Below, piece after piece: positions 1 to 64,000 of a stretch of DNA of 64,000 bases. The stretch lies in the NCBI RefSeq assembly GCF_000300335.1, contig NZ_AMRM01000002.1, positions 62,001 to 126,000 of the forward strand, given 5' to 3'. Each line of letters opens with the position of its first letter. The stretch's first letter is position 1. A model generated the notes under the pieces. That model searched no databases. It worked only from the letters and a program-made list of their open reading frames with translations, and was not told the origin of the DNA. This DNA comes from Nitratireductor pacificus pht-3B (GTDB lineage Bacteria > Pseudomonadota > Alphaproteobacteria > Rhizobiales > Rhizobiaceae). The translations under genes were made by a program, and so were the position numbers.

Positions 1-51
1 GTCGGGTTTCTCCTCCTGCGCCGCGGGCGAAAGACCGAGGCGTCGGCCTGA
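1..51 (+). CDS. C-terminal tail of an unidentified upstream gene (partial)
   Basis: Frame 1 is open from the window edge to a TGA at 49-51 and encodes 16 residues: VGFLLLRRGRKTEASA. A hydrophobic run followed by an Arg/Lys-rich end looks like the last membrane segment and cytoplasmic tail of a membrane protein. Only this scrap is visible, so identity is unknown, and chance openness over 51 bases cannot be excluded. The next gene starts 57 bases downstream on the same strand. Confidence 0.3.
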   Translation, partial: VGFLLLRRGRKTEASA

Positions 52-108
52 GCCCGTGGCGCGCACCTCAAGACCACTGAACCATCGGATTCGATAAGGG
101 AAACACCG

Positions 109-1317
109 ATGAAACCAGCTTTCGCTGCAGCAGCCATGTGGGTCGTTCTCATTGCGGGCAACGGCCATTCCAACGCGCAGGACGCGGTGAACCTGCACGC
201 CTATGCGGACAAGTATCCCTGGGACGAAGTCGGGGATGTTTCCTTCCTTCAGAACCCCGCAGTGAAATCGGCGGTCGCCGGCGCGCTTATCGATGCAAAT
301 CTGAGACAGATGATTCTGGACGATACAGCAAGCGGAAGGGCCGTTACCGCTCCCATGGTTGCCGTCGGGGATTATCTCTACATGCGCGCCTTCGAGGCGG
401 CGAGCGGCGGAGATGTGAGTTGGGGATTGCTCATCGCGCAGGACGGAAGCGATGCAGTTGCCTGTTTCTCGGGGTTCGGCGCGGGTGAGACCCAGAAGGA
501 TGATCGCCCGGAGGAGACCGTCCGCTCCAGCTGGTACGCCGATGGCGAGGTCTTCCTGACCCGGAAGTTCTCCTGCCCGGCAAACGATGAGATTCAAGAC
601 GAAGTCGGATACCGGGTGTTGCCGGCATTGGCCACGGCGCGTGGTAAGCTTCAATATGAATGGTGCTTCGGCGTCCTGAACACGGGTTCAGGTTTGGCGG
701 GCTCGATGATTTCCGGAGACGGGGCCTGCTTCATTCAGGCTGACAGCGAGGCTCAGGCTCTGGTCAAGCATAGCTGCGGCGAAGGCGATCTTTGCCTCAT
801 CGAGGCAATGATTGAGATCGCCGAGGACGATGACAGAAAGCTGATCCGTGAAGTGCTTTCGGTCAATCGCGCCGTCGAACAGGTGGAACCTCACGGCTCA
901 TACCTTGAGCAAGTCGGCAGCTTCGCTGATGGCGTCTACGCTGAAAAGATCGACGGCTGCGGCGCGGCGAGCATGCCGGGACGCGAGCGTGTGTCCATGC
1001 ACCTGTCAAGAACCGCAGGCCCGGCCATTCAATTCGGCCAGCGCTACTGCGCCGTCATCGATGCAACCGGAGATGCGCCGAATCCGGAGGGTTTTCAGAC
1101 CGTGCTGCAGGTTCGTTGCGGAAACGGACCGGATGAGGATGCGGCGCTCCGGAGCGGCGCTGCCGGCAAGGCGGATGTCCTGCAGCTGCGGGCGTCGAGC
1201 GCACGGGAAGTTTCGCTGCAGGAAACATCGTTGCTGCGCTGTCCGATCCGGTCATCCTACGCGCCGGAGTGGTGGATGAGCGATCTGCCGACCAATGTCC
1301 GTTCGGTACAGTTCTGA
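109..1317 (+). CDS. Secreted protein of unknown function
   Basis: 402 residues. The first 24 residues (MKPAFAAAAMWVVLIAGNG..., ending SNAQ) form a clear Sec signal peptide with an AQ/D cleavage site, so the mature protein should be periplasmic or exported. A purine-rich AAGGGAAA lies just upstream of the ATG. The mature part is acidic, with scattered cysteines (for example VACFSG, KFSCPAND, EWCFG, GDGACF, HSCGEGDLC) that could form disulfides. I recognise no catalytic motif and no named family. It is followed 36 bases later by the Sel1-repeat gene on the same strand and may share its transcript. Confidence 0.75.
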   Translation: MKPAFAAAAMWVVLIAGNGHSNAQDAVNLHAYADKYPWDEVGDVSFLQNPAVKSAVAGALIDANLRQMILDDTASGRAVTAPMVAVGDYLYMRAFEAASGGDVSWGLLIAQDGSDAVACFSGFGAGETQKDDRPEETVRSSWYADGEVFLTRKFSCPANDEIQDEVGYRVLPALATARGKLQYEWCFGVLNTGSGLAGSMISGDGACFIQADSEAQALVKHSCGEGDLCLIEAMIEIAEDDDRKLIREVLSVNRAVEQVEPHGSYLEQVGSFADGVYAEKIDGCGAASMPGRERVSMHLSRTAGPAIQFGQRYCAVIDATGDAPNPEGFQTVLQVRCGNGPDEDAALRSGAAGKADVLQLRASSAREVSLQETSLLRCPIRSSYAPEWWMSDLPTNVRSVQF

Positions 1318-1353
1318 ACGAAACCCCACTCTGAAGATATTCTGGAGCCCCCA

Positions 1354-3156
1354 ATGAGATCCGCCGATTACTGGCCTGCCCTGCGGGCGCCATTGCTTGC
1401 CCTTGCGTTGGGCGTGGCGCCATTCTGGATCTTCATCGGAACCGGCAGCAGCCTGACAGTCAACGGCGAGCTTGTTCGCGAGTCCAATTTCAACATCGCC
1501 GGTGTCGTACTGGGCATCGTCGGCGTTGTCGTCGCGTTTCGCGCCCTGCGCGAAGGTGGAACCTGGATCCGCCTGCTGCTCGGGTGCATCGCGCTGGCAG
1601 TGTCGGGATTCCAGATTGCGTGGTCGGCCGAGTTGCTCACGCGTGATCATGTCAACCGGTTGGTCGGGTATCCGTTGCCGGCAGAGCCTGAGTACAAAGG
1701 GGGCAACCTGGTCAGACAGCACGATATGCGGCTTTTCGCGCACCAGAATGATGAAGCGGAGGTTCGCGAAAGGCTGATCGAAGAGTACGGTTTGGCGCAG
1801 GCCCGGTTTGCCAGCCACAAGCGCTATGCGGAAGCGTGCCATGGCGGAACGATGCGGATCGCAGAAGGTTCAACCGAGCCTCCCGGGTTTGTCGTTCCGG
1901 AGATCAGAGCGAGGATCGACGAACGGGCACAGAAGCTCCTGGCCGAGATGCCCGCCAATGCCTGCAGCCGGGAAAACAGCCTTGTGGAAATGAAGGAACT
2001 GCCGGAGGCCATCCTGCAACAGAGCGATATCCTGGCGGTGCTCGCTTCCGCCTATCGCCGGCGTTTCATTGTGCCACCGGCATCGCAAGCTGCGTTGCCG
2101 TCACTCGACGGCGATCCGATCCTCGCGGAAGCCGAAAAGGGCAATCCGGAGGCGCAGGCCTATCTCGGCGACTATTTCTACAATGGCGGCATCGTTGATC
2201 AGGATTATGAGCAGGCGGCGCGCTGGTATCGTGCCTTGGTGGAAACCGCGGCGGAGAACGCGCAGGATCCCAGTTCGAGGATACGTCTCCAGGGGGCTGG
2301 GGTCGCCCTTGGCTTCATCTATCAGGAAGGGCGCGGCGTTGCCCGCGATGCTGAACAGGCCATCAAGTGGTACATGATGGCCGCGGAGGCGGGCAGCGGC
2401 CGCGGCGCCTACAGGCTGGGGACGCTTTACGAAGAGGGGTTGGGCGTGGCCCCGAATGACCAGCTGGCTGCCGAATGGTATGCGAAGGCGGCGGAGGGCC
2501 TAGAACCGCATGCCGCCTTCAAGCTTGCCACAATGTATCTGGAGGGCCGCGGTGTAGAGCAGAATGAAGAGCGCGCCGGCGCGTTGTTCATCACCTCCGC
2601 CGAGAATGGCGATTCAAGCATTGCCACATGGCTTCTCGAACCGGCTATGGCAGGCAATGCCGATGCGCAGTTCGCGCTTGCTTCCATCCTCTACAGCAAC
2701 AGGGCGGGTGTTCAGGACCGGGCCAAGGCGGTCGGATGGTTCCGCAAGGCCGCGGAACAGGGCCATGCCGCCGCGCAATACAAGATCGGTGAACTTTATG
2801 CATACGGCCGCGCCGTGGGGAAGGATCCGGAGCGTGCGGCCGAGTGGATACGCAAGGCGGCAGAACAGGGCCATCCGGCTGCACAGGTTCATCTGGGAGT
2901 GATGCTCCAGAACGGCGAAGGGGTGCCGAAGGACGAGAAGCTGGCGTTCGAGTGGCAGAGCAAGGCAGCAGCCCAAGATGACAGGCAGGGCGCGTTCAAT
3001 CTCGGCATTCTCTACGCAAATGGTATCGGCGTTGAGCTGGATTTCGGCAAGGCGGAGGAATGGCTGCGCAAGGCGCAAGCGCTCGGGCATACCTCGGCCG
3101 ACAAGATGCTGCGCGAGCTCGAAGAGCTGAAACGCAAGAATGCCGACACCCTTTGA
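1354..3156 (+). CDS. Sel1-repeat (TPR-like) membrane-anchored protein
   Basis: 600 residues. The N-terminus carries about three hydrophobic segments (roughly residues 10-30, 47-64 and 72-90). From about residue 255 to 590 there is a run of Sel1-like repeats with the usual spacing of A-x-x-x-L-G-x-x-Y/Y-x-x-G-x-G-V and A-x-x-W-Y/F-x-K-A-A-E-x-G, for example LGFIYQEGRGV, LGTLYEEGLGV and IGELYAYGRAV. Sel1 repeats fold into alpha-alpha superhelices that scaffold protein complexes, and in bacteria they often sit in signalling or envelope-stress proteins. The partner is unknown. The gene overlaps the next one by 17 bases, so the two are probably translationally coupled. Confidence 0.85.
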   Translation: MRSADYWPALRAPLLALALGVAPFWIFIGTGSSLTVNGELVRESNFNIAGVVLGIVGVVVAFRALREGGTWIRLLLGCIALAVSGFQIAWSAELLTRDHVNRLVGYPLPAEPEYKGGNLVRQHDMRLFAHQNDEAEVRERLIEEYGLAQARFASHKRYAEACHGGTMRIAEGSTEPPGFVVPEIRARIDERAQKLLAEMPANACSRENSLVEMKELPEAILQQSDILAVLASAYRRRFIVPPASQAALPSLDGDPILAEAEKGNPEAQAYLGDYFYNGGIVDQDYEQAARWYRALVETAAENAQDPSSRIRLQGAGVALGFIYQEGRGVARDAEQAIKWYMMAAEAGSGRGAYRLGTLYEEGLGVAPNDQLAAEWYAKAAEGLEPHAAFKLATMYLEGRGVEQNEERAGALFITSAENGDSSIATWLLEPAMAGNADAQFALASILYSNRAGVQDRAKAVGWFRKAAEQGHAAAQYKIGELYAYGRAVGKDPERAAEWIRKAAEQGHPAAQVHLGVMLQNGEGVPKDEKLAFEWQSKAAAQDDRQGAFNLGILYANGIGVELDFGKAEEWLRKAQALGHTSADKMLRELEELKRKNADTL

Positions 3157-3727
3157 AACGCTGAAGCAAGGGGCGACGATTGTCTGGGTTTCCCTGGCTC
3201 CGGCGATGGTGCTGTGCATCGTTGCGCTGTGGCTGAACGGGAAGGCCAACGATCTCGCACCGGGGTTTTCCCTTGAGGATGTCCGGATTGTCGAGGGCAA
3301 GGTCAAGGAGTTTCGTCAGGCGAAGCGGCCGGCCCGCAAACCCCGGCGCAGGATCGTGTCCGGCATCAGCGTCCCGGTCACGGTGCGCTTCGTCTATCTG
3401 CAGCGGTTTCCGGAGACGGAGTTTCATCTGTCTGTCGAAAATTACCCGGCGCCGATACCCGTGGATTCGAATGTGCGCTTCGAAGTCCTGAACTGGCCGG
3501 TCAATGAAAAGCCCGTTTATCGAAGCTATGCGGTCGCGGGACTGGCGATCAATGGTCAAACCTATTTCACGGCGGAGCAAGCTTGGACGGCCTCCCGCAA
3601 GCGGGAGCGTCACCAGCGCGGATATGCGCTGGCTGTGGGCGGGCTTGCGCTCTTCTGGGTCGCTTTCGTTCTGCGCTGGCGACGTGAAATCATCCGCGAG
3701 ACCATCGACGCCATACGCCATTTGTGA
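3140..3727 (+). CDS. Small membrane protein, unknown function
   Basis: 195 residues with one hydrophobic segment near the start (about 12-32) and one near the end (about 163-183). Between them is a basic, beta-rich stretch of about 130 residues. This architecture, two helices flanking an extracytoplasmic domain, resembles DUF3592-type proteins, but I cannot assign the family securely. The ATG lies inside the end of the Sel1-repeat gene (17-base overlap), so the two products may work together in the envelope. It converges with the minus-strand cluster, whose last gene ends 6 bases away, leaving no room for a separate terminator. Confidence 0.7.
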   Translation: MPTPFETLKQGATIVWVSLAPAMVLCIVALWLNGKANDLAPGFSLEDVRIVEGKVKEFRQAKRPARKPRRRIVSGISVPVTVRFVYLQRFPETEFHLSVENYPAPIPVDSNVRFEVLNWPVNEKPVYRSYAVAGLAINGQTYFTAEQAWTASRKRERHQRGYALAVGGLALFWVAFVLRWRREIIRETIDAIRHL

Positions 3728-3733
3728 CCCTCT

Positions 3734-4810
3734 CTATTCGCCAGCTGGCCTCGCAATATGCCCGGCGCGAATGTCATAGATCACGGCACGGTCCGACCGG
3801 GTCAGGCGATCGGACAGGGTTCGGTCGATGATGATCCGGGACGATGGCGCGACGAGGGGGTTCATGAAAACCCGTTCGCAGAAGACCGCATTCGCTGCCG
3901 CAACTGCCAGCACTCCGTTCCAGCAGGATCTGTAGGCTGCCTCGTTGCAATAGGAACCGAAATCGGAAAGCGAAAAGGCATCCGCCTCGCCGAGGCCGAG
4001 GCTCGGAAGATCGGTGAGACCGCCGTCGACCACCTGCAGCCTCGGTAGCGCCTTCCTGATGCGGGAAAAATTGTCCGGCAGCAGATGCAGGGGCAGGGCT
4101 GACGGCAGAGAGACGCATCCGCGCAGGATCAGTGAAACGAAGTCGCTTTCCCGGAAAAAGAAGCTCCCTGAAGCGCGATTGAAGGCAGACGCAAGCCGCC
4201 TCTCGACCTCCCTTGATTCAGGGAGGAACGCCCCACCCGGTTCGCCGATGATACGGGTCCAGATCCAGGGCCGGCCAAGCAGACGTATTGCGCCGCGCCA
4301 TATCCGGTCGTCGAAGCAGTCGCGCCATGTGGCTGCCTGCTCGTCCAGACTTGTGGATGCGAAAAGCGCATCTATGGCCTTTCCGCGGATCGCGCGTGCC
4401 CCCAAAGCCCCGCAACGAAGCACCTTTTCCCAGCGGCCCGCATACCAGATGCCGTGCCTGATGAGGCGTTGCCGGCGGGTCCAGAAGGCGTCGGTTGCCG
4501 GGGGAAGAATGGAGCGCAGCCGTGCATGCAGTGCCAGCCGGTCATGACAGGGCAGGATGCCAAGATAAGCCAACAGTTCCGTATGATCGAGGGTCTGGAT
4601 TGCCGCGATCTTCAGGCGCAGGAGCTCGTTCTGCACGGGGTTGATATCGATGGCGATTACCTGCTTGGCGTCCGACAGCAGCATGTCCAGCGGGCGGGTG
4701 CCGCTGCCAGTCAGGCAGACAAGCCGCCGGCGCGGACCTGCGAGCGCGGCAAGCTCGCTTCTTGCATCTTCGTTCGATGAGGTGAAGTTGAGGCTGCTGA
4801 AGAATTCCAC
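3734..4810 (-). CDS. BtaA-like SAM 3-amino-3-carboxypropyl transferase (DUF3419)
   Basis: 358 residues. Residues 30-70 carry the hallmark of the BtaA/DUF3419 family: a glycine motif LTGSG (33-37), then AIDINPVQN (about 53-61) and a LxLKIAA helix. BtaA transfers the 3-amino-3-carboxypropyl group of S-adenosylmethionine onto the hydroxyl of diacylglycerol, the first step of betaine-lipid (DGTS) synthesis. A later FSLSDF segment matches the family's SLSD motif. No BtaB N-methyltransferase is adjacent. Instead it is the last gene of a five-gene operon encoding a ketoacyl synthase, a reductase, a hydrolase and an adenylating enzyme, so its acceptor is probably not an ordinary diacylglycerol. The family is confident; the substrate is unknown. 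Confidence 0.85.
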   Translation of the reverse strand: MEFFSSLNFTSSNEDARSELAALAGPRRRLVCLTGSGTRPLDMLLSDAKQVIAIDINPVQNELLRLKIAAIQTLDHTELLAYLGILPCHDRLALHARLRSILPPATDAFWTRRQRLIRHGIWYAGRWEKVLRCGALGARAIRGKAIDALFASTSLDEQAATWRDCFDDRIWRGAIRLLGRPWIWTRIIGEPGGAFLPESREVERRLASAFNRASGSFFFRESDFVSLILRGCVSLPSALPLHLLPDNFSRIRKALPRLQVVDGGLTDLPSLGLGEADAFSLSDFGSYCNEAAYRSCWNGVLAVAAANAVFCERVFMNPLVAPSSRIIIDRTLSDRLTRSDRAVIYDIRAGHIARPAGE

Positions 4811-4813
4811 CGT

Positions 4814-6079
4814 CTACTCTCCGTGGCGGAACCGGTTTTCGACACGACGCAGCTTTGGACCGGTACGATAGGTCATCGGATCGCGCAGCAATTCGAGCCG
4901 CGGAGAAACGCCGAGCCGCGCAAACTGGTCTTGCAAGGCTTTCAGGGCGGCGTTTGCCGAGGCGTCTTGCAAGGTAGGATGGAGGGTCAGGGACACCGTT
5001 CCGTCCACCTTGCGACAGATACGGAAATCCGTGATGTCACGCGCGGCATCGAGCACGGCGTTGCGCATCACGTCGGGCGTGACGAGCACTCTGGTTGCAC
5101 CGGGCCGCGTGAAGAAAAAGCCGTCGTCCACCCGCCCGACGATCTCGTCCACCGCCTGCAGGGGCGATCCGCAAGGGCAGGGGCGTTCGGAGAGGCGAAG
5201 AAGATCGTTCATGCGATAGCGCGCCAGAATCTGGAAGGAACGACGGAACGAGGTCACCATTGGCGAAACAAGCCCATCGCCCACGGGCTCGAATTCGAAG
5301 TGATTGGCATCTTCCGCCAGATGCAGACGGCCATGGCGGCAGGTGACTGCGAAGAGTCCTTCGCTTGCCATGTAGATCTGGCCAAGGGGAATGCCGAAGC
5401 GCTGCTCGACAATGTGCCGGTCGACCGGGTCCAGCGTTTCACCGCCGGCATAGAGCCGGCGTGGAGCAAGGTTGCCCGCGGTTTCGGCCAGCAGGCGCAA
5501 CACCTGTGGCGGCGCCACGATCGTTGTGGGGTTGAAGGCCTGTAACGCACCGAGCCATGCCCCTGGATCCTGCCGCAGGTCATGGAAAGAGAGCTGAAGG
5601 CCAGGCATGCGATTGGCGCCGTCATAGAGCGCGGAAGGCTGCGGCAGAAGGACGGCCACGCGCTCGGGCCGAACGAGGAAAGCCGGAATTGTCTTCGCAA
5701 GGATGCTGCCCAACCAGCGGAACCGCTCGGGTGGGGTGACTGCATAGAGTGTGCGATTGCCGCTCGTGCCGGTGCTGGCCCCGATACTGATGCCATCAAT
5801 CTCTCCGCCTGAAGCAAAGGCTTCCCATCCGGCTTCGGCCGTGATGCGGGCGCGATTGAACTCCTCGAAACACGCCATCACGGTGGTCTTGTCGATCACC
5901 GGCAGGCTCCGGAGATGCGGTTCGGCGTCCTTGTAGAACCCGACCCCGGGCAGATCGTCTCGCAGCCAGCGCTGCAACGCACGCTCCTGCCAGTCCTTGA
6001 AATCTGCCGCTGAACGCCCCGGGCGGCAGACCCACAGCGTCTGAAAGAATGCATGGGCGGCGTGCAGGCGGGCGCTCAT
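4814..6079 (-). CDS. Adenylate-forming enzyme, F390-synthetase/PaaK-like
   Basis: 421 residues from the ATG that overlaps the preceding stop as ATGA (6076-6079); the upstream open frame is antisense read-through. It shows the core motifs of the ANL superfamily: P-loop STGTSG (102-107), GGE (212-214), Y-x-x-S-E (236-240, MASEG) and Y-R-M-N-D (288-292), replacing the usual YxTGD. CPCG (301-304) matches the zinc-type cysteines of phenylacetate-CoA ligases and coenzyme F390 synthetases. It should activate a carboxylate as acyl-AMP for transfer to an unknown nucleophile. No carrier protein or extra domain is fused. It ends 3 bases before the BtaA-like gene. No F420 biosynthesis gene is in view, so F390 formation is unlikely. 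Confidence 0.8.
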   Translation of the reverse strand: MSARLHAAHAFFQTLWVCRPGRSAADFKDWQERALQRWLRDDLPGVGFYKDAEPHLRSLPVIDKTTVMACFEEFNRARITAEAGWEAFASGGEIDGISIGASTGTSGNRTLYAVTPPERFRWLGSILAKTIPAFLVRPERVAVLLPQPSALYDGANRMPGLQLSFHDLRQDPGAWLGALQAFNPTTIVAPPQVLRLLAETAGNLAPRRLYAGGETLDPVDRHIVEQRFGIPLGQIYMASEGLFAVTCRHGRLHLAEDANHFEFEPVGDGLVSPMVTSFRRSFQILARYRMNDLLRLSERPCPCGSPLQAVDEIVGRVDDGFFFTRPGATRVLVTPDVMRNAVLDAARDITDFRICRKVDGTVSLTLHPTLQDASANAALKALQDQFARLGVSPRLELLRDPMTYRTGPKLRRVENRFRHGE

Positions 6080-6897
6080 GCCGAAGGCTCCCGGAGATCG
6101 AAGGGGGCCGGATCGGGATCGTGGCATAGCATCACATGCCCGCCCGCGTCGCGAAATGCTGTCAGAAGCCGTGCGCTGTGCGCCAGCTGGCCGGGCTTCT
6201 CCGCCACCAGGCTTGCGGGAAAACCGGGCACCCGCTGCTCGAACGCGGCGCGCAGCAGCCATTGCGCATCCACGGCGTAGAGAAGCGGCGTGGGGAGCTT
6301 TGGAAAGCACAGCCCGAAATGGCCATCTGCGTGGCCGGGCAGGTCGATCGCCAGGAGACTTCCGTCGCCAAGAAGGTCACGCCCCTCGTCGAGGGGCGGG
6401 CCGGCGTGCACCACAGGGCGAGCCTGAACATCGATCAGTCTGCCGGCGAGGTCGGGCGGCAGCAATTCAGTGAAAATTCCGTGTCGGAGATTGCGCGCCG
6501 GGGAACACGCCCGGATCCTCTCGAAGACATCCCGTCTGGCCAGAACACGTGCCTTCGGGAAGCGGCACAGCGTGGCCACGTGGTCCGCGTGGAAGTGGCT
6601 AAGCACGATGAGGCGCACGTCTTCCGTTCGGAACCCGAGGCGATGAAGCACGCGCTCCGGCGCGCTGTCCGGAACCATCTCGGCCCGAAGAACGGCTGCG
6701 TAGCCGCGCAAGGCAAGACTGCGCTTTCCTGCGCTTATTTCCGGACCGTAGCCGGTGTCGATAAGCACAGGGCCTTCGACAGGGTGTACAAAAATGCCGT
6801 AGCGCACCGCCAGACGACAGGGCGCCCATCGTCCGCGGCGCAGCACCAGGCGCTCTGGAACTGTAATCCAGGCGCTGTTCGCAAAGACCGGGTTCAT
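6076..6897 (-). CDS. Metallo-beta-lactamase-fold hydrolase
   Basis: 273 residues from the ATG that overlaps the stop of the epimerase gene (ATGA, 6894-6897). The zinc motif H-x-H-x-D-H is intact (SHFHADH, H101, H103, D105, H106). It is followed by a downstream PGHADGH segment and a C-terminal MLCHDPD, which together supply a two-metal site. The short VLIDTGYG strand near residue 45 is typical of the fold. Sequence shape is closest to the lactonase/glyoxalase-II-like branch, which includes N-acyl-homoserine lactonases; the real substrate is unknown. In this operon it could act as a thioesterase, lactonase or editing hydrolase on the acyl product. No signal peptide. Confidence 0.82.
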   Translation of the reverse strand: MNPVFANSAWITVPERLVLRRGRWAPCRLAVRYGIFVHPVEGPVLIDTGYGPEISAGKRSLALRGYAAVLRAEMVPDSAPERVLHRLGFRTEDVRLIVLSHFHADHVATLCRFPKARVLARRDVFERIRACSPARNLRHGIFTELLPPDLAGRLIDVQARPVVHAGPPLDEGRDLLGDGSLLAIDLPGHADGHFGLCFPKLPTPLLYAVDAQWLLRAAFEQRVPGFPASLVAEKPGQLAHSARLLTAFRDAGGHVMLCHDPDPAPFDLREPSA

Positions 6898-7880
6898 CGT
6901 TCGGCCAATTCCGCAAACGTGCGGGAAAGGCCTTCTTCGAAGGTCACTGCCGGCCGCCAGTCGAGCATTCGCCTGGCTTTGCCGATATCGAGGCTCTGAC
7001 GATAGGCGAAGAGCCCGAGCGCATAGGGCGTAAGGCGCGGTTCCCTGGCATTCGGGCGGCGCGATTGCACCGCATCGGCAAGCCGCGCCACAACCATGAG
7101 GGGGCGGAGCGGCATCGTTCGCCAACGCACCGGCTCGCCGGCTGCGGCGCAGGCGCTCTCGACGATCCGCCTGACTGAGACGATCTCTCCGCCGGAGACA
7201 TTGAAGGTCTGTCCCGTCACTTCGGGACCGGCCAGAAGTGCGGCCTCGATCGCGCGCACCACGTCCGACACATGGGTGAGATCGATGGCCGCCTGTCCGC
7301 CGCGCAGCAGGGGGAGAGGTCCACGCCGGGCGGCTTCCAGAAGGCGCGGCAGCAACGCCGTATCGCCGCGGCCGTAGATCCCGCGCGGACGCAGGTTGAC
7401 CGGGCCGAATTCCGTACAGGCCAGCACACGTTTCTCGGCGATGGATTTGGTTTCGGCATAGTGATTGATCGGGGGCGGGAGCGGATGGTCCTCGCTGACG
7501 GCCAGTTGATCGCGCGGGGCGAAGTAGACGGCTGGGGAGGAGATATTGACGAAGCGCCGGACGTGGAGCGCGCGCGCGAGCTTCAATGCCGCCTCGGTGC
7601 CGGTCACATTGGCTCTCAGGAAGTGTTGTCGTGCGCCCCACGGGGCTGAAAGGGCCGCGCAATGCACCAGGGCATCGGCTCTCCCCATGGTGTCGACGAG
7701 GCTGCCCGCTTCCTCGCTCCCGAGATCGACGCGCCATGCGGGGATGCCGCGGCTTTCAAGCATGGCAAGCTTCTCAGGGGAGCGGCCGAGCGCCAGGATT
7801 TCATGCCCGGCGGCCGAGAGATACTGCGCTGCCTGTCCACCCAGGAAACCCGTGGCGCCAGTGATCACGATCCGCGCCAT
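6894..7880 (-). CDS. NAD(P)-dependent epimerase/dehydratase (extended SDR)
   Basis: 328 residues. The start MARIVITGATGFLGG gives the Rossmann GxxGxxG motif at residues 8-14. The catalytic pair is Y141-x-x-x-K145 (YAETK), with serines at NISS (113-115). The family is the extended SDR group (3-beta-hydroxysteroid dehydrogenase or NAD-dependent epimerase type), which reduces or oxidises hydroxyl groups on acyl chains, sterols or sugars. It starts 2 bases after the ketoacyl synthase stop and overlaps the next gene by ATGA, so it is tightly coupled. In context it could reduce the beta-ketoacyl product of the synthase, as in OleD-like chemistry, but that is inference. Confidence 0.82.
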   Translation of the reverse strand: MARIVITGATGFLGGQAAQYLSAAGHEILALGRSPEKLAMLESRGIPAWRVDLGSEEAGSLVDTMGRADALVHCAALSAPWGARQHFLRANVTGTEAALKLARALHVRRFVNISSPAVYFAPRDQLAVSEDHPLPPPINHYAETKSIAEKRVLACTEFGPVNLRPRGIYGRGDTALLPRLLEAARRGPLPLLRGGQAAIDLTHVSDVVRAIEAALLAGPEVTGQTFNVSGGEIVSVRRIVESACAAAGEPVRWRTMPLRPLMVVARLADAVQSRRPNAREPRLTPYALGLFAYRQSLDIGKARRMLDWRPAVTFEEGLSRTFAELAER

Positions 7881-7882
7881 GA

Positions 7883-8884
7883 TCAGATCTCCACCGCCAG
7901 ACCGCCGAAGGAAACACCCGCTGACGTTCCGACAAACAGGACCCGGCTTCCCTGCGCGATCCTGCCGGCACGCCAGGCGATGTCGAGTGCGGTCGGTATC
8001 GATGCGGCGATCTGGTTGCCATGCGTTGCGACGATATCGACGACGCGGGAGGCGGTGAAGCCGACATGTTCCACCATGTGTCGCAGCGCGAGCGGGCTTG
8101 CCTGGTGCGGCACCACAAGGTCCACGTCCTCTACGCCCCAGCCTGCTGCAGCGAGAAGCTCCTGCACAAAGGCTGGGAAGTGTTTGCGCGTCACGCGGAA
8201 GAGCGCTTTCCCATCCATCTGGAAGTAGGCGTGTTTCGCGAACTCCGCCGGCGCCGCATGGAAATCGATGCGGGTCCCACCGGCGCCGATCCGGCATGCC
8301 TCGTAGGCGGCCGGATAGCTGCGCATCAGGTTCGCGCAGATCCCCGAGCGGGCAGCGTTTGCCCGCGTCAGCACCGCAGCTGCTGCTCCATCGCCGAACA
8401 GGGCTGCGACCTCCGGCTGGTCTTTCCAGGGCAGGGCGCGTGAGGCGATTTCGGAGGAAAAGATGAGCGCCGTGCGGATCTGCCCCGAGGCGATCTTTCC
8501 CGCGGCGAGATCAAAGGCTGTCAGGAAGCTGAGACATGTGGAGTTGACGTCGTGGCCCGAGGCCCGGCCTTCCGGAACTCCAAGCTTCTGCATCACGAGC
8601 GGCGCCGTCGAAGGGATCAGCTGATAGGGTACGGCGCATGCTCCCAGGACGAGGTCCAGGTCCTCGACGCAAACGCCGCTGGCAGAAATCGCCTCGCGGG
8701 ATGCTGCGAGGGCCAGATCGATCTGGTCTTCGCCATCGCAGACGAAACGGCTGCGAACGCCGGTAGCCGCCTCGAGATGTCCGCGGGGGAAGCCAAGTTG
8801 CTGGTCCCAGGTTTCGGAAGACAGCGAGCGCCGTGGAAGCGCGTGTCCGGTTCCGGCAATTCGCACCGGAGTAAAAAAAATCAT
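7883..8884 (-). CDS. 3-oxoacyl-ACP synthase III-like ketosynthase
   Basis: 333 residues from the ATG at 8884; a TTG 15 bases upstream is an alternative start. The FabH-type triad is complete: C117 (DVNSTCLSFL), H260 (VVPHQAS) and N290 (THGNQIAAS). The C-terminal GTSAGVSFGGLA is the usual glycine-rich end. KAS III enzymes perform decarboxylative Claisen condensation between an acyl thioester and malonyl-ACP, or head-to-head condensation or acyl transfer in the OleA/PqsD-like branches. This is the first gene of the five-gene minus-strand operon. No acyl carrier protein or dehydratase accompanies it, so it is a specialised ketosynthase rather than housekeeping FabH, which normally sits with plsX. 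Confidence 0.87.
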   Translation of the reverse strand: MIFFTPVRIAGTGHALPRRSLSSETWDQQLGFPRGHLEAATGVRSRFVCDGEDQIDLALAASREAISASGVCVEDLDLVLGACAVPYQLIPSTAPLVMQKLGVPEGRASGHDVNSTCLSFLTAFDLAAGKIASGQIRTALIFSSEIASRALPWKDQPEVAALFGDGAAAAVLTRANAARSGICANLMRSYPAAYEACRIGAGGTRIDFHAAPAEFAKHAYFQMDGKALFRVTRKHFPAFVQELLAAAGWGVEDVDLVVPHQASPLALRHMVEHVGFTASRVVDIVATHGNQIAASIPTALDIAWRAGRIAQGSRVLFVGTSAGVSFGGLAVEI

Positions 8885-9380
8885 GGGTACGACCGTCAAA
8901 TGGCGCCGTTGCTGCCTCGCAAGACAACCAGGAGAAACGAAGTTGCAGCAGGCCGGCCCGCAGGCCGAATCGTTGCCGACGATGAGGCGATCCTCACTTT
9001 ATCATCAGAGGGAGGTATGACAGCCGCGTCAACTTGTACAGATGCCCTACTCTCGATGTATCGATTGTATTTGTCCCGATTTTTCCTAGTGTCCGCCACG
9101 ATATGACAGATGCGGATACTGGGGTGATAGATGGCGTGGACGCCGAGCCATTTGAGGATTGCAGGCGAGCTCGTTTCTATTGCCTGTTCTCATGTGCGTG
9201 TCCAGGCGCGTGAGTTTTCATCCTGCAAGGCCTGCATCGCCCTTCTTGAACGGCATCCCCTGCGGGATGTCGTGCTGGCGATAGAAAGGGCAAGCGCACG
9301 GGTGAGGGCTGTCTGCGCTACGAGGCAACCCATTGCGTTCTTCCGGGCCGCACCGCCGGTGATCGCCGATAGGGGTTTGG
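8885..9380. other. Intergenic region between divergent units
   Basis: About 500 bases with no convincing gene. It must hold the promoter of the minus-strand ketosynthase operon and any promoter for the plus-strand gene that follows. A T-run on the minus strand (the A-run at 8873-8880 just inside the ketosynthase start) and an AT-rich patch around 9050-9090 are visible. A 29-codon frame at 9017 follows GAGGGAGG with a spacing of only one base, so I do not call it. I found no hairpin worth reporting. Confidence 0.4.
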
Positions 9381-10358
9381 ATGGCCGGTTTCTTTGAGAG
9401 CCTTGCGAGGTTCCTTGGCGCCATGACAGGACCAGCCCGAAGAGGCGCTTCGCCGGACGGCGCGAAGGCGCGTGCGACGCCTCGGGCCCTGCAGGAGGTC
9501 TTCGAATATTCGGTCCGCTTCAACATCGTCGGCAAAGGGTTTTCCAGACTTGGTGGAGAGCCGGGTCCCGCGGAGAGAATAACTTTTTCGCCCCGTCCCC
9601 GCCGGATCGATTTCCGCCAGGCGCACGGCCCCTATCGGCGTGATGAGATCGTCGATGTGCCGGCCTATCTGCAATGGTCGGCTTATCCGGTCTTCGCTTT
9701 CCTCGCGCTTATCGACGAGGAGCTCGAATATCGCTTCGGCACCAATGGCGAAGCCACGCACTGGCTTTGTCCCATCACGGCCGATCCGGAACGGATCGCG
9801 CAGATCGATCGGATGTTCCTGCTCTGGTACGAGCATCTCGGTCTGCCGGAATCGCTGGACCCGCCACCCAGTCCGGCGCGCGACATAGACCGGTCCGACA
9901 AGATGGGACTGATCCGCCACTACCTGCGCGTCGGGGATCAAGCATTCCTGTTCAAGGTTCTGGGGGACGATCACGATGATGTCGTGATGTGGGTCGATTG
10001 GCGGGAAGCCGACGACGACATCGTACATATGTGCGAAAAGCTGATCCGGACAGGCGACCTCACGGCGGAGTTCGTGCCGAACGACGTCTCCGCCGATCTG
10101 TTCATCGCCCATCGCGGCGTGCGCACGCGCGTTCCCTATAACGGCCCGGACGCGGATCGCGATACCACGCTTGTCACCTTGAATGCCATTCTGGCGCCGG
10201 ATCATGAAATCCGGATGTGCCGTGAGAGCGGTCACGGCGACACCGTGGCTTTTCTGCCGCTGAGTGCGGGGCAATGGCAAAGCCTGGAAGAGGCCATGCC
10301 GCTGGAAGTGAAGGAGAAATTCATGAAGCTCTCAAAGGACAGCGCGATCTTCTCGTAA
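9381..10358 (+). CDS. Hypothetical cytoplasmic protein
   Basis: 325 residues with no signal peptide and no membrane helix. The sequence is acidic and aromatic-rich in the middle (VPAYLQWSAYPVFAFLALID, FLLWYEHLGL) with a DDHDD stretch near residue 195. Composition and the absence of in-frame stops over nearly 1 kb support a real gene. I recognise no family. It is followed 50 bases later by another unknown gene on the same strand, with a GTGAGGA ribosome site between them, so both may be co-transcribed. Confidence 0.65.
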   Translation: MAGFFESLARFLGAMTGPARRGASPDGAKARATPRALQEVFEYSVRFNIVGKGFSRLGGEPGPAERITFSPRPRRIDFRQAHGPYRRDEIVDVPAYLQWSAYPVFAFLALIDEELEYRFGTNGEATHWLCPITADPERIAQIDRMFLLWYEHLGLPESLDPPPSPARDIDRSDKMGLIRHYLRVGDQAFLFKVLGDDHDDVVMWVDWREADDDIVHMCEKLIRTGDLTAEFVPNDVSADLFIAHRGVRTRVPYNGPDADRDTTLVTLNAILAPDHEIRMCRESGHGDTVAFLPLSAGQWQSLEEAMPLEVKEKFMKLSKDSAIFS

Positions 10359-10408
10359 CCAGGCAGCTGGCTGCCCGGGATCTTCCAGCTCAGATCGTGA
10401 GGACCGAC

Positions 10409-11089
10409 ATGCAAAAGCAGGATGCACAGTCATCCACGACGGTATGGAACGTGCTGAAGGGCGCGGTTTCCCTGGGAGTGCTGTTCCTGACCGTTCAGCC
10501 CGGCGTCACCTCGGAAGTGCAGGACGGAGAGACGGCTGTGCTGTCGCAGGTTCTTTCTGCGACATCGATCGATTTGATCGATGAGCACAGCGGCGCTGAG
10601 CGTGTGGTTCTGATGACGGGAACAAATCCCGACGCCTCGACTGCCGACCTAGCCATCACGACGGGCGTGCCGCACCGCGGGACGGAAAAAATTGTCCTGA
10701 TCGTGCGCGACATCGCATTCGCAGGGCCGATGTCGGGACAGATCCCGTATCTCGAGCGGGCGCCCAATGGGAGCCTGCTCATACAGTCCATGCAGACGGC
10801 GGTCGGTCGTTCCCCCTGGGAAGAGACGCTGACACTTGCGAAGCGCGACGGCGCGATCGTTGTGGCGGGCTTTACGAGAAACAGCTGGGACCGGATTTCG
10901 GCGACTGGCAGTTCATGCGACTGGAACCTGCTTTCGGGCAACTGGGAACTGAGCTACCAGGTGCCGGTCGAAGGGAGCGACGAGGTGCGCAGCGTGCGAA
11001 AATCCGGCCGCAAGGAAGAGCGCATCCAGATTGCGGATTGGCCGGAGCGTTCGGCAAGCCTCACCGCATTTTGTTCACCTGAGGAGTGA
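10409..11089 (+). CDS. Hypothetical exported or membrane-anchored protein
   Basis: 226 residues from the ATG at 10409, chosen because GTGAGGA lies 7 bases upstream and the start opens an N-terminal hydrophobic segment (about residues 12-32, VWNVLKGAVSLGVLFL). The frame is open further upstream, but that part overlaps the preceding gene. The remainder is soluble, with two cysteines near the C-terminus (SSCDWN and FCSPEE) that could pair in the periplasm. No family recognised. Confidence 0.62.
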   Translation: MQKQDAQSSTTVWNVLKGAVSLGVLFLTVQPGVTSEVQDGETAVLSQVLSATSIDLIDEHSGAERVVLMTGTNPDASTADLAITTGVPHRGTEKIVLIVRDIAFAGPMSGQIPYLERAPNGSLLIQSMQTAVGRSPWEETLTLAKRDGAIVVAGFTRNSWDRISATGSSCDWNLLSGNWELSYQVPVEGSDEVRSVRKSGRKEERIQIADWPERSASLTAFCSPEE

Positions 11090-11218
11090 GAAGCCAAGCG
11101 TGCTCGTCGTGTCCCTCGCTTCAGCATCAGGCATTCTCGGATTCTAGTCCTTCCGTACTAGTCGAACCGTCATAGTTGATCGCCACCGGCCCACATGCTT
11201 GCTTCGAGCGGGAAGCCT

Positions 11219-11239
11219 GCGCTGCATTCGCAGCGCTTT
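11219..11239 (+). terminator. Possible weak terminator stem-loop
   Basis: GCGCTGC (11219-11225), loop ATTC, GCAGCGC (11230-11236), then TTT. A perfect 7-bp stem with a short T-run lies 130 bases after the preceding stop. It fits a weak intrinsic terminator for the 9.4-11.1 kb genes, but the T-run is short. Confidence 0.35.
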
Positions 11240-11321
11240 GGCATAGAGACCTGCCTGGGGTTCGGCTGCCGATGCCATCGGTCGTGCGTGCGAGAGGCAG
11301 TTCTCCCCGCAGCAAGGTCAT

Positions 11322-12473
11322 TTGAGGTTTCCCGGGGTGGTGACGGTGTCTGTTTTTCTTGAGCGCGCGAAGAAGCAGCTGGTTTCGGCCGGTCTTTTGC
11401 TTCTCGCCTTGCTCGCGGGGTCGATCGGAGCGTGGGCAAACACCGAGCGCGTCGATCAGTATGGCCCGTTCTTCTTCATCCATGACCAGCCCGACATGCT
11501 GATCTATAGCGGGCAGGTCGGCGCCAATGATCTTCTCAATCTCAAGAAGGCGCTACGGGAACACCCGACAATCAGAACGCTCATCCTCAAGGACAATCCG
11601 GGCGGGCTGGTCCACATCGGTCTGGTCATCGCGGAAGAGGTGTATGAGCGTGGGCTGGACACCTACATACCGAAGGATAGTTTCTGCGCTTCCGCTTGCT
11701 CATTCGTGTTCTTCGCGGGGAAGAACCGCCTTGCTCAGGGACGGCTCGGCGTTCATCAGATATCCGCGCCTGAAATGAGTGGCGCGCAGGCCCAGTTCGG
11801 CGTCTCGGACATCGTGGCGACGCTTCCGAAATACGGTGTTGCGGCCGATGTGCTGGGCATCATGTTCCGCACACCGCCCGACGACATGTACTTCTTCTCA
11901 CCGCATGAGATTACCAAATACGGTATCAACAGGACGGGACAGACATATGCCGCCCGTGCCGAACCGGGGCCAGCACCGACACCCGCACCGCCTCCGCTAG
12001 AGGCTCCTTCCGGCGGCAATCGTCCTGAGCGTCAGGCGAGAGCCGCTCCGTCTGCTCCCGAGCAACCAGCCTCGCAACCGCAAAGAGTGTCGGACGAGCA
12101 GCGTGCCGTGAACGCCGCCGTGCTGATCATTCAGGCGGGGAGCGCATCCGCGGACAAGGCTATGGAGTTCACCCGCGAATTCTATGCGGACCAAGTAGAG
12201 TATTTTAAGCGAAATGTCTCCAAAGCGGAAATCCTGGACGACAAGAGGGCGTATTTCTCGCGCTGGACCAAGCGCGAGTTCCGGGTCCACGAGGATTCTC
12301 TGCACGCCAAATGCCAGAACACGATCTGCGCCGTTATCGGGACCTATGACTATGTCGTTGCCAGTCCCGAGCGCGGGAAGGAAACAAGCGGAACGGCGGA
12401 GTTCTCATATATTCTCGACTTCAGCGAGCGCCTGAAGATCGTGCATGAGGATGGCCAGGTGGTCCGGCGCTAG
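11322..12473 (+). CDS. ClpP/crotonase-like periplasmic protein with C-terminal domain
   Basis: 383 residues from a TTG; GTG codons at 11337 and 11340 are alternatives. Residues about 18-40 are a hydrophobic export signal. Residues 50-200 look like the ClpP-like fold of COG3904-type predicted periplasmic proteins: ILKDNPGG (oxyanion region), CASACSFVFFAG (likely nucleophile S124) and GVHQ (H145). Then comes a Pro/Ala/Gln-rich linker (about 213-255) and a separate domain of about 120 residues containing FYADQVEYF and a cysteine pair (CQNTIC), resembling an NTF2-like fold. The catalytic Asp is not obvious, so protease activity is plausible but unproven. Confidence 0.75.
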   Translation: MRFPGVVTVSVFLERAKKQLVSAGLLLLALLAGSIGAWANTERVDQYGPFFFIHDQPDMLIYSGQVGANDLLNLKKALREHPTIRTLILKDNPGGLVHIGLVIAEEVYERGLDTYIPKDSFCASACSFVFFAGKNRLAQGRLGVHQISAPEMSGAQAQFGVSDIVATLPKYGVAADVLGIMFRTPPDDMYFFSPHEITKYGINRTGQTYAARAEPGPAPTPAPPPLEAPSGGNRPERQARAAPSAPEQPASQPQRVSDEQRAVNAAVLIIQAGSASADKAMEFTREFYADQVEYFKRNVSKAEILDDKRAYFSRWTKREFRVHEDSLHAKCQNTICAVIGTYDYVVASPERGKETSGTAEFSYILDFSERLKIVHEDGQVVRR

Positions 12474-12725
12474 GCGCGGTGCTTTGCATCGGTGCCGCTT
12501 GCCCATCGTCCCCCGAGGCAGGCTCAGCCCGCTGATTGCAAGAACCGTTTCGCTCGATGAGTGAAGCGCAATGTCGTCGTCTCCGATGCACCTCCCCTGA
12601 ATGAAAATCGAAGTAGTACGGTCATGACTGTACATCTGTACGACTGGATGCAGCGACGATGCCGTGATTAATCCCTTCTTCAAGACGGTAGAAAACCGGC
12701 CATTTTTCAGAAGTCAGGGAAAGTC

Positions 12726-13064
12726 ATGAGAATTATACTTATTGCGATGCTGGGCGCTTTGGTTGCCGGGTGCAGTACGACCTCGAGTGGTTCCGACACA
12801 GCGACGTCCGCCGCGGGCGGAGGCGGCCTGGCCAAGGAGAGCCGGCAGAAGACCGCGAGCCGGACAATCGATCCATGCGCGCAGGCCGTCCAGTCGCAGG
12901 ATGGCGCAGCCGTCATGGGAGCCCTGCTCGGTGCTGTCGGAGATTATGCACCTTACAGCAGTCGAAGCGGCTGGGCGGTACGGCGTGCGGCCTATGCCGG
13001 ACGCCGCGTCGCGGGCGCTGCGGAATCCGCCAATGCACGGGAAGCCGATCGCCGCTGCAGGTAA
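12726..13064 (+). CDS. Small lipoprotein, unknown function
   Basis: 112 residues with a textbook lipobox, LVAG-C, at cysteine 16 after a short hydrophobic leader (MRIILIAMLGA). The protein should be lipidated and anchored in the membrane. The mature part starts with a Ser/Thr/Gly-rich tether, then a segment with GAAVMGALLGAVG that could insert in or cross the membrane (glycine-zipper-like), and a basic Arg-rich end with two cysteines. The small size and glycine zipper are shared with 17-kDa-antigen-like lipoproteins, but the resemblance is too weak for a family call. Confidence 0.72.
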   Translation: MRIILIAMLGALVAGCSTTSSGSDTATSAAGGGGLAKESRQKTASRTIDPCAQAVQSQDGAAVMGALLGAVGDYAPYSSRSGWAVRRAAYAGRRVAGAAESANAREADRRCR

Positions 13065-13137
13065 GGGTCAAAGACCACTCGTCAGAAGCCTGGTTTTCAG
13101 CGCTCTTGCACCGATCACGGGAGCTTTGAAGCAGAGC

Positions 13138-14298
13138 TTAGCTTCGACCGTATTCGAGCGTCCGCATCACACCGCGCAGTTCGGCCAGCCCTTTCAGTCT
13201 GCCGATCCCCGAATAGCCCGGATTCACACGCTTGCCGAGGTCATCCAGAATGGCATGCCCGTGATCGGGGCGCATGGGGATCTGTCCGCCGCGCCGCCTC
13301 TCTTCATCAAGCAGGGCGGCGACCACGGCTATCATGTCGGTGTCGCCTTCCAGATGCTCTGCCTCATGGAACGACCCGCAAGGTTCTCTCTTCACGTTGC
13401 GCAGATGCGCGAAGTGAATATGAGGCCCGAGCGCTTTCGCCATGACAGGGAGATCGTTTGCCGGGTTCGCGCCGAGCGAACCCGTGCAGAAGGTCAGGCC
13501 GTTTGCCTCGGACGGTACGGCGTCGAGCAGTGCTTTCAGGTCGTCATGCGTTGATACGATGCGCGGCAGGCCGAACAGGGGGAAAGGGGGATCGTCGGGG
13601 TGGATTGCCATGACCACGCCTTCCTCCTCCGCGACCGGCATGATCTCCTGGTGGAATGCTGCCAGATTTTCACGCAGGCCATCGGCCGAGATGTCGCGAT
13701 AGGTATCCAGCATGCGCCGGAAGCTTTCGCGGTCGTAGACGAATTCACGCGCCGGGACCCATTCTATGAGATTGCGCTCGAGACGCGCCAGATCGCTCTC
13801 GCTCATCGTTTTCAGGCGTTCGCGGGCGACCTCCACCCGATCGGCCGGGTGGTCCGCTTCTGCGCCCGGACGCGCAAGGATGAAGACATCGTGGACGCAG
13901 AACTCAATTGCATCGAAACGCAGCGCCGTGCCGCCATGGGGCATCGGATAGTCAAGATCCGTGCGCGTCCAGTCGGTGATGGCCATGAAGTTGTAGCAGA
14001 TGGTACGCACCCCGGCGCGGGCGACATTGCGGATCGAGGTCTTGTAATTGTCGATCAGGGTGCGGAAATCGCCGCTGCGCGTTTTGACATGCTCATGCAC
14101 GATGACGCTTTCGACGACCGACCATTCAAGGCCGGCCTGTTCGATTTCGTGCCTGCGCTTGTCGATCTCGTCCTGCGGCCAGGCGCGGCCGTCATTGAGA
14201 TGATGCAGGGCGGTGACGATGCCTGTCGCACCCGCCTGCCGCACATGGGCGAGCGTCACCGGATCGTCCGGACCGAACCAACGCCAGGTCTGCTTCAT
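13138..14298 (-). CDS. uxuA: Mannonate dehydratase
   Basis: 386 residues, close to the usual length of about 394. It dehydrates D-mannonate to 2-keto-3-deoxy-D-gluconate in hexuronate breakdown. Family landmarks are the start MKQTWRWFGPDDPV, the barrel strand MAIHPDDPPFPLFGLPRIV, metal-side HIHFAHLRNVKRE and the end motif RPDHGHAILDDL. The ATG is preceded by CCGAGGAGAATG, a strong ribosome site. It is the last gene of the long LacI-linked minus-strand operon and follows uxuB closely (the uxuB stop is 4 bases downstream of the uxuA start). Uronate isomerase (uxuC) and KDG kinase are not in the window. Confidence 0.93.
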   Translation of the reverse strand: MKQTWRWFGPDDPVTLAHVRQAGATGIVTALHHLNDGRAWPQDEIDKRRHEIEQAGLEWSVVESVIVHEHVKTRSGDFRTLIDNYKTSIRNVARAGVRTICYNFMAITDWTRTDLDYPMPHGGTALRFDAIEFCVHDVFILARPGAEADHPADRVEVARERLKTMSESDLARLERNLIEWVPAREFVYDRESFRRMLDTYRDISADGLRENLAAFHQEIMPVAEEEGVVMAIHPDDPPFPLFGLPRIVSTHDDLKALLDAVPSEANGLTFCTGSLGANPANDLPVMAKALGPHIHFAHLRNVKREPCGSFHEAEHLEGDTDMIAVVAALLDEERRRGGQIPMRPDHGHAILDDLGKRVNPGYSGIGRLKGLAELRGVMRTLEYGRS

Positions 14299-14302
14299 CG
14301 TG

Positions 14303-15754
14303 TCATTCTCCTCGGGCGTAGTGGGCCAGTGCCCCGGCGACACCATCGGTCTCCATGCGCTGGCAGTCTTCGATGACGGCGGGCAGATATCGGTCGATCC
14401 CGTCGAAGCGGCAGGCTTCGAGGACGGCGGCGACAGTGTCGGCGGGGCTCGTTGTTCTCGCGATGGCTGCTTTCAGCGTCTCATCCAGCGGGTCGGTGAA
14501 GGCGGGCGGATCGCCTCTGCTGGCGAGCGCGGCAATCCAGAGCGCGACACCGGCCGCGAGATGCGGTGCGCTTCCACCTGAATCCAGCCGTTCCAGCAGC
14601 GGGTTGATGAAGCGCTGCGGCAGTTTCTGGGAACCGTCATTGGCAATCTGCGCCGTGCGATGGCGCAGCGCCGGATTGGCGAAACGGTCTGCAAGCCGCG
14701 CGGTGTATTCGTCGGGCATCAGGCCCGCCTCGCCGGAGAGCGTCCGGGCGGATTCCCGCCACAGACCCTTCACGAAACCATGGATAAGGGGATCGGCAAA
14801 AGCATCCGCCACGGTCTCGCGCCCGAGCAGCTGCCCTGCATAGGCGAGGGCTGAATGCGCGCCGTTCAAAAGCCGGAGCTTCATCTCTTCGAACGGGGCG
14901 ACGTCGGCAACCATCTCGACGCCATGGCGCTCCCAGGCGGGCCTGCCCATCGGGAAATCGTCTTCCACGACCCATTGCATGAAGGGCTCGGTCACGACCG
15001 GCCAGGCGTCCTGGGCGCCAAGCGCCGCGGCGACACGTTCGCGGTCGGCATCCGTGGTCGCCGGAACGATGCGGTCCACCATGCTCGACGGGAAGGCGAC
15101 ATTCTGCTCGATGTGCTGAGCCAGTTCAGGATCGCGCAGGGCCGCAAATTCGATCACGAGGCGGCGCAGGGTTTCTCCATTCGACGGAAGGTTGTCGCAG
15201 GAAAGGACGGTGAAGGGCGGCGTGCCCTCAGCCTGTCGCTGGGCGAGCGCTTCCGTCAGAAAGCCCAGAGTGCCCGTTGGTCGTTCAGGATTTGCGAGAT
15301 CCGCCGCAACTCTCCGGTCCTGCGTGTCGAGGCCGCCATCCGGCCCTCGCGGATAGGCCTTCTCGGTCACGGTCAGCGTCACGATGCGCGTCTGCGGATC
15401 GCTCAACGCTGCCAGAACAGCCTGCGGATCCTCCGGTGCGACCAGCACCTTCATCACGGAACCGATCACTTTCAGCGTTTCGCCGGTGCCGTCTCTCTCG
15501 GCGAGTGCGTAGAGCCAGTCCTGCGGGGCCAGCGCATCGCGCATGGCCGGACTGCGGAGGGAGACACCGATGATGCCCCAAGCCATGTCCCCCTCCGCAA
15601 GACAGGCATCTACATAGGCCGCCTGATGGGCGCGATGAAACGCGCCGACGCCGATATGCACGATGCCCGCGCGCAAACCCGCTGGATCGTATCCCGGACG
15701 ACCGACGGTTTCGGGCAGTTGTGAAAGGCAGGTGCGATTGAGACGCTGCGCCAT
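14303..15754 (-). CDS. uxuB: Fructuronate reductase / mannitol dehydrogenase family
   Basis: 483 residues from the ATG at 15754; the GTG just before it is an alternative. It is a member of the long-chain mannitol dehydrogenase family: an N-terminal nucleotide-binding part with HIGVGAFHRAHQA and a C-terminal catalytic part with K-L-R-L-L-N-G-A-H (catalytic Lys, Asn, His). D-fructuronate reductase makes D-mannonate with NADH, the substrate of the following uxuA gene, which is the main reason to prefer fructuronate over mannitol. It lies 6 bases after the transporter ATPase stop, so import and catabolism are co-expressed. Confidence 0.9.
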   Translation of the reverse strand: MAQRLNRTCLSQLPETVGRPGYDPAGLRAGIVHIGVGAFHRAHQAAYVDACLAEGDMAWGIIGVSLRSPAMRDALAPQDWLYALAERDGTGETLKVIGSVMKVLVAPEDPQAVLAALSDPQTRIVTLTVTEKAYPRGPDGGLDTQDRRVAADLANPERPTGTLGFLTEALAQRQAEGTPPFTVLSCDNLPSNGETLRRLVIEFAALRDPELAQHIEQNVAFPSSMVDRIVPATTDADRERVAAALGAQDAWPVVTEPFMQWVVEDDFPMGRPAWERHGVEMVADVAPFEEMKLRLLNGAHSALAYAGQLLGRETVADAFADPLIHGFVKGLWRESARTLSGEAGLMPDEYTARLADRFANPALRHRTAQIANDGSQKLPQRFINPLLERLDSGGSAPHLAAGVALWIAALASRGDPPAFTDPLDETLKAAIARTTSPADTVAAVLEACRFDGIDRYLPAVIEDCQRMETDGVAGALAHYARGE

Positions 15755-15760
15755 CACGGT

Positions 15761-16822
15761 CTAGCCGAGCCTCTGGCTCGTCTCTGCATCGAAGAGATGC
15801 GCCTTGTCTGCCTTGACGCCAAGGCGCACGGCGTCGCCGGCGCGTATGTTGACGCGGTCGCGAAGCAGCGCTGAAACGATCTGCTCCCCCATGCGAACCT
15901 GCACGAGGGTTTCGGAGCCTGTCGGCTCGACATTGGTCGCGACGGCCTCGAAGCCTTTGCCATCATCGGCCAGGTGCAGATGTTCCGGCCGGATGCCATA
16001 GACGACCTTGCCGACTGCCGGCGGCGCGCCTTCGAACGGAAGTTCGGCTCCGTTTTCGGCGCGAACGCTCCTTCCGCCATCTGCAATGAAGCCCGGCAGA
16101 AGATTCATCGAGGGGGAGCCGATGAAGCTTGCCACGAAGGTGTTGTTCGGGCGGTCGTAGAGGTCCAGCGGCGCGCCGACCTGCTCCACGAGGCCGTCGC
16201 GCATGACGACGATGCGGTCGGCCATGGTCATGGCTTCGATCTGGTCGTGCGTGACATAGACGGTGGTGGTCTTCAGCCGGGCATGAATGTCCTTGAGTTC
16301 GGCGCGCATCTGCACGCGCAGTTTGGCGTCCAGATTGGAAAGCGGTTCGTCGAACAGGAAGACCTGCGGATTGCGCACGATGGCACGCCCCATGGCGACG
16401 CGCTGGCGCTGGCCGCCGGAGAGCTGGCGCGGATAGCGTTCGAGATAGTCCGACAAACCGAGAATGCCGGCGGCTTCGCGCACGCGCTGGTCGATCTCGT
16501 CTTTCGGGCGTTTGGCGAGCCTGAGCGAAAAGCCCATGTTCTCGGCAATCGTCATGTGCGGATAAAGCGCATAGTTCTGGAACACCATCGCGATGTCGCG
16601 GTGCTTGGGCTCCACATCATTGATGACGCGTCCGCCGATGCTGATGGTGCCGCCGGAAATGTCCTCAAGCCCGGCAATCATGCGCAGCAGGGTGGACTTC
16701 CCGCAGCCGGACGGTCCGACCAGAACCACGAAGGCACCGTCCGGCACGTCGACCGTTACGCCCTTGATGGTTTCGAGCTGTCCGTAGAATTTGCGGACAT
16801 CCTGGATATCGACTGAAGCCAT
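15761..16822 (-). CDS. Carbohydrate ABC importer ATPase (UgpC/MsmK-like)
   Basis: 353 residues. Walker A is GPSGCGKST (36-44), the Q-loop sits in MVFQNYALYPHM, the signature is LSGGQRQR, Walker B is FLFDEPLSNLDAKL and the switch His is in YVTHDQIEAM. A C-terminal TOBE/OB-fold region (GIRPEHLH) is characteristic of CUT1 sugar importers. It should energise the permease pair encoded upstream in the same operon. It starts 2 bases after the AGE-epimerase stop. An unrelated open frame extends further upstream in this phase but lies inside the previous gene, so MASVDIQDVR is the real start. Confidence 0.94.
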   Translation of the reverse strand: MASVDIQDVRKFYGQLETIKGVTVDVPDGAFVVLVGPSGCGKSTLLRMIAGLEDISGGTISIGGRVINDVEPKHRDIAMVFQNYALYPHMTIAENMGFSLRLAKRPKDEIDQRVREAAGILGLSDYLERYPRQLSGGQRQRVAMGRAIVRNPQVFLFDEPLSNLDAKLRVQMRAELKDIHARLKTTTVYVTHDQIEAMTMADRIVVMRDGLVEQVGAPLDLYDRPNNTFVASFIGSPSMNLLPGFIADGGRSVRAENGAELPFEGAPPAVGKVVYGIRPEHLHLADDGKGFEAVATNVEPTGSETLVQVRMGEQIVSALLRDRVNIRAGDAVRLGVKADKAHLFDAETSQRLG

Positions 16823-16824
16823 GG

Positions 16825-18063
16825 TTACCTCGAGGCGTAAGCGGGATGTGACGTTGAAAGAGCCTCCGCAACGCGGATTGCGGCAAGAAGGCTCAAACCG
16901 GTGTGATATCCGGGGTCGAGATCGGGCGTGGCGGGCACATAGTCGGTGGGGCCCTCCGCCGTGCGGGTCTGGTAGGCAATGGCCGGCGCACCGCGCCAGT
17001 AATGGTCGAAGAATGCGCTGTCCGCCTGTTGCCAGATGGCGAGGCTGTCGGCGCTGCCGGTCAGCTGGTGGCAGAGCGCGGCAGTGCGGATCGTTTCCGG
17101 CAGCGACCACCAGGGCCGGTAAGGGCTGAGTTTTTCGCCGGAAGAAACCGAGACGGTCAGATGCAGCCCGCATTCGGCAAAGCTCGCCCGGAAGGAGGCG
17201 ATCAAAATTCGCTCAAGCGTGGCAACCAGCGCCGGGTTTTTTCGAACGGGCGCGTGGTCCAGCGCAAAGCCTGCAAACTCGATGCCGTGCCCGACATTGC
17301 AGTCATCGCCGCCCGGCACATTGCGCAGCAATCCGGTTTTCTCGTCCAGATGGTTCTCGATGACATGATCGATGAAACGCTGCGCATAGGCGGTGTGGTC
17401 TGAAAGGCCACAGTGTTCCAGCATGCCGGCGGCGCCGAGCAGGATCATGCGCGGCCCGAAATCGGCTGGCTCACCGGCAAGCGCCTCGCCACCCAGCGGC
17501 TTTTCCTCACCCATCTGGAAGCGGCCATCCTCGATTGCCGCAATCACATCGGCGAGGTAGCGCAGATGTTGAGGCAGTTCTTCGGGGGCATAGCGCGAAG
17601 CCGCAGCCACCAGCCCCTTGGCGGTGAATGCGTCGGAATAGGTGAACACGTCTCCCGCTGGTTCCTGAGCGGTCACCGCGCCATCGCCCACAGCGCGAAC
17701 AGGCCGAAGCTCGCCATCATAGCGGAAATAGACATGTCCATCGCGCGAATGCAGCTCTTTGATGCGCGCGAAGAGGGAACGCCCGGCCTCATCGAGCCGC
17801 TGAGACAGTGCCGCGTCACGGGTCTCGAAAAACACCTCATGGCTCACAAGCGCTTCGAGCCCACGCCCCTGGATCCAGCCATAGATGTAGTCGGGGCCGC
17901 GCAGCCCGTCGGCCTCGCCATAATCGGCAAGCGTCAGGCTGTTCACCTTGGTGTTGAGGAAGCCCGCCCCGAGCAGAGGGCGATCCAGCATCCACCGGAG
18001 CGTGCCGGCATTTGCCGATGCATAGCGGTCGGCTGCTTCCCGGAAGAAGGCATTTGCGCTCAT
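16825..18063 (-). CDS. AGE-superfamily sugar epimerase/isomerase
   Basis: 412 residues, the normal length for N-acylglucosamine 2-epimerase family proteins, with an (alpha/alpha)6 barrel. Family signatures visible are CNVGHGIEFAGFAL (the GHxxE pair used in catalysis), PWWSLPETIRTAAL and a late YHTGLSLL histidine. These enzymes move the C2 configuration of N-acetylglucosamine/mannosamine, cellobiose or glucose/mannose, or isomerise aldose and ketose. Here the gene overlaps the permease by ATGA (18060-18063) inside an amino-sugar/uronate operon. The substrate could be free GlcNAc/ManNAc or a disaccharide with a reducing amino sugar. An unsaturated-glycosyl-hydrolase fold is a less likely reading. 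Confidence 0.8.
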   Translation of the reverse strand: MSANAFFREAADRYASANAGTLRWMLDRPLLGAGFLNTKVNSLTLADYGEADGLRGPDYIYGWIQGRGLEALVSHEVFFETRDAALSQRLDEAGRSLFARIKELHSRDGHVYFRYDGELRPVRAVGDGAVTAQEPAGDVFTYSDAFTAKGLVAAASRYAPEELPQHLRYLADVIAAIEDGRFQMGEEKPLGGEALAGEPADFGPRMILLGAAGMLEHCGLSDHTAYAQRFIDHVIENHLDEKTGLLRNVPGGDDCNVGHGIEFAGFALDHAPVRKNPALVATLERILIASFRASFAECGLHLTVSVSSGEKLSPYRPWWSLPETIRTAALCHQLTGSADSLAIWQQADSAFFDHYWRGAPAIAYQTRTAEGPTDYVPATPDLDPGYHTGLSLLAAIRVAEALSTSHPAYASR

Positions 18064-18941
18064 TCCTTCATCCCGGTGCTGGCGACGCCCTGCACGAAGT
18101 TACGGCGCAGGATCACGAACAGCGTGATGGAGGGCACAAGCACCGCCGCAGACGCGGCGCTCAGCCGGCCGAGATCGACCGTGAAGCCGGTCTGGAACAG
18201 CGCGAGACCAACCTCGATCGTGTAGCTGTCGCGGGTTGTCGTCACGATCATCGGCCAGGCGAAGGAGGTCCATGCCTGGAAGAAGGCGAGAACGGCGAGC
18301 GCTCCGAGCGCGCCGCGCAGCAGCGGCAGGACGATCTTCCAGAAGATCCAGAACTCGCCGGCCCCGTCGATGCGCGCGGCCTCGAGCAGTTCATCGGGAA
18401 TGGAGTGCATCACGTTCTGGCGAACCAGGAAGATGCCGAAGCTCATGACCAGATAGCCAAGAAGCAGGCCCCAGAGGGAGTTGAGCACGCCCAGCGCCTG
18501 CGCCTGGAAATAGAGCGGGATCATGTAGACCTCGAAAGGCACGATGGCCGTGGCGAGGATCAGGATGAAGATGATGTTGAGCGAGCGGAACGGAAACTTG
18601 GCCAGCACATAGCCGGCGATGGCCGAGGTCATGACGATCGCCACCATGGACAGGGTGGAGAATGCGACACTGTTGAAGATCCAGAGCGGCAGCGGCGTGT
18701 CCGTCAGCACCGAGCGGAAGTTCTCCAGCGTCGGATCGGACGGGATGAGGCGCGGCGGCCATGCCAGCATTTCCTGCGGCGTCTTGAAGGCATTCGAAAC
18801 GAGGAACACCAGCGGCAGGATCATCAGGATGGAGAAGCAGAACAGGAACACATCGATGGCGAAGTCGATGAGCTTGCCCCGGGTTTTCATGCGCCCGCCG
18901 GCTTTTGGACGTGGTGTGGAGGCGGCTATCGTCTGGGTCAT
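18060..18941 (-). CDS. Carbohydrate ABC importer permease (MalG-type)
   Basis: 293 residues with six hydrophobic segments and the inner-membrane EAA motif EAARIDGAGEFWIFWKIVLPLL, where the ATPase docks. The first 20 residues are a basic cytoplasmic tail. It pairs with the MalF-type permease encoded just upstream (ATGA overlap at 18938-18941) and with the UgpC-like ATPase. The substrate is set by the binding protein, probably an oligosaccharide or amino sugar. Typical CUT1 subunit in length and order. Confidence 0.92.
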   Translation of the reverse strand: MTQTIAASTPRPKAGGRMKTRGKLIDFAIDVFLFCFSILMILPLVFLVSNAFKTPQEMLAWPPRLIPSDPTLENFRSVLTDTPLPLWIFNSVAFSTLSMVAIVMTSAIAGYVLAKFPFRSLNIIFILILATAIVPFEVYMIPLYFQAQALGVLNSLWGLLLGYLVMSFGIFLVRQNVMHSIPDELLEAARIDGAGEFWIFWKIVLPLLRGALGALAVLAFFQAWTSFAWPMIVTTTRDSYTIEVGLALFQTGFTVDLGRLSAASAAVLVPSITLFVILRRNFVQGVASTGMKE

Positions 18942-19825
18942 TTCCGCCCCTTTTCCCTGAGCAGGCCGAACTGGATGAGCGTCAGAACGAGGACGATGGA
19001 GAGAAGCACCACGGCTTCAGAAGCCGCATAGCCGACACGGTAGTTGCGGAAGCTGTTTTCGAGCATGTCGAGCACCAGAACCCGAACCTGCCTGCCGGGC
19101 GCGCCCTGCGAATCCGAGGCAAGCACGAAGGCCTGCGCATAGACATTGAAGCCGGAGATCAGCGTGACGACTGAAACATAAAGCGTGATGGGCTTCAGCA
19201 TCGGCACCGAGACATGCCAGAAGCGCTGCACGCCGGACGCGCCATCGAGCTTGGCTGCCTCGAAGAGGGAAACAGGAAGGTTCTTGAAGCCGACGAGATA
19301 GATCAGAACGGCATAGCCGAGCGCCTGCCACGAACACAGGACGATGATGCAGATCACCGAAAGTACGGGATCGAAAAGCCAGGCCTGCGCCGGAATTCCG
19401 AAGAACTCGAGCAGGGCATTGAGCGGGCCGAGTTTGGCGTCGAATATCCATTTCCAGGCCATCGCCGCCGGCACGAGTGAAACGACATGGGGAATGAAGA
19501 CGGACGTTTCGTAGAAGCCGGAGAAACGCGAATGCGTGCGATGGTGGATGAGGCCGGCGATCACCATGGCGGTGGGGACCGTGAGAATGACCACGCCGAA
19601 AGCGATGATCGACGTGTTGGTCAGGGCGTTCAGGAAGAGCTGGTCGTGAAAGAGTTCGCGGAAATTCGCCAGGCCGATGAATGGCTTGTTCTTCGACAGG
19701 ATGTTCCACTCATGCAGGCTCAGCCGCAATGTCTCGACAATCGGGTACATCCGCACCCAGGCAAAGATCGCCAGCGTCGGTAGGATCGCCAGAATGGCAA
19801 AGCGCCATCGCTTCTGTTGCAGCAT
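18938..19825 (-). CDS. Carbohydrate ABC importer permease (MalF-type)
   Basis: 295 residues, six predicted membrane segments, and an EAA loop reading EAAKLDGASGVQRFWHVSVPML. It lacks the large periplasmic P2 loop of E. coli MalF, as in most CUT1 systems such as UgpA. It forms the heterodimeric channel with the MalG-type partner. It is separated from the upstream binding-protein gene by 78 bases holding a perfect stem-loop, which probably sets the higher expression of the binding protein. Confidence 0.92.
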   Translation of the reverse strand: MLQQKRWRFAILAILPTLAIFAWVRMYPIVETLRLSLHEWNILSKNKPFIGLANFRELFHDQLFLNALTNTSIIAFGVVILTVPTAMVIAGLIHHRTHSRFSGFYETSVFIPHVVSLVPAAMAWKWIFDAKLGPLNALLEFFGIPAQAWLFDPVLSVICIIVLCSWQALGYAVLIYLVGFKNLPVSLFEAAKLDGASGVQRFWHVSVPMLKPITLYVSVVTLISGFNVYAQAFVLASDSQGAPGRQVRVLVLDMLENSFRNYRVGYAASEAVVLLSIVLVLTLIQFGLLREKGRK

Positions 19826-19853
19826 CTTGTCCCCGTCCGCCTGAAGTCACTGG

Positions 19854-19881
19854 CCGGAAACGGCGCGGACGCCGTTTCCGG
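19854..19881 (-). promoter_or_regulatory. Intercistronic stem-loop after sugar-binding-protein gene
   Basis: Perfect 12-bp stem: CCGGAAACGGCG (19854-19865), loop CGGA, CGCCGTTTCCGG (19870-19881). It lies between the binding-protein stop and the permease start with no T-run. Such stems commonly protect the upstream mRNA from 3' exonucleases or partly attenuate, giving excess binding protein over permease. Confidence 0.75.
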
Positions 19882-19903
19882 GATGAGGGTATCGATGAAG
19901 CGC

Positions 19904-21226
19904 CTATTCGGCGAGAAGGCCTTCGCGCTTCAGGATGTTGTTGGTCTCTTCGGCTGCCTTGGCGAGCATCGCGTCGATCGCGGCGTCGTCTTCGGCCAGC
20001 GAGGCGTCGCCATAGGCGTTGGTGAGCTGTGCGGCGAGCCGCGTCAGCACCTCCTCGATCGGACCGATGGCCGGCAGGGTAAAGAACTTGTAGTCGGCCG
20101 GGTAATCGACGAATGCACCGTAGGCGGGAACCTTTTCCGTGACGACGCCGTAGTCGACGCCCGACCGGTTGGGCAGCCAGCCGACATTATCGAGAAGCCA
20201 GACCAGGTTATCCGGATCGTTGGCCGCCTGCACATAGGCCCATGCGGCCTCCGCGTCTTCACCCTCGACGGCGTTCACGTAGAGATTGGCCGGCAGGGCG
20301 ATGGAGCCCACTGGCAGCGGCGCGGTCGCATAGTTCAGGTCGGGCGACTTGGCCGCGATGTCGGCGATGACCCAGGATTCGCGGATGAACATGGCCGTCT
20401 GACCGCGCTCGAAAGCCTCGGCGTCCGCCGGCATTTCGGGCGACACGGTCTTCAGGACATGCACGTTTTCCAGATACTGCTTGACCGCCTTGCGGCCGGC
20501 CTCGTTGGCATAGTTGGCCTGCCATTTGCCGTCGCTCACCTCTTCGATGACCGAGCCGCCATACTGGAACAGGTTGATCCAGAATTTTTCGGCGATGCCC
20601 TGACCGCCGCCGGAAAGGCGCAGACTCCACCCCGAAACGGTCGCCTTGCCGTTGGCATCGCGCTGGGTCAGCTTCTCGGCGTAGTCCGTATAGGCTTCCA
20701 TGGTCTGGGGCGGCTCCTTGAGCCCGGCAGCCTCGAACATGTCGACATTGTAGAAGAGGGCGCCCTGGCCGCGGAAAAGCGGAACGCCGTACACGGTTCC
20801 GTTCTTGCTGGCGGCATCGACGAAGAATTCGCCGAAATTATCCTTGTTGGTGACGAAGCTCGCCACGGCGTCCGGTGCGGCCGGCAGAAGATCGTTTTCG
20901 ATGTAGCGGCTGGCCGTGGAGCCGGCAAGCTCGATCACGGTCACGCCGGCGGAGCCGGAGGTGAGGCCGAGCGCAATACGCTTCTCGTGCTCGCGCAGCG
21001 CAATGGCTTCGACGTTGACCTCGAGGTCGGGATATTTTTCCTTCAGCCCTTCCGCCACATGCTCATAGAACGGCGCCATCTCTGGATAGCCGCTCCAGAC
21101 ATTGATGGTCTGGGCGAATGCGGAGCCGGAAACAGCGGTGATCGCCGCCGTCAGCGACAGTGCCGCGATGCGCGCTGCGACGCTGGAGCTGCCGGATTTA
21201 TGGGTGCTGGACCTGTACGCTCTCAT
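19904..21226 (-). CDS. Carbohydrate ABC importer solute-binding protein (family 1)
   Basis: 440 residues. The leader MRAYRSSTHKSG... contains a hydrophobic core ending SGSAFAQ, a signal peptide of about 39 residues cleaved before TINVWSGYPEM. The mature protein has the cluster-1 sugar-binding look (INVWSGYPEM near the start, aromatic-rich binding loops, length about 400). AGGGAGAACAG precedes the ATG. It heads the second half of the operon: an operator-like palindrome sits 60 bases upstream (21287-21300) and a strong stem-loop follows. It captures the operon's sugar in the periplasm; the ligand is unknown but should contain an amino sugar or uronate. Confidence 0.92.
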   Translation of the reverse strand: MRAYRSSTHKSGSSSVAARIAALSLTAAITAVSGSAFAQTINVWSGYPEMAPFYEHVAEGLKEKYPDLEVNVEAIALREHEKRIALGLTSGSAGVTVIELAGSTASRYIENDLLPAAPDAVASFVTNKDNFGEFFVDAASKNGTVYGVPLFRGQGALFYNVDMFEAAGLKEPPQTMEAYTDYAEKLTQRDANGKATVSGWSLRLSGGGQGIAEKFWINLFQYGGSVIEEVSDGKWQANYANEAGRKAVKQYLENVHVLKTVSPEMPADAEAFERGQTAMFIRESWVIADIAAKSPDLNYATAPLPVGSIALPANLYVNAVEGEDAEAAWAYVQAANDPDNLVWLLDNVGWLPNRSGVDYGVVTEKVPAYGAFVDYPADYKFFTLPAIGPIEEVLTRLAAQLTNAYGDASLAEDDAAIDAMLAKAAEETNNILKREGLLAE

Positions 21227-21286
21227 CTTCTGTTCTCCCTTTTGACGTTAGCAGACTGCAGAAACGTTCCCGATGAAAAATTGCCA

Positions 21287-21300
21287 TGCAACCGGTTGCG
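21287..21300. promoter_or_regulatory. LacI-type operator candidate (copy 1)
   Basis: TGCAACCGGTTGCG, containing the perfect 12-bp palindrome GCAACCGGTTGC (21288-21299), lies about 60 bases upstream of the binding-protein ATG. The same core occurs in front of the nagB-like gene beside the LacI gene. An even palindrome with a central CG is typical of LacI-family operators, so this is probably where the local LacI protein represses transport. Confidence 0.8.
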
Positions 21301-21370
21301 CGTCAAGTCGAGCTGCTTCTGCATTGGTATGGCCGGATCGCATCTCGCGGGATTCCGGCCGCGCCTCCCT

Positions 21371-22633
21371 CTATCCCCTGCCGGGCCCGGTTCTCCCAAG
21401 AAGTTCTGTAGCCGCAGTCGCGATTGCCTCTGCGCAACCGGGTGCGAAGCCGGCCGGCTGGCCGTAATAGCGGTGGGCCTCGTCCACTTCATATCCGCCG
21501 AAAGCGTACTCTTCTTCCGGCGGGATATAACCGGGATTGTCTTCCGCGAACCCGGCGATGAAGGCCGGGCGCTCGCCACAGGCTGCACGCAGGCCGAGCG
21601 CGGTCGCCGCAAAGATTTCTCCAGGCAGGCCGATGATGGGCAGTCCGCCCCAGTCGAGCACGGAGACCCGCCCGGAGAGGGCGTCGGCAGGCTCGAGCGC
21701 AATCGTCTCGGCCCAGTGAATCCAGGCATCGAGAAGCGCCGCCTGTGCCGGCTCCGCCTCTGCGCGCTCGGTGCGCCATCGCGTTGCCAGTTGCGCCGGC
21801 GTCTCTGTTTCACGACGCTCGAAGGGCAGGGTAACCTGCGCTTCCAGCGCCTTCACGTCTCGGCCAAGTGACTGTTGTGGTGCTTCCAGCGCTGCCCTTG
21901 CAATTACCTCGCCAGTTCGCTCGGCCGCCGCAAAGCTGCGATCCGGGTTTGTCGCAAGGCTGATCGATGCGTGGGCGCTGTGACCGGTGTTTGCGTCGCC
22001 CACGCATCCCGTAACGAAGAGGGCGGTGGCCGAGGGATGCGCGGCTTCGAGCGCCCGGCGCACATAATGCGGATAATCGGCGGTCCACAGCCTGTTGTCT
22101 GCGCCGAGCACCACGGGGTGGCAGGCATAGCCCGTCATCAGGGCAATCATGTCGCCATTCTCGTCGCGTACACGCAGAAGTGGCAGGGCGCGATCCACCG
22201 GTCCGTCCGGGTGGCGGCGATTGCGGGCAATGTCGGGGTCGGATCCGAGCCCGACCGAAAGCGTTGCAGGTCTCTGCGCGGCGACAGCCTGATTGATCGC
22301 CTCGACACAGGCATCTTCCAGCCTTTGCAAATAGGTCTCGTCCGTCTCAATCGTCAGGCGGCCGGCCATTGAGACGGGACCGCCATGATTGTGCAAGGCG
22401 CTGATGATGACGTTCGTGTCAGGGAGGGTGCAGCGGCGGCGGATGCGCGCGCTCATGTCTCGGTGCAGCCCGATCACGTCGGCAACCACCATCGCCGTAT
22501 CGTTGACAGCCAGCGCACGAACCGTCAGCGGGTCATGCGCACCGGTGGCCGGCAGGGTGCGGGCGGCGAAGCCCGAAAGCGGGAGGCCTGCCGGTGGTGT
22601 GATGTCTACGGTGGCGACGCCTGCGCGGATCAT
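21371..22633 (-). CDS. Neutral/alkaline ceramidase-like metal amidase
   Basis: 420 residues, no signal peptide. The start IRAGVATVDITPPAGLPLSGFA is the signature opening of the neutral ceramidase catalytic domain. ISALHNHGGP (H81, H83) and GYACHP (H172) correspond to the zinc-binding histidines of bacterial ceramidase. True ceramidases are secreted and longer (about 650 residues), with a C-terminal Ig-like domain; this one is cytoplasmic and single-domain. Placed between nagA-like and the binding-protein gene (ATGA overlap with nagA at 22630-22633), it more likely cleaves an N-acyl or other amide bond of an imported amino sugar than a ceramide. Activity is inferred. Confidence 0.78.
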   Translation of the reverse strand: MIRAGVATVDITPPAGLPLSGFAARTLPATGAHDPLTVRALAVNDTAMVVADVIGLHRDMSARIRRRCTLPDTNVIISALHNHGGPVSMAGRLTIETDETYLQRLEDACVEAINQAVAAQRPATLSVGLGSDPDIARNRRHPDGPVDRALPLLRVRDENGDMIALMTGYACHPVVLGADNRLWTADYPHYVRRALEAAHPSATALFVTGCVGDANTGHSAHASISLATNPDRSFAAAERTGEVIARAALEAPQQSLGRDVKALEAQVTLPFERRETETPAQLATRWRTERAEAEPAQAALLDAWIHWAETIALEPADALSGRVSVLDWGGLPIIGLPGEIFAATALGLRAACGERPAFIAGFAEDNPGYIPPEEEYAFGGYEVDEAHRYYGQPAGFAPGCAEAIATAATELLGRTGPGRG

Positions 22634-23781
22634 GCGGAGAAGACCTCCTCACCGTGAACGAGCGTGTTCCCCAGCACAAAGGAGCCGGTTTTCCCGTCAA
22701 TGGAAAAGCGGATCAGGTCGGCCGGGGCATTCAGTTTCACGACGCCTCGCCCGTCGAGAAACGCACCGGGATTGACCGTGGCGAGCCTCAGCGCCTGCGT
22801 CAGCGAAAGCCCGGCCATGCGCATGGCGATCGGTACGTTCTCGATCAAGGGCAGGCCGGCTCCGGCCAGATAGGGTGTCCCGGCAATCCCAATGCGCCCG
22901 TCGGCGCGCACCTCGACATCGCCGCCAATCGCCTGCCGGTAGATGCCAGGCTCCATGCCGGCCAGCGCCACGCTGTCGGAAACCAGTAGGGCGCGTTCCA
23001 GTCCCTTGGCGCGCAGCATGGTCTTGAACGTGTCGTCCGGCAGGTGATGGCCGTCGGTGATGAGCGTGGCGGTCAGCCGGTCATCGGCGAGCTGCGCCCA
23101 GATCAGGTTCGGATGGCGGGGCATGAGCGCGGCTGCACCATTGCCCAGATGCGTCGAGAGCCGTGCGCCGGCCTCTGCGGCCGCATGGATCTGTTCCGGC
23201 GTGGCAGAAGAATGCCCAATGGCGACATGAACGTCCTGCGCCGTCACTGCGCGAATATAGGCCGGGGCCTCTTCATATTCGGGCGCCAGGGTCACGAGGC
23301 GCACAAGACCGCCGCTCGCCTTCTGCCATGCATTGAATTCATCGAGGGAAGGCGGCCTCACATGCTCCGCCGGATGCGCGCCGCGCGGCCCGTCTTCCGG
23401 CGCGATGCTCGGGCCTTCCATGTGGACGCCGGGGATCATGCGCGCGCAAAGAACATCTTCACGCCGCGCCGTGGCGATGGCGTCGAGTGCATCGAGCAGC
23501 CGCTCGCGCGAACCGGTCACAAGGGTTGGCAGATAGCTTGTCACGCCGAGCGCGGCCATGATGCGGGTGAGTTCTGAAACACGCTTCGGCGTCAGCGCGC
23601 CGTCATTCAGGTCGAGGCCTGCATAACCATTGACCTGAAGGTCGACCAGGCCGGGCGTGAGATAGGTGTCATCCTGCGAATCCGTCTCGGCAATGGCCGC
23701 GATCCGCCCGTCGCGGATCGTGATGGCGATGCCGCCTCCGGTAACGGGATCGCGCCCGGCTATGGTCTTCTCCGTGCTCAC
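22630..23781 (-). CDS. nagA: N-acetylglucosamine-6-phosphate deacetylase
   Basis: 383 residues, the usual length. An amidohydrolase-superfamily enzyme removing acetate from GlcNAc-6-phosphate to give glucosamine-6-phosphate. Visible motifs are GLVDLQVNGYAG (as in E. coli PGFIDVQLNG), HMEGPSIAPEDGPRGAH (metal-ligand Glu), AIGHSSAT (His), STHLGNG (His) and LVSDSVALAG (catalytic Asp). The usual HLFNAM is HLGNG here, which changes the substrate-side loop. It overlaps the SIS gene by ATGA (23778-23781). In this window it can serve both the LacI-linked operon and the sialic acid route. Confidence 0.88.
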   Translation of the reverse strand: MSTEKTIAGRDPVTGGGIAITIRDGRIAAIAETDSQDDTYLTPGLVDLQVNGYAGLDLNDGALTPKRVSELTRIMAALGVTSYLPTLVTGSRERLLDALDAIATARREDVLCARMIPGVHMEGPSIAPEDGPRGAHPAEHVRPPSLDEFNAWQKASGGLVRLVTLAPEYEEAPAYIRAVTAQDVHVAIGHSSATPEQIHAAAEAGARLSTHLGNGAAALMPRHPNLIWAQLADDRLTATLITDGHHLPDDTFKTMLRAKGLERALLVSDSVALAGMEPGIYRQAIGGDVEVRADGRIGIAGTPYLAGAGLPLIENVPIAMRMAGLSLTQALRLATVNPGAFLDGRGVVKLNAPADLIRFSIDGKTGSFVLGNTLVHGEEVFSA

Positions 23782-24548
23782 AGCGCGCGAACCCGGTCGC
23801 GGAAGCGGGCCAGGAAACGGGCATTGGCTTCGTCGCCACCCGGTGCGTTGCCGCTGCGCCAGACCGGCGGTTCGACGCCACGGTCGAGCAGTTTGGCAAC
23901 GGTGCGGATCACTAGGCAGTTCAGTGCGAACGCATTGGCAAATGTGGAGATGGCGGAGATGTTCTCGGTCATGCCGGGCAGGCTGACCACCGCATCGCCG
24001 ATCGGGACTTTCGTGTCGATGGCGATGTCGACCACATCATGCAAATTCTTCTTTTCCGGGTGGCGCGCCGGATGGTTCGGGCTCGTGCTCTCGGCATGTT
24101 CGCGCGAGCTGACGCCAATGAGGAAAGCCCCGCGAGACTTCGCTTCCAGCGCAGCGTCGATCAGGGCTGCGTTGATGCCGTAGGCGTTTGCAAGGATCAG
24201 CACGTCGTCTTCGCCAAGCCGGGCATCGGCAATGACAACACGGCCGTAACCCGGCGTGCGCTCGATCGCCATGGAGCGCAATGCCCCGTTGGAAAGCAGG
24301 GTGCCTTCATCGAGAATGGCGCTCATGTGCATCAGGCCACCGGCCCGGAAGAACACTTCCTGGCTGGCGAGATTGGAGTGTCCGCCGGGACCGAAGATGT
24401 GCACAAGCCGGTCGGCCTCGATCTGGGAGGCAAGACGCTCGGCGGCCTTGTCCAGAGCGTCGCGCTCCTCGACAAGGATGCGCTGCATGAGCGCGTGGCT
24501 CGTTGCGAGATAGTCTGCGCAGATCGCGTCGGCGTTGATCTCAGGCAT
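23778..24548 (-). CDS. SIS-domain sugar-phosphate-binding protein
   Basis: 256 residues from the ATG at 24548, which overlaps the nagB-like stop by 8 bases. A single SIS (sugar isomerase) domain is shown by HIFGPGGHSNLASQEVFFRAGG and the phosphosugar loop LIGVSSREHAEST. It resembles the COG4821 group of stand-alone SIS proteins found with amino-sugar genes. SIS domains bind or isomerise phosphosugars (GlmS, AgaS, MurQ-like). There is no fused HTH, so it is an enzyme or sensor subunit, not a RpiR regulator. The exact reaction is unknown; etherase, isomerase or deaminase are all possible. Confidence 0.8.
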   Translation of the reverse strand: MPEINADAICADYLATSHALMQRILVEERDALDKAAERLASQIEADRLVHIFGPGGHSNLASQEVFFRAGGLMHMSAILDEGTLLSNGALRSMAIERTPGYGRVVIADARLGEDDVLILANAYGINAALIDAALEAKSRGAFLIGVSSREHAESTSPNHPARHPEKKNLHDVVDIAIDTKVPIGDAVVSLPGMTENISAISTFANAFALNCLVIRTVAKLLDRGVEPPVWRSGNAPGGDEANARFLARFRDRVRAL

Positions 24549-25332
24549 CGGGGTCGGCCTCTTTGTCCAGATAGAGTGTGCAGTTCCCATGTTCGCGCAG
24601 AACGCTTGCCGGACATGCGGTTGTGCGCTCGCCGTGCAGCGCTCCGCGCACGGCGTTGCGCTTGTGCGCGCCAGGCACGATGCAGAACAGGCGGTCGGCG
24701 CGCAACAGCCTTGGAATGGTGAGCGTCAGCGCGGTGCGCGGCACCGCATCGAGGCTTTCAAAGCCGCCATCGTCATATTGTTGCTGGCGACAGACGGCGT
24801 CGAGCTCCACCAGCTTGACGTCCAGCGGGTCGTCGAAATCGGCGATGGGCGGATCGTTGAATGCGATGTGGCCATTGACGCCGATGCCGAGGCAGACGAG
24901 GTCGATAGGCGCTTCGTCCAGCAGTGCGGCGTAGCGGCGCGCCTCGGCCTCCGGATCAGCGCCAGGGTTGATGCGATGAGCGGCGGCCAGCGGAAGGGCA
25001 TCGAAAATATGGCGGTTCAGCCAGTGCGCGAAGCGCTGGGGCGCATCCGGCGCAAGCCCGATGAACTCGTCCATGTGAAAGGCTATCACGCGCGACCAGT
25101 CGATGTCCGGCATGGCGCGCAGCTGCCTGATCATCGAGGCCTGGCTCGGTGCGGACGCGAAGATGACCCGCACATTCTTCCGGCTGGCAAGCCGGGTACG
25201 AAGCGCTTCGGCGATGTCCGTGGCAGCGGCAGCCCCCATCGCATCGCGGTCTGCGAAGGTTCTTACGGTGAGCCTATCGACCTTTCGGTCAACGAGCGGG
25301 ATTGGCTGGAGCGCGGCTTGGCTATGCTGCAA
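24541..25332 (-). CDS. nagB: Glucosamine-6-phosphate deaminase-like protein
   Basis: 263 residues from a TTG, supported by a GGAG ribosome site 8 bases upstream. The NagB fold is shown by FASAPSQASM (phosphate loop), FHMDEFIGL (catalytic Asp region) and LGIGVNGHIAFNDP (family signature). The E. coli sequence has GNDGHIAFNEP; here Asp of DGH is Asn and the final Glu is Asp, a variant seen in part of the family, so efficiency or substrate may differ. It converts glucosamine-6-phosphate to fructose-6-phosphate plus ammonia. It is the first gene of the operon and is divergent from the LacI gene, with an operator between them. Confidence 0.85.
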   Translation of the reverse strand: MQHSQAALQPIPLVDRKVDRLTVRTFADRDAMGAAAATDIAEALRTRLASRKNVRVIFASAPSQASMIRQLRAMPDIDWSRVIAFHMDEFIGLAPDAPQRFAHWLNRHIFDALPLAAAHRINPGADPEAEARRYAALLDEAPIDLVCLGIGVNGHIAFNDPPIADFDDPLDVKLVELDAVCRQQQYDDGGFESLDAVPRTALTLTIPRLLRADRLFCIVPGAHKRNAVRGALHGERTTACPASVLREHGNCTLYLDKEADPDA

Positions 25333-25409
25333 ATCATGTCTCCGAAGATTGCGCCTGCCGATCGCAGGGCCTTGCGGCAGAGTAGAACAGGAGTTCGGGC
25401 ACTATGCGG

Positions 25410-25423
25410 TGCAACCGGTTGCA
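25410..25423. promoter_or_regulatory. LacI-type operator candidate (copy 2)
   Basis: TGCAACCGGTTGCA is a perfect 14-bp palindrome in the intergenic region between the nagB-like gene (start 25332) and the lacI-type gene (start 25497). Its 12-bp core and flanking bases (followed by TGTCA here and GCGTCA at the other copy) match the site before the sugar-binding-protein gene. It can repress both divergent units. Confidence 0.85.
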
Positions 25424-25496
25424 TGTCAACGGCTTGCCTGCCACCTCGCGGCGGGGCATCTTGCGAGAATGGTGGCACAAGGTTCGAGGGCAGACA

Positions 25497-26492
25497 GTGG
25501 CAGCGGAACGCAAGGGTGGCGTGACGATCAGTCAGGTGGCGAAGGAAGCCGGAGTGGCGCGCTCGAGCGTCTCGCGCGCCTATACGCGACCCGATATGTT
25601 GAGCCCGGAGACGGTCGAGCGGATCAAGGCGGCCGCTAGCAGGCTCGGTTATGTGCCCAACCATACCGCGCGTGCACTGAGCACCGGGCGCTATGGCAAT
25701 GTCGCGCTGATCGTGCCGGATGTCGCCAACCCGTTCTTCCCGCCCATGATCCGCGCCGCCCAAGTTGAAGCGGATCGCTCCGATTTCTGCGTGTTTCTCG
25801 GCAATTCCGATGAGGATCCGCAGAAGGAGGATCAGCTTCTCGGTCGTTTCTCGGGACAGGTCGAAGGCATCATTCTGGCCTCGCCCCGGCTTTCGGACGA
25901 GCGCATCGCCGCCCATGCGCTTCTGCGCCCCCTGGTGCTGATCAATCGCGATGTGAAAGGCATTCCGAAAGTGCTGATCGACAGCGGCACGGGCATCGCC
26001 GAGGCGACGCAGCATCTGGCGGATTTCGGGCACCGCAACATTGTCTATGTCAGCGGCCCTTCCACATCCTGGTCGAACAAGCAGCGCCGCGCCGCCGTGC
26101 GCCGGGCTTCCAGGAAGCTCGGCCTCGAGCTGAGTTTCGTATCGGCCAGCGTTCCAAGTTTCGAAGCTGGTTTGCAGGCGGTCGATGCCATCCTTGCCAA
26201 GGGCGCGACAGCGGCCATAGCGTTCGATGACCTAACGGCACAGGGCATTCTGGCCGGCCTTGGCAAACGCGGCGTCAGTGTGCCGGGAGAATTCTCCGTC
26301 GTGGGCTGTGACGACGCGCTGGGGCCTTTGACGGTGCCAAGCCTTACGACTGTTTCGAGCCGTTCCATAGAAGCGGGGAAGCTGGCGGTTTCGCTGTTGC
26401 TGGAAGTGCTGGAATCGCGCGCGGTGCGTGATGCTTCCTATGTGCTGGAGACGCATCTGATCGTCCGCTCGACGACCGGCAAGGCGCCGTAG
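25497..26492 (+). CDS. LacI-family transcriptional repressor
   Basis: 331 residues from the GTG at 25497, chosen because GAGGG sits 6 bases upstream and the helix-turn-helix begins shortly after (VTISQVAKEAGVARSSVSRAY, then a LSPETVERIKAAASRLGY hinge segment). An upstream frame to 25404 is open but crosses the operator. The C-terminal periplasmic-binding-protein-like domain (GNVALIVPDVANPFF, FDDLTAQGIL, VPGEFSVVGCDD) binds an inducer, probably a sugar or sugar phosphate of the pathway. It is divergent from the catabolic operon it almost certainly controls through the two identical palindromes. Confidence 0.92.
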   Translation: MAAERKGGVTISQVAKEAGVARSSVSRAYTRPDMLSPETVERIKAAASRLGYVPNHTARALSTGRYGNVALIVPDVANPFFPPMIRAAQVEADRSDFCVFLGNSDEDPQKEDQLLGRFSGQVEGIILASPRLSDERIAAHALLRPLVLINRDVKGIPKVLIDSGTGIAEATQHLADFGHRNIVYVSGPSTSWSNKQRRAAVRRASRKLGLELSFVSASVPSFEAGLQAVDAILAKGATAAIAFDDLTAQGILAGLGKRGVSVPGEFSVVGCDDALGPLTVPSLTTVSSRSIEAGKLAVSLLLEVLESRAVRDASYVLETHLIVRSTTGKAP

Positions 26493-26691
26493 CGCGGCTG
26501 CTTTTCGACCGCGCTTTGGGAATGAGCGCTGGGCGATTCGCACAGCGCGCCGCTGGTGCATCGTGGGAAAAAATGAACGTGCTTACCTAGCCTGCCTTCT
26601 GCAAAGCTGTCTGTCCTGAAGCAGACTATCTGAGCAGCAGAGCGGACGCCGGCCGGCCCCGGAAGCAGCTCCTGCCCGCCGGGTGAGAGCC

Positions 26692-26717
26692 GCCGACTCC
26701 ATGCTTTTTTAGTCGGC
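26692..26717. repeat. Inverted repeat at the 3' end of the kinase gene
   Basis: GCCGACT (26692-26698) and AGTCGGC (26711-26717) enclose a 12-base loop containing a T6 run (A6 on the minus strand). The stop codon of the minus-strand ROK gene lies inside the repeat. It separates convergent genes (lacI type and nanK) and may act as a bidirectional 3' end signal, although the T-run is in the loop rather than after the stem. Confidence 0.35.
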
Positions 26718-27560
26718 TGTCATCAATGCGCCCAGCAGAACGCTGTCGTGGCCGAGCATCGCAGGCGTCAGGTTTACCTGGAAAAGCTGCGGTTCTTTTC
26801 GCAGGTGATGCTCAACTTGCGGCAGATATCCTTCGGCAAGTCCAATGCTGCCGCCAATGGCAATCCGGTCGAGACCGAACAGCGAGGTCAAGTCCGCACA
26901 GAGACGAGCGATGGCGGCAGCGGACCGGTTGATCGCCGCTTTGGCCTGAGGTGTATCGGCTTCAAATGCCTCACGTGCAGTACGCACCTCCCCCGCCAAT
27001 GCAATTGCATGGCCTGAGGCAACGGATTCTACCGTGCCGATTCTGCCCGAGCCGCATCGCCGCACTGCATAGGGACTGGACACAAAGCCCACATGTCCAG
27101 CGAGGCCGTTTCTGCTTTCCAAAAGACGACCGTTCAGACTGATCCCGCCCCCAATCCCGGTTGAGACGGTGAGATAGGCGAAATGATCAGCGCCAATACC
27201 GGCGCCCAGCCGTGCTTCTGCCAGTGTTGCGGCAGCTGCATCGTTCCGAACGGTAATGATTCCCCCGTAGCGCTCCTGCATCCATCCACGCAGCGGCTTT
27301 CCGTCGATTCCCGTCAGCGTGTTGGGATTCACTGCCTGCCAGCAGCCATCGCTATCAACACGCCCGGCGACGGCTACGCCCAGCCTGCCGTTTCCATGGT
27401 AGCCCAGTTGCCGCAGAAGCATCGCAATCGACTCCATTTGCCCATCGAAGCTGGCGTTTCGATCGGTTGGTGTCTGGACCCGGTCTTCAACCCGGCCGTC
27501 AACGATTCTTGCGGCGGCGGTTTTGGTGCCGCCAAGATCGACGGCAAAACCCTCGATCAT
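26709..27560 (-). CDS. nanK: N-acetylmannosamine kinase (ROK family)
   Basis: 283 residues from the ATG overlapping the nanE stop (ATGA, 27557-27560). The ROK kinase core is present: FAVDLGGTKTAAARI (phosphate 1), TVRNDAAAATLAEA (catalytic Asp), VSTGIGGGI (phosphate 2) and GHVGFVSSP. The ROK zinc site, normally CxCGxxGCxE, is degraded to RRCGSGRIGTVES with one cysteine left, so zinc is probably not bound. It phosphorylates ManNAc to ManNAc-6-phosphate with ATP, feeding NanE. It is the last gene of the sialic acid operon, and its assignment rests mainly on this context. Confidence 0.87.
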   Translation of the reverse strand: MIEGFAVDLGGTKTAAARIVDGRVEDRVQTPTDRNASFDGQMESIAMLLRQLGYHGNGRLGVAVAGRVDSDGCWQAVNPNTLTGIDGKPLRGWMQERYGGIITVRNDAAAATLAEARLGAGIGADHFAYLTVSTGIGGGISLNGRLLESRNGLAGHVGFVSSPYAVRRCGSGRIGTVESVASGHAIALAGEVRTAREAFEADTPQAKAAINRSAAAIARLCADLTSLFGLDRIAIGGSIGLAEGYLPQVEHHLRKEPQLFQVNLTPAMLGHDSVLLGALMTAD

Positions 27561-28231
27561 GCCCTGCTCCGAACCGCTTCGGCAAACCATTGTGTTGCGA
27601 TCTCAAGGCGTGTGAGGGCGCTTCCGACGGTGACCGCGTCAGCCCCAGCGGTCATTGCAAGCGCTGCAAGAGAGGGAGTGTCGAAGCGGCCTTCCGCCAT
27701 CACGAACCGGCCAAGTTCCCGCAGCTTTCCAAGGAGCGGCAGATCGGGCCCGGCATCCTCCGCCGCGGTATCCGGCGTATAACCAGAGAGGGTGGTGCCC
27801 AAGATCACAGCGCCTTCCTTCCTGGCTGCGATTGCATCCTCAAGGGTGGAGCAGTCCGCCATGGCAAGAGCGCCCCCGCTCAGAATTGCCGCAACGATCT
27901 CCCTGCGCTCATCCACGCGCGGGCGTGGAGTGGCGTCGTACCCGACAATGTCAGCGCCGGCATCGATAAGTGCTTGGGCGCTGGCCACAGACACGGTGAT
28001 CCTTGCAGAGCTTTCCGGCAGATCGCATTTTACGATACCGATTATCGGCGCTTCGATCATGGGGCGGACGATCTTCAGCTTCTCAATCCCCTCGATCCGG
28101 ACCCCGGCCGCGCCGCCGGCAATTGCAGCCTGCGCCATCGCTGCGACGATGTCCGGTCGATCCATAGGGCCATTATCGACAGGCTGGCAGGAGACAACCA
28201 ATCCGCCGCGCAAACGGTCGAGAAGGCTCAT
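27557..28231 (-). CDS. nanE: N-acetylmannosamine-6-phosphate 2-epimerase
   Basis: 224 residues, standard NanE length. The strand VSCQPVDNGPMDRPD is the family opening. IIGIVKCDLPES carries the catalytic Lys. GADIVGYDATPRPR and the final EGRFDTP...GADAVTVGSALTR phosphate-binding stretch complete the (beta/alpha)8 barrel. It converts ManNAc-6-phosphate to GlcNAc-6-phosphate, the substrate of the nagA product encoded 4 kb away. ATGA overlaps on both sides tie it to the TRAP permease and to nanK. Confidence 0.93.
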   Translation of the reverse strand: MSLLDRLRGGLVVSCQPVDNGPMDRPDIVAAMAQAAIAGGAAGVRIEGIEKLKIVRPMIEAPIIGIVKCDLPESSARITVSVASAQALIDAGADIVGYDATPRPRVDERREIVAAILSGGALAMADCSTLEDAIAARKEGAVILGTTLSGYTPDTAAEDAGPDLPLLGKLRELGRFVMAEGRFDTPSLAALAMTAGADAVTVGSALTRLEIATQWFAEAVRSRA

Positions 28232-29502
28232 CGCATCAGACTCGGTAGTCCGGTGGCAAGGACAGGGAAAAGGCAGACCAGCAGGAGAACCACCAGTGGA
28301 GGTATGAGCCAGGGCAGGATTGCTCGCGCGAGCTTCTGATAGGGAATGTTGCCGACCTGTGCCACAACGAACAGGGCCATTCCCATGGGCGGTGTAAGGA
28401 TGGAGATCATTAAATTCAGCACCACGATAATGCCGAAATGAACGGGATCGATGCCGAAGCCGAGTGCGATCGGGACAAGGATCGGCACGACGATCAGAAG
28501 AATGACCAGCGACTCGATGAACATGCCCAGGACAAAGATCATCAGATTGACCGCGATCAGAAAGCTGACTGGACCATCCGCTATGGCCAGAAACATGGCA
28601 GCGATCTGCTGGGGAGCCTGCTCACGCGCCAGAACATAGCCCAGCAGCGATACGCCGGCGATGATCATCGCGATGCTGGCCGATGTGGTGGTCGTCTGAT
28701 AGACCGCGTCCCACAGCCTGCGCCAGGTCAATTCGCGATAAAAGGTCAGGTCGATCAGAACCGCATAGGCAACGGTGACGGCTGCGGCCTCGGTGGGCGA
28801 GAACCAGCCGCTGAAGATGCCTCCCACGATGACGGCGGGGGTCAGCAGCGCTGGAAACGAGCGGATGAACAGCATCGACAAGGACTTGAAGCCCGGCCAC
28901 TGATCGCGCGGATATTCCCGGCGAAGCGCAATGAAATAAACCATGACCATCAAGGTCAGGGCGCAGAGTACACCTGGTATGACGCCTCCGAGGAAGAGCT
29001 GGCCGATCGATGTGTTGGAAATGACCCCGTAGAGCACCATGGTGATGGAGGGAGGGACAAGGGGCCCAATCATCGATGAGGCGGCTGTGACGGATCCTGC
29101 GAATTCCTCGTCATAGCCTGCCTGCCTCATGGCTTCGATCTCCATCTTGCCCAGCCCGCCCGCATCTGCGAGGGCCGAGCCCGACATGCCCGAGAAGAAC
29201 AGGCTCGCAAGCACATTTACATGACCGAGGCCTCCACGGATGTGGCCGACCGCAGCGCGGGCAAAGCCGAAGAGCAGATTGGTGATGCCAGCCCCGTTGA
29301 GGATGGCGGCAGCGAGGATGAAGAGGGGCACGGCAAGCATCGGGAAGCTGTTCAGCCCATCGACCATTCGTGACAGGGCGAAGGCCAGCCCCATGCCGGA
29401 CCAGTAGAAATATCCCATCGAAACAAGGATCATTGAAATGCCGATGGGAACGCCGACCAGAACGAGGATCAGCCAGCCGAGAGCGATGATGGCGAGGATC
29501 AT
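28228..29502 (-). CDS. siaM: TRAP transporter large permease (DctM/SiaM)
   Basis: 424 residues, about 12 hydrophobic segments. Family motifs include VPLFILAAAILNGAGITN, FSGMSGSALADAGGLG and SMIGPLVPPSITMV. It is the sodium-driven transport subunit of a tripartite ATP-independent periplasmic transporter. It partners with the small permease encoded just upstream (ATGA overlap, 29499-29502) and the SiaP-like binding protein. The surrounding nan genes point to sialic acid (N-acetylneuraminate) as the substrate. Confidence 0.92.
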   Translation of the reverse strand: MILAIIALGWLILVLVGVPIGISMILVSMGYFYWSGMGLAFALSRMVDGLNSFPMLAVPLFILAAAILNGAGITNLLFGFARAAVGHIRGGLGHVNVLASLFFSGMSGSALADAGGLGKMEIEAMRQAGYDEEFAGSVTAASSMIGPLVPPSITMVLYGVISNTSIGQLFLGGVIPGVLCALTLMVMVYFIALRREYPRDQWPGFKSLSMLFIRSFPALLTPAVIVGGIFSGWFSPTEAAAVTVAYAVLIDLTFYRELTWRRLWDAVYQTTTTSASIAMIIAGVSLLGYVLAREQAPQQIAAMFLAIADGPVSFLIAVNLMIFVLGMFIESLVILLIVVPILVPIALGFGIDPVHFGIIVVLNLMISILTPPMGMALFVVAQVGNIPYQKLARAILPWLIPPLVVLLLVCLFPVLATGLPSLMR

Positions 29503-29984
29503 AGAGCTGTTTCCACTCCCCCGCTGTCCTGACGATAGCCAAGGCCCACGATCCGGCGGACAACGCGGTTGGCGATGAGGATCATTGCAAGGAAGCCGGA
29601 TGCATAGAGAAGCGCATCGCTGACCGGAAGCGTCACCGCCTCATTCGACCAGGTGCGCTGGATGGTCTTCCAGCCGATCCAGATCAGATGCAGCACTATC
29701 GCGAGATAGACGAGGTCGATCGCTGTCAGGACGGTCATGCGTGCTTTCCGGCGCAGGCTTTCGACCAGAAACCCCATGCGGAGTTGGCCGTCGATGCGCT
29801 CAACTTCCGCAAGGCCGATCATCGCCATCCAGACCCATAGCCAGCGTGCTGCTTCTTCCGTCCAAACAGGACCGGAAAGCAGAGGGGTGCGACCCAGGAT
29901 CTGAAGCACGACCACACCGATAAGTCCGATGAACAGGATTGATGCAACAATCCCCTCCACGCTGTATGGACTGGGTAATTTCAT
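29499..29984 (-). CDS. siaQ: TRAP transporter small permease (DctQ/SiaQ)
   Basis: 161 residues with four hydrophobic segments and the family pattern EEAARWLWVWMAMIGLAEVER. It forms the membrane complex with the large permease; the two are separate genes here, not fused as in Haemophilus SiaQM. It is separated from siaP by 55 bases containing a strong stem-loop. Confidence 0.9.
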   Translation of the reverse strand: MKLPSPYSVEGIVASILFIGLIGVVVLQILGRTPLLSGPVWTEEAARWLWVWMAMIGLAEVERIDGQLRMGFLVESLRRKARMTVLTAIDLVYLAIVLHLIWIGWKTIQRTWSNEAVTLPVSDALLYASGFLAMILIANRVVRRIVGLGYRQDSGGVETAL

Positions 29985-30007
29985 CGCAGCCTCCTACAAG
30001 GATACGA

Positions 30008-30029
30008 CCGGGAGCACTGTTGCTCCCGG
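30008..30029 (-). promoter_or_regulatory. Intercistronic stem-loop after siaP
   Basis: Perfect 9-bp stem CCGGGAGCA (30008-30016), loop CTGT, TGCTCCCGG (30021-30029), immediately after the binding-protein stop and before the small permease gene, without a T-run. Same placement as the stem-loop after the sugar-binding protein at 19.9 kb, so probably an mRNA-stability or partial attenuation element. Confidence 0.72.
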
Positions 30030-30039
30030 CCATTACCGC

Positions 30040-30999
30040 CTACTCGGCGGTGACTTCGGCAATCGCGCCTTTACCGAACTCTTCCTCGAGCGTGTCGTAG
30101 TAGGATTGCATTGCCGCCCTGAACGGTGCCAGATCGGGTTCGGTCACCGTCAGGCCCTTTGCTTTGAAGGCGTCGAGCAGTTCCGCCTCGCCCTTCTGGA
30201 TCAACTCGTTGTTGAGCTTGCCGCCGGCAGCGATGGCGGCATTCACCCAATCCTTCTCCTGATCGGACAGGGAATCCCAAAGCTCCTTGCCGATCATCAC
30301 GGAGGACGAAGCCACGAAGTGATTGGTGAGAGCCACCGAACTTTGAACCTCATAGAATTTCATGGCGTCGATGGTGGTCAGCGGATTTTCCTGAGCATCC
30401 ACCTGGTTGGTCTGAAGAGCGAGATAGACCTCCGGGAAGGCGACCGGCGCGGGCGTTGCCCCGACAGCCTCGGCATAGGCGATAAGGAAGGGGACATTCG
30501 GTGTGCGCAGGCGCAAACCTTTCATGTCATCGATGGAGTTGACCGGCTTGTTGGCCGTCGTCTGCCTTGTCCCGTAGTACCAGACGTCGAGAACCTGCAT
30601 TCCTTTCTCGTTGAACTTGCCGGCCATTTTCTGCCCCCACGGGCCGGAAATGATCTCTTTCAGCTGCTGATAGTCGCTCACGACGTATGGTGCGCCGATC
30701 AGTTTCAACTCTGGTATCGTATAGGACATGTCCGGGTAGCCGGTGATGACCATGTCGAGTTCACCGGCCTGGACCTGCTGCACCATCGCCTTGAAGTCAC
30801 CCAGCGTGGCTGAGGGAAACAGCTTTACGGTGAACTCTCCCCCGGAAACCTCCTTCAGCTTCTGGGCAAACTCGGCCGCACCCTTGTAGACGGGGGTTGC
30901 TTCATTGTCCTGCGTTCCAAGCGTTAGTTCCCGGGCCTGTGCACTCGTGGCAAGGCCCAGAATCATCGCTGAGCCGATCAGCAGATGTTTTATCTTCAT
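30040..30999 (-). CDS. siaP: TRAP transporter sialic acid-binding protein (DctP/SiaP)
   Basis: 319 residues with a signal peptide (MKIKHLLIGSAMILGLATSA, then QA) cleaved before RELTLGTQD. The mature protein has the DctP features: LRLRTPNVP, whose Arg normally clamps the ligand carboxylate, and VYLALQTNQVDAQENPLTTI. It binds its ligand in the periplasm and delivers it to the QM permease. The ligand is taken as N-acetylneuraminate from the flanking nanR, nanE, nanK and nanA genes. It starts 33 bases after the regulator stop. Confidence 0.92.
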   Translation of the reverse strand: MKIKHLLIGSAMILGLATSAQARELTLGTQDNEATPVYKGAAEFAQKLKEVSGGEFTVKLFPSATLGDFKAMVQQVQAGELDMVITGYPDMSYTIPELKLIGAPYVVSDYQQLKEIISGPWGQKMAGKFNEKGMQVLDVWYYGTRQTTANKPVNSIDDMKGLRLRTPNVPFLIAYAEAVGATPAPVAFPEVYLALQTNQVDAQENPLTTIDAMKFYEVQSSVALTNHFVASSSVMIGKELWDSLSDQEKDWVNAAIAAGGKLNNELIQKGEAELLDAFKAKGLTVTEPDLAPFRAAMQSYYDTLEEEFGKGAIAEVTAE

Positions 31000-31032
31000 A
31001 GTCTTCTCCTCCGGTTTCAGGTGCTTTCGATT

Positions 31033-31755
31033 TCAGGCGCTCATGGGTGGATGTGGTTTTTGCTGCCCCATCAGCCGCGCCCGATATGACCGCTCCAGAT
31101 GGCGATCCATCACTTCCGTCGCAGTCATCACGTCGCCCTTGAGTACGGCCTCGTAGATGGCCTGATGTTCTCCGAATGCTATGGCGTCGTGTTTCGCCGG
31201 ATCATCCACCGGCGCGCGTTGGGCGAGCAGGTCTGAGACGAACATGTCGTGAAGAGTCAAAATCACCGGGTTTCCGACAATGGAAACGAGGGCGCGGTGA
31301 AATGCGATGTCCGTGGCGGCAAACTGCGGGGTTCCTCTAGCCGCGGCGTTCCGCTCGAGCGCGTCTTGCAGACGTGCGATCTGAACACGATCTCCGCGGA
31401 TCGCTGCTTCCCGTGTGGCCCCGGTTTCGATGAATTGCCGCATTTGCTCCAGGTGCGCCCCGCTCTCGGGGCCGCCTAGAAGATCGCGTATGTGATTGGC
31501 TGCTGAGTGCAGGATCGTTTGCAGGGAAGGGCGCGCAGCCCGGGGGCGACGACCTCCACCTGCATCGACAAAACCGTGCATCTGCATCAAGGCCAGCGCC
31601 TCGCGGATGGTCGGTCTCGAGGTGTCGAACTCGTCACAGAGCTGCCGCTCCGTCGGCAGGGAGGCTCCAACCGGGATGGCGCCGTCTCTGATCTTCTCGA
31701 TCAGAGCCTCGGCGATGAGGCGCGGCATGCGTTCCTGATGGGTTATGTCGACCAA
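31033..31755 (-). CDS. nanR: GntR/FadR-type regulator of sialic acid genes
   Basis: 240 residues from a TTG with AGGAAGAGG just upstream; an ATG at 31728 would give 231. N-terminal winged helix: RLIAEALIEKIRDGAI, LPTERQLCDEFDTSRPTIREALALM. C-terminal FCD domain with metal-type residues (DIAFHRAL, FGEHQAIYEA). FCD members sense small carboxylates, often with zinc, and NanR of E. coli is of this type. It sits between the divergent nanA gene and siaP, so it is the first gene of the transporter operon and probably autoregulates it. The long open frame upstream of the TTG crosses the promoter and is not used. Confidence 0.87.
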   Translation of the reverse strand: MVDITHQERMPRLIAEALIEKIRDGAIPVGASLPTERQLCDEFDTSRPTIREALALMQMHGFVDAGGGRRPRAARPSLQTILHSAANHIRDLLGGPESGAHLEQMRQFIETGATREAAIRGDRVQIARLQDALERNAAARGTPQFAATDIAFHRALVSIVGNPVILTLHDMFVSDLLAQRAPVDDPAKHDAIAFGEHQAIYEAVLKGDVMTATEVMDRHLERSYRARLMGQQKPHPPMSA

Positions 31756-31789
31756 CGTCCTCTTCCTATGGCTTGTCCGAATTTCTTTT

Positions 31790-31802
31790 TTGGTAAGTCC
31801 AA
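31790..31802. promoter_or_regulatory. Possible NanR operator
   Basis: TTGGTAAGTCCAA, a short inverted repeat (TTGG-N5-CCAA), lies in the 114-base gap between the divergent nanR and nanA starts, in an AT-rich stretch suited to back-to-back promoters. FadR-type proteins bind short inverted repeats of this size. Only one copy seen, so tentative. Confidence 0.4.
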
Positions 31803-31869
31803 AAGTTCTTGTTGTCAAACCATAACGTTCGTTTAGAAAGATGAGATCATCGATTATCTGGAGACCACC

Positions 31870-32790
31870 ATGACGAAACCCCTGGCTGGCATGTATGCGG
31901 CATTGATGACCGGGTTGGCCGACGATGGCAGCTTCTGCCCTAATCGACAGAAAGCACTCAACTTCCATGTCCTGGGGCAGGGACTGACCGGTCTTTATGT
32001 GGGCGGCAGCAGCGGTGAGTCCGGTCTGCTCGGCGTAGATGAACTGCTACACCAGCAGGAGATCGTCGCCCGCGACGCCGCCAGCACGAGATTGATCGCT
32101 CATGTGGGTGCGCCGTCGCTGCGTCATTCCGTCAGTTTGGCGAAGAATGCGAAGAAACTGGGTTATCATGGGCTGTCGGCTCTGCCGCCTCATGCGTATC
32201 CGTTCACCGACGCCGAGATCTTGGCCTACTATTCCGAGCTTCAGGCGGCCACGGATCTGCCTCTGATCGTTTATGAAGTCCCGGTGCGGACAGGCCGCCC
32301 CATTGCGCTGGAAACGCTGACCGAAATCCTCTCTCTGCCCCATGTAGCTGGACTGAAATTCACTTCGACCGACATGTTCAAGCTATCGGTGCTGCGTCGA
32401 CGCTGCCCCGATGCGACATTGTTCTTCGGTTTCGATGAAGTCTATCTCTCCGGTGCGGTGCTAGGCGCCGATGGCGGGATTGGCACCACATACAACCTTC
32501 TCGGTCGGCTCTATATGGCTCTGGACGCCGCGGTGAAAGCAGGCAATCTGACGGAGGCGCAGCGTCTTCAGGACATCTCCGCTATCTTCGTCGAGACATT
32601 GGTGGAGACTGGTATATTGCCCGGCATGAAGGCGGCCTTTCGCGCAATTGGCATTGAAGTCGGGCCTACCCGTGCGCCAATGCTGATGCGGCTCGACGAT
32701 GGCGAGGCGCGCATCGCCGACCTTGTGTCGCGGCCCGAAATCGCCGAATGGCTGGTTGGCTCACCCGTTCGGGAGTCAGCCGTGGGGTGA
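31870..32790 (+). CDS. nanA: N-acetylneuraminate lyase (DapA/NanA family)
   Basis: 306 residues. The class I aldolase barrel motifs are present: GLYVGGSSGES (carboxylate loop), LIVYEVPVRTG with Y135, and AGLKFTSTD with Schiff-base K163. The later GFDE, GADGGIGTTYN stretch matches sialic acid lyases rather than dihydrodipicolinate synthase. It cleaves N-acetylneuraminate to ManNAc and pyruvate. CTGGAGACCACC gives a ribosome site before the ATG. It is transcribed away from nanR. Its last 15 bases overlap the end of the convergent LysR gene. Confidence 0.9.
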   Translation: MTKPLAGMYAALMTGLADDGSFCPNRQKALNFHVLGQGLTGLYVGGSSGESGLLGVDELLHQQEIVARDAASTRLIAHVGAPSLRHSVSLAKNAKKLGYHGLSALPPHAYPFTDAEILAYYSELQAATDLPLIVYEVPVRTGRPIALETLTEILSLPHVAGLKFTSTDMFKLSVLRRRCPDATLFFGFDEVYLSGAVLGADGGIGTTYNLLGRLYMALDAAVKAGNLTEAQRLQDISAIFVETLVETGILPGMKAAFRAIGIEVGPTRAPMLMRLDDGEARIADLVSRPEIAEWLVGSPVRESAVG

Positions 32791-33711
32791 TGGAATCTGC
32801 ACCCCGGTCTGCAAACTGCTGAAGTGGCTTCCCAGACACCGGATCGTTGTCTCGAGGAAGATCTGCGCCGCTTCTGTCATGGGAATATCGGCGGGGCGCG
32901 CCATGGCGAAAGAGTGCGTGATGTTCTGCCGCAACGTCCGGATGGCCACCGGCATGTGGGTGTAGTCGCGCGCCATCATTTCGTTGACGAGGGTGACGCC
33001 CAGTCCTGCTGCCGCCATCCCGCAGGCAGACAGGACAGAATGCGCTTCAAGCCGCACGTTGGGCCGAATCCGGTGCTGCGAAAACAGCGTGTCGATCTCA
33101 TGGCGCGGCGCTCTCAGGCGGCCCAGCAGGATCAGAGGCTCATGTGCAAGATCGCGAATGTCGATCTCGCTCTTCGCTGCCAGCGGATGGTCCTGAGGCA
33201 AGACACAGACGGTGTTGACCCGCACGAGCGGCGTTTCGATCAGCCCACCCTTTTGCACCGGCATGCGCAGAAACCCCAATTCGGCTCGCTCATCCAACAG
33301 CATTCTTTCGATCGTGTCGTAGGACCCGCTATGCAGCTCCACCTGAACCATTGGGGAGTGTTCGAGAAATTCTCGGATGATTGCCGGCACGATGGATAGG
33401 GAAAGACTGGCGGGGAAAGCAATGCGCAGGCGGATAGCTGGCGAATTACCCTGCCGAAGCTCTTCCGCCAGGGTCAGGAGCTTTTCGCTGCGCTGAAGCA
33501 GGATTTGCATCTGGCCCTGCAGGATCTTGCTGTCGCGGGTGGGTATCAGCCGCGTCTTGTCCCGCAGGAACAGTTTGATTCTCAGGGTTTGTTCCAACTG
33601 CGTCAGGCGCCGGCTTACCGCGGACTGCGAGAGCCCGAGCTTGTCGGCAGCGCCTTGCGTGGTGCCGGTTTCGATGATCGCCTGGAATGTCTGCAGAAGG
33701 GCCAGCCGCAT
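32776..33711 (-). CDS. LysR-family transcriptional regulator
   Basis: 311 residues from the ATG at 33711; in-frame ATGs further upstream would add a short AT-rich-coded tail. N-terminal HTH: TFQAIIETGTTQGAADKLGL, SQSAVSRRLTQLEQTLRIKLF. The C-terminal effector domain is the periplasmic-binding-like fold. It is divergent from the peptide-type ABC operon starting at 33841, 129 bases away, the classic layout for a LysR protein controlling its neighbour. It converges with nanA (15-base overlap) and is probably unrelated to sialic acid. Confidence 0.88.
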   Translation of the reverse strand: MRLALLQTFQAIIETGTTQGAADKLGLSQSAVSRRLTQLEQTLRIKLFLRDKTRLIPTRDSKILQGQMQILLQRSEKLLTLAEELRQGNSPAIRLRIAFPASLSLSIVPAIIREFLEHSPMVQVELHSGSYDTIERMLLDERAELGFLRMPVQKGGLIETPLVRVNTVCVLPQDHPLAAKSEIDIRDLAHEPLILLGRLRAPRHEIDTLFSQHRIRPNVRLEAHSVLSACGMAAAGLGVTLVNEMMARDYTHMPVAIRTLRQNITHSFAMARPADIPMTEAAQIFLETTIRCLGSHFSSLQTGVQIPSPHG

Positions 33712-33840
33712 ACAAAGCCTATGCAATATAATCATAGATCGAGCTATTTTTATCATATTATTGCATCGGTTTTCCTGTCTGTGCAAACCTCATCTCAAGA
33801 GAATGGGCCAAAGGGCTATGTTCCGGAGCAGGGGGAGTGA

Positions 33841-34812
33841 GTGACAGCCTTTCTGATACGCAGACTGTTCCAGGCAATTATAGTTCTGGTGGCCACTTCG
33901 GTGATCGTTTTCACCGGGGTATTCGCGATTGGCGATCCGCTCGAAATCCTGCTTCCGGCTGATGCCTCGATGGCGGAGCGCGAACAGGTGGCAGAGTCCC
34001 TGGGGCTTAACGACCCGCTGCCGGCCCAGTATGTCCGCTTCGTAACGGACGCGGTGCAGGGCGATTTCGGACGCTCCTTCGTTTATAATCGCCCGGCCAC
34101 CGAGGTCATCCTGGAGCGCCTGCCCGCCACGCTGGAACTCACCTTCACGGCATTGGTCATCTCGCTCGTCATAGGCATACCGCTCGGGCTCTGGGCCGGG
34201 GTGGCGGCGGGATCGGCGACCGACGAGACCATCATGACCGGGTCAATCCTCGGCTTCTCACTGCCCAATTTCTGGCAGGGCATGATGTTGATCATGATCT
34301 TTTCGGTGACGCTCGGCTGGCTGCCGTCCACGGGGCGTGGCGAGACGGGGTCACTGTTCGGCATAGAAACCAGCTTTGCCACCTGGGACGGGCTGAAACA
34401 TCTTCTGCTGCCGGCGATCAATCTGGCGCTTGCGCAGACGGCGCTCGTCATCCGCCTCACGCGCACCGGCGTGCAGGAAACCATGCCGCTCGATTTCGTG
34501 AAATTCGCCAGAGCGCGCGGCATTTCCTCGCCGCGAATCCTGTTCGTCCATGTGATGAAGAACATCCTCATCCCGATCATCACAGTAATCGGCATCGAGT
34601 TCGGCTCGCTTGTCGCTTTCGCCGTGGTGACCGAGACGATCTTCGCCTGGCCGGGGATCGGCAAGCTGATCATCGATTCCATCAACGCGTTGGATCGTCC
34701 GATCATCGTCTCCTACATCCTGATCGTGGTGACCATGTTCATCGTCATCAATTTCTGCGTCGACGCGCTCTATTCGCTGCTTGACCCCCGCATAAGGGTC
34801 AGCGCGCAATGA
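33841..34812 (+). CDS. Peptide-type ABC importer permease (DppB-like), system 1
   Basis: 323 residues from a GTG preceded by GGGGGAG. Six hydrophobic segments. The N-terminal FLIRRLFQAIIVLVATSVIVF and the late VVTETIFAWPGIGKLIIDSI are standard for DppB/OppB/GsiC permeases. The ATPase-docking loop reads FVKFARARGIS. First gene of a B-C-D-F-A-hydrolase operon. The ligand is a peptide or another amphipathic small molecule. Confidence 0.92.
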   Translation: MTAFLIRRLFQAIIVLVATSVIVFTGVFAIGDPLEILLPADASMAEREQVAESLGLNDPLPAQYVRFVTDAVQGDFGRSFVYNRPATEVILERLPATLELTFTALVISLVIGIPLGLWAGVAAGSATDETIMTGSILGFSLPNFWQGMMLIMIFSVTLGWLPSTGRGETGSLFGIETSFATWDGLKHLLLPAINLALAQTALVIRLTRTGVQETMPLDFVKFARARGISSPRILFVHVMKNILIPIITVIGIEFGSLVAFAVVTETIFAWPGIGKLIIDSINALDRPIIVSYILIVVTMFIVINFCVDALYSLLDPRIRVSAQ

Positions 34813-35708
34813 TGGCCTTCCCGACCTATCTGCACGGACAGAGCCTTTCGGCCCGTGCCCTGCGCGGCCTCCTGGGAAGCCGCAAGGCGACAGTCGCGCT
34901 GGCGGTTTGCATTCTTCTGATCGGGGCGGCGATGCTGGCGCCTGTGCTGGCGCCGCAAAACCCGTATGACCTCGCGCAGATCGACTTCTTCGACAGCAAG
35001 CTGCCGCCTCTGAGCGGAGGATCGACCGGCATTACCTATTGGCTCGGCACCGACACGCAGGGCAGGGACATGCTGTCGGCGATGATGTACGGGCTGCGCA
35101 CCAGTCTCGGCGTCGGGCTCGTGTCCGGCTTCTTCGCGCTTGCCGTCGGTACCTCGCTGGGGTTGATCGCTGCCTATACGGGTGGGCGGCTCGATAGTCT
35201 CATCATGCGCTTTGTCGATCTGATGCTCGGTTTTCCGACCATTCTCGTGGCGCTGATGATCCTCGTGGTCTTCGGACAGGGGACATGGAAGGTCATCCTT
35301 GCTCTCGTCTTCGTGCAATGGGCTTATTTCGCGCGGGCGGTCAGGGCGGCAGCACTGGTGGAATCCAGCCGCGACTATGTGGAAGCCGCGCGCTGCCTCG
35401 GTCTTTCTGCCCCGCGCATCCTGTTCTTCCAGATTCTTCCGAACTGTCTTCCGCCCCTGATCGTGATCGCCACCATTCAGGTGGCCAGCGCCATTGCCGC
35501 CGAAGCGACGCTGAGCTTTCTGGGCATCGGCCTGCCGATTACCGAGCCCTCCCTGGGGCTTCTGATCGCCAATGGCTACCAGGTGCTTCTGGCCGGCGTT
35601 TACTGGATGAGCGTCTTTCCGGGGCTTCTTCTTCTCATCCTTGTCTTCAGCATCAACCTCGTCGGCGACCGGCTGCGCGAAACGCTCAATCCGAGGCTGG
35701 TTCAATGA
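34809..35708 (+). CDS. Peptide-type ABC importer permease (DppC-like), system 1
   Basis: 299 residues, ATGA overlap with the first permease (34809-34812). The N-terminal cytoplasmic part is followed by the OppC-type LGTDTQGRDMLSAMMYGLRTSL motif and the EAA loop VEAARCLGLSAPRILFFQILPN. The C-terminal VGDRLRETLNPRL is the usual DppC ending. It forms the channel with the DppB-like subunit. Confidence 0.93.
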   Translation: MMAFPTYLHGQSLSARALRGLLGSRKATVALAVCILLIGAAMLAPVLAPQNPYDLAQIDFFDSKLPPLSGGSTGITYWLGTDTQGRDMLSAMMYGLRTSLGVGLVSGFFALAVGTSLGLIAAYTGGRLDSLIMRFVDLMLGFPTILVALMILVVFGQGTWKVILALVFVQWAYFARAVRAAALVESSRDYVEAARCLGLSAPRILFFQILPNCLPPLIVIATIQVASAIAAEATLSFLGIGLPITEPSLGLLIANGYQVLLAGVYWMSVFPGLLLLILVFSINLVGDRLRETLNPRLVQ

Positions 35709-36676
35709 CCGCTCCCCTGCTTGAAGTGGACAATCTGCAAACGCATTTCGAAACGCTTGCCGGTGTGGTGAAGGCGGTAGACGGCGTGTCCTTTACCGTG
35801 GCGCGCGGCGAGGTTCTGGGTCTTGTCGGCGAAAGCGGGTCCGGCAAATCCATCACGGGCTTCTCGCTGCTGGGGCTGCTGGATGCGCCCGGCCGGGTGG
35901 TCGGCGGGGCGGTGCGGTTCAACGGCGAAGACCTGTTGGCGCTCGATGCCAAAAGGCAGCGGCAGATCCGCGGCAATCGCATCGCTATGATCTTCCAGGA
36001 CCCGATGATGACGCTAAATCCGGTCCTGAGCATCGGGACGCAGATGGTCGAGACCGTCCGCGCCCATGACACGGTAAGCCGCGCCGAAGCGCGCCGGCGC
36101 TCGCGCGACGCGCTGGGCAAGGTGGGCATTCCGTCGCCTGAAGAAAGGCTTGATGCCTATCCGCATGAGTTCTCCGGAGGTATGCGCCAACGCGTCGCCA
36201 TCGCGATCGCGCTCTTGCACGGGCCGGACCTGATCATCGCCGACGAGCCTACGACTGCGCTCGATGTCACGATCCAAAGCCAGATTCTCGCGCAGGTGCA
36301 GCAATTGTGCAGTGAGCTGGGCATGGGTTTGATCTGGATCAGCCATGACCTGGGTGTGGTGGCGGGTCTCGCTCACAAGGTGGCGGTCATGTATGCGGGC
36401 CGGATCGTCGAGCAAGGGACGGTGGTCGATGTCTTGGACAGATCGCGCCACCCTTATACGCGAGGGTTGATTGCTTCGACACCCATGGCCAACCAGCGCG
36501 GCGTACCCCTCCATCAGATTCCCGGTTCTGCGCCTTCTCCGCTCGATCGGCCGGAAGGGTGTTCGTTCCATCCCCGATGCTCACGCGCGAGCGACGCCTG
36601 CGTGAAGGTGCCCGAGATTTCCCGCACGCGGAACCATGAATGGCGTTGCTTCCATCCGCTTGGAGCAGACATATGA
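35705..36676 (+). CDS. Peptide-type ABC importer ATPase (DppD-like), system 1
   Basis: 323 residues from the ATG at 35705 (ATGA overlap); the frame is open further upstream only as antisense-like read-through of the permease gene. Walker A GESGSGKS, signature FSGGMRQRV, Walker [15 protein letters not shown]-loop WISHDLG. The oligopeptide-type C-terminus with cysteines (GCSFHPRCSRASDAC) commonly binds an Fe-S cluster in the OppD/DppD family. It pairs with the next gene's ATPase. Confidence 0.93.
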   Translation: MTAPLLEVDNLQTHFETLAGVVKAVDGVSFTVARGEVLGLVGESGSGKSITGFSLLGLLDAPGRVVGGAVRFNGEDLLALDAKRQRQIRGNRIAMIFQDPMMTLNPVLSIGTQMVETVRAHDTVSRAEARRRSRDALGKVGIPSPEERLDAYPHEFSGGMRQRVAIAIALLHGPDLIIADEPTTALDVTIQSQILAQVQQLCSELGMGLIWISHDLGVVAGLAHKVAVMYAGRIVEQGTVVDVLDRSRHPYTRGLIASTPMANQRGVPLHQIPGSAPSPLDRPEGCSFHPRCSRASDACVKVPEISRTRNHEWRCFHPLGADI

Positions 36677-37725
36677 CGACGTCACGGACGCCGCTGGCGC
36701 AGGCGGTCAATATAAGCAAGCGCTTTCAGAAGAAGACGGATTTCGCCGAACGTGCGGCCATTGCGCTAGGGGCCATGAGGAAACCTCCGGTCGTTCATGC
36801 GCTTGACGATGTCAGCCTCGATATCCGCCAGGGCGAAGTGGTCGGGCTCGTGGGCGAGAGCGGCTGCGGGAAGTCTACGCTCGGCCGCATTATGGCAGGC
36901 ATGCTTGCGCCCACCGAAGGCATCGTGCTGCGCGATGGTGCCGATGTTGCGGGACTCAAAGGGCGCAAGGCGCGTGCCATGCGCCTCCGCACGCAGATCA
37001 TCTTCCAGGACCCCATGTCTTCGCTCAATCCGCGCCGGCGCGTCGGCGATATTATCGGCGAGGCCCCACGTTTTCACGGTTTGGTCGACAAGGCGGGGCA
37101 GGAGAAGCTCGTCGCCGAACTGCTGGAGACCGTGGGGCTCCAGCCTGAAATGGCGCAGCGTTTCCCGCACCAGTTTTCAGGAGGTCAGCGCCAGCGCATC
37201 GGCATTGCCCGGGCTCTTGCGGTGAAACCTGACTTCCTGGTCTGCGACGAAAGCATCGCCGCGCTGGACGTGTCCATTCAGGCACAGATCATCAATCTTT
37301 TCATGGAGTTGCGTGAGCGCCTCGGCTTGACATTGCTGTTCATCAGCCATGATCTTTCCGTGGTCCAGCATATCAGCGACCGCGTGGTGATCATGTATCT
37401 GGGGCGCGTTGTGGAAACGGCTCCCGTGGACCGCATCTTTGAAGCGCCCAACCATCCCTATACGCAGGCGTTGCTCGATGAAATTCCCCGGATAGACCGC
37501 CGCAACCGCAGCTTCGCGACCATTCGCGGCGAGATACCGTCTCCGGTCAATCCGCCGAAGGGCTGCCACTTCCATCCGAGGTGTCTGCATGCATTCGACC
37601 GCTGCCGTACTGAACGCCCGCAACTCAAGCGGCTTCAGGCGGGGCATGAAAGCGCATGCCATCTCAATGATTTGCCACCATCGCAGCAACCACTCAAATG
37701 GGAGGAAAACAATGAAATGCTTTAA
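36673..37725 (+). CDS. Peptide-type ABC importer ATPase (DppF-like), system 1
   Basis: 350 residues from the ATG at 36673, overlapping the previous stop by ATGA. Walker A GESGCGKST, signature [15 protein letters not shown], then LVCDESIAALDVSIQ, where the usual DEP Walker B tail is DES. The C-terminal GCHFHPRCLHAFDRC cysteine motif is conserved. The Pro-to-Ser change after the catalytic Glu also occurs in other DppF/GsiA-type subunits and should not kill ATP hydrolysis. Its last bases run up to the binding-protein ATG, with no gap except the final codons. Confidence 0.92.
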   Translation: MTTSRTPLAQAVNISKRFQKKTDFAERAAIALGAMRKPPVVHALDDVSLDIRQGEVVGLVGESGCGKSTLGRIMAGMLAPTEGIVLRDGADVAGLKGRKARAMRLRTQIIFQDPMSSLNPRRRVGDIIGEAPRFHGLVDKAGQEKLVAELLETVGLQPEMAQRFPHQFSGGQRQRIGIARALAVKPDFLVCDESIAALDVSIQAQIINLFMELRERLGLTLLFISHDLSVVQHISDRVVIMYLGRVVETAPVDRIFEAPNHPYTQALLDEIPRIDRRNRSFATIRGEIPSPVNPPKGCHFHPRCLHAFDRCRTERPQLKRLQAGHESACHLNDLPPSQQPLKWEENNEML

Positions 37726-39298
37726 GCACGGCGCCATCAAACGGGGAGCCATAGCTGCCCTTCTGGCGACAGTCGCCCTGCCGGCGCTGGCCGCCGATCT
37801 CATGATCGGACGGGCTGCTGAGCCATCGTCCATCGATCCGCAATTTTCGCGCACCGGCAACAATCAGGGCACGGCCCAGCTCATGTTCGGGCGCCTGATC
37901 GAGCAGGATGCAAACCTGCAGATCAGTCCCGGTCTCGCCACCGAATGGAACGCGGTCGATGACACGACCTGGGAAATCAAGCTTCGTGAAGGCGTGAAAT
38001 TCCACGACGGTTCGGCTCTGACCGCTGACGATGTGATTTACTCGTTGGAGCGGACCGATGAGGTGCCAAACAGCCCCGCACCATTCTCCGACATGGTGTC
38101 GTCTATCGACACGATGGAAAAGGTCGATGACCTGACCATTCGCATCAAGACCAAGGAACCGGCCCCTGCGTTCATAGAAGACATCGGCCGCGTCTTCATC
38201 ATCTCCAAGGCCGCCTCTGAAGGGAAATCTTCTGAGGATTTCAATACCGGCACGGCCACGGTTGGCACCGGCCCCTACAAGTTTGTTTCCTTCAAGCCGG
38301 GCGAAAGCCTGACCATCGAGGCCTTTGATGGTTATTGGGGCGCGCAGCCGGAATTCAAGGATGTGGAGGTTCGCTTCATCTCCAATGATGCAGCGCGTGT
38401 TGCCGCGCTTCTATCCGGGTCTGTCGATCTCATTGATGCTGTGCCGCCCGCCGATGTGGCCCGCCTCGAGGAACAGGAAGGCATCAATGTCGTTTCCGCG
38501 GCGTCGGGCAGGGTGATCTATCTCGGTCTGTCCCAGCGTTTCGATCAGGCTCCCGGCGTTTTCGATCTCGACGGCAAGCCGCTGGCGGAAAATCCCTTCC
38601 GCGATCCGCGCGTGCGCAAAGCGATTTCGCTCATGATCGACCGCCAGCTGGTCGTCGACCGTATTCTCGGCGGCGCAGGCGTGCCTGCGGGCCAGCTCGT
38701 TCCGGCGGTCCTGGGTGGCTATGCCGAAGATCTGAAGCCCGACGAAGTAGATGTCGCAAAGGCGAAGGAATTGCTTACGGAGGCGGGCTATCCGGACGGA
38801 TTTGCGCTAAAACTCTATTCGTCCAACAACCGTTTTCCCGGTGATGGCGATCTCGTTCAGGCGCTTGGTCAGATGCTGACCCGTGGCGGCCTGAAGGTGC
38901 AGGGTGTTGAGGCGCTGCCCTACAATGTCTACTCCAAGGCCGCCAGCGCAGGGGATTACGGCGCTTTCGTCTTCTCGCTCGGCTCCTCCACGCCGACTTC
39001 CGCACCCAATCTGTCGAGCTTGATCCAGACTTATGACAAGGAAGCGGGTACGGGTGCATTCAATCGCGTGCGATTTTCCAGCAAGGCGTTTGACGATGCT
39101 CTCGCGGTCGCGCTTCAGGAGTTCGACGCGCAGAAGCGTGATGAGCTTTTGGCGGAAGCCACGCGGATTGCCTTCGCCGAAACACCGATCGTACCGCTGT
39201 ACTGGCAGAAGGTGTTCTGGGGCGCGCGTAAGGGTATCACCATCGATGGTGGCCTTTCCGAATACACCCTTGCTCAGGACGTGAAGCGGGTGGACTGA
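37712..39298 (+). CDS. Peptide-type ABC importer solute-binding protein, system 1
   Basis: 528 residues from the ATG at 37712, preceded by GGGAGGAAAAC and overlapping the ATPase gene end. Signal peptide: MKCFKHGAIKRGAIAALLAT, continuing to ALAA before DLMIGRA. SBP family 5 (DppA/OppA): PSSIDPQFSRTGNN, LREGVKFHDGSALTADDVIYSLER and VGTGPYKFVSF. Unusually it comes after the permease and ATPase genes, and only one base separates it from the hydrolase gene, so no intercistronic stem-loop is present here. Confidence 0.93.
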   Translation: MKCFKHGAIKRGAIAALLATVALPALAADLMIGRAAEPSSIDPQFSRTGNNQGTAQLMFGRLIEQDANLQISPGLATEWNAVDDTTWEIKLREGVKFHDGSALTADDVIYSLERTDEVPNSPAPFSDMVSSIDTMEKVDDLTIRIKTKEPAPAFIEDIGRVFIISKAASEGKSSEDFNTGTATVGTGPYKFVSFKPGESLTIEAFDGYWGAQPEFKDVEVRFISNDAARVAALLSGSVDLIDAVPPADVARLEEQEGINVVSAASGRVIYLGLSQRFDQAPGVFDLDGKPLAENPFRDPRVRKAISLMIDRQLVVDRILGGAGVPAGQLVPAVLGGYAEDLKPDEVDVAKAKELLTEAGYPDGFALKLYSSNNRFPGDGDLVQALGQMLTRGGLKVQGVEALPYNVYSKAASAGDYGAFVFSLGSSTPTSAPNLSSLIQTYDKEAGTGAFNRVRFSSKAFDDALAVALQEFDAQKRDELLAEATRIAFAETPIVPLYWQKVFWGARKGITIDGGLSEYTLAQDVKRVD

Positions 39299-39299
39299 C

Positions 39300-41183
39300 G
39301 TGACGGCCAACCTGACGCCCCCTATCGCACTCACTGCCGACGTTATGGTTCATCGGGATGTTATGATCCCCATGCGCGATGGCGTCAGGTTGGCCACTGA
39401 CATCTATCGTCCGGGGAGGGATGGCAAAGCTGCGCATGATCCCCTGCCGGTTATCTTCGAACGCACCCCCTACGACAAGGCCGGAACGCCGCGCACGGAA
39501 CTGTCACTGCGCGATCCGGTTCCGGCATCCCGTGAGGAGCTTGCCATCCGCCTGGTGCGTGAGGGTTATGTCGTCATCTGGCAGGATTGCCGGGGGCGTT
39601 ATCGCTCTGAAGGCACGTTCACGAAATATCTGAACGAGGGCGAGGACGGGTTCGACGCGATGGTCTGGATCAAAGCCCAGCCCTGGAACAACGGCCGCAT
39701 CGGCACGATGGGGCTTTCCTATGATGCACATACTCAGATGGCAATGGCCTGCCTCAACCCGCCAGGACTTTCATGCATGGCGGTGGATTCGGGCGGGTTC
39801 TCCAATGCCTTCACCTGTGGCATCCGCCAGGGCGGAGCATTCGAGCTCAAACAGGCAACCTGGGCCTACAACCGAGCCATGGAAGCGCCGCTGGCAGAAA
39901 AAAATCCGCTCATCCGCGCTGCCATACAGGCAGAGGATCTGCATGGCTGGTTCGGCAAGATGCCATGGACGAAGGGGCGCAGCCCCGTCAAATGGGACCC
40001 CGACTATGAAGCCTATCTGCTGGACCAGTGGCAGAATGGCACCTTTGACGAGTTCTGGAAGAAGGTGGGAATCTGGGCGGCCGGTTATTACGACCGGATG
40101 GACACTGTCCCGGCGATCCTCATGTCCAGCTGGTACGATGCCTATGTCCATACGACGCTTGAAAACTATCAAGGCCTCAAAACACATGGGCGCCCGCTGA
40201 TCCTCATCATGGGGTGCTGGACCCACGGTAATCGCTCACAGCGCGTTTTCGGCGATGTGGATTTTGGACCGGCTGCGCCCTTTGACGGTCAGGTAGATAC
40301 GGACTGGCTGACCTTCCGGTTGCGCTGGTTCGAGCGCTGGCTGAAGCAGAGCCTGGAGCCCGAGCCCGTACTCGAAACGCCTGTTCACTACTTCCTGATG
40401 GGCGGGGGCGGGGGCGCAAAGACTGCCGACGGCCATATGATGCACGGGGGCGCGTGGCGGCGAAGCTCGGACTGGCCACCGCGTGAGGCGGCGCCGGTCC
40501 GATATTTCTTGCATGCCGATATGGAGCTGTCCCGGATACCGCCGGCTATGGAGAACCAGCACCTTGCCTATGATTTCGACCCGCGCAATCCCGTGCCGAC
40601 CATTGGCGGATCTCTCACCTCTGGCGAACCCATATTCTCGGGGGGCGGTTTCGATCAGGTGGAGCGTCCGGAATTTTACGGCTGCCTGAATCCCGGAATG
40701 CCGCTCACTGCCCGCAGGGATGTCGTGTCATTCCAGACTCCGCCACTGGAAGAGGATGTGATCGTCGCAGGTCCAGTCACGGTCCGCCTCAATGTTTCGA
40801 CCGATGCGCCGGACACCGATTTTACGGCCAAGCTCGTGGATGTCTATCCGCCTTCGGAAGACTATCCCCGTGGATATGCGTTGAATGTCACCGACGGCAT
40901 CTTCCGCCTTCGCTATCGCCATTCCTTCGAGAAGCCTGAACTGGTGCGGCCGGAGGAGGGCGTGATGGAAATCGAGATTACGCCCTTTGCTACGGCCAAC
41001 CGTTTCTGCAAGGGGCATTGCATCCGGGTCGATATCTCTTCGTCGAATTTTCCCAAGTATGACGTGAATCCCAATACGGGCGGGCCGGAAGGTACCTCCC
41101 GGATCGCGAACATCGCCCGCAACCGCATTCATCTCGATGCGACGCATCGCTCGTATGTGGAGCTGTACTGTCTGCCAGATTGA
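39300..41183 (+). CDS. CocE/NonD-type alpha/beta hydrolase (Xaa-Pro acylpeptidase-like)
   Basis: 627 residues from a GTG one base after the binding-protein stop. N-terminal catalytic domain: MIPMRDGVRLATDIYRP, IWQDCRGRYRSEG, and nucleophile S140 in IGTMGLSYDAHTQ (usual GxSYxG is GLSYDA here). The C-terminal jelly-roll domain (VAGPVTVRLNVSTDAPDTDF ...) is that of cocaine esterases and X-Pro dipeptidyl peptidases, roughly 550-650 residues. It hydrolyses ester or amide bonds. There is no signal peptide, so it acts in the cytoplasm on whatever the ABC system imports: a proline-containing or N-acylated peptide, a beta-lactam-like amide, or an ester. Confidence 0.87.
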   Translation: MTANLTPPIALTADVMVHRDVMIPMRDGVRLATDIYRPGRDGKAAHDPLPVIFERTPYDKAGTPRTELSLRDPVPASREELAIRLVREGYVVIWQDCRGRYRSEGTFTKYLNEGEDGFDAMVWIKAQPWNNGRIGTMGLSYDAHTQMAMACLNPPGLSCMAVDSGGFSNAFTCGIRQGGAFELKQATWAYNRAMEAPLAEKNPLIRAAIQAEDLHGWFGKMPWTKGRSPVKWDPDYEAYLLDQWQNGTFDEFWKKVGIWAAGYYDRMDTVPAILMSSWYDAYVHTTLENYQGLKTHGRPLILIMGCWTHGNRSQRVFGDVDFGPAAPFDGQVDTDWLTFRLRWFERWLKQSLEPEPVLETPVHYFLMGGGGGAKTADGHMMHGGAWRRSSDWPPREAAPVRYFLHADMELSRIPPAMENQHLAYDFDPRNPVPTIGGSLTSGEPIFSGGGFDQVERPEFYGCLNPGMPLTARRDVVSFQTPPLEEDVIVAGPVTVRLNVSTDAPDTDFTAKLVDVYPPSEDYPRGYALNVTDGIFRLRYRHSFEKPELVRPEEGVMEIEITPFATANRFCKGHCIRVDISSSNFPKYDVNPNTGGPEGTSRIANIARNRIHLDATHRSYVELYCLPD

Positions 41184-41383
41184 CTGAACGCAGCGAGATG
41201 CTGCCAAGACCGTCAAACCTGAACCATCCCGGGTCTGCCGGAGGCCGGTTGATGGAAGCTATACGCGATGTCTGCGGTCTCCAAAGTTGCGTAGAAATTT
41301 GCTTCGGCTTTGGCCGGCCGGATGTTGCGCATAGGCTTCAGCAGGCAGCGGTTGCCAAAGCGGTCGACCCAGTCAAGCGTAGC

Positions 41384-41700
41384 ATCTCGGATGCGACTTC
41401 TCGCTTGGCGCAAGAAGTATGGCGGCATGGCGGTGTCGGGGCCAAAAACGGCTGAAGGCACTGGAGGACGAGAATGCGCGCCTGAAGAAGCTTCAGGCGG
41501 AGGCGATGATGTATGTATAGACATTCTGCAAGATGCTGACCGGAAACTCTGACGCCAGGCTTGAGGAGGAATGCCGTGAGTTGGGTAATCGAAAAGAAAA
41601 CCACTCGCAGCGGCGGGTCTGCGCCTTGGTTGGCACTGCACCGCGCGTCTACCGATACACGTCTAGCCGGCCGAACCATGCTCCCCTGCGAGGAAGATAG
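41384..41700 (+). pseudogene. IS3-family transposase remnant (OrfA end and OrfB start)
   Basis: Three successive fragments of IS3-type OrfA appear in three frames: ISDAT (41384-41398), WRKKYGGMAVS (from 41406) and RLKALEDENARLKKL (41449 to a TAG at 41520). Each step is a one-base shift. About 85 bases on, SQRRVCALVGTAPRVYRYTSSRP (41605-41700, ending in TAG) matches the start of OrfB. The frameshifts and stops show it is dead. No terminal inverted repeats or target duplication were recognised, so the element's ends are lost. Confidence 0.72.
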
Positions 41701-42071
41701 CATGAGAGCCATCCGGCGCCGGTAGCTTCCGCTTTTCGTCGAACCCATAGGCGAGACGTCACAGCCACCATCGCGCCAGTCTCCACACCCACCCGATGTA
41801 CACTACAGGCTCCAATCGCTTTCCCGGCTTCTGGCGGCGGAGGCATAGCGCCCATCAGACAGGTTTCGGGCAATTCCTTGATCGTCCGCTACAGAGCTCA
41901 AGATGTGCGGAGGCGGATCTGATGCGCATCTCGTCGGAGAGACGATGGGCGGTCGCCGGGTCTTGGCGGCACGGGCGACCGCTGCATGCGGGCGTTTCAG
42001 GGAGAAAAACGATGGCGTTTCAAAAGCCGTGTTGACGAGGCGGCGCATATATCGCATATGTTTGATCAGAA

Positions 42072-42083
42072 ATTTGCGCAAAT
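42072..42083. promoter_or_regulatory. Palindrome upstream of hydrolase/ABC operon
   Basis: ATTTGCGCAAAT, a perfect 12-bp palindrome in an AT-rich patch that stands out from its GC-rich surroundings, about 300 bases before the alpha/beta-hydrolase start. It might be the operator for the GntR-type regulator encoded at the end of that operon. A single copy, so only suggestive. Confidence 0.3.
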
Positions 42084-42377
42084 ATGTGAGAACATTGTGG
42101 CACCCCTATCGAGCGCGACATATGCCGGCCTGACTCCACGGCGAAGCATGAACCGTATTGCGCGTGGGCTCGCGCATGTGGCGGAGGTCTGTGCTGCCTT
42201 TGCCGCTCCCCTCAAGATGAGCGGCAGGCAAAAGGCAGGCGGGGGCTGTTCCACCGAGCCTTTGGCGAACCGCCTTTGCGCCGTCCTTGGTGTCGTCTCC
42301 AGATCGAGCGACAGAAGTTCCGGTGCCGAACGTCTCCACGGCGGCGGGTTCATTCATAGCCGGGTGGAGAAGTGCCC

Positions 42378-43175
42378 ATGAGTCTGGGCGTGGATGCGGT
42401 CGTGCTGGACAAGGGGGGGGCTGGCCATGAAGCCGATTCGCGCTTTGCCTGCGCGTGGACACTGGCTCCCTCGGGCAAGCCCGATCGGCCGCTCTTGATC
42501 GCCATGCATGGCAGCGCGCGCGATCATCTGCCCACGCGCGATGCCTTTGACGATCTGGCCATGCGCCGGGACATCCATGTGCTCGCACCGCTCTTTCCGG
42601 CCGATGTGACGCGTCCGGGCTATTCCGATGGCTACAAGTTTCTTCGCGAGCCCGGCGTCGATTATGCGGCGCTGCTGGAGAGCATGATCGCAGCATTTCG
42701 GGCGCAGTTCGATCTCCACCCCCAACCGATCTATCTGTTCGGATTTTCCGGCGGGGCGCAGTTTGCTTTGCGGTATGCTTTGGTGGCGGCGGGAAGGCTG
42801 TCCGGCGCGGTTATCGCCGCGCCCGGCGCGGTGACGCTGCTGGACGCCGGTCTCCCATGGTGGCCCGGCGTGGGCGGAATCGAGCAGGCGATCGGGCGAC
42901 CGGTCGATGCGAGGGGGCTCGCAGGCCTCCCGATCCACCTCATCATCGGTGCAAACGACAGCGATCAGGGGCTCGTGGCGCGGGGGCCGGATCATCCCGA
43001 TTACTCGCCCTTCGCCGAAGTTGCCGGCGCGAACCGTCATGAACGTATCGAAGCCCTGAAGGAAAGCCTGGAGAAATCAGGGCTGAGACCGGGCCTCGAA
43101 TATCTGGATGGTGTTGGACACGAACTCGGCCCGGTGGCCGGGGCCGCATCCCGCGCCATTGAAAAGTGGCTTTGA
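42378..43175 (+). CDS. Alpha/beta hydrolase
   Basis: 265 residues from the ATG at 42378, 8 bases after GGAG; a GTG two codons earlier is possible. Alpha/beta-hydrolase motifs: LLIAMHGSARDH (oxyanion loop), LFGFSGGAQF with nucleophile S124, IIGANDSDQG (acid) and DGVGHELGP (His). No signal peptide, so cytoplasmic. It is the first gene of a unit with a binding protein, fused permease, ATPase and GntR regulator; its stop is 26 bases from the binding-protein ATG. It resembles small esterases or poly(3-hydroxybutyrate) depolymerase-like proteins, but the substrate is unknown and is likely the imported ligand. Confidence 0.82.
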   Translation: MSLGVDAVVLDKGGAGHEADSRFACAWTLAPSGKPDRPLLIAMHGSARDHLPTRDAFDDLAMRRDIHVLAPLFPADVTRPGYSDGYKFLREPGVDYAALLESMIAAFRAQFDLHPQPIYLFGFSGGAQFALRYALVAAGRLSGAVIAAPGAVTLLDAGLPWWPGVGGIEQAIGRPVDARGLAGLPIHLIIGANDSDQGLVARGPDHPDYSPFAEVAGANRHERIEALKESLEKSGLRPGLEYLDGVGHELGPVAGAASRAIEKWL

Positions 43176-43201
43176 ACACATACACAAAAAGGGGAATCCA
43201 C

Positions 43202-44296
43202 ATGCTTCGAACATTGCTTCTGTCCGCCGTGTTCTTCACGCTGCCTGCAGGCCTGGCGGCTGCGCAAACGCTGCCCGATCATTATCCGGCGGACTATGCG
43301 GATCTGATCGAAAAGGCGAATGAGGAAGGCTCGCTGCTCATCTATTCCAACATGGGGCCGGAAAACTGGGAGCCGCTCATCGCAGCCTTCAACCAGCACT
43401 ATCCGGACATCAAGGTGGAGACGCTCGATCTTGGGCCGGGAGAGGTGTTCACGCGCTACCGCGCCGAGGCCGGAACGGGGGTGGCGACTGCCGACATGCT
43501 GGCCGCCGGCACAATCGGCGACTGGATCCAGGCCGCCAATGACGGTCTCGTCGTGGATTATGAGACGCCCGAAGCCCGGTTCCTGCCCGAGTGGAGCCTG
43601 CCGATGCCGGGTGTTTACACGTTTTCCGCCGACCCCATGATCCTGATGTACAACAAGGTCCTGGTGCCGGAAGAGCTGCGCACGGCCTCGATGGAGGAGT
43701 TCTTCGCCAACATCACCGCGCATCCGGACGTCTTCAAGGGCAAGATCGGCACGTATGACGGCCAGTTCGCGTTCGGCGAATCCATCAATTTTGCATTCGT
43801 GCGGCACCATGGCGACAAGGCTTGGGAGTGGTTCGACGCGATCGGCCCCTCGGCCCGGCCCGGCGGCGGCACCGGCGGCATGATCGAGAAGACCGTGAGC
43901 GGTGAAAACACCGCGTCCTATTTCGCCTCCGGCCCGGTTCTCTTCCCGCGGTTGGAACAGGGGATCGGACAGATCATCGACTGGAAGTTTCCCTCCGACG
44001 GTACGCCGGTCTTCCTGCGGGGCGTCGGCATAACCGAAAAGGCTCCGCACCCGGCCGCGGCGCGGCTGATGCTCGATTTCATCCTTTCGGAAGAGGGGCA
44101 GTATGCGGTGGCGGAAGGCAAGCTGACGGCCTATCGCCCCGGCGTGAAGCCGGAAGGCGAAACATCCTACTCGCTTGACGAGGTCATCGAGGAGATCGGC
44201 GGCGAGGACAAGATGATCCTCATCGACTACGACCCCGATATGCTGAAAGAGCATGACGCCTTCATCGCACGCTGGGCAAAGGCCTTCGGCATGTAA
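43202..44296 (+). CDS. ABC importer solute-binding protein (iron/polyamine class)
   Basis: 364 residues from the ATG at 43202, preceded by AAAAAGGGG. Signal peptide MLRTLLLSAVFFTLPAGLAA, then AQ/TLPDHYP. The mature N-terminus LIEKANEEGSLLIYSNMGPENWEPLIAAF is typical of the FbpA/AfuA-like and 2-aminoethylphosphonate-type binding proteins. Late GVGITEKAPHPAAARLMLDFILSEEGQ is the standard end of this class. The tyrosine pair that grips ferric ion in FbpA is not evident, so the ligand may be an organic molecule rather than iron. A strong stem-loop follows. Confidence 0.88.
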   Translation: MLRTLLLSAVFFTLPAGLAAAQTLPDHYPADYADLIEKANEEGSLLIYSNMGPENWEPLIAAFNQHYPDIKVETLDLGPGEVFTRYRAEAGTGVATADMLAAGTIGDWIQAANDGLVVDYETPEARFLPEWSLPMPGVYTFSADPMILMYNKVLVPEELRTASMEEFFANITAHPDVFKGKIGTYDGQFAFGESINFAFVRHHGDKAWEWFDAIGPSARPGGGTGGMIEKTVSGENTASYFASGPVLFPRLEQGIGQIIDWKFPSDGTPVFLRGVGITEKAPHPAAARLMLDFILSEEGQYAVAEGKLTAYRPGVKPEGETSYSLDEVIEEIGGEDKMILIDYDPDMLKEHDAFIARWAKAFGM

Positions 44297-44305
44297 TCAG
44301 TCAAT

Positions 44306-44338
44306 ACGGCGGCCGGCCCGAAAGTGGCTGGCCGCCGT
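44306..44338 (+). promoter_or_regulatory. Intercistronic stem-loop after binding-protein gene
   Basis: ACGGCGGCCGGCC (44306-44318), loop CGAAAGT, GGCTGGCCGCCGT (44326-44338): a 13-bp stem with one G-U pair, sited 9 bases after the stop and before the permease gene. No T-run. Third example in the window of a stem directly behind a binding-protein gene. Confidence 0.72.
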
Positions 44339-44361
44339 GTGGCGAAAGCGAAAGCCAGATC

Positions 44362-46104
44362 ATGAACACGCAATCCGCCGAAACCACGCTCGCGCCTCCG
44401 CGCATCGGCCCGGCACTGATGCCTCTCAGCCGCTCGCGCATGGCGCAATGGCTGATCTTCGTCATCACCGCGGTGCTGGTGCTTGCGCCCGCGCTGCCGA
44501 TCCTGCTGCAGGTTTTTGTTGCCGGCCCTCTCTATGAGAGGGACTGGGATTTCACATTCGCCAATATCGGGCGGCTCCTCGGAAACGAGGCGATCGGCGA
44601 GATCGCGCTGACGACGCTGGCCTTCGCCGGGCTGACGACGCTGATTGCGCAGGTGCTCGGGGTGACCGCTGCCCTTCTGTTCGGGCGCACGGACATGCCC
44701 GGACGTCGTGTCATGGGCGACATGATGATGTGGCCGCTCTATCTGTCGCATCTGATCATGGTGGTGGGCTGGCTCATCGTTTATGGCCCTTCCGGCTTTC
44801 TGACCCAGGCATTTGCCCGGATGTTCGGTAACGCGCCCTGGAACCTCTATTCCATTCCCGGCATGGCCGTCGTCGCGGGTGTTTCGCAGGCTCCACTGGC
44901 CTATCTCTACTGCCTGTACGGTGTGGCGCGCTCCATCGATCCGACGCTGGAAAGTGCTGCCCGGACCTGCGGCGCGGGGCCGCTGACGGTGATGCGGCGC
45001 GTGACGCTGCCGCTGATGCTGCCGGCCATCGTCACCTCGAGCGCGCTCAACATCGTGATTGCCGTGGAAATGCTCTCGATCCCCCTGTTCCTCGGCAGGC
45101 CGGCGCGGATCGATACCCTGTCGTCCTATCTCTATCTGGAGGGAATTGGCGCTTCCAACCCGCAACACGGCATGGTCGCCGCCTCGGCTCTGGTGCTGGT
45201 CGTTCTGGTCGGCGCGACACTGGCGCTGCAACGGCTGCTCCTGTCCAGGGGACATCGTTATGAAACGGTCAAGGGGAAGGGCACCCGCCCGGCGCCATTG
45301 CAGCTCGGCGCGCTCAAATGGCCGCTCTTCACGCTCGCCGTTCTGTACATCGCGTTCGTGGTCCTCGTGCCGGTTCTGGGATTGGTCCTGCGCGCCTTCA
45401 CCAGCTATCTGACACCGCTCATTCCGATATGGGATGTGCTGACGCTGCAGAACTTCAGGGACGTCTTCCAGACGGACGCCTATATGCGCGCGCTCTGGAA
45501 CACGCTGATCATCGCCGTTGTCGCGGCGGGCCTCGGCACGCTCCTGACCGCGCTGATCGCCCTTGTCATCCAGCGGTCCGGCTTCCCGTTCCGCCGCACG
45601 CTGGAGGCGCTGGCCTATTCGCCACGCATGGTTCCGGGCCTGATCACGGGTCTGGGCGTCTTTTATGCCGCGATTGTCTTCGCGCCCTTCGGATGGCTGC
45701 GCGACAGCATCTGGATCCTTGTCGTGGCTTACATCATGGCGACGATCCCGCTCGGTCTCGGCGCCATTCAGCCTTCCGTGGTGCAGATCGGCGCCGATCT
45801 CGACAAGGCGGCGCGCACGGTCGGCGCGGACTGGATCACCAGCATGCGGCGCATCCTGCTGCCGCTCATGAAACCCGCGCTGCTCGGCTGTTTCGTCCTG
45901 CTCTTCGTCGTGCATCTGAAATCCTATGTCGTCGCCATCTTCCTGATGGCGCCGGGGCTGGAAATCATGGGCGTGACCATGCTCGGCCTCTGGGAGAACG
46001 GGGCAGCCGGCGTCACCGCTGCCTTCGCAACCCTGCAGATCGCCATGATCGCGATATTGCTCATCGCCGCCCGTCTCGTGTTTGGAGTGAAGCTCTATGA
46101 ATAA
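44362..46104 (+). CDS. ABC importer fused permease (FbpB-like, two domains)
   Basis: 580 residues with about 12 hydrophobic segments arranged as two homologous binding-protein-dependent permease domains (about 20-300 and 310-580). Each has an EAA-type loop: ESAARTCGAGPLTVMRRVTLPL and KAARTVGADWITSMRRILLPL. A single polypeptide replaces the usual permease dimer, as in FbpB/CysT-like iron and phosphonate systems. It works with the preceding binding protein and the following ATPase (8-base overlap). Confidence 0.92.
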   Translation: MNTQSAETTLAPPRIGPALMPLSRSRMAQWLIFVITAVLVLAPALPILLQVFVAGPLYERDWDFTFANIGRLLGNEAIGEIALTTLAFAGLTTLIAQVLGVTAALLFGRTDMPGRRVMGDMMMWPLYLSHLIMVVGWLIVYGPSGFLTQAFARMFGNAPWNLYSIPGMAVVAGVSQAPLAYLYCLYGVARSIDPTLESAARTCGAGPLTVMRRVTLPLMLPAIVTSSALNIVIAVEMLSIPLFLGRPARIDTLSSYLYLEGIGASNPQHGMVAASALVLVVLVGATLALQRLLLSRGHRYETVKGKGTRPAPLQLGALKWPLFTLAVLYIAFVVLVPVLGLVLRAFTSYLTPLIPIWDVLTLQNFRDVFQTDAYMRALWNTLIIAVVAAGLGTLLTALIALVIQRSGFPFRRTLEALAYSPRMVPGLITGLGVFYAAIVFAPFGWLRDSIWILVVAYIMATIPLGLGAIQPSVVQIGADLDKAARTVGADWITSMRRILLPLMKPALLGCFVLLFVVHLKSYVVAIFLMAPGLEIMGVTMLGLWENGAAGVTAAFATLQIAMIAILLIAARLVFGVKLYE

Positions 46105-47176
46105 GCTCGTTCTCGAAAACCTCACGAAGTCCTACGGTGAGGTGCATGCCGTGAACAATATCTCGCTGACCGTGGAGCAGGGGGAGTTTCTGACACTTCT
46201 CGGTCCGAGCGGCTGCGGAAAGTCGACCACGCTTGCGGCGATCGCGGGCCTCGACCGGCCAACATCGGGCGTCGTCCGTTTCGGCGACCACGTGCTTTTC
46301 GATGATATGAGCGGCCGGTTCGCACCGCCCGAGAAGCGCGGGTTTGGCGTTGTGTTCCAGTCCTACGCGCTGTGGCCGCACCTGACGGTGGAGCGCAATG
46401 TTTCGATGCCTCTGGAACTGCGCAGGGTGAGCCGGGCGGAACGCACACGGCGCGTTGGCGAAACGCTGGAACTGGTGGGGCTTTCAGGCTTTGAAAAGCG
46501 CTATCCGGGCGAATTGTCGGGCGGTCAGCAGCAGCGTGTCGCGCTGGCGCGGGCCGTGGTGTTCCGGCCTCCACTCCTGTTGCTCGATGAACCGCTTTCC
46601 AACCTCGATGCGCAGTTGCGCCAGAGCGCGCGGGTGTGGCTCAAGGAAATCCAGCGCGAGCTTGGCCTGACCGCGATCTATGTGACCCACGATCAGGAAG
46701 AGGCGCTGGCGATGAGCGACCGCATCGCGGTCATGCGGGCCGGAAAGATCGTTCAGCTTGGAACACCGCAGGAGATCTACGAGCGCCCGCAGCATCCCTT
46801 CGCGGCCACGTTCATCGGCAGTGCCAACCTTATCGAAGGGATAGTTGAACAGAGCGCGCGCCGGGGCGATGCAATCGTGACCCGCCTGCGTCTGGCCGAC
46901 GGCCAGCATCTCGATGGTCACAGTGCCGTTCCGATGGCCGCTGGAACCAAGGCCAAGCTCGCGGTGCGCGGCGAGCGTATGCGCGTCGCCGAAGAAAGCG
47001 GCGCGAACACGCTGGATGCCGGCTTCACCACAGCCAGTTATCTGGGCAACCACTACGAGCAGAAGCTCATGCTGGCGGGGCAGGAGATCCGCATGCTGGT
47101 GGACGTCCCACAACCTGAAAGGGCGGGGAAAATACACATTGCCGAGAGCGACGCCCTTGTCTTTTCAGCAGAGTAG
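46097..47176 (+). CDS. ABC importer ATPase (PotA/FbpC-like)
   Basis: 359 residues. Walker A GPSGCGKST (36-44), FQSYALWPHLTV Q-loop, signature LSGGQQQRVALARAV, Walker B LLLLDEPLSNLDAQL, H-loop YVTHDQEEALAMSD. A C-terminal TOBE-type regulatory region (about 240-359) is present, as in PotA and FbpC. Belongs with the fused permease and the binding protein encoded upstream. Confidence 0.93.
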   Translation: MNKLVLENLTKSYGEVHAVNNISLTVEQGEFLTLLGPSGCGKSTTLAAIAGLDRPTSGVVRFGDHVLFDDMSGRFAPPEKRGFGVVFQSYALWPHLTVERNVSMPLELRRVSRAERTRRVGETLELVGLSGFEKRYPGELSGGQQQRVALARAVVFRPPLLLLDEPLSNLDAQLRQSARVWLKEIQRELGLTAIYVTHDQEEALAMSDRIAVMRAGKIVQLGTPQEIYERPQHPFAATFIGSANLIEGIVEQSARRGDAIVTRLRLADGQHLDGHSAVPMAAGTKAKLAVRGERMRVAEESGANTLDAGFTTASYLGNHYEQKLMLAGQEIRMLVDVPQPERAGKIHIAESDALVFSAE

Positions 47177-47209
47177 TGGGAACCCTCGAGAGGTTTGGGG
47201 AATGCAGCG

Positions 47210-47845
47210 ATGAGCAAAAGGGAGATCAGAAACGGGCTGAGCGAACGCCTGCGCGCCGATATCGCGGCCGGTTTCTATCGGCCGGGCGAATGGCTGCGGC
47301 TCGTCGATCTGGAAGAACGCTACAGTGTCGGGCGCTTCGATGTACGCCAGGCGCTTGCGAAGCTCGCGTCAGGCCACATGCTCAGCCATGTGCCCAATCG
47401 CGGTTATCGCGTGGTGGAAACCGATCGCAAGCAGCGCGACGAACTGACGGATACACGCCTTATGCTCGAAGTGCCGGCGGCGGAGCTTGTCATCGAACAG
47501 GCGACGGCAGACGACGTGGCGCGGATTGAAGCCGCCGCGCGCGCCTTTGACGAGGCGCTCGGCACCGTTCCCTATCCCGAAGCGCAGAAGCTGAACCACG
47601 CTTTCCACCATGCGTTCTACGACTGTTGCGGCAACCGGACCTTGATCGACCTCATCCACGAACTGCGCGAGCGCAATCTGCCGGGTGAATGGAACCAGTG
47701 GGCAATGCCGACGAATGCCAGATCCAGCAGCCACGATCATCTGGAGATGGTGGAAGCGCTGAAGGCGCATGATCGCGAACGCATGGCTGCGATCATCACC
47801 CGCCATCTGACGCGCTGGCGCGAAGGCGCTTCCAGCGGAAACTGA
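47210..47845 (+). CDS. GntR-family transcriptional regulator (FCD type)
   Basis: 211 residues from the ATG at 47210, 8 bases after GGGGA; a TTG five codons earlier is less likely. The winged helix begins SERLRADIAAGFYRPGEWL and continues LEERYSVGRFDVRQALAKLASGHML. The FCD domain carries metal-type histidines (LNHAFHHAFYDCCGN, SSSHDHLEMVEAL). It sits 33 bases behind the ATPase as the last gene of the hydrolase/ABC unit, so it probably controls that unit in response to its substrate. Confidence 0.85.
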   Translation: MSKREIRNGLSERLRADIAAGFYRPGEWLRLVDLEERYSVGRFDVRQALAKLASGHMLSHVPNRGYRVVETDRKQRDELTDTRLMLEVPAAELVIEQATADDVARIEAAARAFDEALGTVPYPEAQKLNHAFHHAFYDCCGNRTLIDLIHELRERNLPGEWNQWAMPTNARSSSHDHLEMVEALKAHDRERMAAIITRHLTRWREGASSGN

Positions 47846-47939
47846 CAGTCTTCCGGACTTTCTTCCCTGCTATTTATTACAGATTGCGTCGCTGCATGCC
47901 GCGGTGAAGGCTCTGTTCAAATCCCAGAGGAGTTTTCAC

Positions 47940-48839
47940 ATGCCTGCAGTCGATGTGGTTGAAGATCTTGCGCCCTTTCGTGAGTACAGGACGTGGTATC
48001 GGGTCATCGGAGACCTGAAGTCCGGAAAGGTGCCGCTTGTGGTTGTCCATGGCGGCCCAGGATGCACGCATGACTATCTTGAGAACCTTTCGGATATTGC
48101 AGCCACAGGCCGTGCGGTTGTTCTCTATGACCAGATCGGAAACGGGCGCTCGACGCATCGGCCGGAAGCCGCCGCCGATTTCTGGACCGTCGATCTGTTC
48201 CTTGAAGAACTCGACAATCTTCTCGACCATCTGGGCATTCGCGGGCGCTACAATCTTCTGGGCCAGTCCTGGGGCGGCATGCTCGGGTCGGAACATGCCG
48301 TGCGCCAGCCGAAGGGGTTGAACGGCATTGTCATCGCCAATTCCCCCAGTTCCATGAAGGCATGGGTGGAGGGTTGCCTGGAACTGCGCACGAAACTGCC
48401 GCAGGAAACGCAGGACGCGCTTGCCCGCCACGAGGCGGATGGCAGCTACGATCACCCCGACTATCAGGCGGCATCGAAGGTTTTCTACGAACGCCATGTC
48501 TGCCGTCTCCAGCCTGTACCGGATTTCGTGCAGCGCACCTTCGACTGGATCGATCGCGACCCGACCGTCTACCACACCATGAACGGCCCGACGGAGTTTC
48601 ATGTGGTCGGCACGCTGAAGGACTGGACGGTCGTGGAACGGCTCCATCAGGTCCGGGCGCCAACGCTGGTGATATCGGGAGTACATGACGAGGCATCCCC
48701 GCAAACGGTGCGCGAGTTTGCCGAGCGCATCAATGGGGCCGTCTGGGAGGTGTTCGATGAATCAAGCCACATGCCGCATGTCGAGGAGCGTGGCGCTTAC
48801 ATGGCGGTCATCGCCGATTTTCTGGCGCGGCTGGATTAG
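47940..48839 (+). CDS. Proline iminopeptidase-like alpha/beta hydrolase
   Basis: 299 residues from the ATG at 47940, preceded by AGAGGAG. The HGGPG motif (37-41) is the oxyanion-hole signature of the prolyl aminopeptidase/S33 family. The nucleophile is S110 in LLGQSWGGMLG, acid in SGVHDEASP, His in SSHMPHVEE. S33 enzymes remove N-terminal proline or similar residues from peptides; relatives also hydrolyse amino-acid amides. No signal peptide. It starts an apparent unit with a nitrilase-family amidase, a LuxR regulator and a peptide importer, which supports a peptide or amide substrate. Confidence 0.87.
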   Translation: MPAVDVVEDLAPFREYRTWYRVIGDLKSGKVPLVVVHGGPGCTHDYLENLSDIAATGRAVVLYDQIGNGRSTHRPEAAADFWTVDLFLEELDNLLDHLGIRGRYNLLGQSWGGMLGSEHAVRQPKGLNGIVIANSPSSMKAWVEGCLELRTKLPQETQDALARHEADGSYDHPDYQAASKVFYERHVCRLQPVPDFVQRTFDWIDRDPTVYHTMNGPTEFHVVGTLKDWTVVERLHQVRAPTLVISGVHDEASPQTVREFAERINGAVWEVFDESSHMPHVEERGAYMAVIADFLARLD

Positions 48840-48854
48840 AGAGGGAGGGTTCCA

Positions 48855-49700
48855 ATGACCAAGCTTCGCGTTGCTGCGATCCAGCTGAACACGACTGCTG
48901 ATGTGAAGGCCAACAACGCGCAGATCGAGGATATGGTCCGGCAGGCGGCAGGTGAGGGGGCGACCTTCGTCAGCCTGCCGGAAGCGGCCAACATTCTCCT
49001 GCGCGACAATCTGCGATACCCGTCGGTGTGCCTGCCGGAAGATGAGGATACGACGCTGGCGCTCTGCCGCAACCTCGCCGCCGAGCTTGGAATCTGGATC
49101 CATGCGGGCTCGCTTCTGGTCCGTCACGAAAACGGGCAGCGTGTCTGGAACCGGGCCTATCTCATCGCACCATCGGGGGATGTCGCGGCGACCTATGACA
49201 AGCTGCACACGTTCGATGTGAAGCTGGGTGGGGAGGCCGATTTTCAGGAATCCGCAGCCGTCGCGCCCGGCGAGAGCGGCGCGGTGGTTGTCGATCTGGG
49301 CGATTTCCGGCTCGGCCTGTCGATCTGCTACGACATCCGCTTTTCCTATCTGTTCGATGCGCTGGCCGTCGCCGGTGCCAATGTGATGATGATCCCCGCG
49401 TCCTTCTCGACGGCGACGGGACCGCTGCACTGGGAACCGCTCCTGAAAGCGCGCGCCATTGAAACCGGCTCCTATGTGATCGCCGCAGCACAATGCGGCG
49501 AACGGGACGGCGTATGGGTTCACGGCCAATCCCGCATCATTTCGCCGTTCGGCGAGGTGATCGCTGCTGCGGGCGAAGACCCGTGTGTCATCACGGCTGA
49601 AATCGACAGTGCGCTGATTGAAACCACCCGCCATCGCTTGCCGGTTCTGCTTCAGCGGCGTGACCTCGGGAGCCCCCGGATCGTCCCCGCGAAGCTATGA
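48855..49700 (+). CDS. Carbon-nitrogen hydrolase (nitrilase superfamily)
   Basis: 281 residues preceded by GAGAGGGAGGG. The catalytic triad is visible: E43 (SLPEAAN), K116 (TYDKLHTFDV) and C158 (SICYDIRF). The sequence is closest to the Nit/omega-amidase branch, which hydrolyses amides (omega-amidase, deaminated glutathione amidase) rather than nitriles. It lies 15 bases after the iminopeptidase-like gene and just before the LuxR gene. It may release ammonia from a product of the imported peptide or amide. Confidence 0.88.
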   Translation: MTKLRVAAIQLNTTADVKANNAQIEDMVRQAAGEGATFVSLPEAANILLRDNLRYPSVCLPEDEDTTLALCRNLAAELGIWIHAGSLLVRHENGQRVWNRAYLIAPSGDVAATYDKLHTFDVKLGGEADFQESAAVAPGESGAVVVDLGDFRLGLSICYDIRFSYLFDALAVAGANVMMIPASFSTATGPLHWEPLLKARAIETGSYVIAAAQCGERDGVWVHGQSRIISPFGEVIAAAGEDPCVITAEIDSALIETTRHRLPVLLQRRDLGSPRIVPAKL

Positions 49701-49798
49701 AACGAGCGGGTGCTCCGCATAATCGGACTTGCTTCCGCAAAGTTCCGCCCTTAGCCTTCAAGGGAATAGGTTTGGGGAAGCCCGACCGTCCCGAACAG

Positions 49799-50575
49799 AT
49801 GCAGGTGATGAACGCAAAGCCGAAAACGCTATCCAATTCTGAATTGGACCGGAAGGTCGATCGGGCGGCCCGGTCGGTGGCGAAGTTCGGAATGCAGGCG
49901 CTGATCTACGATTTTTCTCCAGTGCCGTTCACCCCTGAGGGTGAGCTGATTACGCCGACCCTTCTTGCCTCCCGGAACATTCCCGGAGAAATGGCGCAAC
50001 TCTGGTGCAACGATGGTTTCTACCAGCTCGATCCGGTCCAGAAGATCGCGCTGGCGCGGGCGCGGCCTGTCTACTGGTCCTATCACGCCGACGAGTCTTC
50101 GGAACTGAGCAACCGCCGGAACATTCCGGCAGAGGTGGCGGATTTCCTTCGCGAACGCAAACTGGCGCGCGGCATCACCGTGGCCGTGCGCGGGGGTACG
50201 CGCGGCCTCGCGACGGTGACGGGCATCTGGAACGAACGCCCGCCGGAGAGGCGTCTCGACAACGAGCTGGCCGCCGCGTTTACGCTCATGGCACATGAGT
50301 TGCAGGACGAGATCATGGCTTCGATCAGCGATGAAGCGATGATGACGACAGCCGTTCGCCTGACGCCGCGCGAGATGGAGTGCCTGCGCCTTTGTGCGGA
50401 CGGCCAGCCCGACAAGCAGGTCGCCCATGCGCTCGACCGATCGCTTTCCACCGTTATCATGCACATGCAGTCGGCGATGAAGAAACTCGGCGCCCGCAAT
50501 CGTGCCCAGACCCTTGCCCGTGCGGCCCATTACGGCCTGCTCGACCCGGTCCCCTCCTGCCGGCCCAACCTGTAA
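49799..50575 (+). CDS. LuxR-type regulator with autoinducer-binding domain (solo)
   Basis: 258 residues from the ATG at 49799; ATG 49808 and the ATGA-coupled ATG at 49697 are alternatives. The N-terminal domain looks like the autoinducer-binding fold: GMQALIYDFSPVP, WCNDGFYQLDPVQKIALARARPVYW, with the conserved Asp-Pro and Trp. The C-terminal GerE HTH is clear: LTPREMECLRLCADGQPDKQVAHALDRSLSTVIMHMQSAMKKLGARNRAQTLARA. No LuxI-type synthase is present anywhere in the window. It probably responds to a small molecule, exogenous or diet-derived, and regulates the flanking peptide-uptake genes. Confidence 0.85.
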   Translation: MQVMNAKPKTLSNSELDRKVDRAARSVAKFGMQALIYDFSPVPFTPEGELITPTLLASRNIPGEMAQLWCNDGFYQLDPVQKIALARARPVYWSYHADESSELSNRRNIPAEVADFLRERKLARGITVAVRGGTRGLATVTGIWNERPPERRLDNELAAAFTLMAHELQDEIMASISDEAMMTTAVRLTPREMECLRLCADGQPDKQVAHALDRSLSTVIMHMQSAMKKLGARNRAQTLARAAHYGLLDPVPSCRPNL

Positions 50576-50617
50576 GTTCTTCCAGCTAGGCTATCTCCCC
50601 ATCCCTTCCTAGGCTCC

Positions 50618-51568
50618 ATGAAGAGAAGGATGAGGAGGGAGGCCTTGGGACGACGCTTCTGGCTAAAGCGGCTTTTGCGAACCCTGATCACGCTTTGGGC
50701 TGTGGTCACGTTCACATTCGTCGTTCTGCGCACGTCCGGCGATCCGGTCGTGGCGCTGCTCAGTCCGGATGCCCTACCGGCCGAGATCGAGCAGTTTCGT
50801 CAGAAATGGAATCTCGACCGTTCGCTTTTCGAGCAATACATCGCCTATATGCTCAATCTTCTCTCCGGAGATTTCGGGCATTCCTATCAGGACGGGCGAG
50901 CCGTCACGGCGATCATCGCCGAGCGCCTGCCGAACACACTTCAACTGGGCGCGGTCGCCTATCTCTGGGCGCTGGCCATCGGCATTCCCGCAGGCATTCT
51001 TGCCGCGCTGAAGCGCGACAGCCTGCTCGACCGGGGCGTCATGACCTTTGCCGTCGTGGGCTTCGCGCTGCCGAATTACTTCCTCGGCATTCTAATGATC
51101 CTGTTTTTCTCGTTTCATCTGCGCTGGCTGCCAAGCGCGGGAACGGGCAGCGCGCTTCATCTCATCATGCCGGGCCTGACGCTGGGGTTCTACGTTGCCG
51201 GAACGCTCGCGCGCTTCACCCGATCGGCCATGCTGGAGGTTCTCGAGCGCCCGTATATGCGCACGATCCAGGCCAAGGGCACGCCCTTTCTCTACGGCGT
51301 GCTGCGCCATGCCCTGCCCAACGCCGCGATCCCGATCGTCACCATTCTCGGCCTCAATCTTGGGGCGCTGGTGGGCGGCACGGTGGTGGTCGAGGCGGTG
51401 TTCGGCTGGCCGGGCATCGGACGCCTTCTGGTCCAGACGGTCGCCTCGCGTGATCTGGCGGTGGTGCAGGGGCTCGTCCTGATGATGGCCGCATTCATGG
51501 TTCTCGCAAACCTTCTGGCCGACCTCACCTATTCCCTGATCGATCCGCGAATTCGGGTGAGCAAATGA
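50618..51568 (+). CDS. Peptide-type ABC importer permease (DppB-like), system 2
   Basis: 316 residues; ATGs at 50618 and 50630 and a TTG at 50644 behind GGAGGGAGG are all possible starts. Six hydrophobic segments, with RLLRTLITLWAVVTFTFVVLR near the start and VVVEAVFGWPGIGRLLVQTV near the end, as in other DppB/GsiC proteins. First transporter gene of system 2, 42 bases after the LuxR gene and coupled to the next permease by ATGA. Confidence 0.92.
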   Translation: MKRRMRREALGRRFWLKRLLRTLITLWAVVTFTFVVLRTSGDPVVALLSPDALPAEIEQFRQKWNLDRSLFEQYIAYMLNLLSGDFGHSYQDGRAVTAIIAERLPNTLQLGAVAYLWALAIGIPAGILAALKRDSLLDRGVMTFAVVGFALPNYFLGILMILFFSFHLRWLPSAGTGSALHLIMPGLTLGFYVAGTLARFTRSAMLEVLERPYMRTIQAKGTPFLYGVLRHALPNAAIPIVTILGLNLGALVGGTVVVEAVFGWPGIGRLLVQTVASRDLAVVQGLVLMMAAFMVLANLLADLTYSLIDPRIRVSK

Positions 51569-52404
51569 TGCGCCATATTCCAACGGTCGCGTGGCTGTCG
51601 ATTGCGGCACTGGTCTGCGCCCTGCTTTTCGCGCTGTTCGGTGGCTGGCTCTCGGACCATGCCGCCACCCAGCAGAACCTGCTTGCCCGCATGCGGCCGC
51701 CGCTGCTCTTCGGAGGCGATCTCGCGTTTCCGCTGGGCACCGACAGGCTGGGCCGCGACCTGCTCGCGCGCATGGCCGAAGGGCTGCGCATATCTCTTCT
51801 GATCGCGCTTCTGGGTTCCGTTCTGGGTGCGCTCTTCGGCTGTACGCTCGGCTTTGTCGCCGCGCATTTCAGAGGCTGGGTCGAAGAGACGATCATGATG
51901 GTCGTGGACATTCAGGCGTCCCTGCCGTTCATCCTGATTGCCCTGACGCTGCTCGCCTTCTTCGGCAATTCGTTCGGGCTCCTGATTTTTCTCATGGCGA
52001 TGTTCGGCTGGGATTCTTACGCCCGCCTTTCGCGTGGCGTGGTCCTGTCTGCCAAGAGCCAGCCCTGGGCGGAGGCCGTCCGCACGCTTGGTGTGCGGCC
52101 AGTGGCGCTTTACCTGCGGCATGTGCTGCCCAATGTGGCGGGCATTCTCATCGTCCAGCTCACGTTGAACTTTCCGCAGATCATCCTGCTTGAGAGCGCC
52201 CTCAGCTTTCTCGGTCTCGGCATTCAGCCCCCCATGACCAGCCTTGGTCAGATCATGGGAGACGGGCGCGATTACCTGTCCACGTCCTGGTGGATATCCG
52301 TGCTGCCGGGCCTGACGATCTTTCTCGTCTCTCTGGCGATGTGCGTGCTTGGGGACTGGCTGCGCGATCGTCTCGATCCGGCACTGCAACGTGTGCGGCA
52401 ATAA
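51565..52404 (+). CDS. Peptide-type ABC importer permease (DppC-like), system 2
   Basis: 279 residues. DppC hallmarks: LGTDRLGRDLLARMAEGLRISL and the EAA loop AEAVRTLGVRPVALYLRHVLPN, then GDWLRDRLDPAL at the end. It is shorter at the N-terminus than the system 1 counterpart. It forms the channel with the preceding permease and is followed 24 bases later by the binding-protein gene. Confidence 0.92.
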   Translation: MMRHIPTVAWLSIAALVCALLFALFGGWLSDHAATQQNLLARMRPPLLFGGDLAFPLGTDRLGRDLLARMAEGLRISLLIALLGSVLGALFGCTLGFVAAHFRGWVEETIMMVVDIQASLPFILIALTLLAFFGNSFGLLIFLMAMFGWDSYARLSRGVVLSAKSQPWAEAVRTLGVRPVALYLRHVLPNVAGILIVQLTLNFPQIILLESALSFLGLGIQPPMTSLGQIMGDGRDYLSTSWWISVLPGLTIFLVSLAMCVLGDWLRDRLDPALQRVRQ

Positions 52405-52428
52405 CACAAAATCAATGGGAGAACCGAC

Positions 52429-53997
52429 ATGAACAGACGTGAATTCGGAAAACTGATCGCCGGCACAAGCCTTATGGCGGGCATGATGCCGGGCCTTGCC
52501 CTGGCATCGGACACCACGGAGCTGAACGTTGCCGTCGAAGCGCTCTGGCACAACATCGCGCCGATCAACGGAATATCGAACGCCTCGATCCGCATCTTCC
52601 CGAACATCTATGACCGGCTTGTCGAGATCGACTATCTCAACGACCCGTCGGGCCAGACGCTGATACCGCGCCTTGCAACCGGCTGGGAGCGTGACGGGAA
52701 GGTCTGGACGATCACCTTGCGCGAGGGCGTGAAATTCCACAATGGCGAGACGATGACCGCCGAAGACGTTGCCTTCACCCTTTCTGCCGAACGCCTTTGG
52801 GGCGACGAGCCCTATGAGCCGCGTGGCCGCACCTATACCGCGGGCTTCGTGCGGGTCGAGGCGACGGGGCCGCTGACCGTTGAGATCGAAACGGCGGATG
52901 AGGACATCAACATTCCCGGGAAGCTCTCGGGCTTCATCGGCTATGTGGTTCCCAAGGCTTACTATCTTGAAACCGGCGTGGAAGGTTTCGGTCAGGCACC
53001 CGTCGGGACCGGCCCTTACAGGATGGTGAACTATCGCGGCAATGAGGCGGCCAGACTGGAAGCGTTTGCCGATCACTGGAACGGCGCGCCGCCGGTGGAG
53101 CGGCTGAACTTCCTGCTGGTTCCGGAATATGCGGGGCGTCTGGCGGGCCTTGCGACCGGCGAGTTCGACATCATCGCATCCATACCGATCGATCAGGAAA
53201 ACCAGATCGAGACGATGGAAGGCGCGACGCTGATCCGCAAGCAGGTCAACAACTACACCGCCGTGCTTTTCAACACGCGCAACGACCCCGAAGGCAATCC
53301 GCTGCAAGATCAGAACCTGCGTTATGCGATGATCCAGGCGATCGACATGGACGCCATCGTGCAGGCGCTCTTCAGCGGCAATACCTTCTTTCCGGCGGTG
53401 CCTTTCAACTTCCCGGAATACGGCAACTTCCACGATGCGGCGGCAAAGCCCCGCCTGCCATACGATCTGGAGGCGGCGCGCGCGCTGGTCGCAAAGTCGG
53501 GATACAAGGGCGAAACGCTTATCTGGCACATTACGCGCGGCTTCTGGACGAACTACGATGCCGCAGCCGAGATCATGGTGGAGATGTGGCGGGAAGCCGG
53601 GATCAACGTCGAGGCGCAGTTTCTCGACAACTTCCAGCTTGCCTATGAGCGGCCGTTTCACATGCTCGCCGTTTCCGGCGGAACCAGCTTCATTCCCGGC
53701 GATCCCTATCAGCCGCTCTGGCTCGACTGGAGCCCGACCGGCGTTATCTCGTCGGCTTCATGGAAGACGTGGGATCCAACGGAACGGTTCGTCGAGATCG
53801 GCACGGCCTATGCCAAGTCCACCGACCCGGATGAGCGAAAGGCGCTGTTCCTTGAACTTTCCGAAGAGTGGCAGCGCGTGACGCCGGGGCAGTATATGTG
53901 GAAGTCGCTCGCCAACTGGGCGGTTCGTGACGGCATTTCCTTCGTGCCGGTGCCGGAGTTCGAAATGCGGATGCACGCCGGTTACCTGACGCTCTGA
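52429..53997 (+). CDS. Peptide-type ABC importer solute-binding protein, system 2
   Basis: 522 residues. The leader MNRREFGKLIAGTSLMAGMM contains a twin-arginine motif (RREFGK) and a modest hydrophobic core, so export is probably via Tat, uncommon for this class. SBP family 5 features: LREGVKFHNGETMTAEDVAF and VGTGPYRMVNY. Preceded by AATGGGAGAACC. It binds the peptide or other ligand for the system 2 importer. A strong stem-loop lies directly after it. Confidence 0.92.
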   Translation: MNRREFGKLIAGTSLMAGMMPGLALASDTTELNVAVEALWHNIAPINGISNASIRIFPNIYDRLVEIDYLNDPSGQTLIPRLATGWERDGKVWTITLREGVKFHNGETMTAEDVAFTLSAERLWGDEPYEPRGRTYTAGFVRVEATGPLTVEIETADEDINIPGKLSGFIGYVVPKAYYLETGVEGFGQAPVGTGPYRMVNYRGNEAARLEAFADHWNGAPPVERLNFLLVPEYAGRLAGLATGEFDIIASIPIDQENQIETMEGATLIRKQVNNYTAVLFNTRNDPEGNPLQDQNLRYAMIQAIDMDAIVQALFSGNTFFPAVPFNFPEYGNFHDAAAKPRLPYDLEAARALVAKSGYKGETLIWHITRGFWTNYDAAAEIMVEMWREAGINVEAQFLDNFQLAYERPFHMLAVSGGTSFIPGDPYQPLWLDWSPTGVISSASWKTWDPTERFVEIGTAYAKSTDPDERKALFLELSEEWQRVTPGQYMWKSLANWAVRDGISFVPVPEFEMRMHAGYLTL

Positions 53998-54009
53998 CGC
54001 TCAAACGCA

Positions 54010-54041
54010 CCCGGGCTCGCCCGATGAGCGGAGAGCCCGGG
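54010..54041 (+). promoter_or_regulatory. Intercistronic stem-loop after system 2 binding protein
   Basis: CCCGGGCTC (54010-54018), 14-base loop, GAGCCCGGG (54033-54041): a perfect 9-bp GC-rich stem 12 bases after the stop and before the fused ATPase gene. No T-run. Fourth binding-protein gene in the window with such a stem. Confidence 0.7.
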
Positions 54042-54084
54042 CCATCGCGCGTTCACGCATTCGACTGGCATTTGAGGAAACATC

Positions 54085-55665
54085 ATGGCCCGATCCGCCC
54101 CACTGCTTTCCGTCGAGAACCTATCGATTGAATTGCCAGGCGTTGCCGACCGCACGCATGCGGTTGCCGGTGTTTCGTTCTCCGTCGCTCCGGGTGAAAT
54201 CCTGTGCATTGTCGGAGAGTCCGGCTCCGGCAAGTCGGTCATGTCGTTGGCCATCATGGGCCTGCTGTCACGCGGCCTTTCGGTGGAAGGTGGGAAGATC
54301 CTGTTTGAAGGGCAGGATTTGCTGACCATGCCGCCAAAAGCCCGTCGCGATCTGGCCGGGCGGCGCATCGCCATGGTGTTTCAGGAGCCGATCGCCTCGC
54401 TCAACCCGTTTTATCGGGTCGGCGAGCAGGTGGCTGAAGTGTTTCGGCTGCATACCGATATGTCGAAGGCGGAAATCCGCGAGCGTGTGCTCGAACTCTT
54501 CTCAGAGGTTCTGCTGCCGGAACCTGAGCTGATTTATCAGCGGTATCCGCATCAGCTTTCCGGCGGGCAGTGCCAGCGTGTGATGATCGCCATGGCGCTG
54601 GCACTGGAGCCCGCCGTTCTGATCGCCGATGAGCCTACCACCGCGCTCGATGTAACGACGCAGGCGCAGATACTGGACCTGATCCGGGATCTGCGGGACC
54701 GACACGGCACGGCGGTCGTGTTCATCACCCATGATTTCGGTGTCGTCGAGGAAATTGCCGACCGGGTCGCCGTCATGCAGTCGGGGCATCTTGTGGAGGA
54801 GGGCACGAAAGAGCGGATCATGAATGCGCCGGCACATCCCTATACCCGCGCCCTGCTTGCGGCGGTTCCAAGGCTGGCGCCGCGCGAGGTTCAGGCGAAC
54901 GACAAGCCGCCTTTTCTCGTTGCGGAAAATCTGCAGAAGAGATGGCCGGAGCGCCGGATTCCCGCACTTGAGGATGTGTCGCTCTCCATACGCCCCGGTG
55001 AAACCATCGGTCTCGTAGGCGAGTCCGGTTCCGGTAAATCGACGCTTGCGCGCGCGATCATCCGCCTTGGAACCGTCGATGGCGGCAGCATCAGGCTGAA
55101 CGGCGAAGACCTGGTTGGCAAGGAAGGTGCGTCCCTGCGCGCGCTTCGCCGGCATATCCAGATGGTGTTTCAGGACCCTTATTCCGCGCTCGACCCCCGC
55201 CAGAAGATCGGCTCCGCGCTGACTGAAGGCCCGATGGCCTGCGGTGTTCCCCGAAGGGAAGCCGAGGAGCGGGTGCGTGATCTGATTTCGGCGGTCGGTT
55301 TGCAGCCTTCGGCACTGGACCGCTTTCCGCACGAGTTTTCAGGCGGACAGCGCCAACGCATATGTATCGCGCGCGCCCTCGCGTTGCGCCCGGATCTGCT
55401 CATCGCCGACGAAGCGCTTTCAGCACTCGACGTGACGATGCAGGCGCAGGTGCTGGAGCTTCTGGGGGAGATGCAGGCACGGTTTGGTTTTGCGATGCTT
55501 TTCATCACCCATGATCTGCGCATTGCCAGTTCGCTATGCGACCGGATCTGCGTCATGCAACGCGGTCGCATCATCGAGGAAGCAGAACCGCGCCTGTTGT
55601 TCGCGCACTCCGGACACCCCTATACGCAGGCACTATTGCAGGCGATTCCCGGTGCGGATCGCTAG
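54085..55665 (+). CDS. Peptide-type ABC importer fused dual ATPase (DppD-DppF)
   Basis: 526 residues with two complete ATPase domains. Domain 1 (about 1-260): [46 protein letters not shown]. Domain 2 (about 280-526): [45 protein letters not shown]. Such GsiA/YejF-like fusions power one peptide or glutathione-type importer. In domain 2 the usual DEP is DEA. No cysteine-rich C-terminal motif is present, unlike the separate ATPases of system 1. Last gene of the system 2 unit. Confidence 0.93.
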
Positions 55666-55969
55666 TTGTTCGGTTCCGGGACTTGATGGATTGAATTGGT
55701 GATGAATCGATCCAGGCTCAGGACCTGCGATGCCTTCATCTGGCCCGCGCCGTCGCGCGGGCCGGCATGATCATCTGCCCTGCAATGGCTGCAGAACCGT
55801 TATGCGTCCAGACAGAACCCGGACCACACTACGGGGTCAGGCCGCTTTGGCATTCAAACGTCCTCCCTTGGGCAGATAGCCGTGCTTCGCGGAGCACCAC
55901 TTTTCAGGGGCAGACCTAATTCGAACGAACACCGGCGGACCCGTAAACTCACTGCACCAGGAAATGTCG
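55666..55969. other. Intergenic region
   Basis: About 300 bases after the peptide importer with no gene I can support. The only clear structure is the GC-rich stem-loop at 55742-55763. Confidence 0.4.
55742..55763. terminator. Strong GC stem-loop, possible terminator
   Basis: GGCCCGCGC (55742-55750), loop CGTC, GCGCGGGCC (55755-55763): perfect 9-bp stem 77 bases after the dual-ATPase stop. There is no T-run, so it is not a classical intrinsic terminator, but it is well placed to end or stabilise the operon mRNA. Confidence 0.4.
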
Positions 55970-56044
55970 TCAGAACACGAACATGTAGAGTAAGACGATA
56001 ACGATTAGGGGAACCCCCATGAACCAGAGTACGATGCCCTTCAT
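55970..56044 (-). CDS. 24-residue small membrane protein
   Basis: Encodes MKGIVLWFMGVPLIVIVLLY plus four more residues (MFVF). The ATG is preceded by GAGGAGA at 6-base spacing, an excellent ribosome site, and the protein is a single hydrophobic helix after one lysine. I recall similarly sized one-helix proteins of this type in alphaproteobacteria, usually annotated as hypothetical. It stands alone between operons. An open frame continues upstream, but only this part has a start signal and protein-like character. Function unknown. Confidence 0.65.
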   Translation of the reverse strand: MKGIVLWFMGVPLIVIVLLYMFVF

Positions 56045-56211
56045 CTGAATTCTCCTCGTTGACCTTCGGGATAATTCGCGACGGCCAACGAGGTTCCAAA
56101 TGCCCGGCAAGTGAGCCGCCTCGAGTTTGCCGGAGGCCTCGCATGTGCTGTCCGGCTCATGCGCAAGCATATGGTGCGACGGGCACAGGTGACGATGATT
56201 ATTGATTGCCT

Positions 56212-56256
56212 TTGAGAACTGATCCGGCGTGGCCTGACACTTCCGTTGAGAACTGA
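56212..56256. repeat. Direct repeat TTGAGAACTGA, 34-bp period
   Basis: Two exact 11-base copies, 56212-56222 and 56246-56256, in an otherwise featureless intergenic stretch. Similar strings occur near the ends of some IS21-type elements, but no transposase fragment was recognised here, so this may be coincidence. Confidence 0.35.
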
Positions 56257-56535
56257 CGCATTTCTAGAAGAACGTCTGATAGATGGCTCCGGTCATGCCA
56301 ACGATGCCTGGCGCTGACGAGTTTGCGGAGGTTCACATCAAAATCGGGTGGGTTCCTCGCGGTACCATAGTTCCGTTTTCCGTCGGGAAACTTCGGGGGG
56401 CAGGGACGCTTCACTGAAACTCCGCTCCGGCAATTGCCGGTACGAAACCCCGAGCCCGCGGACTGGGCAGGAGCTGATTTCGGATTCGGACCATCCGCTT
56501 ACAGTTTGCTACCGATTTTCGTTGCTCATAAAATC

Positions 56536-56550
56536 TGATAATTGTAGTCA
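56536..56550. promoter_or_regulatory. IRO-box-like motif (RirA site candidate)
   Basis: TGATAATTGTAGTCA fits TGA-N9-TCA, the iron-responsive operator bound by RirA in rhizobia. It lies 52 bases before the FecI-like sigma gene, in an AT-rich promoter-like patch, which is where an iron-repressed promoter would be. Only six positions are fixed in the consensus, so the location carries most of the weight. Confidence 0.45.
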
Positions 56551-56601
56551 GGATTAAAGAGTTGAAGCTGTAGCGGTCGCGAATCTTGAGCAAGGGCAGG
56601 A

Positions 56602-57111
56602 ATGAGCACACACGACGATGAGCTTCTGGCTTCCTTCCTCCGCAACCGTTCACGCATCCAGCGGTACCTGACCAGCAGGACGGGGTCGCGGCAGGATGCG
56701 GAGGATCTGGCGCAGGAAGCCTGGATCAAGCTCGCGCGCAACGGCGCCGCCGCCGCCAACGCGCCGCTCGCCTATCTCAATCGTATCGTCCGGACGCTGG
56801 CGATCGACCACAGCCGCAGCGGGGCGCGGCAGATGTCGTCGAAGGCAGTGATGGACCTTCTGTCCGTTCCCGATGATACCCCCGGTCCGGCGCAGATCGC
56901 CGAGGACAGGGACCAGGTGCGGCTTCTCTCCCGGATTGTCGAGGACCTTCCCGAAAGGCAGCGGCGCATCCTGATCATGGCCCGCCTCGAACAGCGGCCG
57001 CAGTCCGACATCGCCGCCGAACTCGGCGTCTCGGTTCGCACGGTCGAGTACGATCTTCGAAGGGCGCTCGAATATTGCTCCGAGCGGATCGCGCGGATAA
57101 ACCGGCGCTGA
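56602..57111 (+). CDS. FecI-like ECF RNA polymerase sigma factor
   Basis: 169 residues, typical ECF length. Region 2: GSRQDAEDLAQEAWIKLAR. Region 4: LPERQRRILIMARLEQRPQSDIAAELGVSVRTVEYDLRRALEYC. It lacks region 1 and 3 like other ECF factors. Followed by a FecR-type gene and a TonB-dependent receptor with a signalling domain, it forms a cell-surface signalling set in which receptor occupancy activates the sigma factor to transcribe the receptor and transport genes. Preceded by GGGCAGG. Confidence 0.92.
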   Translation: MSTHDDELLASFLRNRSRIQRYLTSRTGSRQDAEDLAQEAWIKLARNGAAAANAPLAYLNRIVRTLAIDHSRSGARQMSSKAVMDLLSVPDDTPGPAQIAEDRDQVRLLSRIVEDLPERQRRILIMARLEQRPQSDIAAELGVSVRTVEYDLRRALEYCSERIARINRR

Positions 57112-57202
57112 AATTTCGGTTTTCCGAACATCAATCGTTATAATCAGAGACGGCGCGGCGGCCTGAGCCCTGGCGAAACCAGCTTTGCGGAGGAAGCAGG
57201 CA

Positions 57203-58132
57203 TTGGATGGCGATTTCGACGCTCTCAAACGCGAAGCGACCGCCTGGGTGGTGCGCCTGACATCCGGCAAGGCGACCACCGAGGACGGGGAGGCGTTGCG
57301 GCTCTGGCGCGCCCGCAGCGAGGAACACGAACGCGCGTTTCGGGAGGCCGCGAGGCTGTGGCGCGATCTCGGCCCGGCATTGGCGGAAAAGCGCGTCCGG
57401 GCGCCACTGATGGGGCGCCGGTCGTTCCTGACCGGCAGCGCGATGGCGGCCGGCGCGGCGGGCGCCGCCTTCATCATGTCGGACCTGGGTTTCCTGCCCT
57501 CCATCAACGGCTTGCTCGCCGATCACAAGACGGCCGTCGGCGAGCAGAAGAGCATCGCCCTGTCCGACGGCTCGACCGTGGTTCTCGACGGCGGCTCGGC
57601 GCTGGTGACGGACTACACCGCTGATGCGCGCCATCTCTCGCTCACCGCCGGCGCCGCCGTCTTCGAAGTCGAGGGCGCCGATCCGCGCCCCTTCGTCGTG
57701 TCGGCGGCAGAGGGGCGCGCCACGCTGCCGTCCGGCACCATCTCCGTCGGCCACGCGGTGAACGATGTGTCCGTCGCGTGCATTCAGGGGACCGTCCAGG
57801 TCGATTGCCTGACGTCCGTCACGCTGGTGCAGGGCGAGGGCGTGGTCTACTCGGCGGCGGGCCTGGGGGAAAAGATCGTTTCCGAAGCCGAAACGGTGGC
57901 CGCCTGGCGCAAGGGCCTGCTCGTCTTCAACGATCGTCGGCTCGGCGACGTGGTCGCCGATCTCAACCGTCACCGGCGCGGCAAGGTGATGCTGGCGAGC
58001 AACGCGCTCGCCTCCCAGCGCGTATCCGGCGTCTTCCATCTCGATCGCCCGGAGGAGATCCTGGCGCATTTCCAGGACGCCCTGCAGATCCGTTCCATGA
58101 ACCTCGTCGGCGGCATCGTGCTGTTGATGTAA
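57203..58132 (+). CDS. FecR-like anti-sigma factor
   Basis: 309 residues from the TTG at 57203, chosen because GGAGGA lies 8 bases upstream; a TTG at 57185 would add 6 residues but has no site. N-terminal DUF4880-type segment: ATAWVVRLTSGKATTEDGEALRLWRARSEEHERAFREAARLW. One membrane helix with RRSFLTGSAMAAGAAGAAF (about 75-95), then the periplasmic FecR domain ending in a receptor-facing part (GVFHLDRPEEILAHFQD). It holds the sigma factor inactive and relays the signal from the receptor. Confidence 0.88.
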   Translation: MDGDFDALKREATAWVVRLTSGKATTEDGEALRLWRARSEEHERAFREAARLWRDLGPALAEKRVRAPLMGRRSFLTGSAMAAGAAGAAFIMSDLGFLPSINGLLADHKTAVGEQKSIALSDGSTVVLDGGSALVTDYTADARHLSLTAGAAVFEVEGADPRPFVVSAAEGRATLPSGTISVGHAVNDVSVACIQGTVQVDCLTSVTLVQGEGVVYSAAGLGEKIVSEAETVAAWRKGLLVFNDRRLGDVVADLNRHRRGKVMLASNALASQRVSGVFHLDRPEEILAHFQDALQIRSMNLVGGIVLLM

Positions 58133-58231
58133 AAGGCGCGAAAGTCCGCAGAAAGATTTCGGGTTCGCCGTTCGCCATCGTTCTTATCAGGAGAGGCCAC
58201 CTTCGGTGGCGCTTGGCGATGGGGAACTGGA

Positions 58232-60676
58232 ATGGATTTTGTTTCGCGGAAGCATGGCACGCGTTCAAACGGGCGGACCTACGAATGGAGGGCGGGGCTG
58301 CTCGCGGCATCGATCGCCTTCTCCACCTTGCCGCTGGCGCCAGCCGCAGCCCCCGCGCAAACCGTCGTCAGATACGCGGTACCGGCGGGTCCGCTCGATA
58401 CCGCCCTCTCCCGGTTCGGCGCGGCGAGCGGCGTGCAACTGCTCTACAACAGTTCGATCACGAGAGGCCTGCGCTCCCCGGGAGTATCGGGAAGCCTCGA
58501 CACGCGGGAAGCCCTCGGCCGGATTCTGGCAGGCACTGGCCTCAGCCATCGCTTCACCGGACCCAACAGCGCGACGATCACGGGGACATCGACGGCCACA
58601 GGCATCGACGCCGGAGGCTCCACGCTGCTCGATACCATAAGGATCGAGGGAGCCGGGGGCGGACAGACCGAAGGCTACATCGCCTCGCAGGACATCGCCG
58701 CGACGAAGACGGATACGCCGCTGATCGAGGTGCCGAAGGCGGTCAACGTGGTGACGCGGGACCAGATCGAGGCGCAGGGATCCCAGACCGTGATGGAGGC
58801 GACGCGTTATACGCCCGGGGTGGTGGGCGCCTTCGGCGACAGCGACAGCCGCAACGACGTGCAGCAGGCGCGCGGATTCTTCGTCCGCTATAACCTCAAC
58901 GGCTCGCGGCTGCCCTACGGCGCCTACAGTTCGGCTTTCCTGCGTATCGATCCGTACGGTCTCGAACGCATCGACGTGCTGAAGGGCCCATCCTCGGTCA
59001 TGTACGGCCAGAGCCTGCCGGGCGGCCTCATCAACCTGGCGAGCAAGATGCCGACGGAAACCCCGCTGCGGGAAGTCGCCGTCCAGGGCGGCAACCATGA
59101 CCACATGCAGGGCATGTTCGATTTCTCCGGGCCGATCGACCCGGAGGGACGCTTCCTCTACCGCCTGACCGGTCTCGCGCGCGATGCGGGCGGTCGCGTG
59201 GACTTCGGCTACGACCAGCGCGCCTTCATCGCGCCGGCCCTCACCTGGAAGCCAACCGATGCCACGTCCTTCACGATCTTCGGTCACTACCAGCAGGATC
59301 ACACGATCAGCGACTACATGCCGCTGCCGGCGGCCGGAACGCTGCGGCCGAACCCCAATGGCGAGCTGCCGGCCAATCGCTATGCGGGCGAGCCGGGTCA
59401 CGACGGCTTCGATCGCGAGCAGTACTCAATCGGCTACAAGTTCCAGCATGCGTTCGACAGTGGCTGGAGCGTGCGTCAGAATCTCCAGTTCAACAGCGTC
59501 GACATCGACCAGCGCGCCAGCCCGTTCTTCATGCTCGACGGTACGCAGCGCTATCTGAGCCGGGTGGCCACGCAGGGTCTCGCGGGGGCCGACACCTTCA
59601 CCGTCGATACCAGCCTCACGGGCAGCTTCAGCACGGGGCCGGTCGAGCACAGCGTGCTGGTCGGGCTCGACTATCTCTATCTCGACGACAGCTACCGCTT
59701 CGCCTCCAACCTCTATGGCGGGTCCTTCGATCTCTACGACCCGGTCTATGGCGCCGTACCGCCCGCCCTGATCCCGCGTTTCGACTACAACATGAAGCGC
59801 CGGCAGACGGGGCTCTATGTTCAGGACCAGATGCGCTGGGACAACTGGATCATGACTGCCGGCCTTCGCCATGACTCGGTGGACGCCAGCTCGGTTCACA
59901 GCGCGACCGGAACGTTCGACGTCGATCAGACGGCGCTGACCGGCCAGGTGGGGCTGGTCTACCGCTTCGACAACGGCTTCGCGCCCTACGTCTCCTACTC
60001 CACCTCGTTCGACCCCATCGACAATTTCTCGACCACCGGCGAAGCGCTGAAGCCGCTGGAGGGCGAACAGTTCGAGGCGGGCATCAAGTACGAGAGCCCC
60101 GACGGTCGCATGTTCATCACCGCGTCGGCCTTTCATCTGGAGCAGAAGAACATCACGGCCCCGAACCCGGATCCGACGGGAAGCGGGCTGTTGCAGGCCG
60201 GCGAGGCGCGCGTGCGCGGTCTCGAACTCGAGGCGAAGACGGAGCTCACTCCCGCACTCTCGCTCATCGCATCCTATGCCTACTCCGATTCCGTCATCAC
60301 GAAGGTCAATCCGGGAACGGAACATCTCCTCGGCAAGGAACTCGTGATGGTTCCCGAGCACCAGGCATCGGTCTGGCTCGACTACCGGATCGAGAATGGG
60401 CCGCTCGCCGGCCTCGGCCTTGGAGGTGGCCTGCGCTACCAGGGCAAGTCCTTCGGCGACGCCGCCAACGAATTCGAGGTTGGCGGACAGGTGCTTGTCG
60501 ATGCGGCGCTGAGCTACGACTTCGGCAAGCTCGATCCGGATTTCGACGGGCTGGACCTGCGCGTCAACGCCACCAATCTGCTGAACAAGAAATATGTCGG
60601 TTGGTGCCAGAACGCCCTGCAGTGCTACTACGGCCAGGGCCGGAAGGTCACCGCCACGCTGAAGTATCGATGGTAG
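58232..60676 (+). CDS. TonB-dependent siderophore receptor with signalling domain
   Basis: 814 residues. Export leader through about residue 47 (TLPLAPAAAPAQ). Residues about 48-118 form the STN signalling domain: VPAGPLDTALSRFGAASGVQLLY, TREALGRILAGTGLSH. A likely TonB box DTIRIEG follows. The plug has LIEVPKAVNVVTRDQIEAQG, then LERIDVLKGPSSVMYGQSLPGGLINLASK. The rest is a barrel ending in aromatic W (ATLKYRW). It binds a ferric siderophore at the outer membrane and signals to FecR. The ligand is not identifiable; the FhuD/FhuB partners suggest a hydroxamate. Confidence 0.93.
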   Translation: MDFVSRKHGTRSNGRTYEWRAGLLAASIAFSTLPLAPAAAPAQTVVRYAVPAGPLDTALSRFGAASGVQLLYNSSITRGLRSPGVSGSLDTREALGRILAGTGLSHRFTGPNSATITGTSTATGIDAGGSTLLDTIRIEGAGGGQTEGYIASQDIAATKTDTPLIEVPKAVNVVTRDQIEAQGSQTVMEATRYTPGVVGAFGDSDSRNDVQQARGFFVRYNLNGSRLPYGAYSSAFLRIDPYGLERIDVLKGPSSVMYGQSLPGGLINLASKMPTETPLREVAVQGGNHDHMQGMFDFSGPIDPEGRFLYRLTGLARDAGGRVDFGYDQRAFIAPALTWKPTDATSFTIFGHYQQDHTISDYMPLPAAGTLRPNPNGELPANRYAGEPGHDGFDREQYSIGYKFQHAFDSGWSVRQNLQFNSVDIDQRASPFFMLDGTQRYLSRVATQGLAGADTFTVDTSLTGSFSTGPVEHSVLVGLDYLYLDDSYRFASNLYGGSFDLYDPVYGAVPPALIPRFDYNMKRRQTGLYVQDQMRWDNWIMTAGLRHDSVDASSVHSATGTFDVDQTALTGQVGLVYRFDNGFAPYVSYSTSFDPIDNFSTTGEALKPLEGEQFEAGIKYESPDGRMFITASAFHLEQKNITAPNPDPTGSGLLQAGEARVRGLELEAKTELTPALSLIASYAYSDSVITKVNPGTEHLLGKELVMVPEHQASVWLDYRIENGPLAGLGLGGGLRYQGKSFGDAANEFEVGGQVLVDAALSYDFGKLDPDFDGLDLRVNATNLLNKKYVGWCQNALQCYYGQGRKVTATLKYRW

Positions 60677-61596
60677 GCCATCGTCCGGAAGCACGAGGAC
60701 ACGCATGCGTCGGCAGGCGGACATTCCTGTCGGCGCTCGCCGCGCTCGCCTGCGGAACCTCGGCGGCGCGTGCCGGCCCGCCCGCGCCACGGCGCATCGT
60801 GGCGCTCGACGCGCCGTCGACGGAGATGCTCGTCACCCTGGGGATGGAACCGCTCGGCGTCGCCGGCCTCGAGGGCTATCGGCAGGCCGAGGGCGACATC
60901 GCGGCGCTGAGGAATTCCGTCGATGTCGGCTTCTTCTACGAGCCGAACCTGGAGCTGTTGCAGTTTCTGAAGCCCGACCTGTTCGTCAGTTCCTTCGGCA
61001 TCGGCGCGCCGGCGGTGCTTTTGCAACGGATCGCGCCCGTGCTCTCCGCGCCGATCTACGGCGGGTCGGGATCGAGCCACGAAGCCGCCGCCGGCGCCCT
61101 GCGACGGATTGCCGGCGAAATGGGCCGGCGGGATGAGGCGGAGACGTTTCTGGCCGGGCACGAGAAGCGGCTTTCGACCGTTGAGGAAAAGATGCGGCCG
61201 CGGCACCTGCGCCCCGTCTATCTCGCAAGCCCGCTGCTGGATGGCCGCCACGCCATCCTTTATGGCCGCAACAGCCTGTTCGACGACGTGCTGCGCCGTG
61301 TCGGCATGCGGAACGCATTCGACGGCCAAAGCAGCCCGTGGGGCGTCGCAAACTTGGGGATCGGCAGGCTGGCGGATGAGCGTGAAGCGGTCTTCCTCTA
61401 CATCGAAAGCCCGGTGACGGAAACCGCGCTGAAGGCGCTGGACGAAAGCGCGATCTGGAAGACGCTGCCCTTCGTGAAGGAGAAGCGCGTCGTTTCGATC
61501 CCCTATCTCGAAATGTACGGCGCCCTGCCGACCGCCGATCGCTTCGCGGGCATCCTGGAAAGCCTGCTGGACCGGGGCGCGCTCGATGCGGGCTGA
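60670..61596 (+). CDS. Iron-siderophore ABC binding protein (FhuD-like)
   Basis: 308 residues from the ATG that overlaps the receptor stop by 7 bases. The leader GRRTFLSALAALACGTSAARA has a twin-arginine motif (RRTFLS), so Tat export is likely. TROA/FhuD-type fold: PRRIVALDAPSTEMLVTLGMEPLGVAGLEGY, then a helix backbone and VVSIPYLEMYGALPTADRFAGIL. It carries the ferric siderophore from the receptor to the inner-membrane permease. Confidence 0.9.
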   Translation: MVGHRPEARGHACVGRRTFLSALAALACGTSAARAGPPAPRRIVALDAPSTEMLVTLGMEPLGVAGLEGYRQAEGDIAALRNSVDVGFFYEPNLELLQFLKPDLFVSSFGIGAPAVLLQRIAPVLSAPIYGGSGSSHEAAAGALRRIAGEMGRRDEAETFLAGHEKRLSTVEEKMRPRHLRPVYLASPLLDGRHAILYGRNSLFDDVLRRVGMRNAFDGQSSPWGVANLGIGRLADEREAVFLYIESPVTETALKALDESAIWKTLPFVKEKRVVSIPYLEMYGALPTADRFAGILESLLDRGALDAG

Positions 61597-63589
61597 TGCA
61601 GCCGCCCCTGCGGGCGGCCAGCCGGCGCGTGCCGCCGTGACGATCGCCCTGGTGCTGCTGCTGGCGGCCGCCGGGCTTTCCGGCGTGACGCTTTCCCGGC
61701 TCGCGGCCCCCGCCGAGTGGCTCGGTCTGCTGGCCGGGCAGGCGACGACCGATACGTCGATCCTGCTTGCGGCGCACAGCCTGTTGCCGCGCATCGCGGT
61801 CGGCCTCCTCGCCGGAGCGGGCCTCGCCCTTGCGGGCGTGGTCTTCCAGAACGTGCTGCGCAACCCCTTGGCCGAGCCGGCCACGCTCGGCGTCTCGGCG
61901 GGCGCGCAGCTCGCGCTGGTCGTCGCCACCCTCTGGTTCCCATCCATCGCCGACACGCTGCGCGCGGAAGGCATCGCCTTCCTCGGCGCGCTTGCGGCGA
62001 TCCTGCTGGTGATCGCCATTGGCTGGAGCCGCGTGCTCTCGCCGACACGGATGATCGTCGCCGGGGTGTTCGTGAGCCTCTACGCCGGCGCGGTATCCGG
62101 CGTCCTCGTCCTCTTCAATCAGCACTACCTGACCGGCGTCTTCCTCTGGGGCTCGGGCTCGCTGGTGCAGAACGGCTGGGACGCCGCCTGGTCGTTGTCG
62201 GGGCGTCTCGCTTTCGCCGTGGCCTGCATCGCGATGCTGACTCGGCCGATGGCGCTTCTCTCCATCGGCGACGAGAGTGCGCGCGCGCTGGGCGTCAGGG
62301 TGCCGGCGGTGCGGCTTGCGGCGCTGGCCCTTGCAACGGCGCTTTCGGCGAGCATCGTCAGCGCCGTCGGCATGATCGCCTTCATCGGGCTCGCCGCGCC
62401 GGCGATCGCCCGCGCTGCCGGAGCCCGCACCCTGTCCGCCCAACTCGTAACCGCACCGCTGATCGGAGCGGGCCTGCTCTGCCTCACGGACCAGTTCGTA
62501 CAGCTCGCGCCCTTCGCGCGCGAAATCCCGACCGGCGCCGCCACCGCACTGATCGGCGGGCCGCTGCTCCTGTGGCTTCTGCCGCGCATGCGCGCGACGA
62601 GCGTCCCGGCGACGCAACCCGTCGAGGGACAGGCCAGGCTCGCGCGGCCTGCGCCGATGCTCCTCGCCGGATGCCTGGTCACGGCGCTCGTCGTCGCGTG
62701 CGCGCTGATGCTGGGCCGCACGCCGCAGGGCTGGTCGTGGCTCGCCGGGCAGGACCTCGCCGGCATGCTGCCCTGGCGCTGGCCGCGCGTGCTCGCATCC
62801 TTCATGGCCGGCGGCATGCTCGCTGCCGCCGGCGTCCTGATCCAGAGGACGACGTCGAACCCGCTCGGAAGCCCGGAGATCCTCGGGATATCGTCGGGCG
62901 CCGCGCTTGGCCTGATCGCGCTCCTGTTCCTGATGCCCGCGCCCTCGCAGTTCTGGCAGCTGGCGGCCACCACGGCCGGCGCGGCGCTCGCCTTTGCCGT
63001 CATACTCGGCGTCGGCGCGAGGAGCGGCTATGCGCAGGACAAGCTTCTTCTCGTCGGCATCGCCTTCGGCACGATGCTCAGCGCCCTGGCCGCGGTGCTG
63101 ATGGCGAGCGGCGATCCGCGCATGGCGACGCTGCTGAGCTGGATGGCGGGATCGACCTACGGCATGACGGAGGGGGGCGCGCTCGTCACGGCGGCGGTCG
63201 GCTGCCTGCTTCTGGCGCTGTTGCCGCTCACGGCACGGCCGCTGGGAATCCTGCCGCTGGGTGAACAGGTGGCCCGCGCGCTTGGCATCGGGGTCTCCCG
63301 GACGCGGACGGGACTTCTGCTGCTGACCGCCGGCCTCACCGCCACCGCGACACTGACGGTCGGTCCGCTCACCTTCGTCGGCCTTCTCGCCCCGCACATG
63401 ACGCGGCTGGCGGGCTTCCAGAAACCCGCCGCGCATCTGGCGGCCAGCATCCTCGCCGGTGCCTCGATCATGGTCGCGGCGGACTGGCTGGGGCGCAGCG
63501 TGATCTTTCCCTATCAGATTCCCGCCGGCCTGTTCGCCTCGTTCCTTGCCGGCCCCCTTTTCCTCATTCTGCTGAGACGACAGTCATGA
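61586..63589 (+). CDS. Iron-siderophore ABC permease (FhuB-like, fused)
   Basis: 667 residues with about 20 hydrophobic segments in two tandem FecCD domains. Each half carries the family loop: LRNPLAEPATLGVSAGAQLALV (first) and RTTSNPLGSPEILGISSGAALGL (second), plus FIGLAAPAIAR and FVGLLAPHMTRL. Fused permeases of this length are FhuB-type. ATG overlaps the binding-protein gene by 11 bases. The matching ATPase (FhuC-like) is not in the window; it may lie beyond the right end. Confidence 0.93.
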   Translation: MRADAAAPAGGQPARAAVTIALVLLLAAAGLSGVTLSRLAAPAEWLGLLAGQATTDTSILLAAHSLLPRIAVGLLAGAGLALAGVVFQNVLRNPLAEPATLGVSAGAQLALVVATLWFPSIADTLRAEGIAFLGALAAILLVIAIGWSRVLSPTRMIVAGVFVSLYAGAVSGVLVLFNQHYLTGVFLWGSGSLVQNGWDAAWSLSGRLAFAVACIAMLTRPMALLSIGDESARALGVRVPAVRLAALALATALSASIVSAVGMIAFIGLAAPAIARAAGARTLSAQLVTAPLIGAGLLCLTDQFVQLAPFAREIPTGAATALIGGPLLLWLLPRMRATSVPATQPVEGQARLARPAPMLLAGCLVTALVVACALMLGRTPQGWSWLAGQDLAGMLPWRWPRVLASFMAGGMLAAAGVLIQRTTSNPLGSPEILGISSGAALGLIALLFLMPAPSQFWQLAATTAGAALAFAVILGVGARSGYAQDKLLLVGIAFGTMLSALAAVLMASGDPRMATLLSWMAGSTYGMTEGGALVTAAVGCLLLALLPLTARPLGILPLGEQVARALGIGVSRTRTGLLLLTAGLTATATLTVGPLTFVGLLAPHMTRLAGFQKPAAHLAASILAGASIMVAADWLGRSVIFPYQIPAGLFASFLAGPLFLILLRRQS

Positions 63590-64000
63590 CCCCAGGCAAT
63601 CGAGACGTGGCCAGGCCGGAGAATTTTCGCGTCGCAAGGGTGCTGCGTGCGCGACGCGTGACGCCGCACATGCAGCGCGTGACCCTTCAGGTGGACGATC
63701 TTTCGCGGTTCGACTGCTCACCGCGCGCGCTCGGACCGCATGTGCACGCGCTGATCCCCCGACCTGATTGCGCGGAACCCGGCTGGCCGACGGTCGACGA
63801 AAAGGGCCATGCCGTCTATCCGCCGCCCGAGAAGCGGCCTGCGGTGCGCACCTACAGCGTGCGCCGTTTCGATCATGCGGAGAACAGCATGGATGTCGAC
63901 TTCGTGCTGCATGGCGACGGCGTCGCGTCGGCCTGGGCGGAGCGAGCGTTGCCCGGCGAGGAGATCGGCCTCTGGAGGCCGCATGCGCGCGTCCTCGACG
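63586..64000 (+). CDS. Siderophore-interacting protein, ferric reductase (partial, cut by window end)
   Basis: The ATG overlaps the permease stop by ATGA (63586-63589) and the frame stays open for 138 codons to the window edge. FAD-binding motif RPAVRTYSVRRFDHAEN, followed by MDVDFVLHGDGVASAWAERALPGEEIGLWRP, matches the SIP/ViuB family (FAD-binding 9), which reduces ferric siderophores in the cytoplasm to release iron. The N-terminal FRVARVLRARRVTPHMQRVTL is the family start. Length and C-terminal SIP domain cannot be checked. Confidence 0.9.
   Translation, partial: MTPGNRDVARPENFRVARVLRARRVTPHMQRVTLQVDDLSRFDCSPRALGPHVHALIPRPDCAEPGWPTVDEKGHAVYPPPEKRPAVRTYSVRRFDHAENSMDVDFVLHGDGVASAWAERALPGEEIGLWRPHARVLD

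Follow-up and report, generated by a model that had tools for sequence, protein, structure and literature searches.

A recurrent four-gene core with exchangeable partner genes in Nitratireductor pacificus and other bacteria: a possible route to decorated acyl molecules

The five-gene locus of Nitratireductor pacificus pht-3B listed in Table 1 raises the question of what a ketosynthase, a reductase, a hydrolase, an adenylating enzyme and a BtaA-like transferase might build together, and whether these five genes constitute a pathway. The gene calls confirm the original prediction of five closely packed minus-strand genes. The ketosynthase (KAS) and the reductase (SDR) are separated by 2 nt (7881-7882), ATGA overlaps link the SDR to the metallo-beta-lactamase-fold hydrolase (MBL; 6894-6897) and the MBL to the adenylating enzyme (ADE; 6076-6079), and 3 nt lie between the ADE and the BtaA-like gene (4811-4813). 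The five genes form one operon, and their spacing suggests a single transcript.

Table 1. Genes of the operon, with positions in the window (the whole 64-kb stretch of DNA that was analysed)
Gene	Position	Strand	Length	Features
KAS III-type ketosynthase, core gene 1	7883..8884	-	333 aa	Cys117-His260-Asn290; ACP_syn_III
Extended SDR, OleD-like 3-oxoacyl reductase, core gene 2	6894..7880	-	328 aa	Epimerase; YxxxK
Metallo-beta-lactamase-fold hydrolase (MBL), core gene 3	6076..6897	-	273 aa	Lactamase_B PF00753
PaaK/F390-synthetase-like adenylating enzyme (ADE), core gene 4	4814..6079	-	421 aa	STGTSG; TIGR02304
BtaA-like DUF3419 putative SAM:3-amino-3-carboxypropyl transferase, exchangeable fifth gene	3734..4810	-	358 aa	GTG start; PF11899

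The open frames and lengths of the five genes were checked, and the motifs named in the original prediction are all in place: C117/H260/N290 in the KAS, YxxxK in the SDR, HFHADH with a further His, Asp and His in the MBL, STGTSG in the ADE and DINPVQN in the BtaA-like protein. The reading of one biosynthetic-type operon is supported. For hmmscan, four of the five proteins were submitted as longer mechanical reading frames that include an upstream extension. The operon has a GC content of 0.643 (window, 0.624), and no RNA features or tRNAs were found in the 64-kb window. A plasmid location was considered and set aside, as a RepA family search of the draft genome gave no match above the cut-off.

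A locus search recovered the five-gene set in other genera, with ADE identities of ∼41-60%, and the set is thus conserved beyond this strain. The gene order is repeated in 12 further loci, some of which carry one extra gene, and is rearranged in a 13th; this recurrence is more than chance. The idea of the five genes as a pathway holds insofar as they form a conserved operon of biosynthetic type, but they are not a fixed set: the BtaA-like gene, one of at least five alternative partners, is present in 14 of 103 loci with a complete core, and conservation centres on the four genes before it, i.e. a KAS III-like synthase, an OleD-like reductase, an MBL-fold hydrolase and a PaaK-like adenylating enzyme.

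The sample behind these counts, made up of the 80 best among 583 confirmed genome hits plus 18 of the 56 plasmid records, is tilted towards near relatives. Before counting and tree building, we dropped a second copy of the window (L023), a weaker PaaK-like hit (L183) and duplicates of loci already included (L164, L168, L170, L172, L174, L177, L178 and L179); L111, whose ADE frame is uncalled at a contig end, was left out. This left 110 loci with an ADE, 103 of them with the full four-gene core. The others either lie at contig ends (L043, L051, L056, L074 and L107) or lack part of the core (L027 and L029, on Pseudomonas megaplasmids).

Of the 103 full-core loci, 92 have the four genes side by side on one strand in the order KAS-SDR-MBL-ADE; an ATP-grasp gene is inserted in two more, and nine are rearranged. 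The catalytic residues that we examined are kept throughout (103/103): Cys, His and Asn of the KAS, Tyr and Lys of the YxxxK motif in the SDR, the seven metal-ligand residues of the MBL (HxHxDH and further residues), and in the ADE five of the six STGTSG positions together with a Glu, an Asp, an Arg and a C-terminal Lys. The second STGTSG position is Thr in 93 loci and Ser in 10.

The genes beside the core fall into an exclusive pattern. Exactly one of five partner classes occurs in 96 of the 103 full-core loci, and two classes in none: ATP-grasp (64 loci), BtaA-like DUF3419 (14), glycosyltransferase (8), PAP2 with a sterol-desaturase-like enzyme (6) and sulfotransferase (4). Partner families include fatty-acid hydroxylases and fatty-acid desaturases as well as PAP2. 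When the five partner columns were shuffled independently 20,000 times, two-partner loci averaged 19 and never fell below 10. Two of the classes, glycosyltransferase and sulfotransferase, were drawn up after viewing the loci with neither a BtaA-like nor an ATP-grasp gene, which makes the exclusivity across five classes partly post hoc. The comparison of BtaA-like with ATP-grasp genes is not; the two are found together in 0 of 103 loci (Fisher p = 2.2e-7, a statistic that ignores kinship). A quick ADE tree requires no fewer than 19 partner changes over all classes, and eight or more between BtaA-like and ATP-grasp. The end of the BtaA-like gene lies 1,063-1,125 nt past the ADE stop in 10 of its 14 loci, a distance that makes it the next gene after the ADE, and the glycosyltransferase directly follows the ADE in 8/8. 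Limited literature searches yielded no description of such a swappable-partner layout.

The partner is often not the sole tailoring gene. ATP-grasp loci (n=64) carry a GNAT-like gene in 61 cases and a Rieske gene in 53, and a GNAT-like, Rieske or weaker Rieske-like gene is present in 10 of the 14 BtaA-like loci, the window, L035, L068 and L106 having none. A search for the GNAT-like or ATP-grasp partner elsewhere in the genome found neither in the two genomes covered (G000 and G035), an empty outcome that carries no weight without a positive control. Seven of the 103 loci carry none of the listed partners. In two of these (L077 and L181) a nearby frame is glycosyltransferase-like by eye, the one in L077 scoring 33 bits with a glycosyltransferase profile; no such frame was noticed by eye in the remaining five. 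Among recurrent neighbours, the representatives scanned include an ABC transporter ATPase, TetR regulators, a short-chain dehydrogenase and a VTT-domain protein.

What could such a layout produce? The four-gene core probably builds a lipid-like molecule. With even confidence for and against, we propose a modular operon in which a hydroxylated acyl scaffold comes from the core and a polar group from one partner, the product being deduced from the enzyme families. The ketosynthase would join two acyl thioesters, in the manner of CorB and MxnB, into a beta-keto product, which the reductase would convert into a beta-hydroxy compound. The MBL enzyme may then cleave a thioester or lactone to release a free acid, and the adenylating enzyme would reactivate its carboxylate, with CoA, an alcohol or an amine as the acceptor. 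Finally, a polar group would be attached to the scaffold by the partner, most likely at a hydroxyl. Hydroxyls are common targets of glycosyltransferases, sulfotransferases and BtaA; how an ATP-grasp ligase would act on one is not obvious, which is a point against the modular reading. In the window, the BtaA-like enzyme may add a 3-amino-3-carboxypropyl group from SAM to give a homoserine-ether-like head group, and the acylated homoserine-ether-like product originally suggested is compatible with the evidence, if putative. In relatives, a scaffold of this kind would instead receive a sugar or a sulfate, be ligated through the ATP-grasp enzyme, or undergo processing by PAP2 together with sterol-desaturase-like enzymes.

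If this is true, undescribed decorated acyl molecules would be predicted across Alphaproteobacteria from a single four-enzyme core, and candidate roles would emerge for 'F390 synthetase-related' proteins and for DUF3419 proteins other than ordinary BtaA. The head group would become predictable from the partner sequence. More tentatively, these loci could be unnamed, widespread lipid cassettes in which one exchangeable gene sets the head group (aminocarboxypropyl, sugar, sulfate, ligated or phosphate-linked), yielding undescribed membrane or secreted lipids, including in part of E. coli; this broader idea we hold to be possible but doubtful.

The first step depends on what kind of ketosynthase heads the cassette. 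The structure model of the KAS (pLDDT 92.7) has CorB and MxnB as its closest solved relatives by Foldseek (TM 0.89-0.92, 30-32% identity), with FabH structures almost equal to them. PqsD and PqsC are also among the solved relatives of the KAS, and its best sequence match is a FabH. In NCBIfam, the top four models are the same for the KAS and CorB and are led by PRK07204, although both proteins (284.9 and 303.6 bits, respectively) stay below its cut-off of 402. OleA and PpyS are described as using an active-site glutamate, contributed in OleA by the second subunit, and MxnB and CorB as having Val at the OleA-glutamate place (PMC4578411). MxnB condenses two beta-ketoacyl chains (PMC5724707). At the glutamate place, inferred from a CorB alignment and PMC4578411 with OleA itself outside the alignment, the 103 core KAS have Ile (62) or Leu (41). 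The KAS thus resembles CorB/MxnB in its KAS III fold, its NCBIfam ranking and the missing OleA-type glutamate. In corallopyronin and myxopyronin synthesis, CorB and MxnB join two beta-ketoacyl chains bound to PKS carrier proteins into alpha-pyrones; in contrast, the neighbouring frames that were scanned include no recognisable PKS or carrier protein, and in the cassette an OleD-like reductase follows the KAS.

Overall, the KAS fits a FabH-like KAS III enzyme without the OleA/PpyS glutamate, and FabH itself fits as well. The cassette could be a variant of ordinary fatty-acid synthesis, in which malonyl-ACP is used for elongation, the MBL frees a 3-hydroxy fatty acid and the ADE transfers this acid to a head group. 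The Cys-His-Asn residues are the FabH triad too, and the FabH structures close behind CorB/MxnB and the FabH sequence match agree with such a variant. Against it stand the best structural neighbours, CorB and MxnB, and the CorB-like NCBIfam ranking, both weak discriminators, and we think it unlikely that the cassette works in this way.

The reductase and the ADE bring Ole-type chemistry into view. The best NCBIfam model of the SDR is OleD (NF042422; 175.7 bits, under the cut-off of 580), and OleD models are also closest to the E. coli relative of the reductase. According to PMC7064751, OleA, OleC and OleD turn acyl-CoA into beta-lactones, and one described cluster combines OleA, a glycosyltransferase, OleC, a P450 and OleD; both the route and the cluster favour an Ole-type reading of the cassette. 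Here, OleA-like condensation and OleD-like reduction would be followed by closure of a beta-lactone by the ADE, with the MBL acting on the lactone. The KAS has the OleA-type Cys-His-Asn triad, and the cassette shares with OleABCD/OleACD an acyl-condensation-type enzyme, an OleD-like reductase and an AMP-forming enzyme side by side. It differs in having Ile or Leu for the OleA glutamate, PaaK-like activation, an MBL instead of the hydrolase OleB and an exchangeable polar-group gene. OleC is absent from the ADE family and PDB matches listed, which are PaaK/F390-like. Membership in OleABCD itself was ruled out because of the residue at the glutamate place and the sub-cut-off model scores, and an Ole-type route to a lactone probably does not describe the cassette.

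The solved relatives of the ADE are phenylacetate-CoA ligases and PaaK-like ligases. Its closest NCBIfam family is TIGR02304 (F390 synthetase-related), a name that annotated relatives in similar cassettes bear, although the window ADE at 222.2 bits is below the family cut-off of 251.9. Literature searches for TIGR02304 or 'F390 synthetase-related' returned no paper.

For the MBL, the nearest solved relatives are N-acyl homoserine lactone (AHL) lactonases and 4-pyridoxolactonase. The MBL has the HxHxDH motif and further metal ligands of N-acyl homoserine lactonases. Its best NCBIfam model is the AttM lactonase (67.8 bits, cut-off 390), and the AiiA model gives 37.7 bits (cut-off 375), both scores being below the lactonase cut-offs. 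PqsD, PqsE and PqsA place a ketosynthase, an MBL hydrolase and a CoA-ligase-type enzyme in one operon. By analogy, the KAS, an MBL thioesterase and the CoA-ligase-like ADE could make a small diffusible signal of the PQS or pyrone kind. The shared enzyme types, PqsD and PqsC as solved relatives of the KAS, the AHL lactonases nearest to the MBL and helix-turn-helix regulators a few kb from two cassettes (L012 and L013) are all in line with a signal. Unlike PqsA-PqsE, the cassette has a conserved OleD-like reductase and polar-group genes, and the frames scanned contain no recognisable anthranilate genes. The PAP2, fatty-acid-hydroxylase and fatty-acid-desaturase partner families point to lipids, and no LuxR-type receptor was recognised among the few recurrent neighbours scanned. 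A signal molecule is quite unlikely.

The modular reading assigns the BtaA-like protein the role of a head-group enzyme. It matches PF11899 (DUF3419) with 129.3 bits (cut-off 28.2) and yields a structure model with a pLDDT of 89.8. Of the SAM-binding motif positions counted, four (a Gly, two Asp and the Gln) are invariant in the 14 operon members; the second Gly is present in 11, with Ala in three, and the Asn in 12, with Ser in two. Elsewhere, the genome encodes a canonical BtaA (379.3 bits); the frame after it carries a methyltransferase motif and is BtaB-like by eye. In a quick tree with long-branch warnings, all 14 operon members fall into one clade (SH-aLRT 100), separate from the canonical BtaA sequences, the genome's own included; the operon member thus neither groups with BtaA nor lies beside BtaB, and no methyltransferase was recognised next to the operon among the neighbouring frames scanned. 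Betaine-lipid synthesis was rejected as the main reading because of this second BtaA/BtaB-like pair and the separate clade. An offshoot of it, in which diacylglycerol is the substrate of the BtaA-like enzyme and special acyl chains come from the remaining genes, shares the DUF3419 family and most SAM-binding positions with BtaA-BtaB but is very unlikely given the separate clade, the canonical pair elsewhere in the genome, the lack of BtaB beside operon members and the 89 of 103 cores without a BtaA-like gene.

A profile of the operon BtaA-like protein matched 38 of 385 genomes across the class, with 620 bits for its own genome and 111.1 for the next best; this sample thus showed no further operon-type members. 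The BtaA-like protein itself has six plasmid matches, four beside an ADE match and two outside the core (L021 and L033, which have no core). BtaA-like distances correlate with core distances (r 0.83-0.90; core versus core, 0.91-0.96), which suggests a long-standing member where present and tempers the picture of a swap.

Limited full-text literature searches found no account of the cassette, in agreement with the prediction of an undescribed operon. None of nine same-genus genomes matches the ADE protein, four of them responding weakly to the profile (45-49 bits). The distribution of the operon is sporadic. Outside Alphaproteobacteria, relatives of the core occur in other Proteobacteria, among them E. 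coli with 672 of 5,426 complete genomes, in Bacillota (L019 and L024) and in Fusobacterium (L032).

The four core genes, encoding a KAS III (KAS), an OleD-like reductase (SDR), a metallo-beta-lactamase-fold hydrolase (MBL) and a PaaK-like adenylating enzyme (ADE), recur with an exchangeable partner, and this core-plus-exchangeable-partner layout is the new point. In the window, the partner is the BtaA-like gene. Gene calls confirmed the original prediction in its five genes, coordinates, minus strand and junctions (2 nt, ATGA, ATGA and 3 nt from KAS to the BtaA-like gene), and the operon is real and conserved. None of the five proteins reaches its listed NCBIfam cut-offs in the NCBIfam scan; they are therefore related to those families without being proven members. 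As also predicted, the frames scanned (109-24590) include no recognisable carrier protein, methyltransferase or exporter. The flanking frames 3140-3727 and 9381-10358, mechanical picks on the opposite strand, gave no Pfam match.

Operon genes and a further transporter component in the window
Feature	Position	Strand	Family or closest model
KAS	7883-8884	minus	KAS III family
SDR	6894-7880	minus	Epimerase-type SDR; two best NCBIfam models are OleD models
MBL	6076-6897	minus	Lactamase_B; AHL lactonases nearest
ADE	4814-6079	minus	PaaK-like; TIGR02304 'F390 synthetase-related protein' nearest
BtaA-like	3734-4810	minus	DUF3419
ABC-transporter ATPase	15761-17173		MalK-type (family scan)

Elsewhere in the window, a Sel1-repeat protein with eight repeats is encoded at 1354-3156, next to a frame (109-1317) without a Pfam match. 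Genes for a D-mannonate dehydratase, a mannitol-dehydrogenase-family protein and the ABC ATPase at 13138-17173 likely form a sugar-acid use locus.

Relatives were collected via ADE from 18 of 56 matching plasmid records, the 80 best among 583 confirmed matches on genome contigs, and stretches of genomes in the window's own family. Profiles were made from seed loci and duplicates dropped, leaving 110 loci with ADE and 103 with the whole core. KAS-SDR-MBL-ADE runs uninterrupted on one strand in 92 of the 103; two (L019, L024) have an ATP-grasp gene between KAS and SDR, and nine are rearranged, namely seven in which ADE faces the remaining core genes, plus L032 and L094. Co-occurrence of the five families in the window's order, the check proposed originally, was found in seven loci including the window, with variants in others: four add a GNAT-like gene and two a Rieske gene. 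Three of the seven (L085, L088, L090) carry a Rieske/VanA_C-like gene, under the profile threshold, between ADE and the BtaA-like gene.

Active sites are kept in all 103 full-core loci: Cys, His and Asn of KAS, Tyr and Lys of SDR, seven metal-ligand residues of MBL, and Glu, Asp, Arg and the C-terminal Lys of ADE. The ADE motif STGTSG is likewise invariant except at its second position (Thr in 93, Ser in 10). We presume the family roles for these motif residues.

The partner is an ATP-grasp gene in 64 full-core loci, BtaA-like in 14, a glycosyltransferase in eight, a PAP2 plus sterol-desaturase-like pair in six and a sulfotransferase in four; seven have none of the five. Two classes never occur together (0/103), while independent shuffling of the five partner columns gave a mean of 19 two-class loci and a minimum of 10 in 20,000 tries, a significance inflated by kinship. 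The ATP-grasp and BtaA-like classes were fixed ahead of this count; the glycosyltransferase and sulfotransferase classes were found by inspecting loci without those two, so their exclusivity is post hoc. Partners frequently come with further genes: a GNAT-like gene occurs in 61 of the 64 ATP-grasp loci and a Rieske gene in 53, and one or other of these types, counting weaker Rieske-like genes, in 10 of the 14 BtaA-like loci.

A quick ADE tree requires at least 19 partner changes over all classes (36-38 in the five of thirty shuffles shown) and at least eight between BtaA-like and ATP-grasp. The window's eight-member ADE branch holds BtaA-like (window, L035), ATP-grasp (L012-L014, L034) and sulfotransferase (L037) loci and one lacking a partner (L039). 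Single genera also mix forms: BtaA-like and glycosyltransferase in Hyphomonas, sulfotransferase and ATP-grasp in Ruegeria. L105, the rearranged locus among the BtaA-like ones, carries two DUF3419 genes in one cluster (7965-9059 and 4518-5585). One of the two is diverged (160.4 bits for its copy in L177), falls outside the operon BtaA-like branch and stands after MBL, the place of the ATP-grasp gene in L097, L100 and L109.

The operon BtaA-like proteins form a single branch of 14 (SH-aLRT 100), separate from canonical rows, in a quick tree that carried long-branch warnings. The window's genome also encodes a canonical BtaA (379.3 bits; L001, C1:69688-73821); the next frame has a methyltransferase motif and, read by eye, is probably BtaB. 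The BtaA-like model (pLDDT 89.8) has just two PDB matches with E <= 0.001 (best TM 0.39/0.45), and most of the 50 matches listed are SAM methyltransferases; a SAM-binding fold is therefore plausible. Its profile found no solved relative (best E 0.26).

The closest PDB matches to the KAS model (pLDDT 92.7) are CorB (4yuc) and MxnB (4v2p), with TM 0.89-0.92. FabH chains follow at nearly equal scores, and the first chain named OleA stands at rank 38. By sequence search of solved structures, FabH comes first, MxnB second and CorB third. According to an excerpt of PMC4578411, OleA E117 and PpyS E105 serve as base across the dimer, and MxnB and CorB, both in the FabH clade, have Val there. At the equivalent KAS position, placed via this excerpt and the CorB alignment, Ile occurs in 62 and Leu in 41 of the 103 loci.

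In the pathway we propose, two acyl thioesters would be condensed and the beta-keto group reduced; the MBL enzyme would release the product, adenylation would reactivate it, and the partner would attach a polar group. Glycosyltransferase, sulfotransferase and BtaA families share hydroxyl modification, and here the hydroxyl would come from the reductase. The ATP-grasp, GNAT-like and Rieske genes match this scheme less directly. The original idea of an acylated, homoserine-ether-like product is compatible with these results. Two-chain condensation by MxnB is supported in an excerpt of PMC5724707. A helpful precedent is the OleA cluster of PMC7064751, whose glycosyltransferase is interpreted there as decorating an alcohol.

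The cluster may be described in the literature under other words. The terms 'F390 synthetase-related', 'CoF synthetase' and TIGR02304 returned no paper among open-access full texts in PubMed Central; PMC5501837 and PMC2702500 mention an F390 synthetase. Judged by title and abstract start, none of four DUF3419 papers among those full texts concerns a bacterial gene cluster. Passages of the review PMC10491745 list BtaA among known SAM aminocarboxypropyl transferases and describe no cassette like the window's. On a Deefgea plasmid (L033, 5992-7074), a distantly related DUF3419 gene is flanked by genes for an iron-containing redox enzyme and for adenosylmethionine decarboxylase (speD), perhaps a locus for another small SAM-derived product.

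Of 297 genomes sampled in the window's family, the ADE profile matches 133. Scores of 450 bits or more are limited to 21 genomes, including that of the window; the other matches score at most 163 bits and mostly resemble ordinary PaaK paralogues. In a search with the ADE protein, none of nine same-genus relatives matched. The Allorhizobium taibaishanense contig L092 is contained in G702, a genome of the window's family, which makes that family rhizobial. The plasmid of L012 carries the label 'Roseateles sp. XES5' (Betaproteobacteria). It coincides with G633, which is assigned to the window's rhizobial family, and its NCBI organism name is probably wrong. L066 and L090, metagenome-assembled genomes called Flavobacteriaceae and Candidatus Sulfopaludibacter, have cassettes nested among alphaproteobacterial ones and are probably contaminated bins. 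In two Pseudomonas megaplasmids (L027, L029), ADE lies near an ATP-grasp gene, with no ketosynthase within the stretch examined. Two plasmid-labelled source records resemble chromosome pieces: that of L032 (Fusobacterium vincentii, 2,108,235 bp) and that of L017 (E. coli, 385,579 bp, with narGHJI and galU). In L017 (E. coli KE48, 5131-12012), which lies between narI and purU, a core relative precedes genes for PAP2, sterol-desaturase-like and acyl-CoA desaturase proteins; its four core genes are present in 672 of 5,426 complete E. coli genomes.
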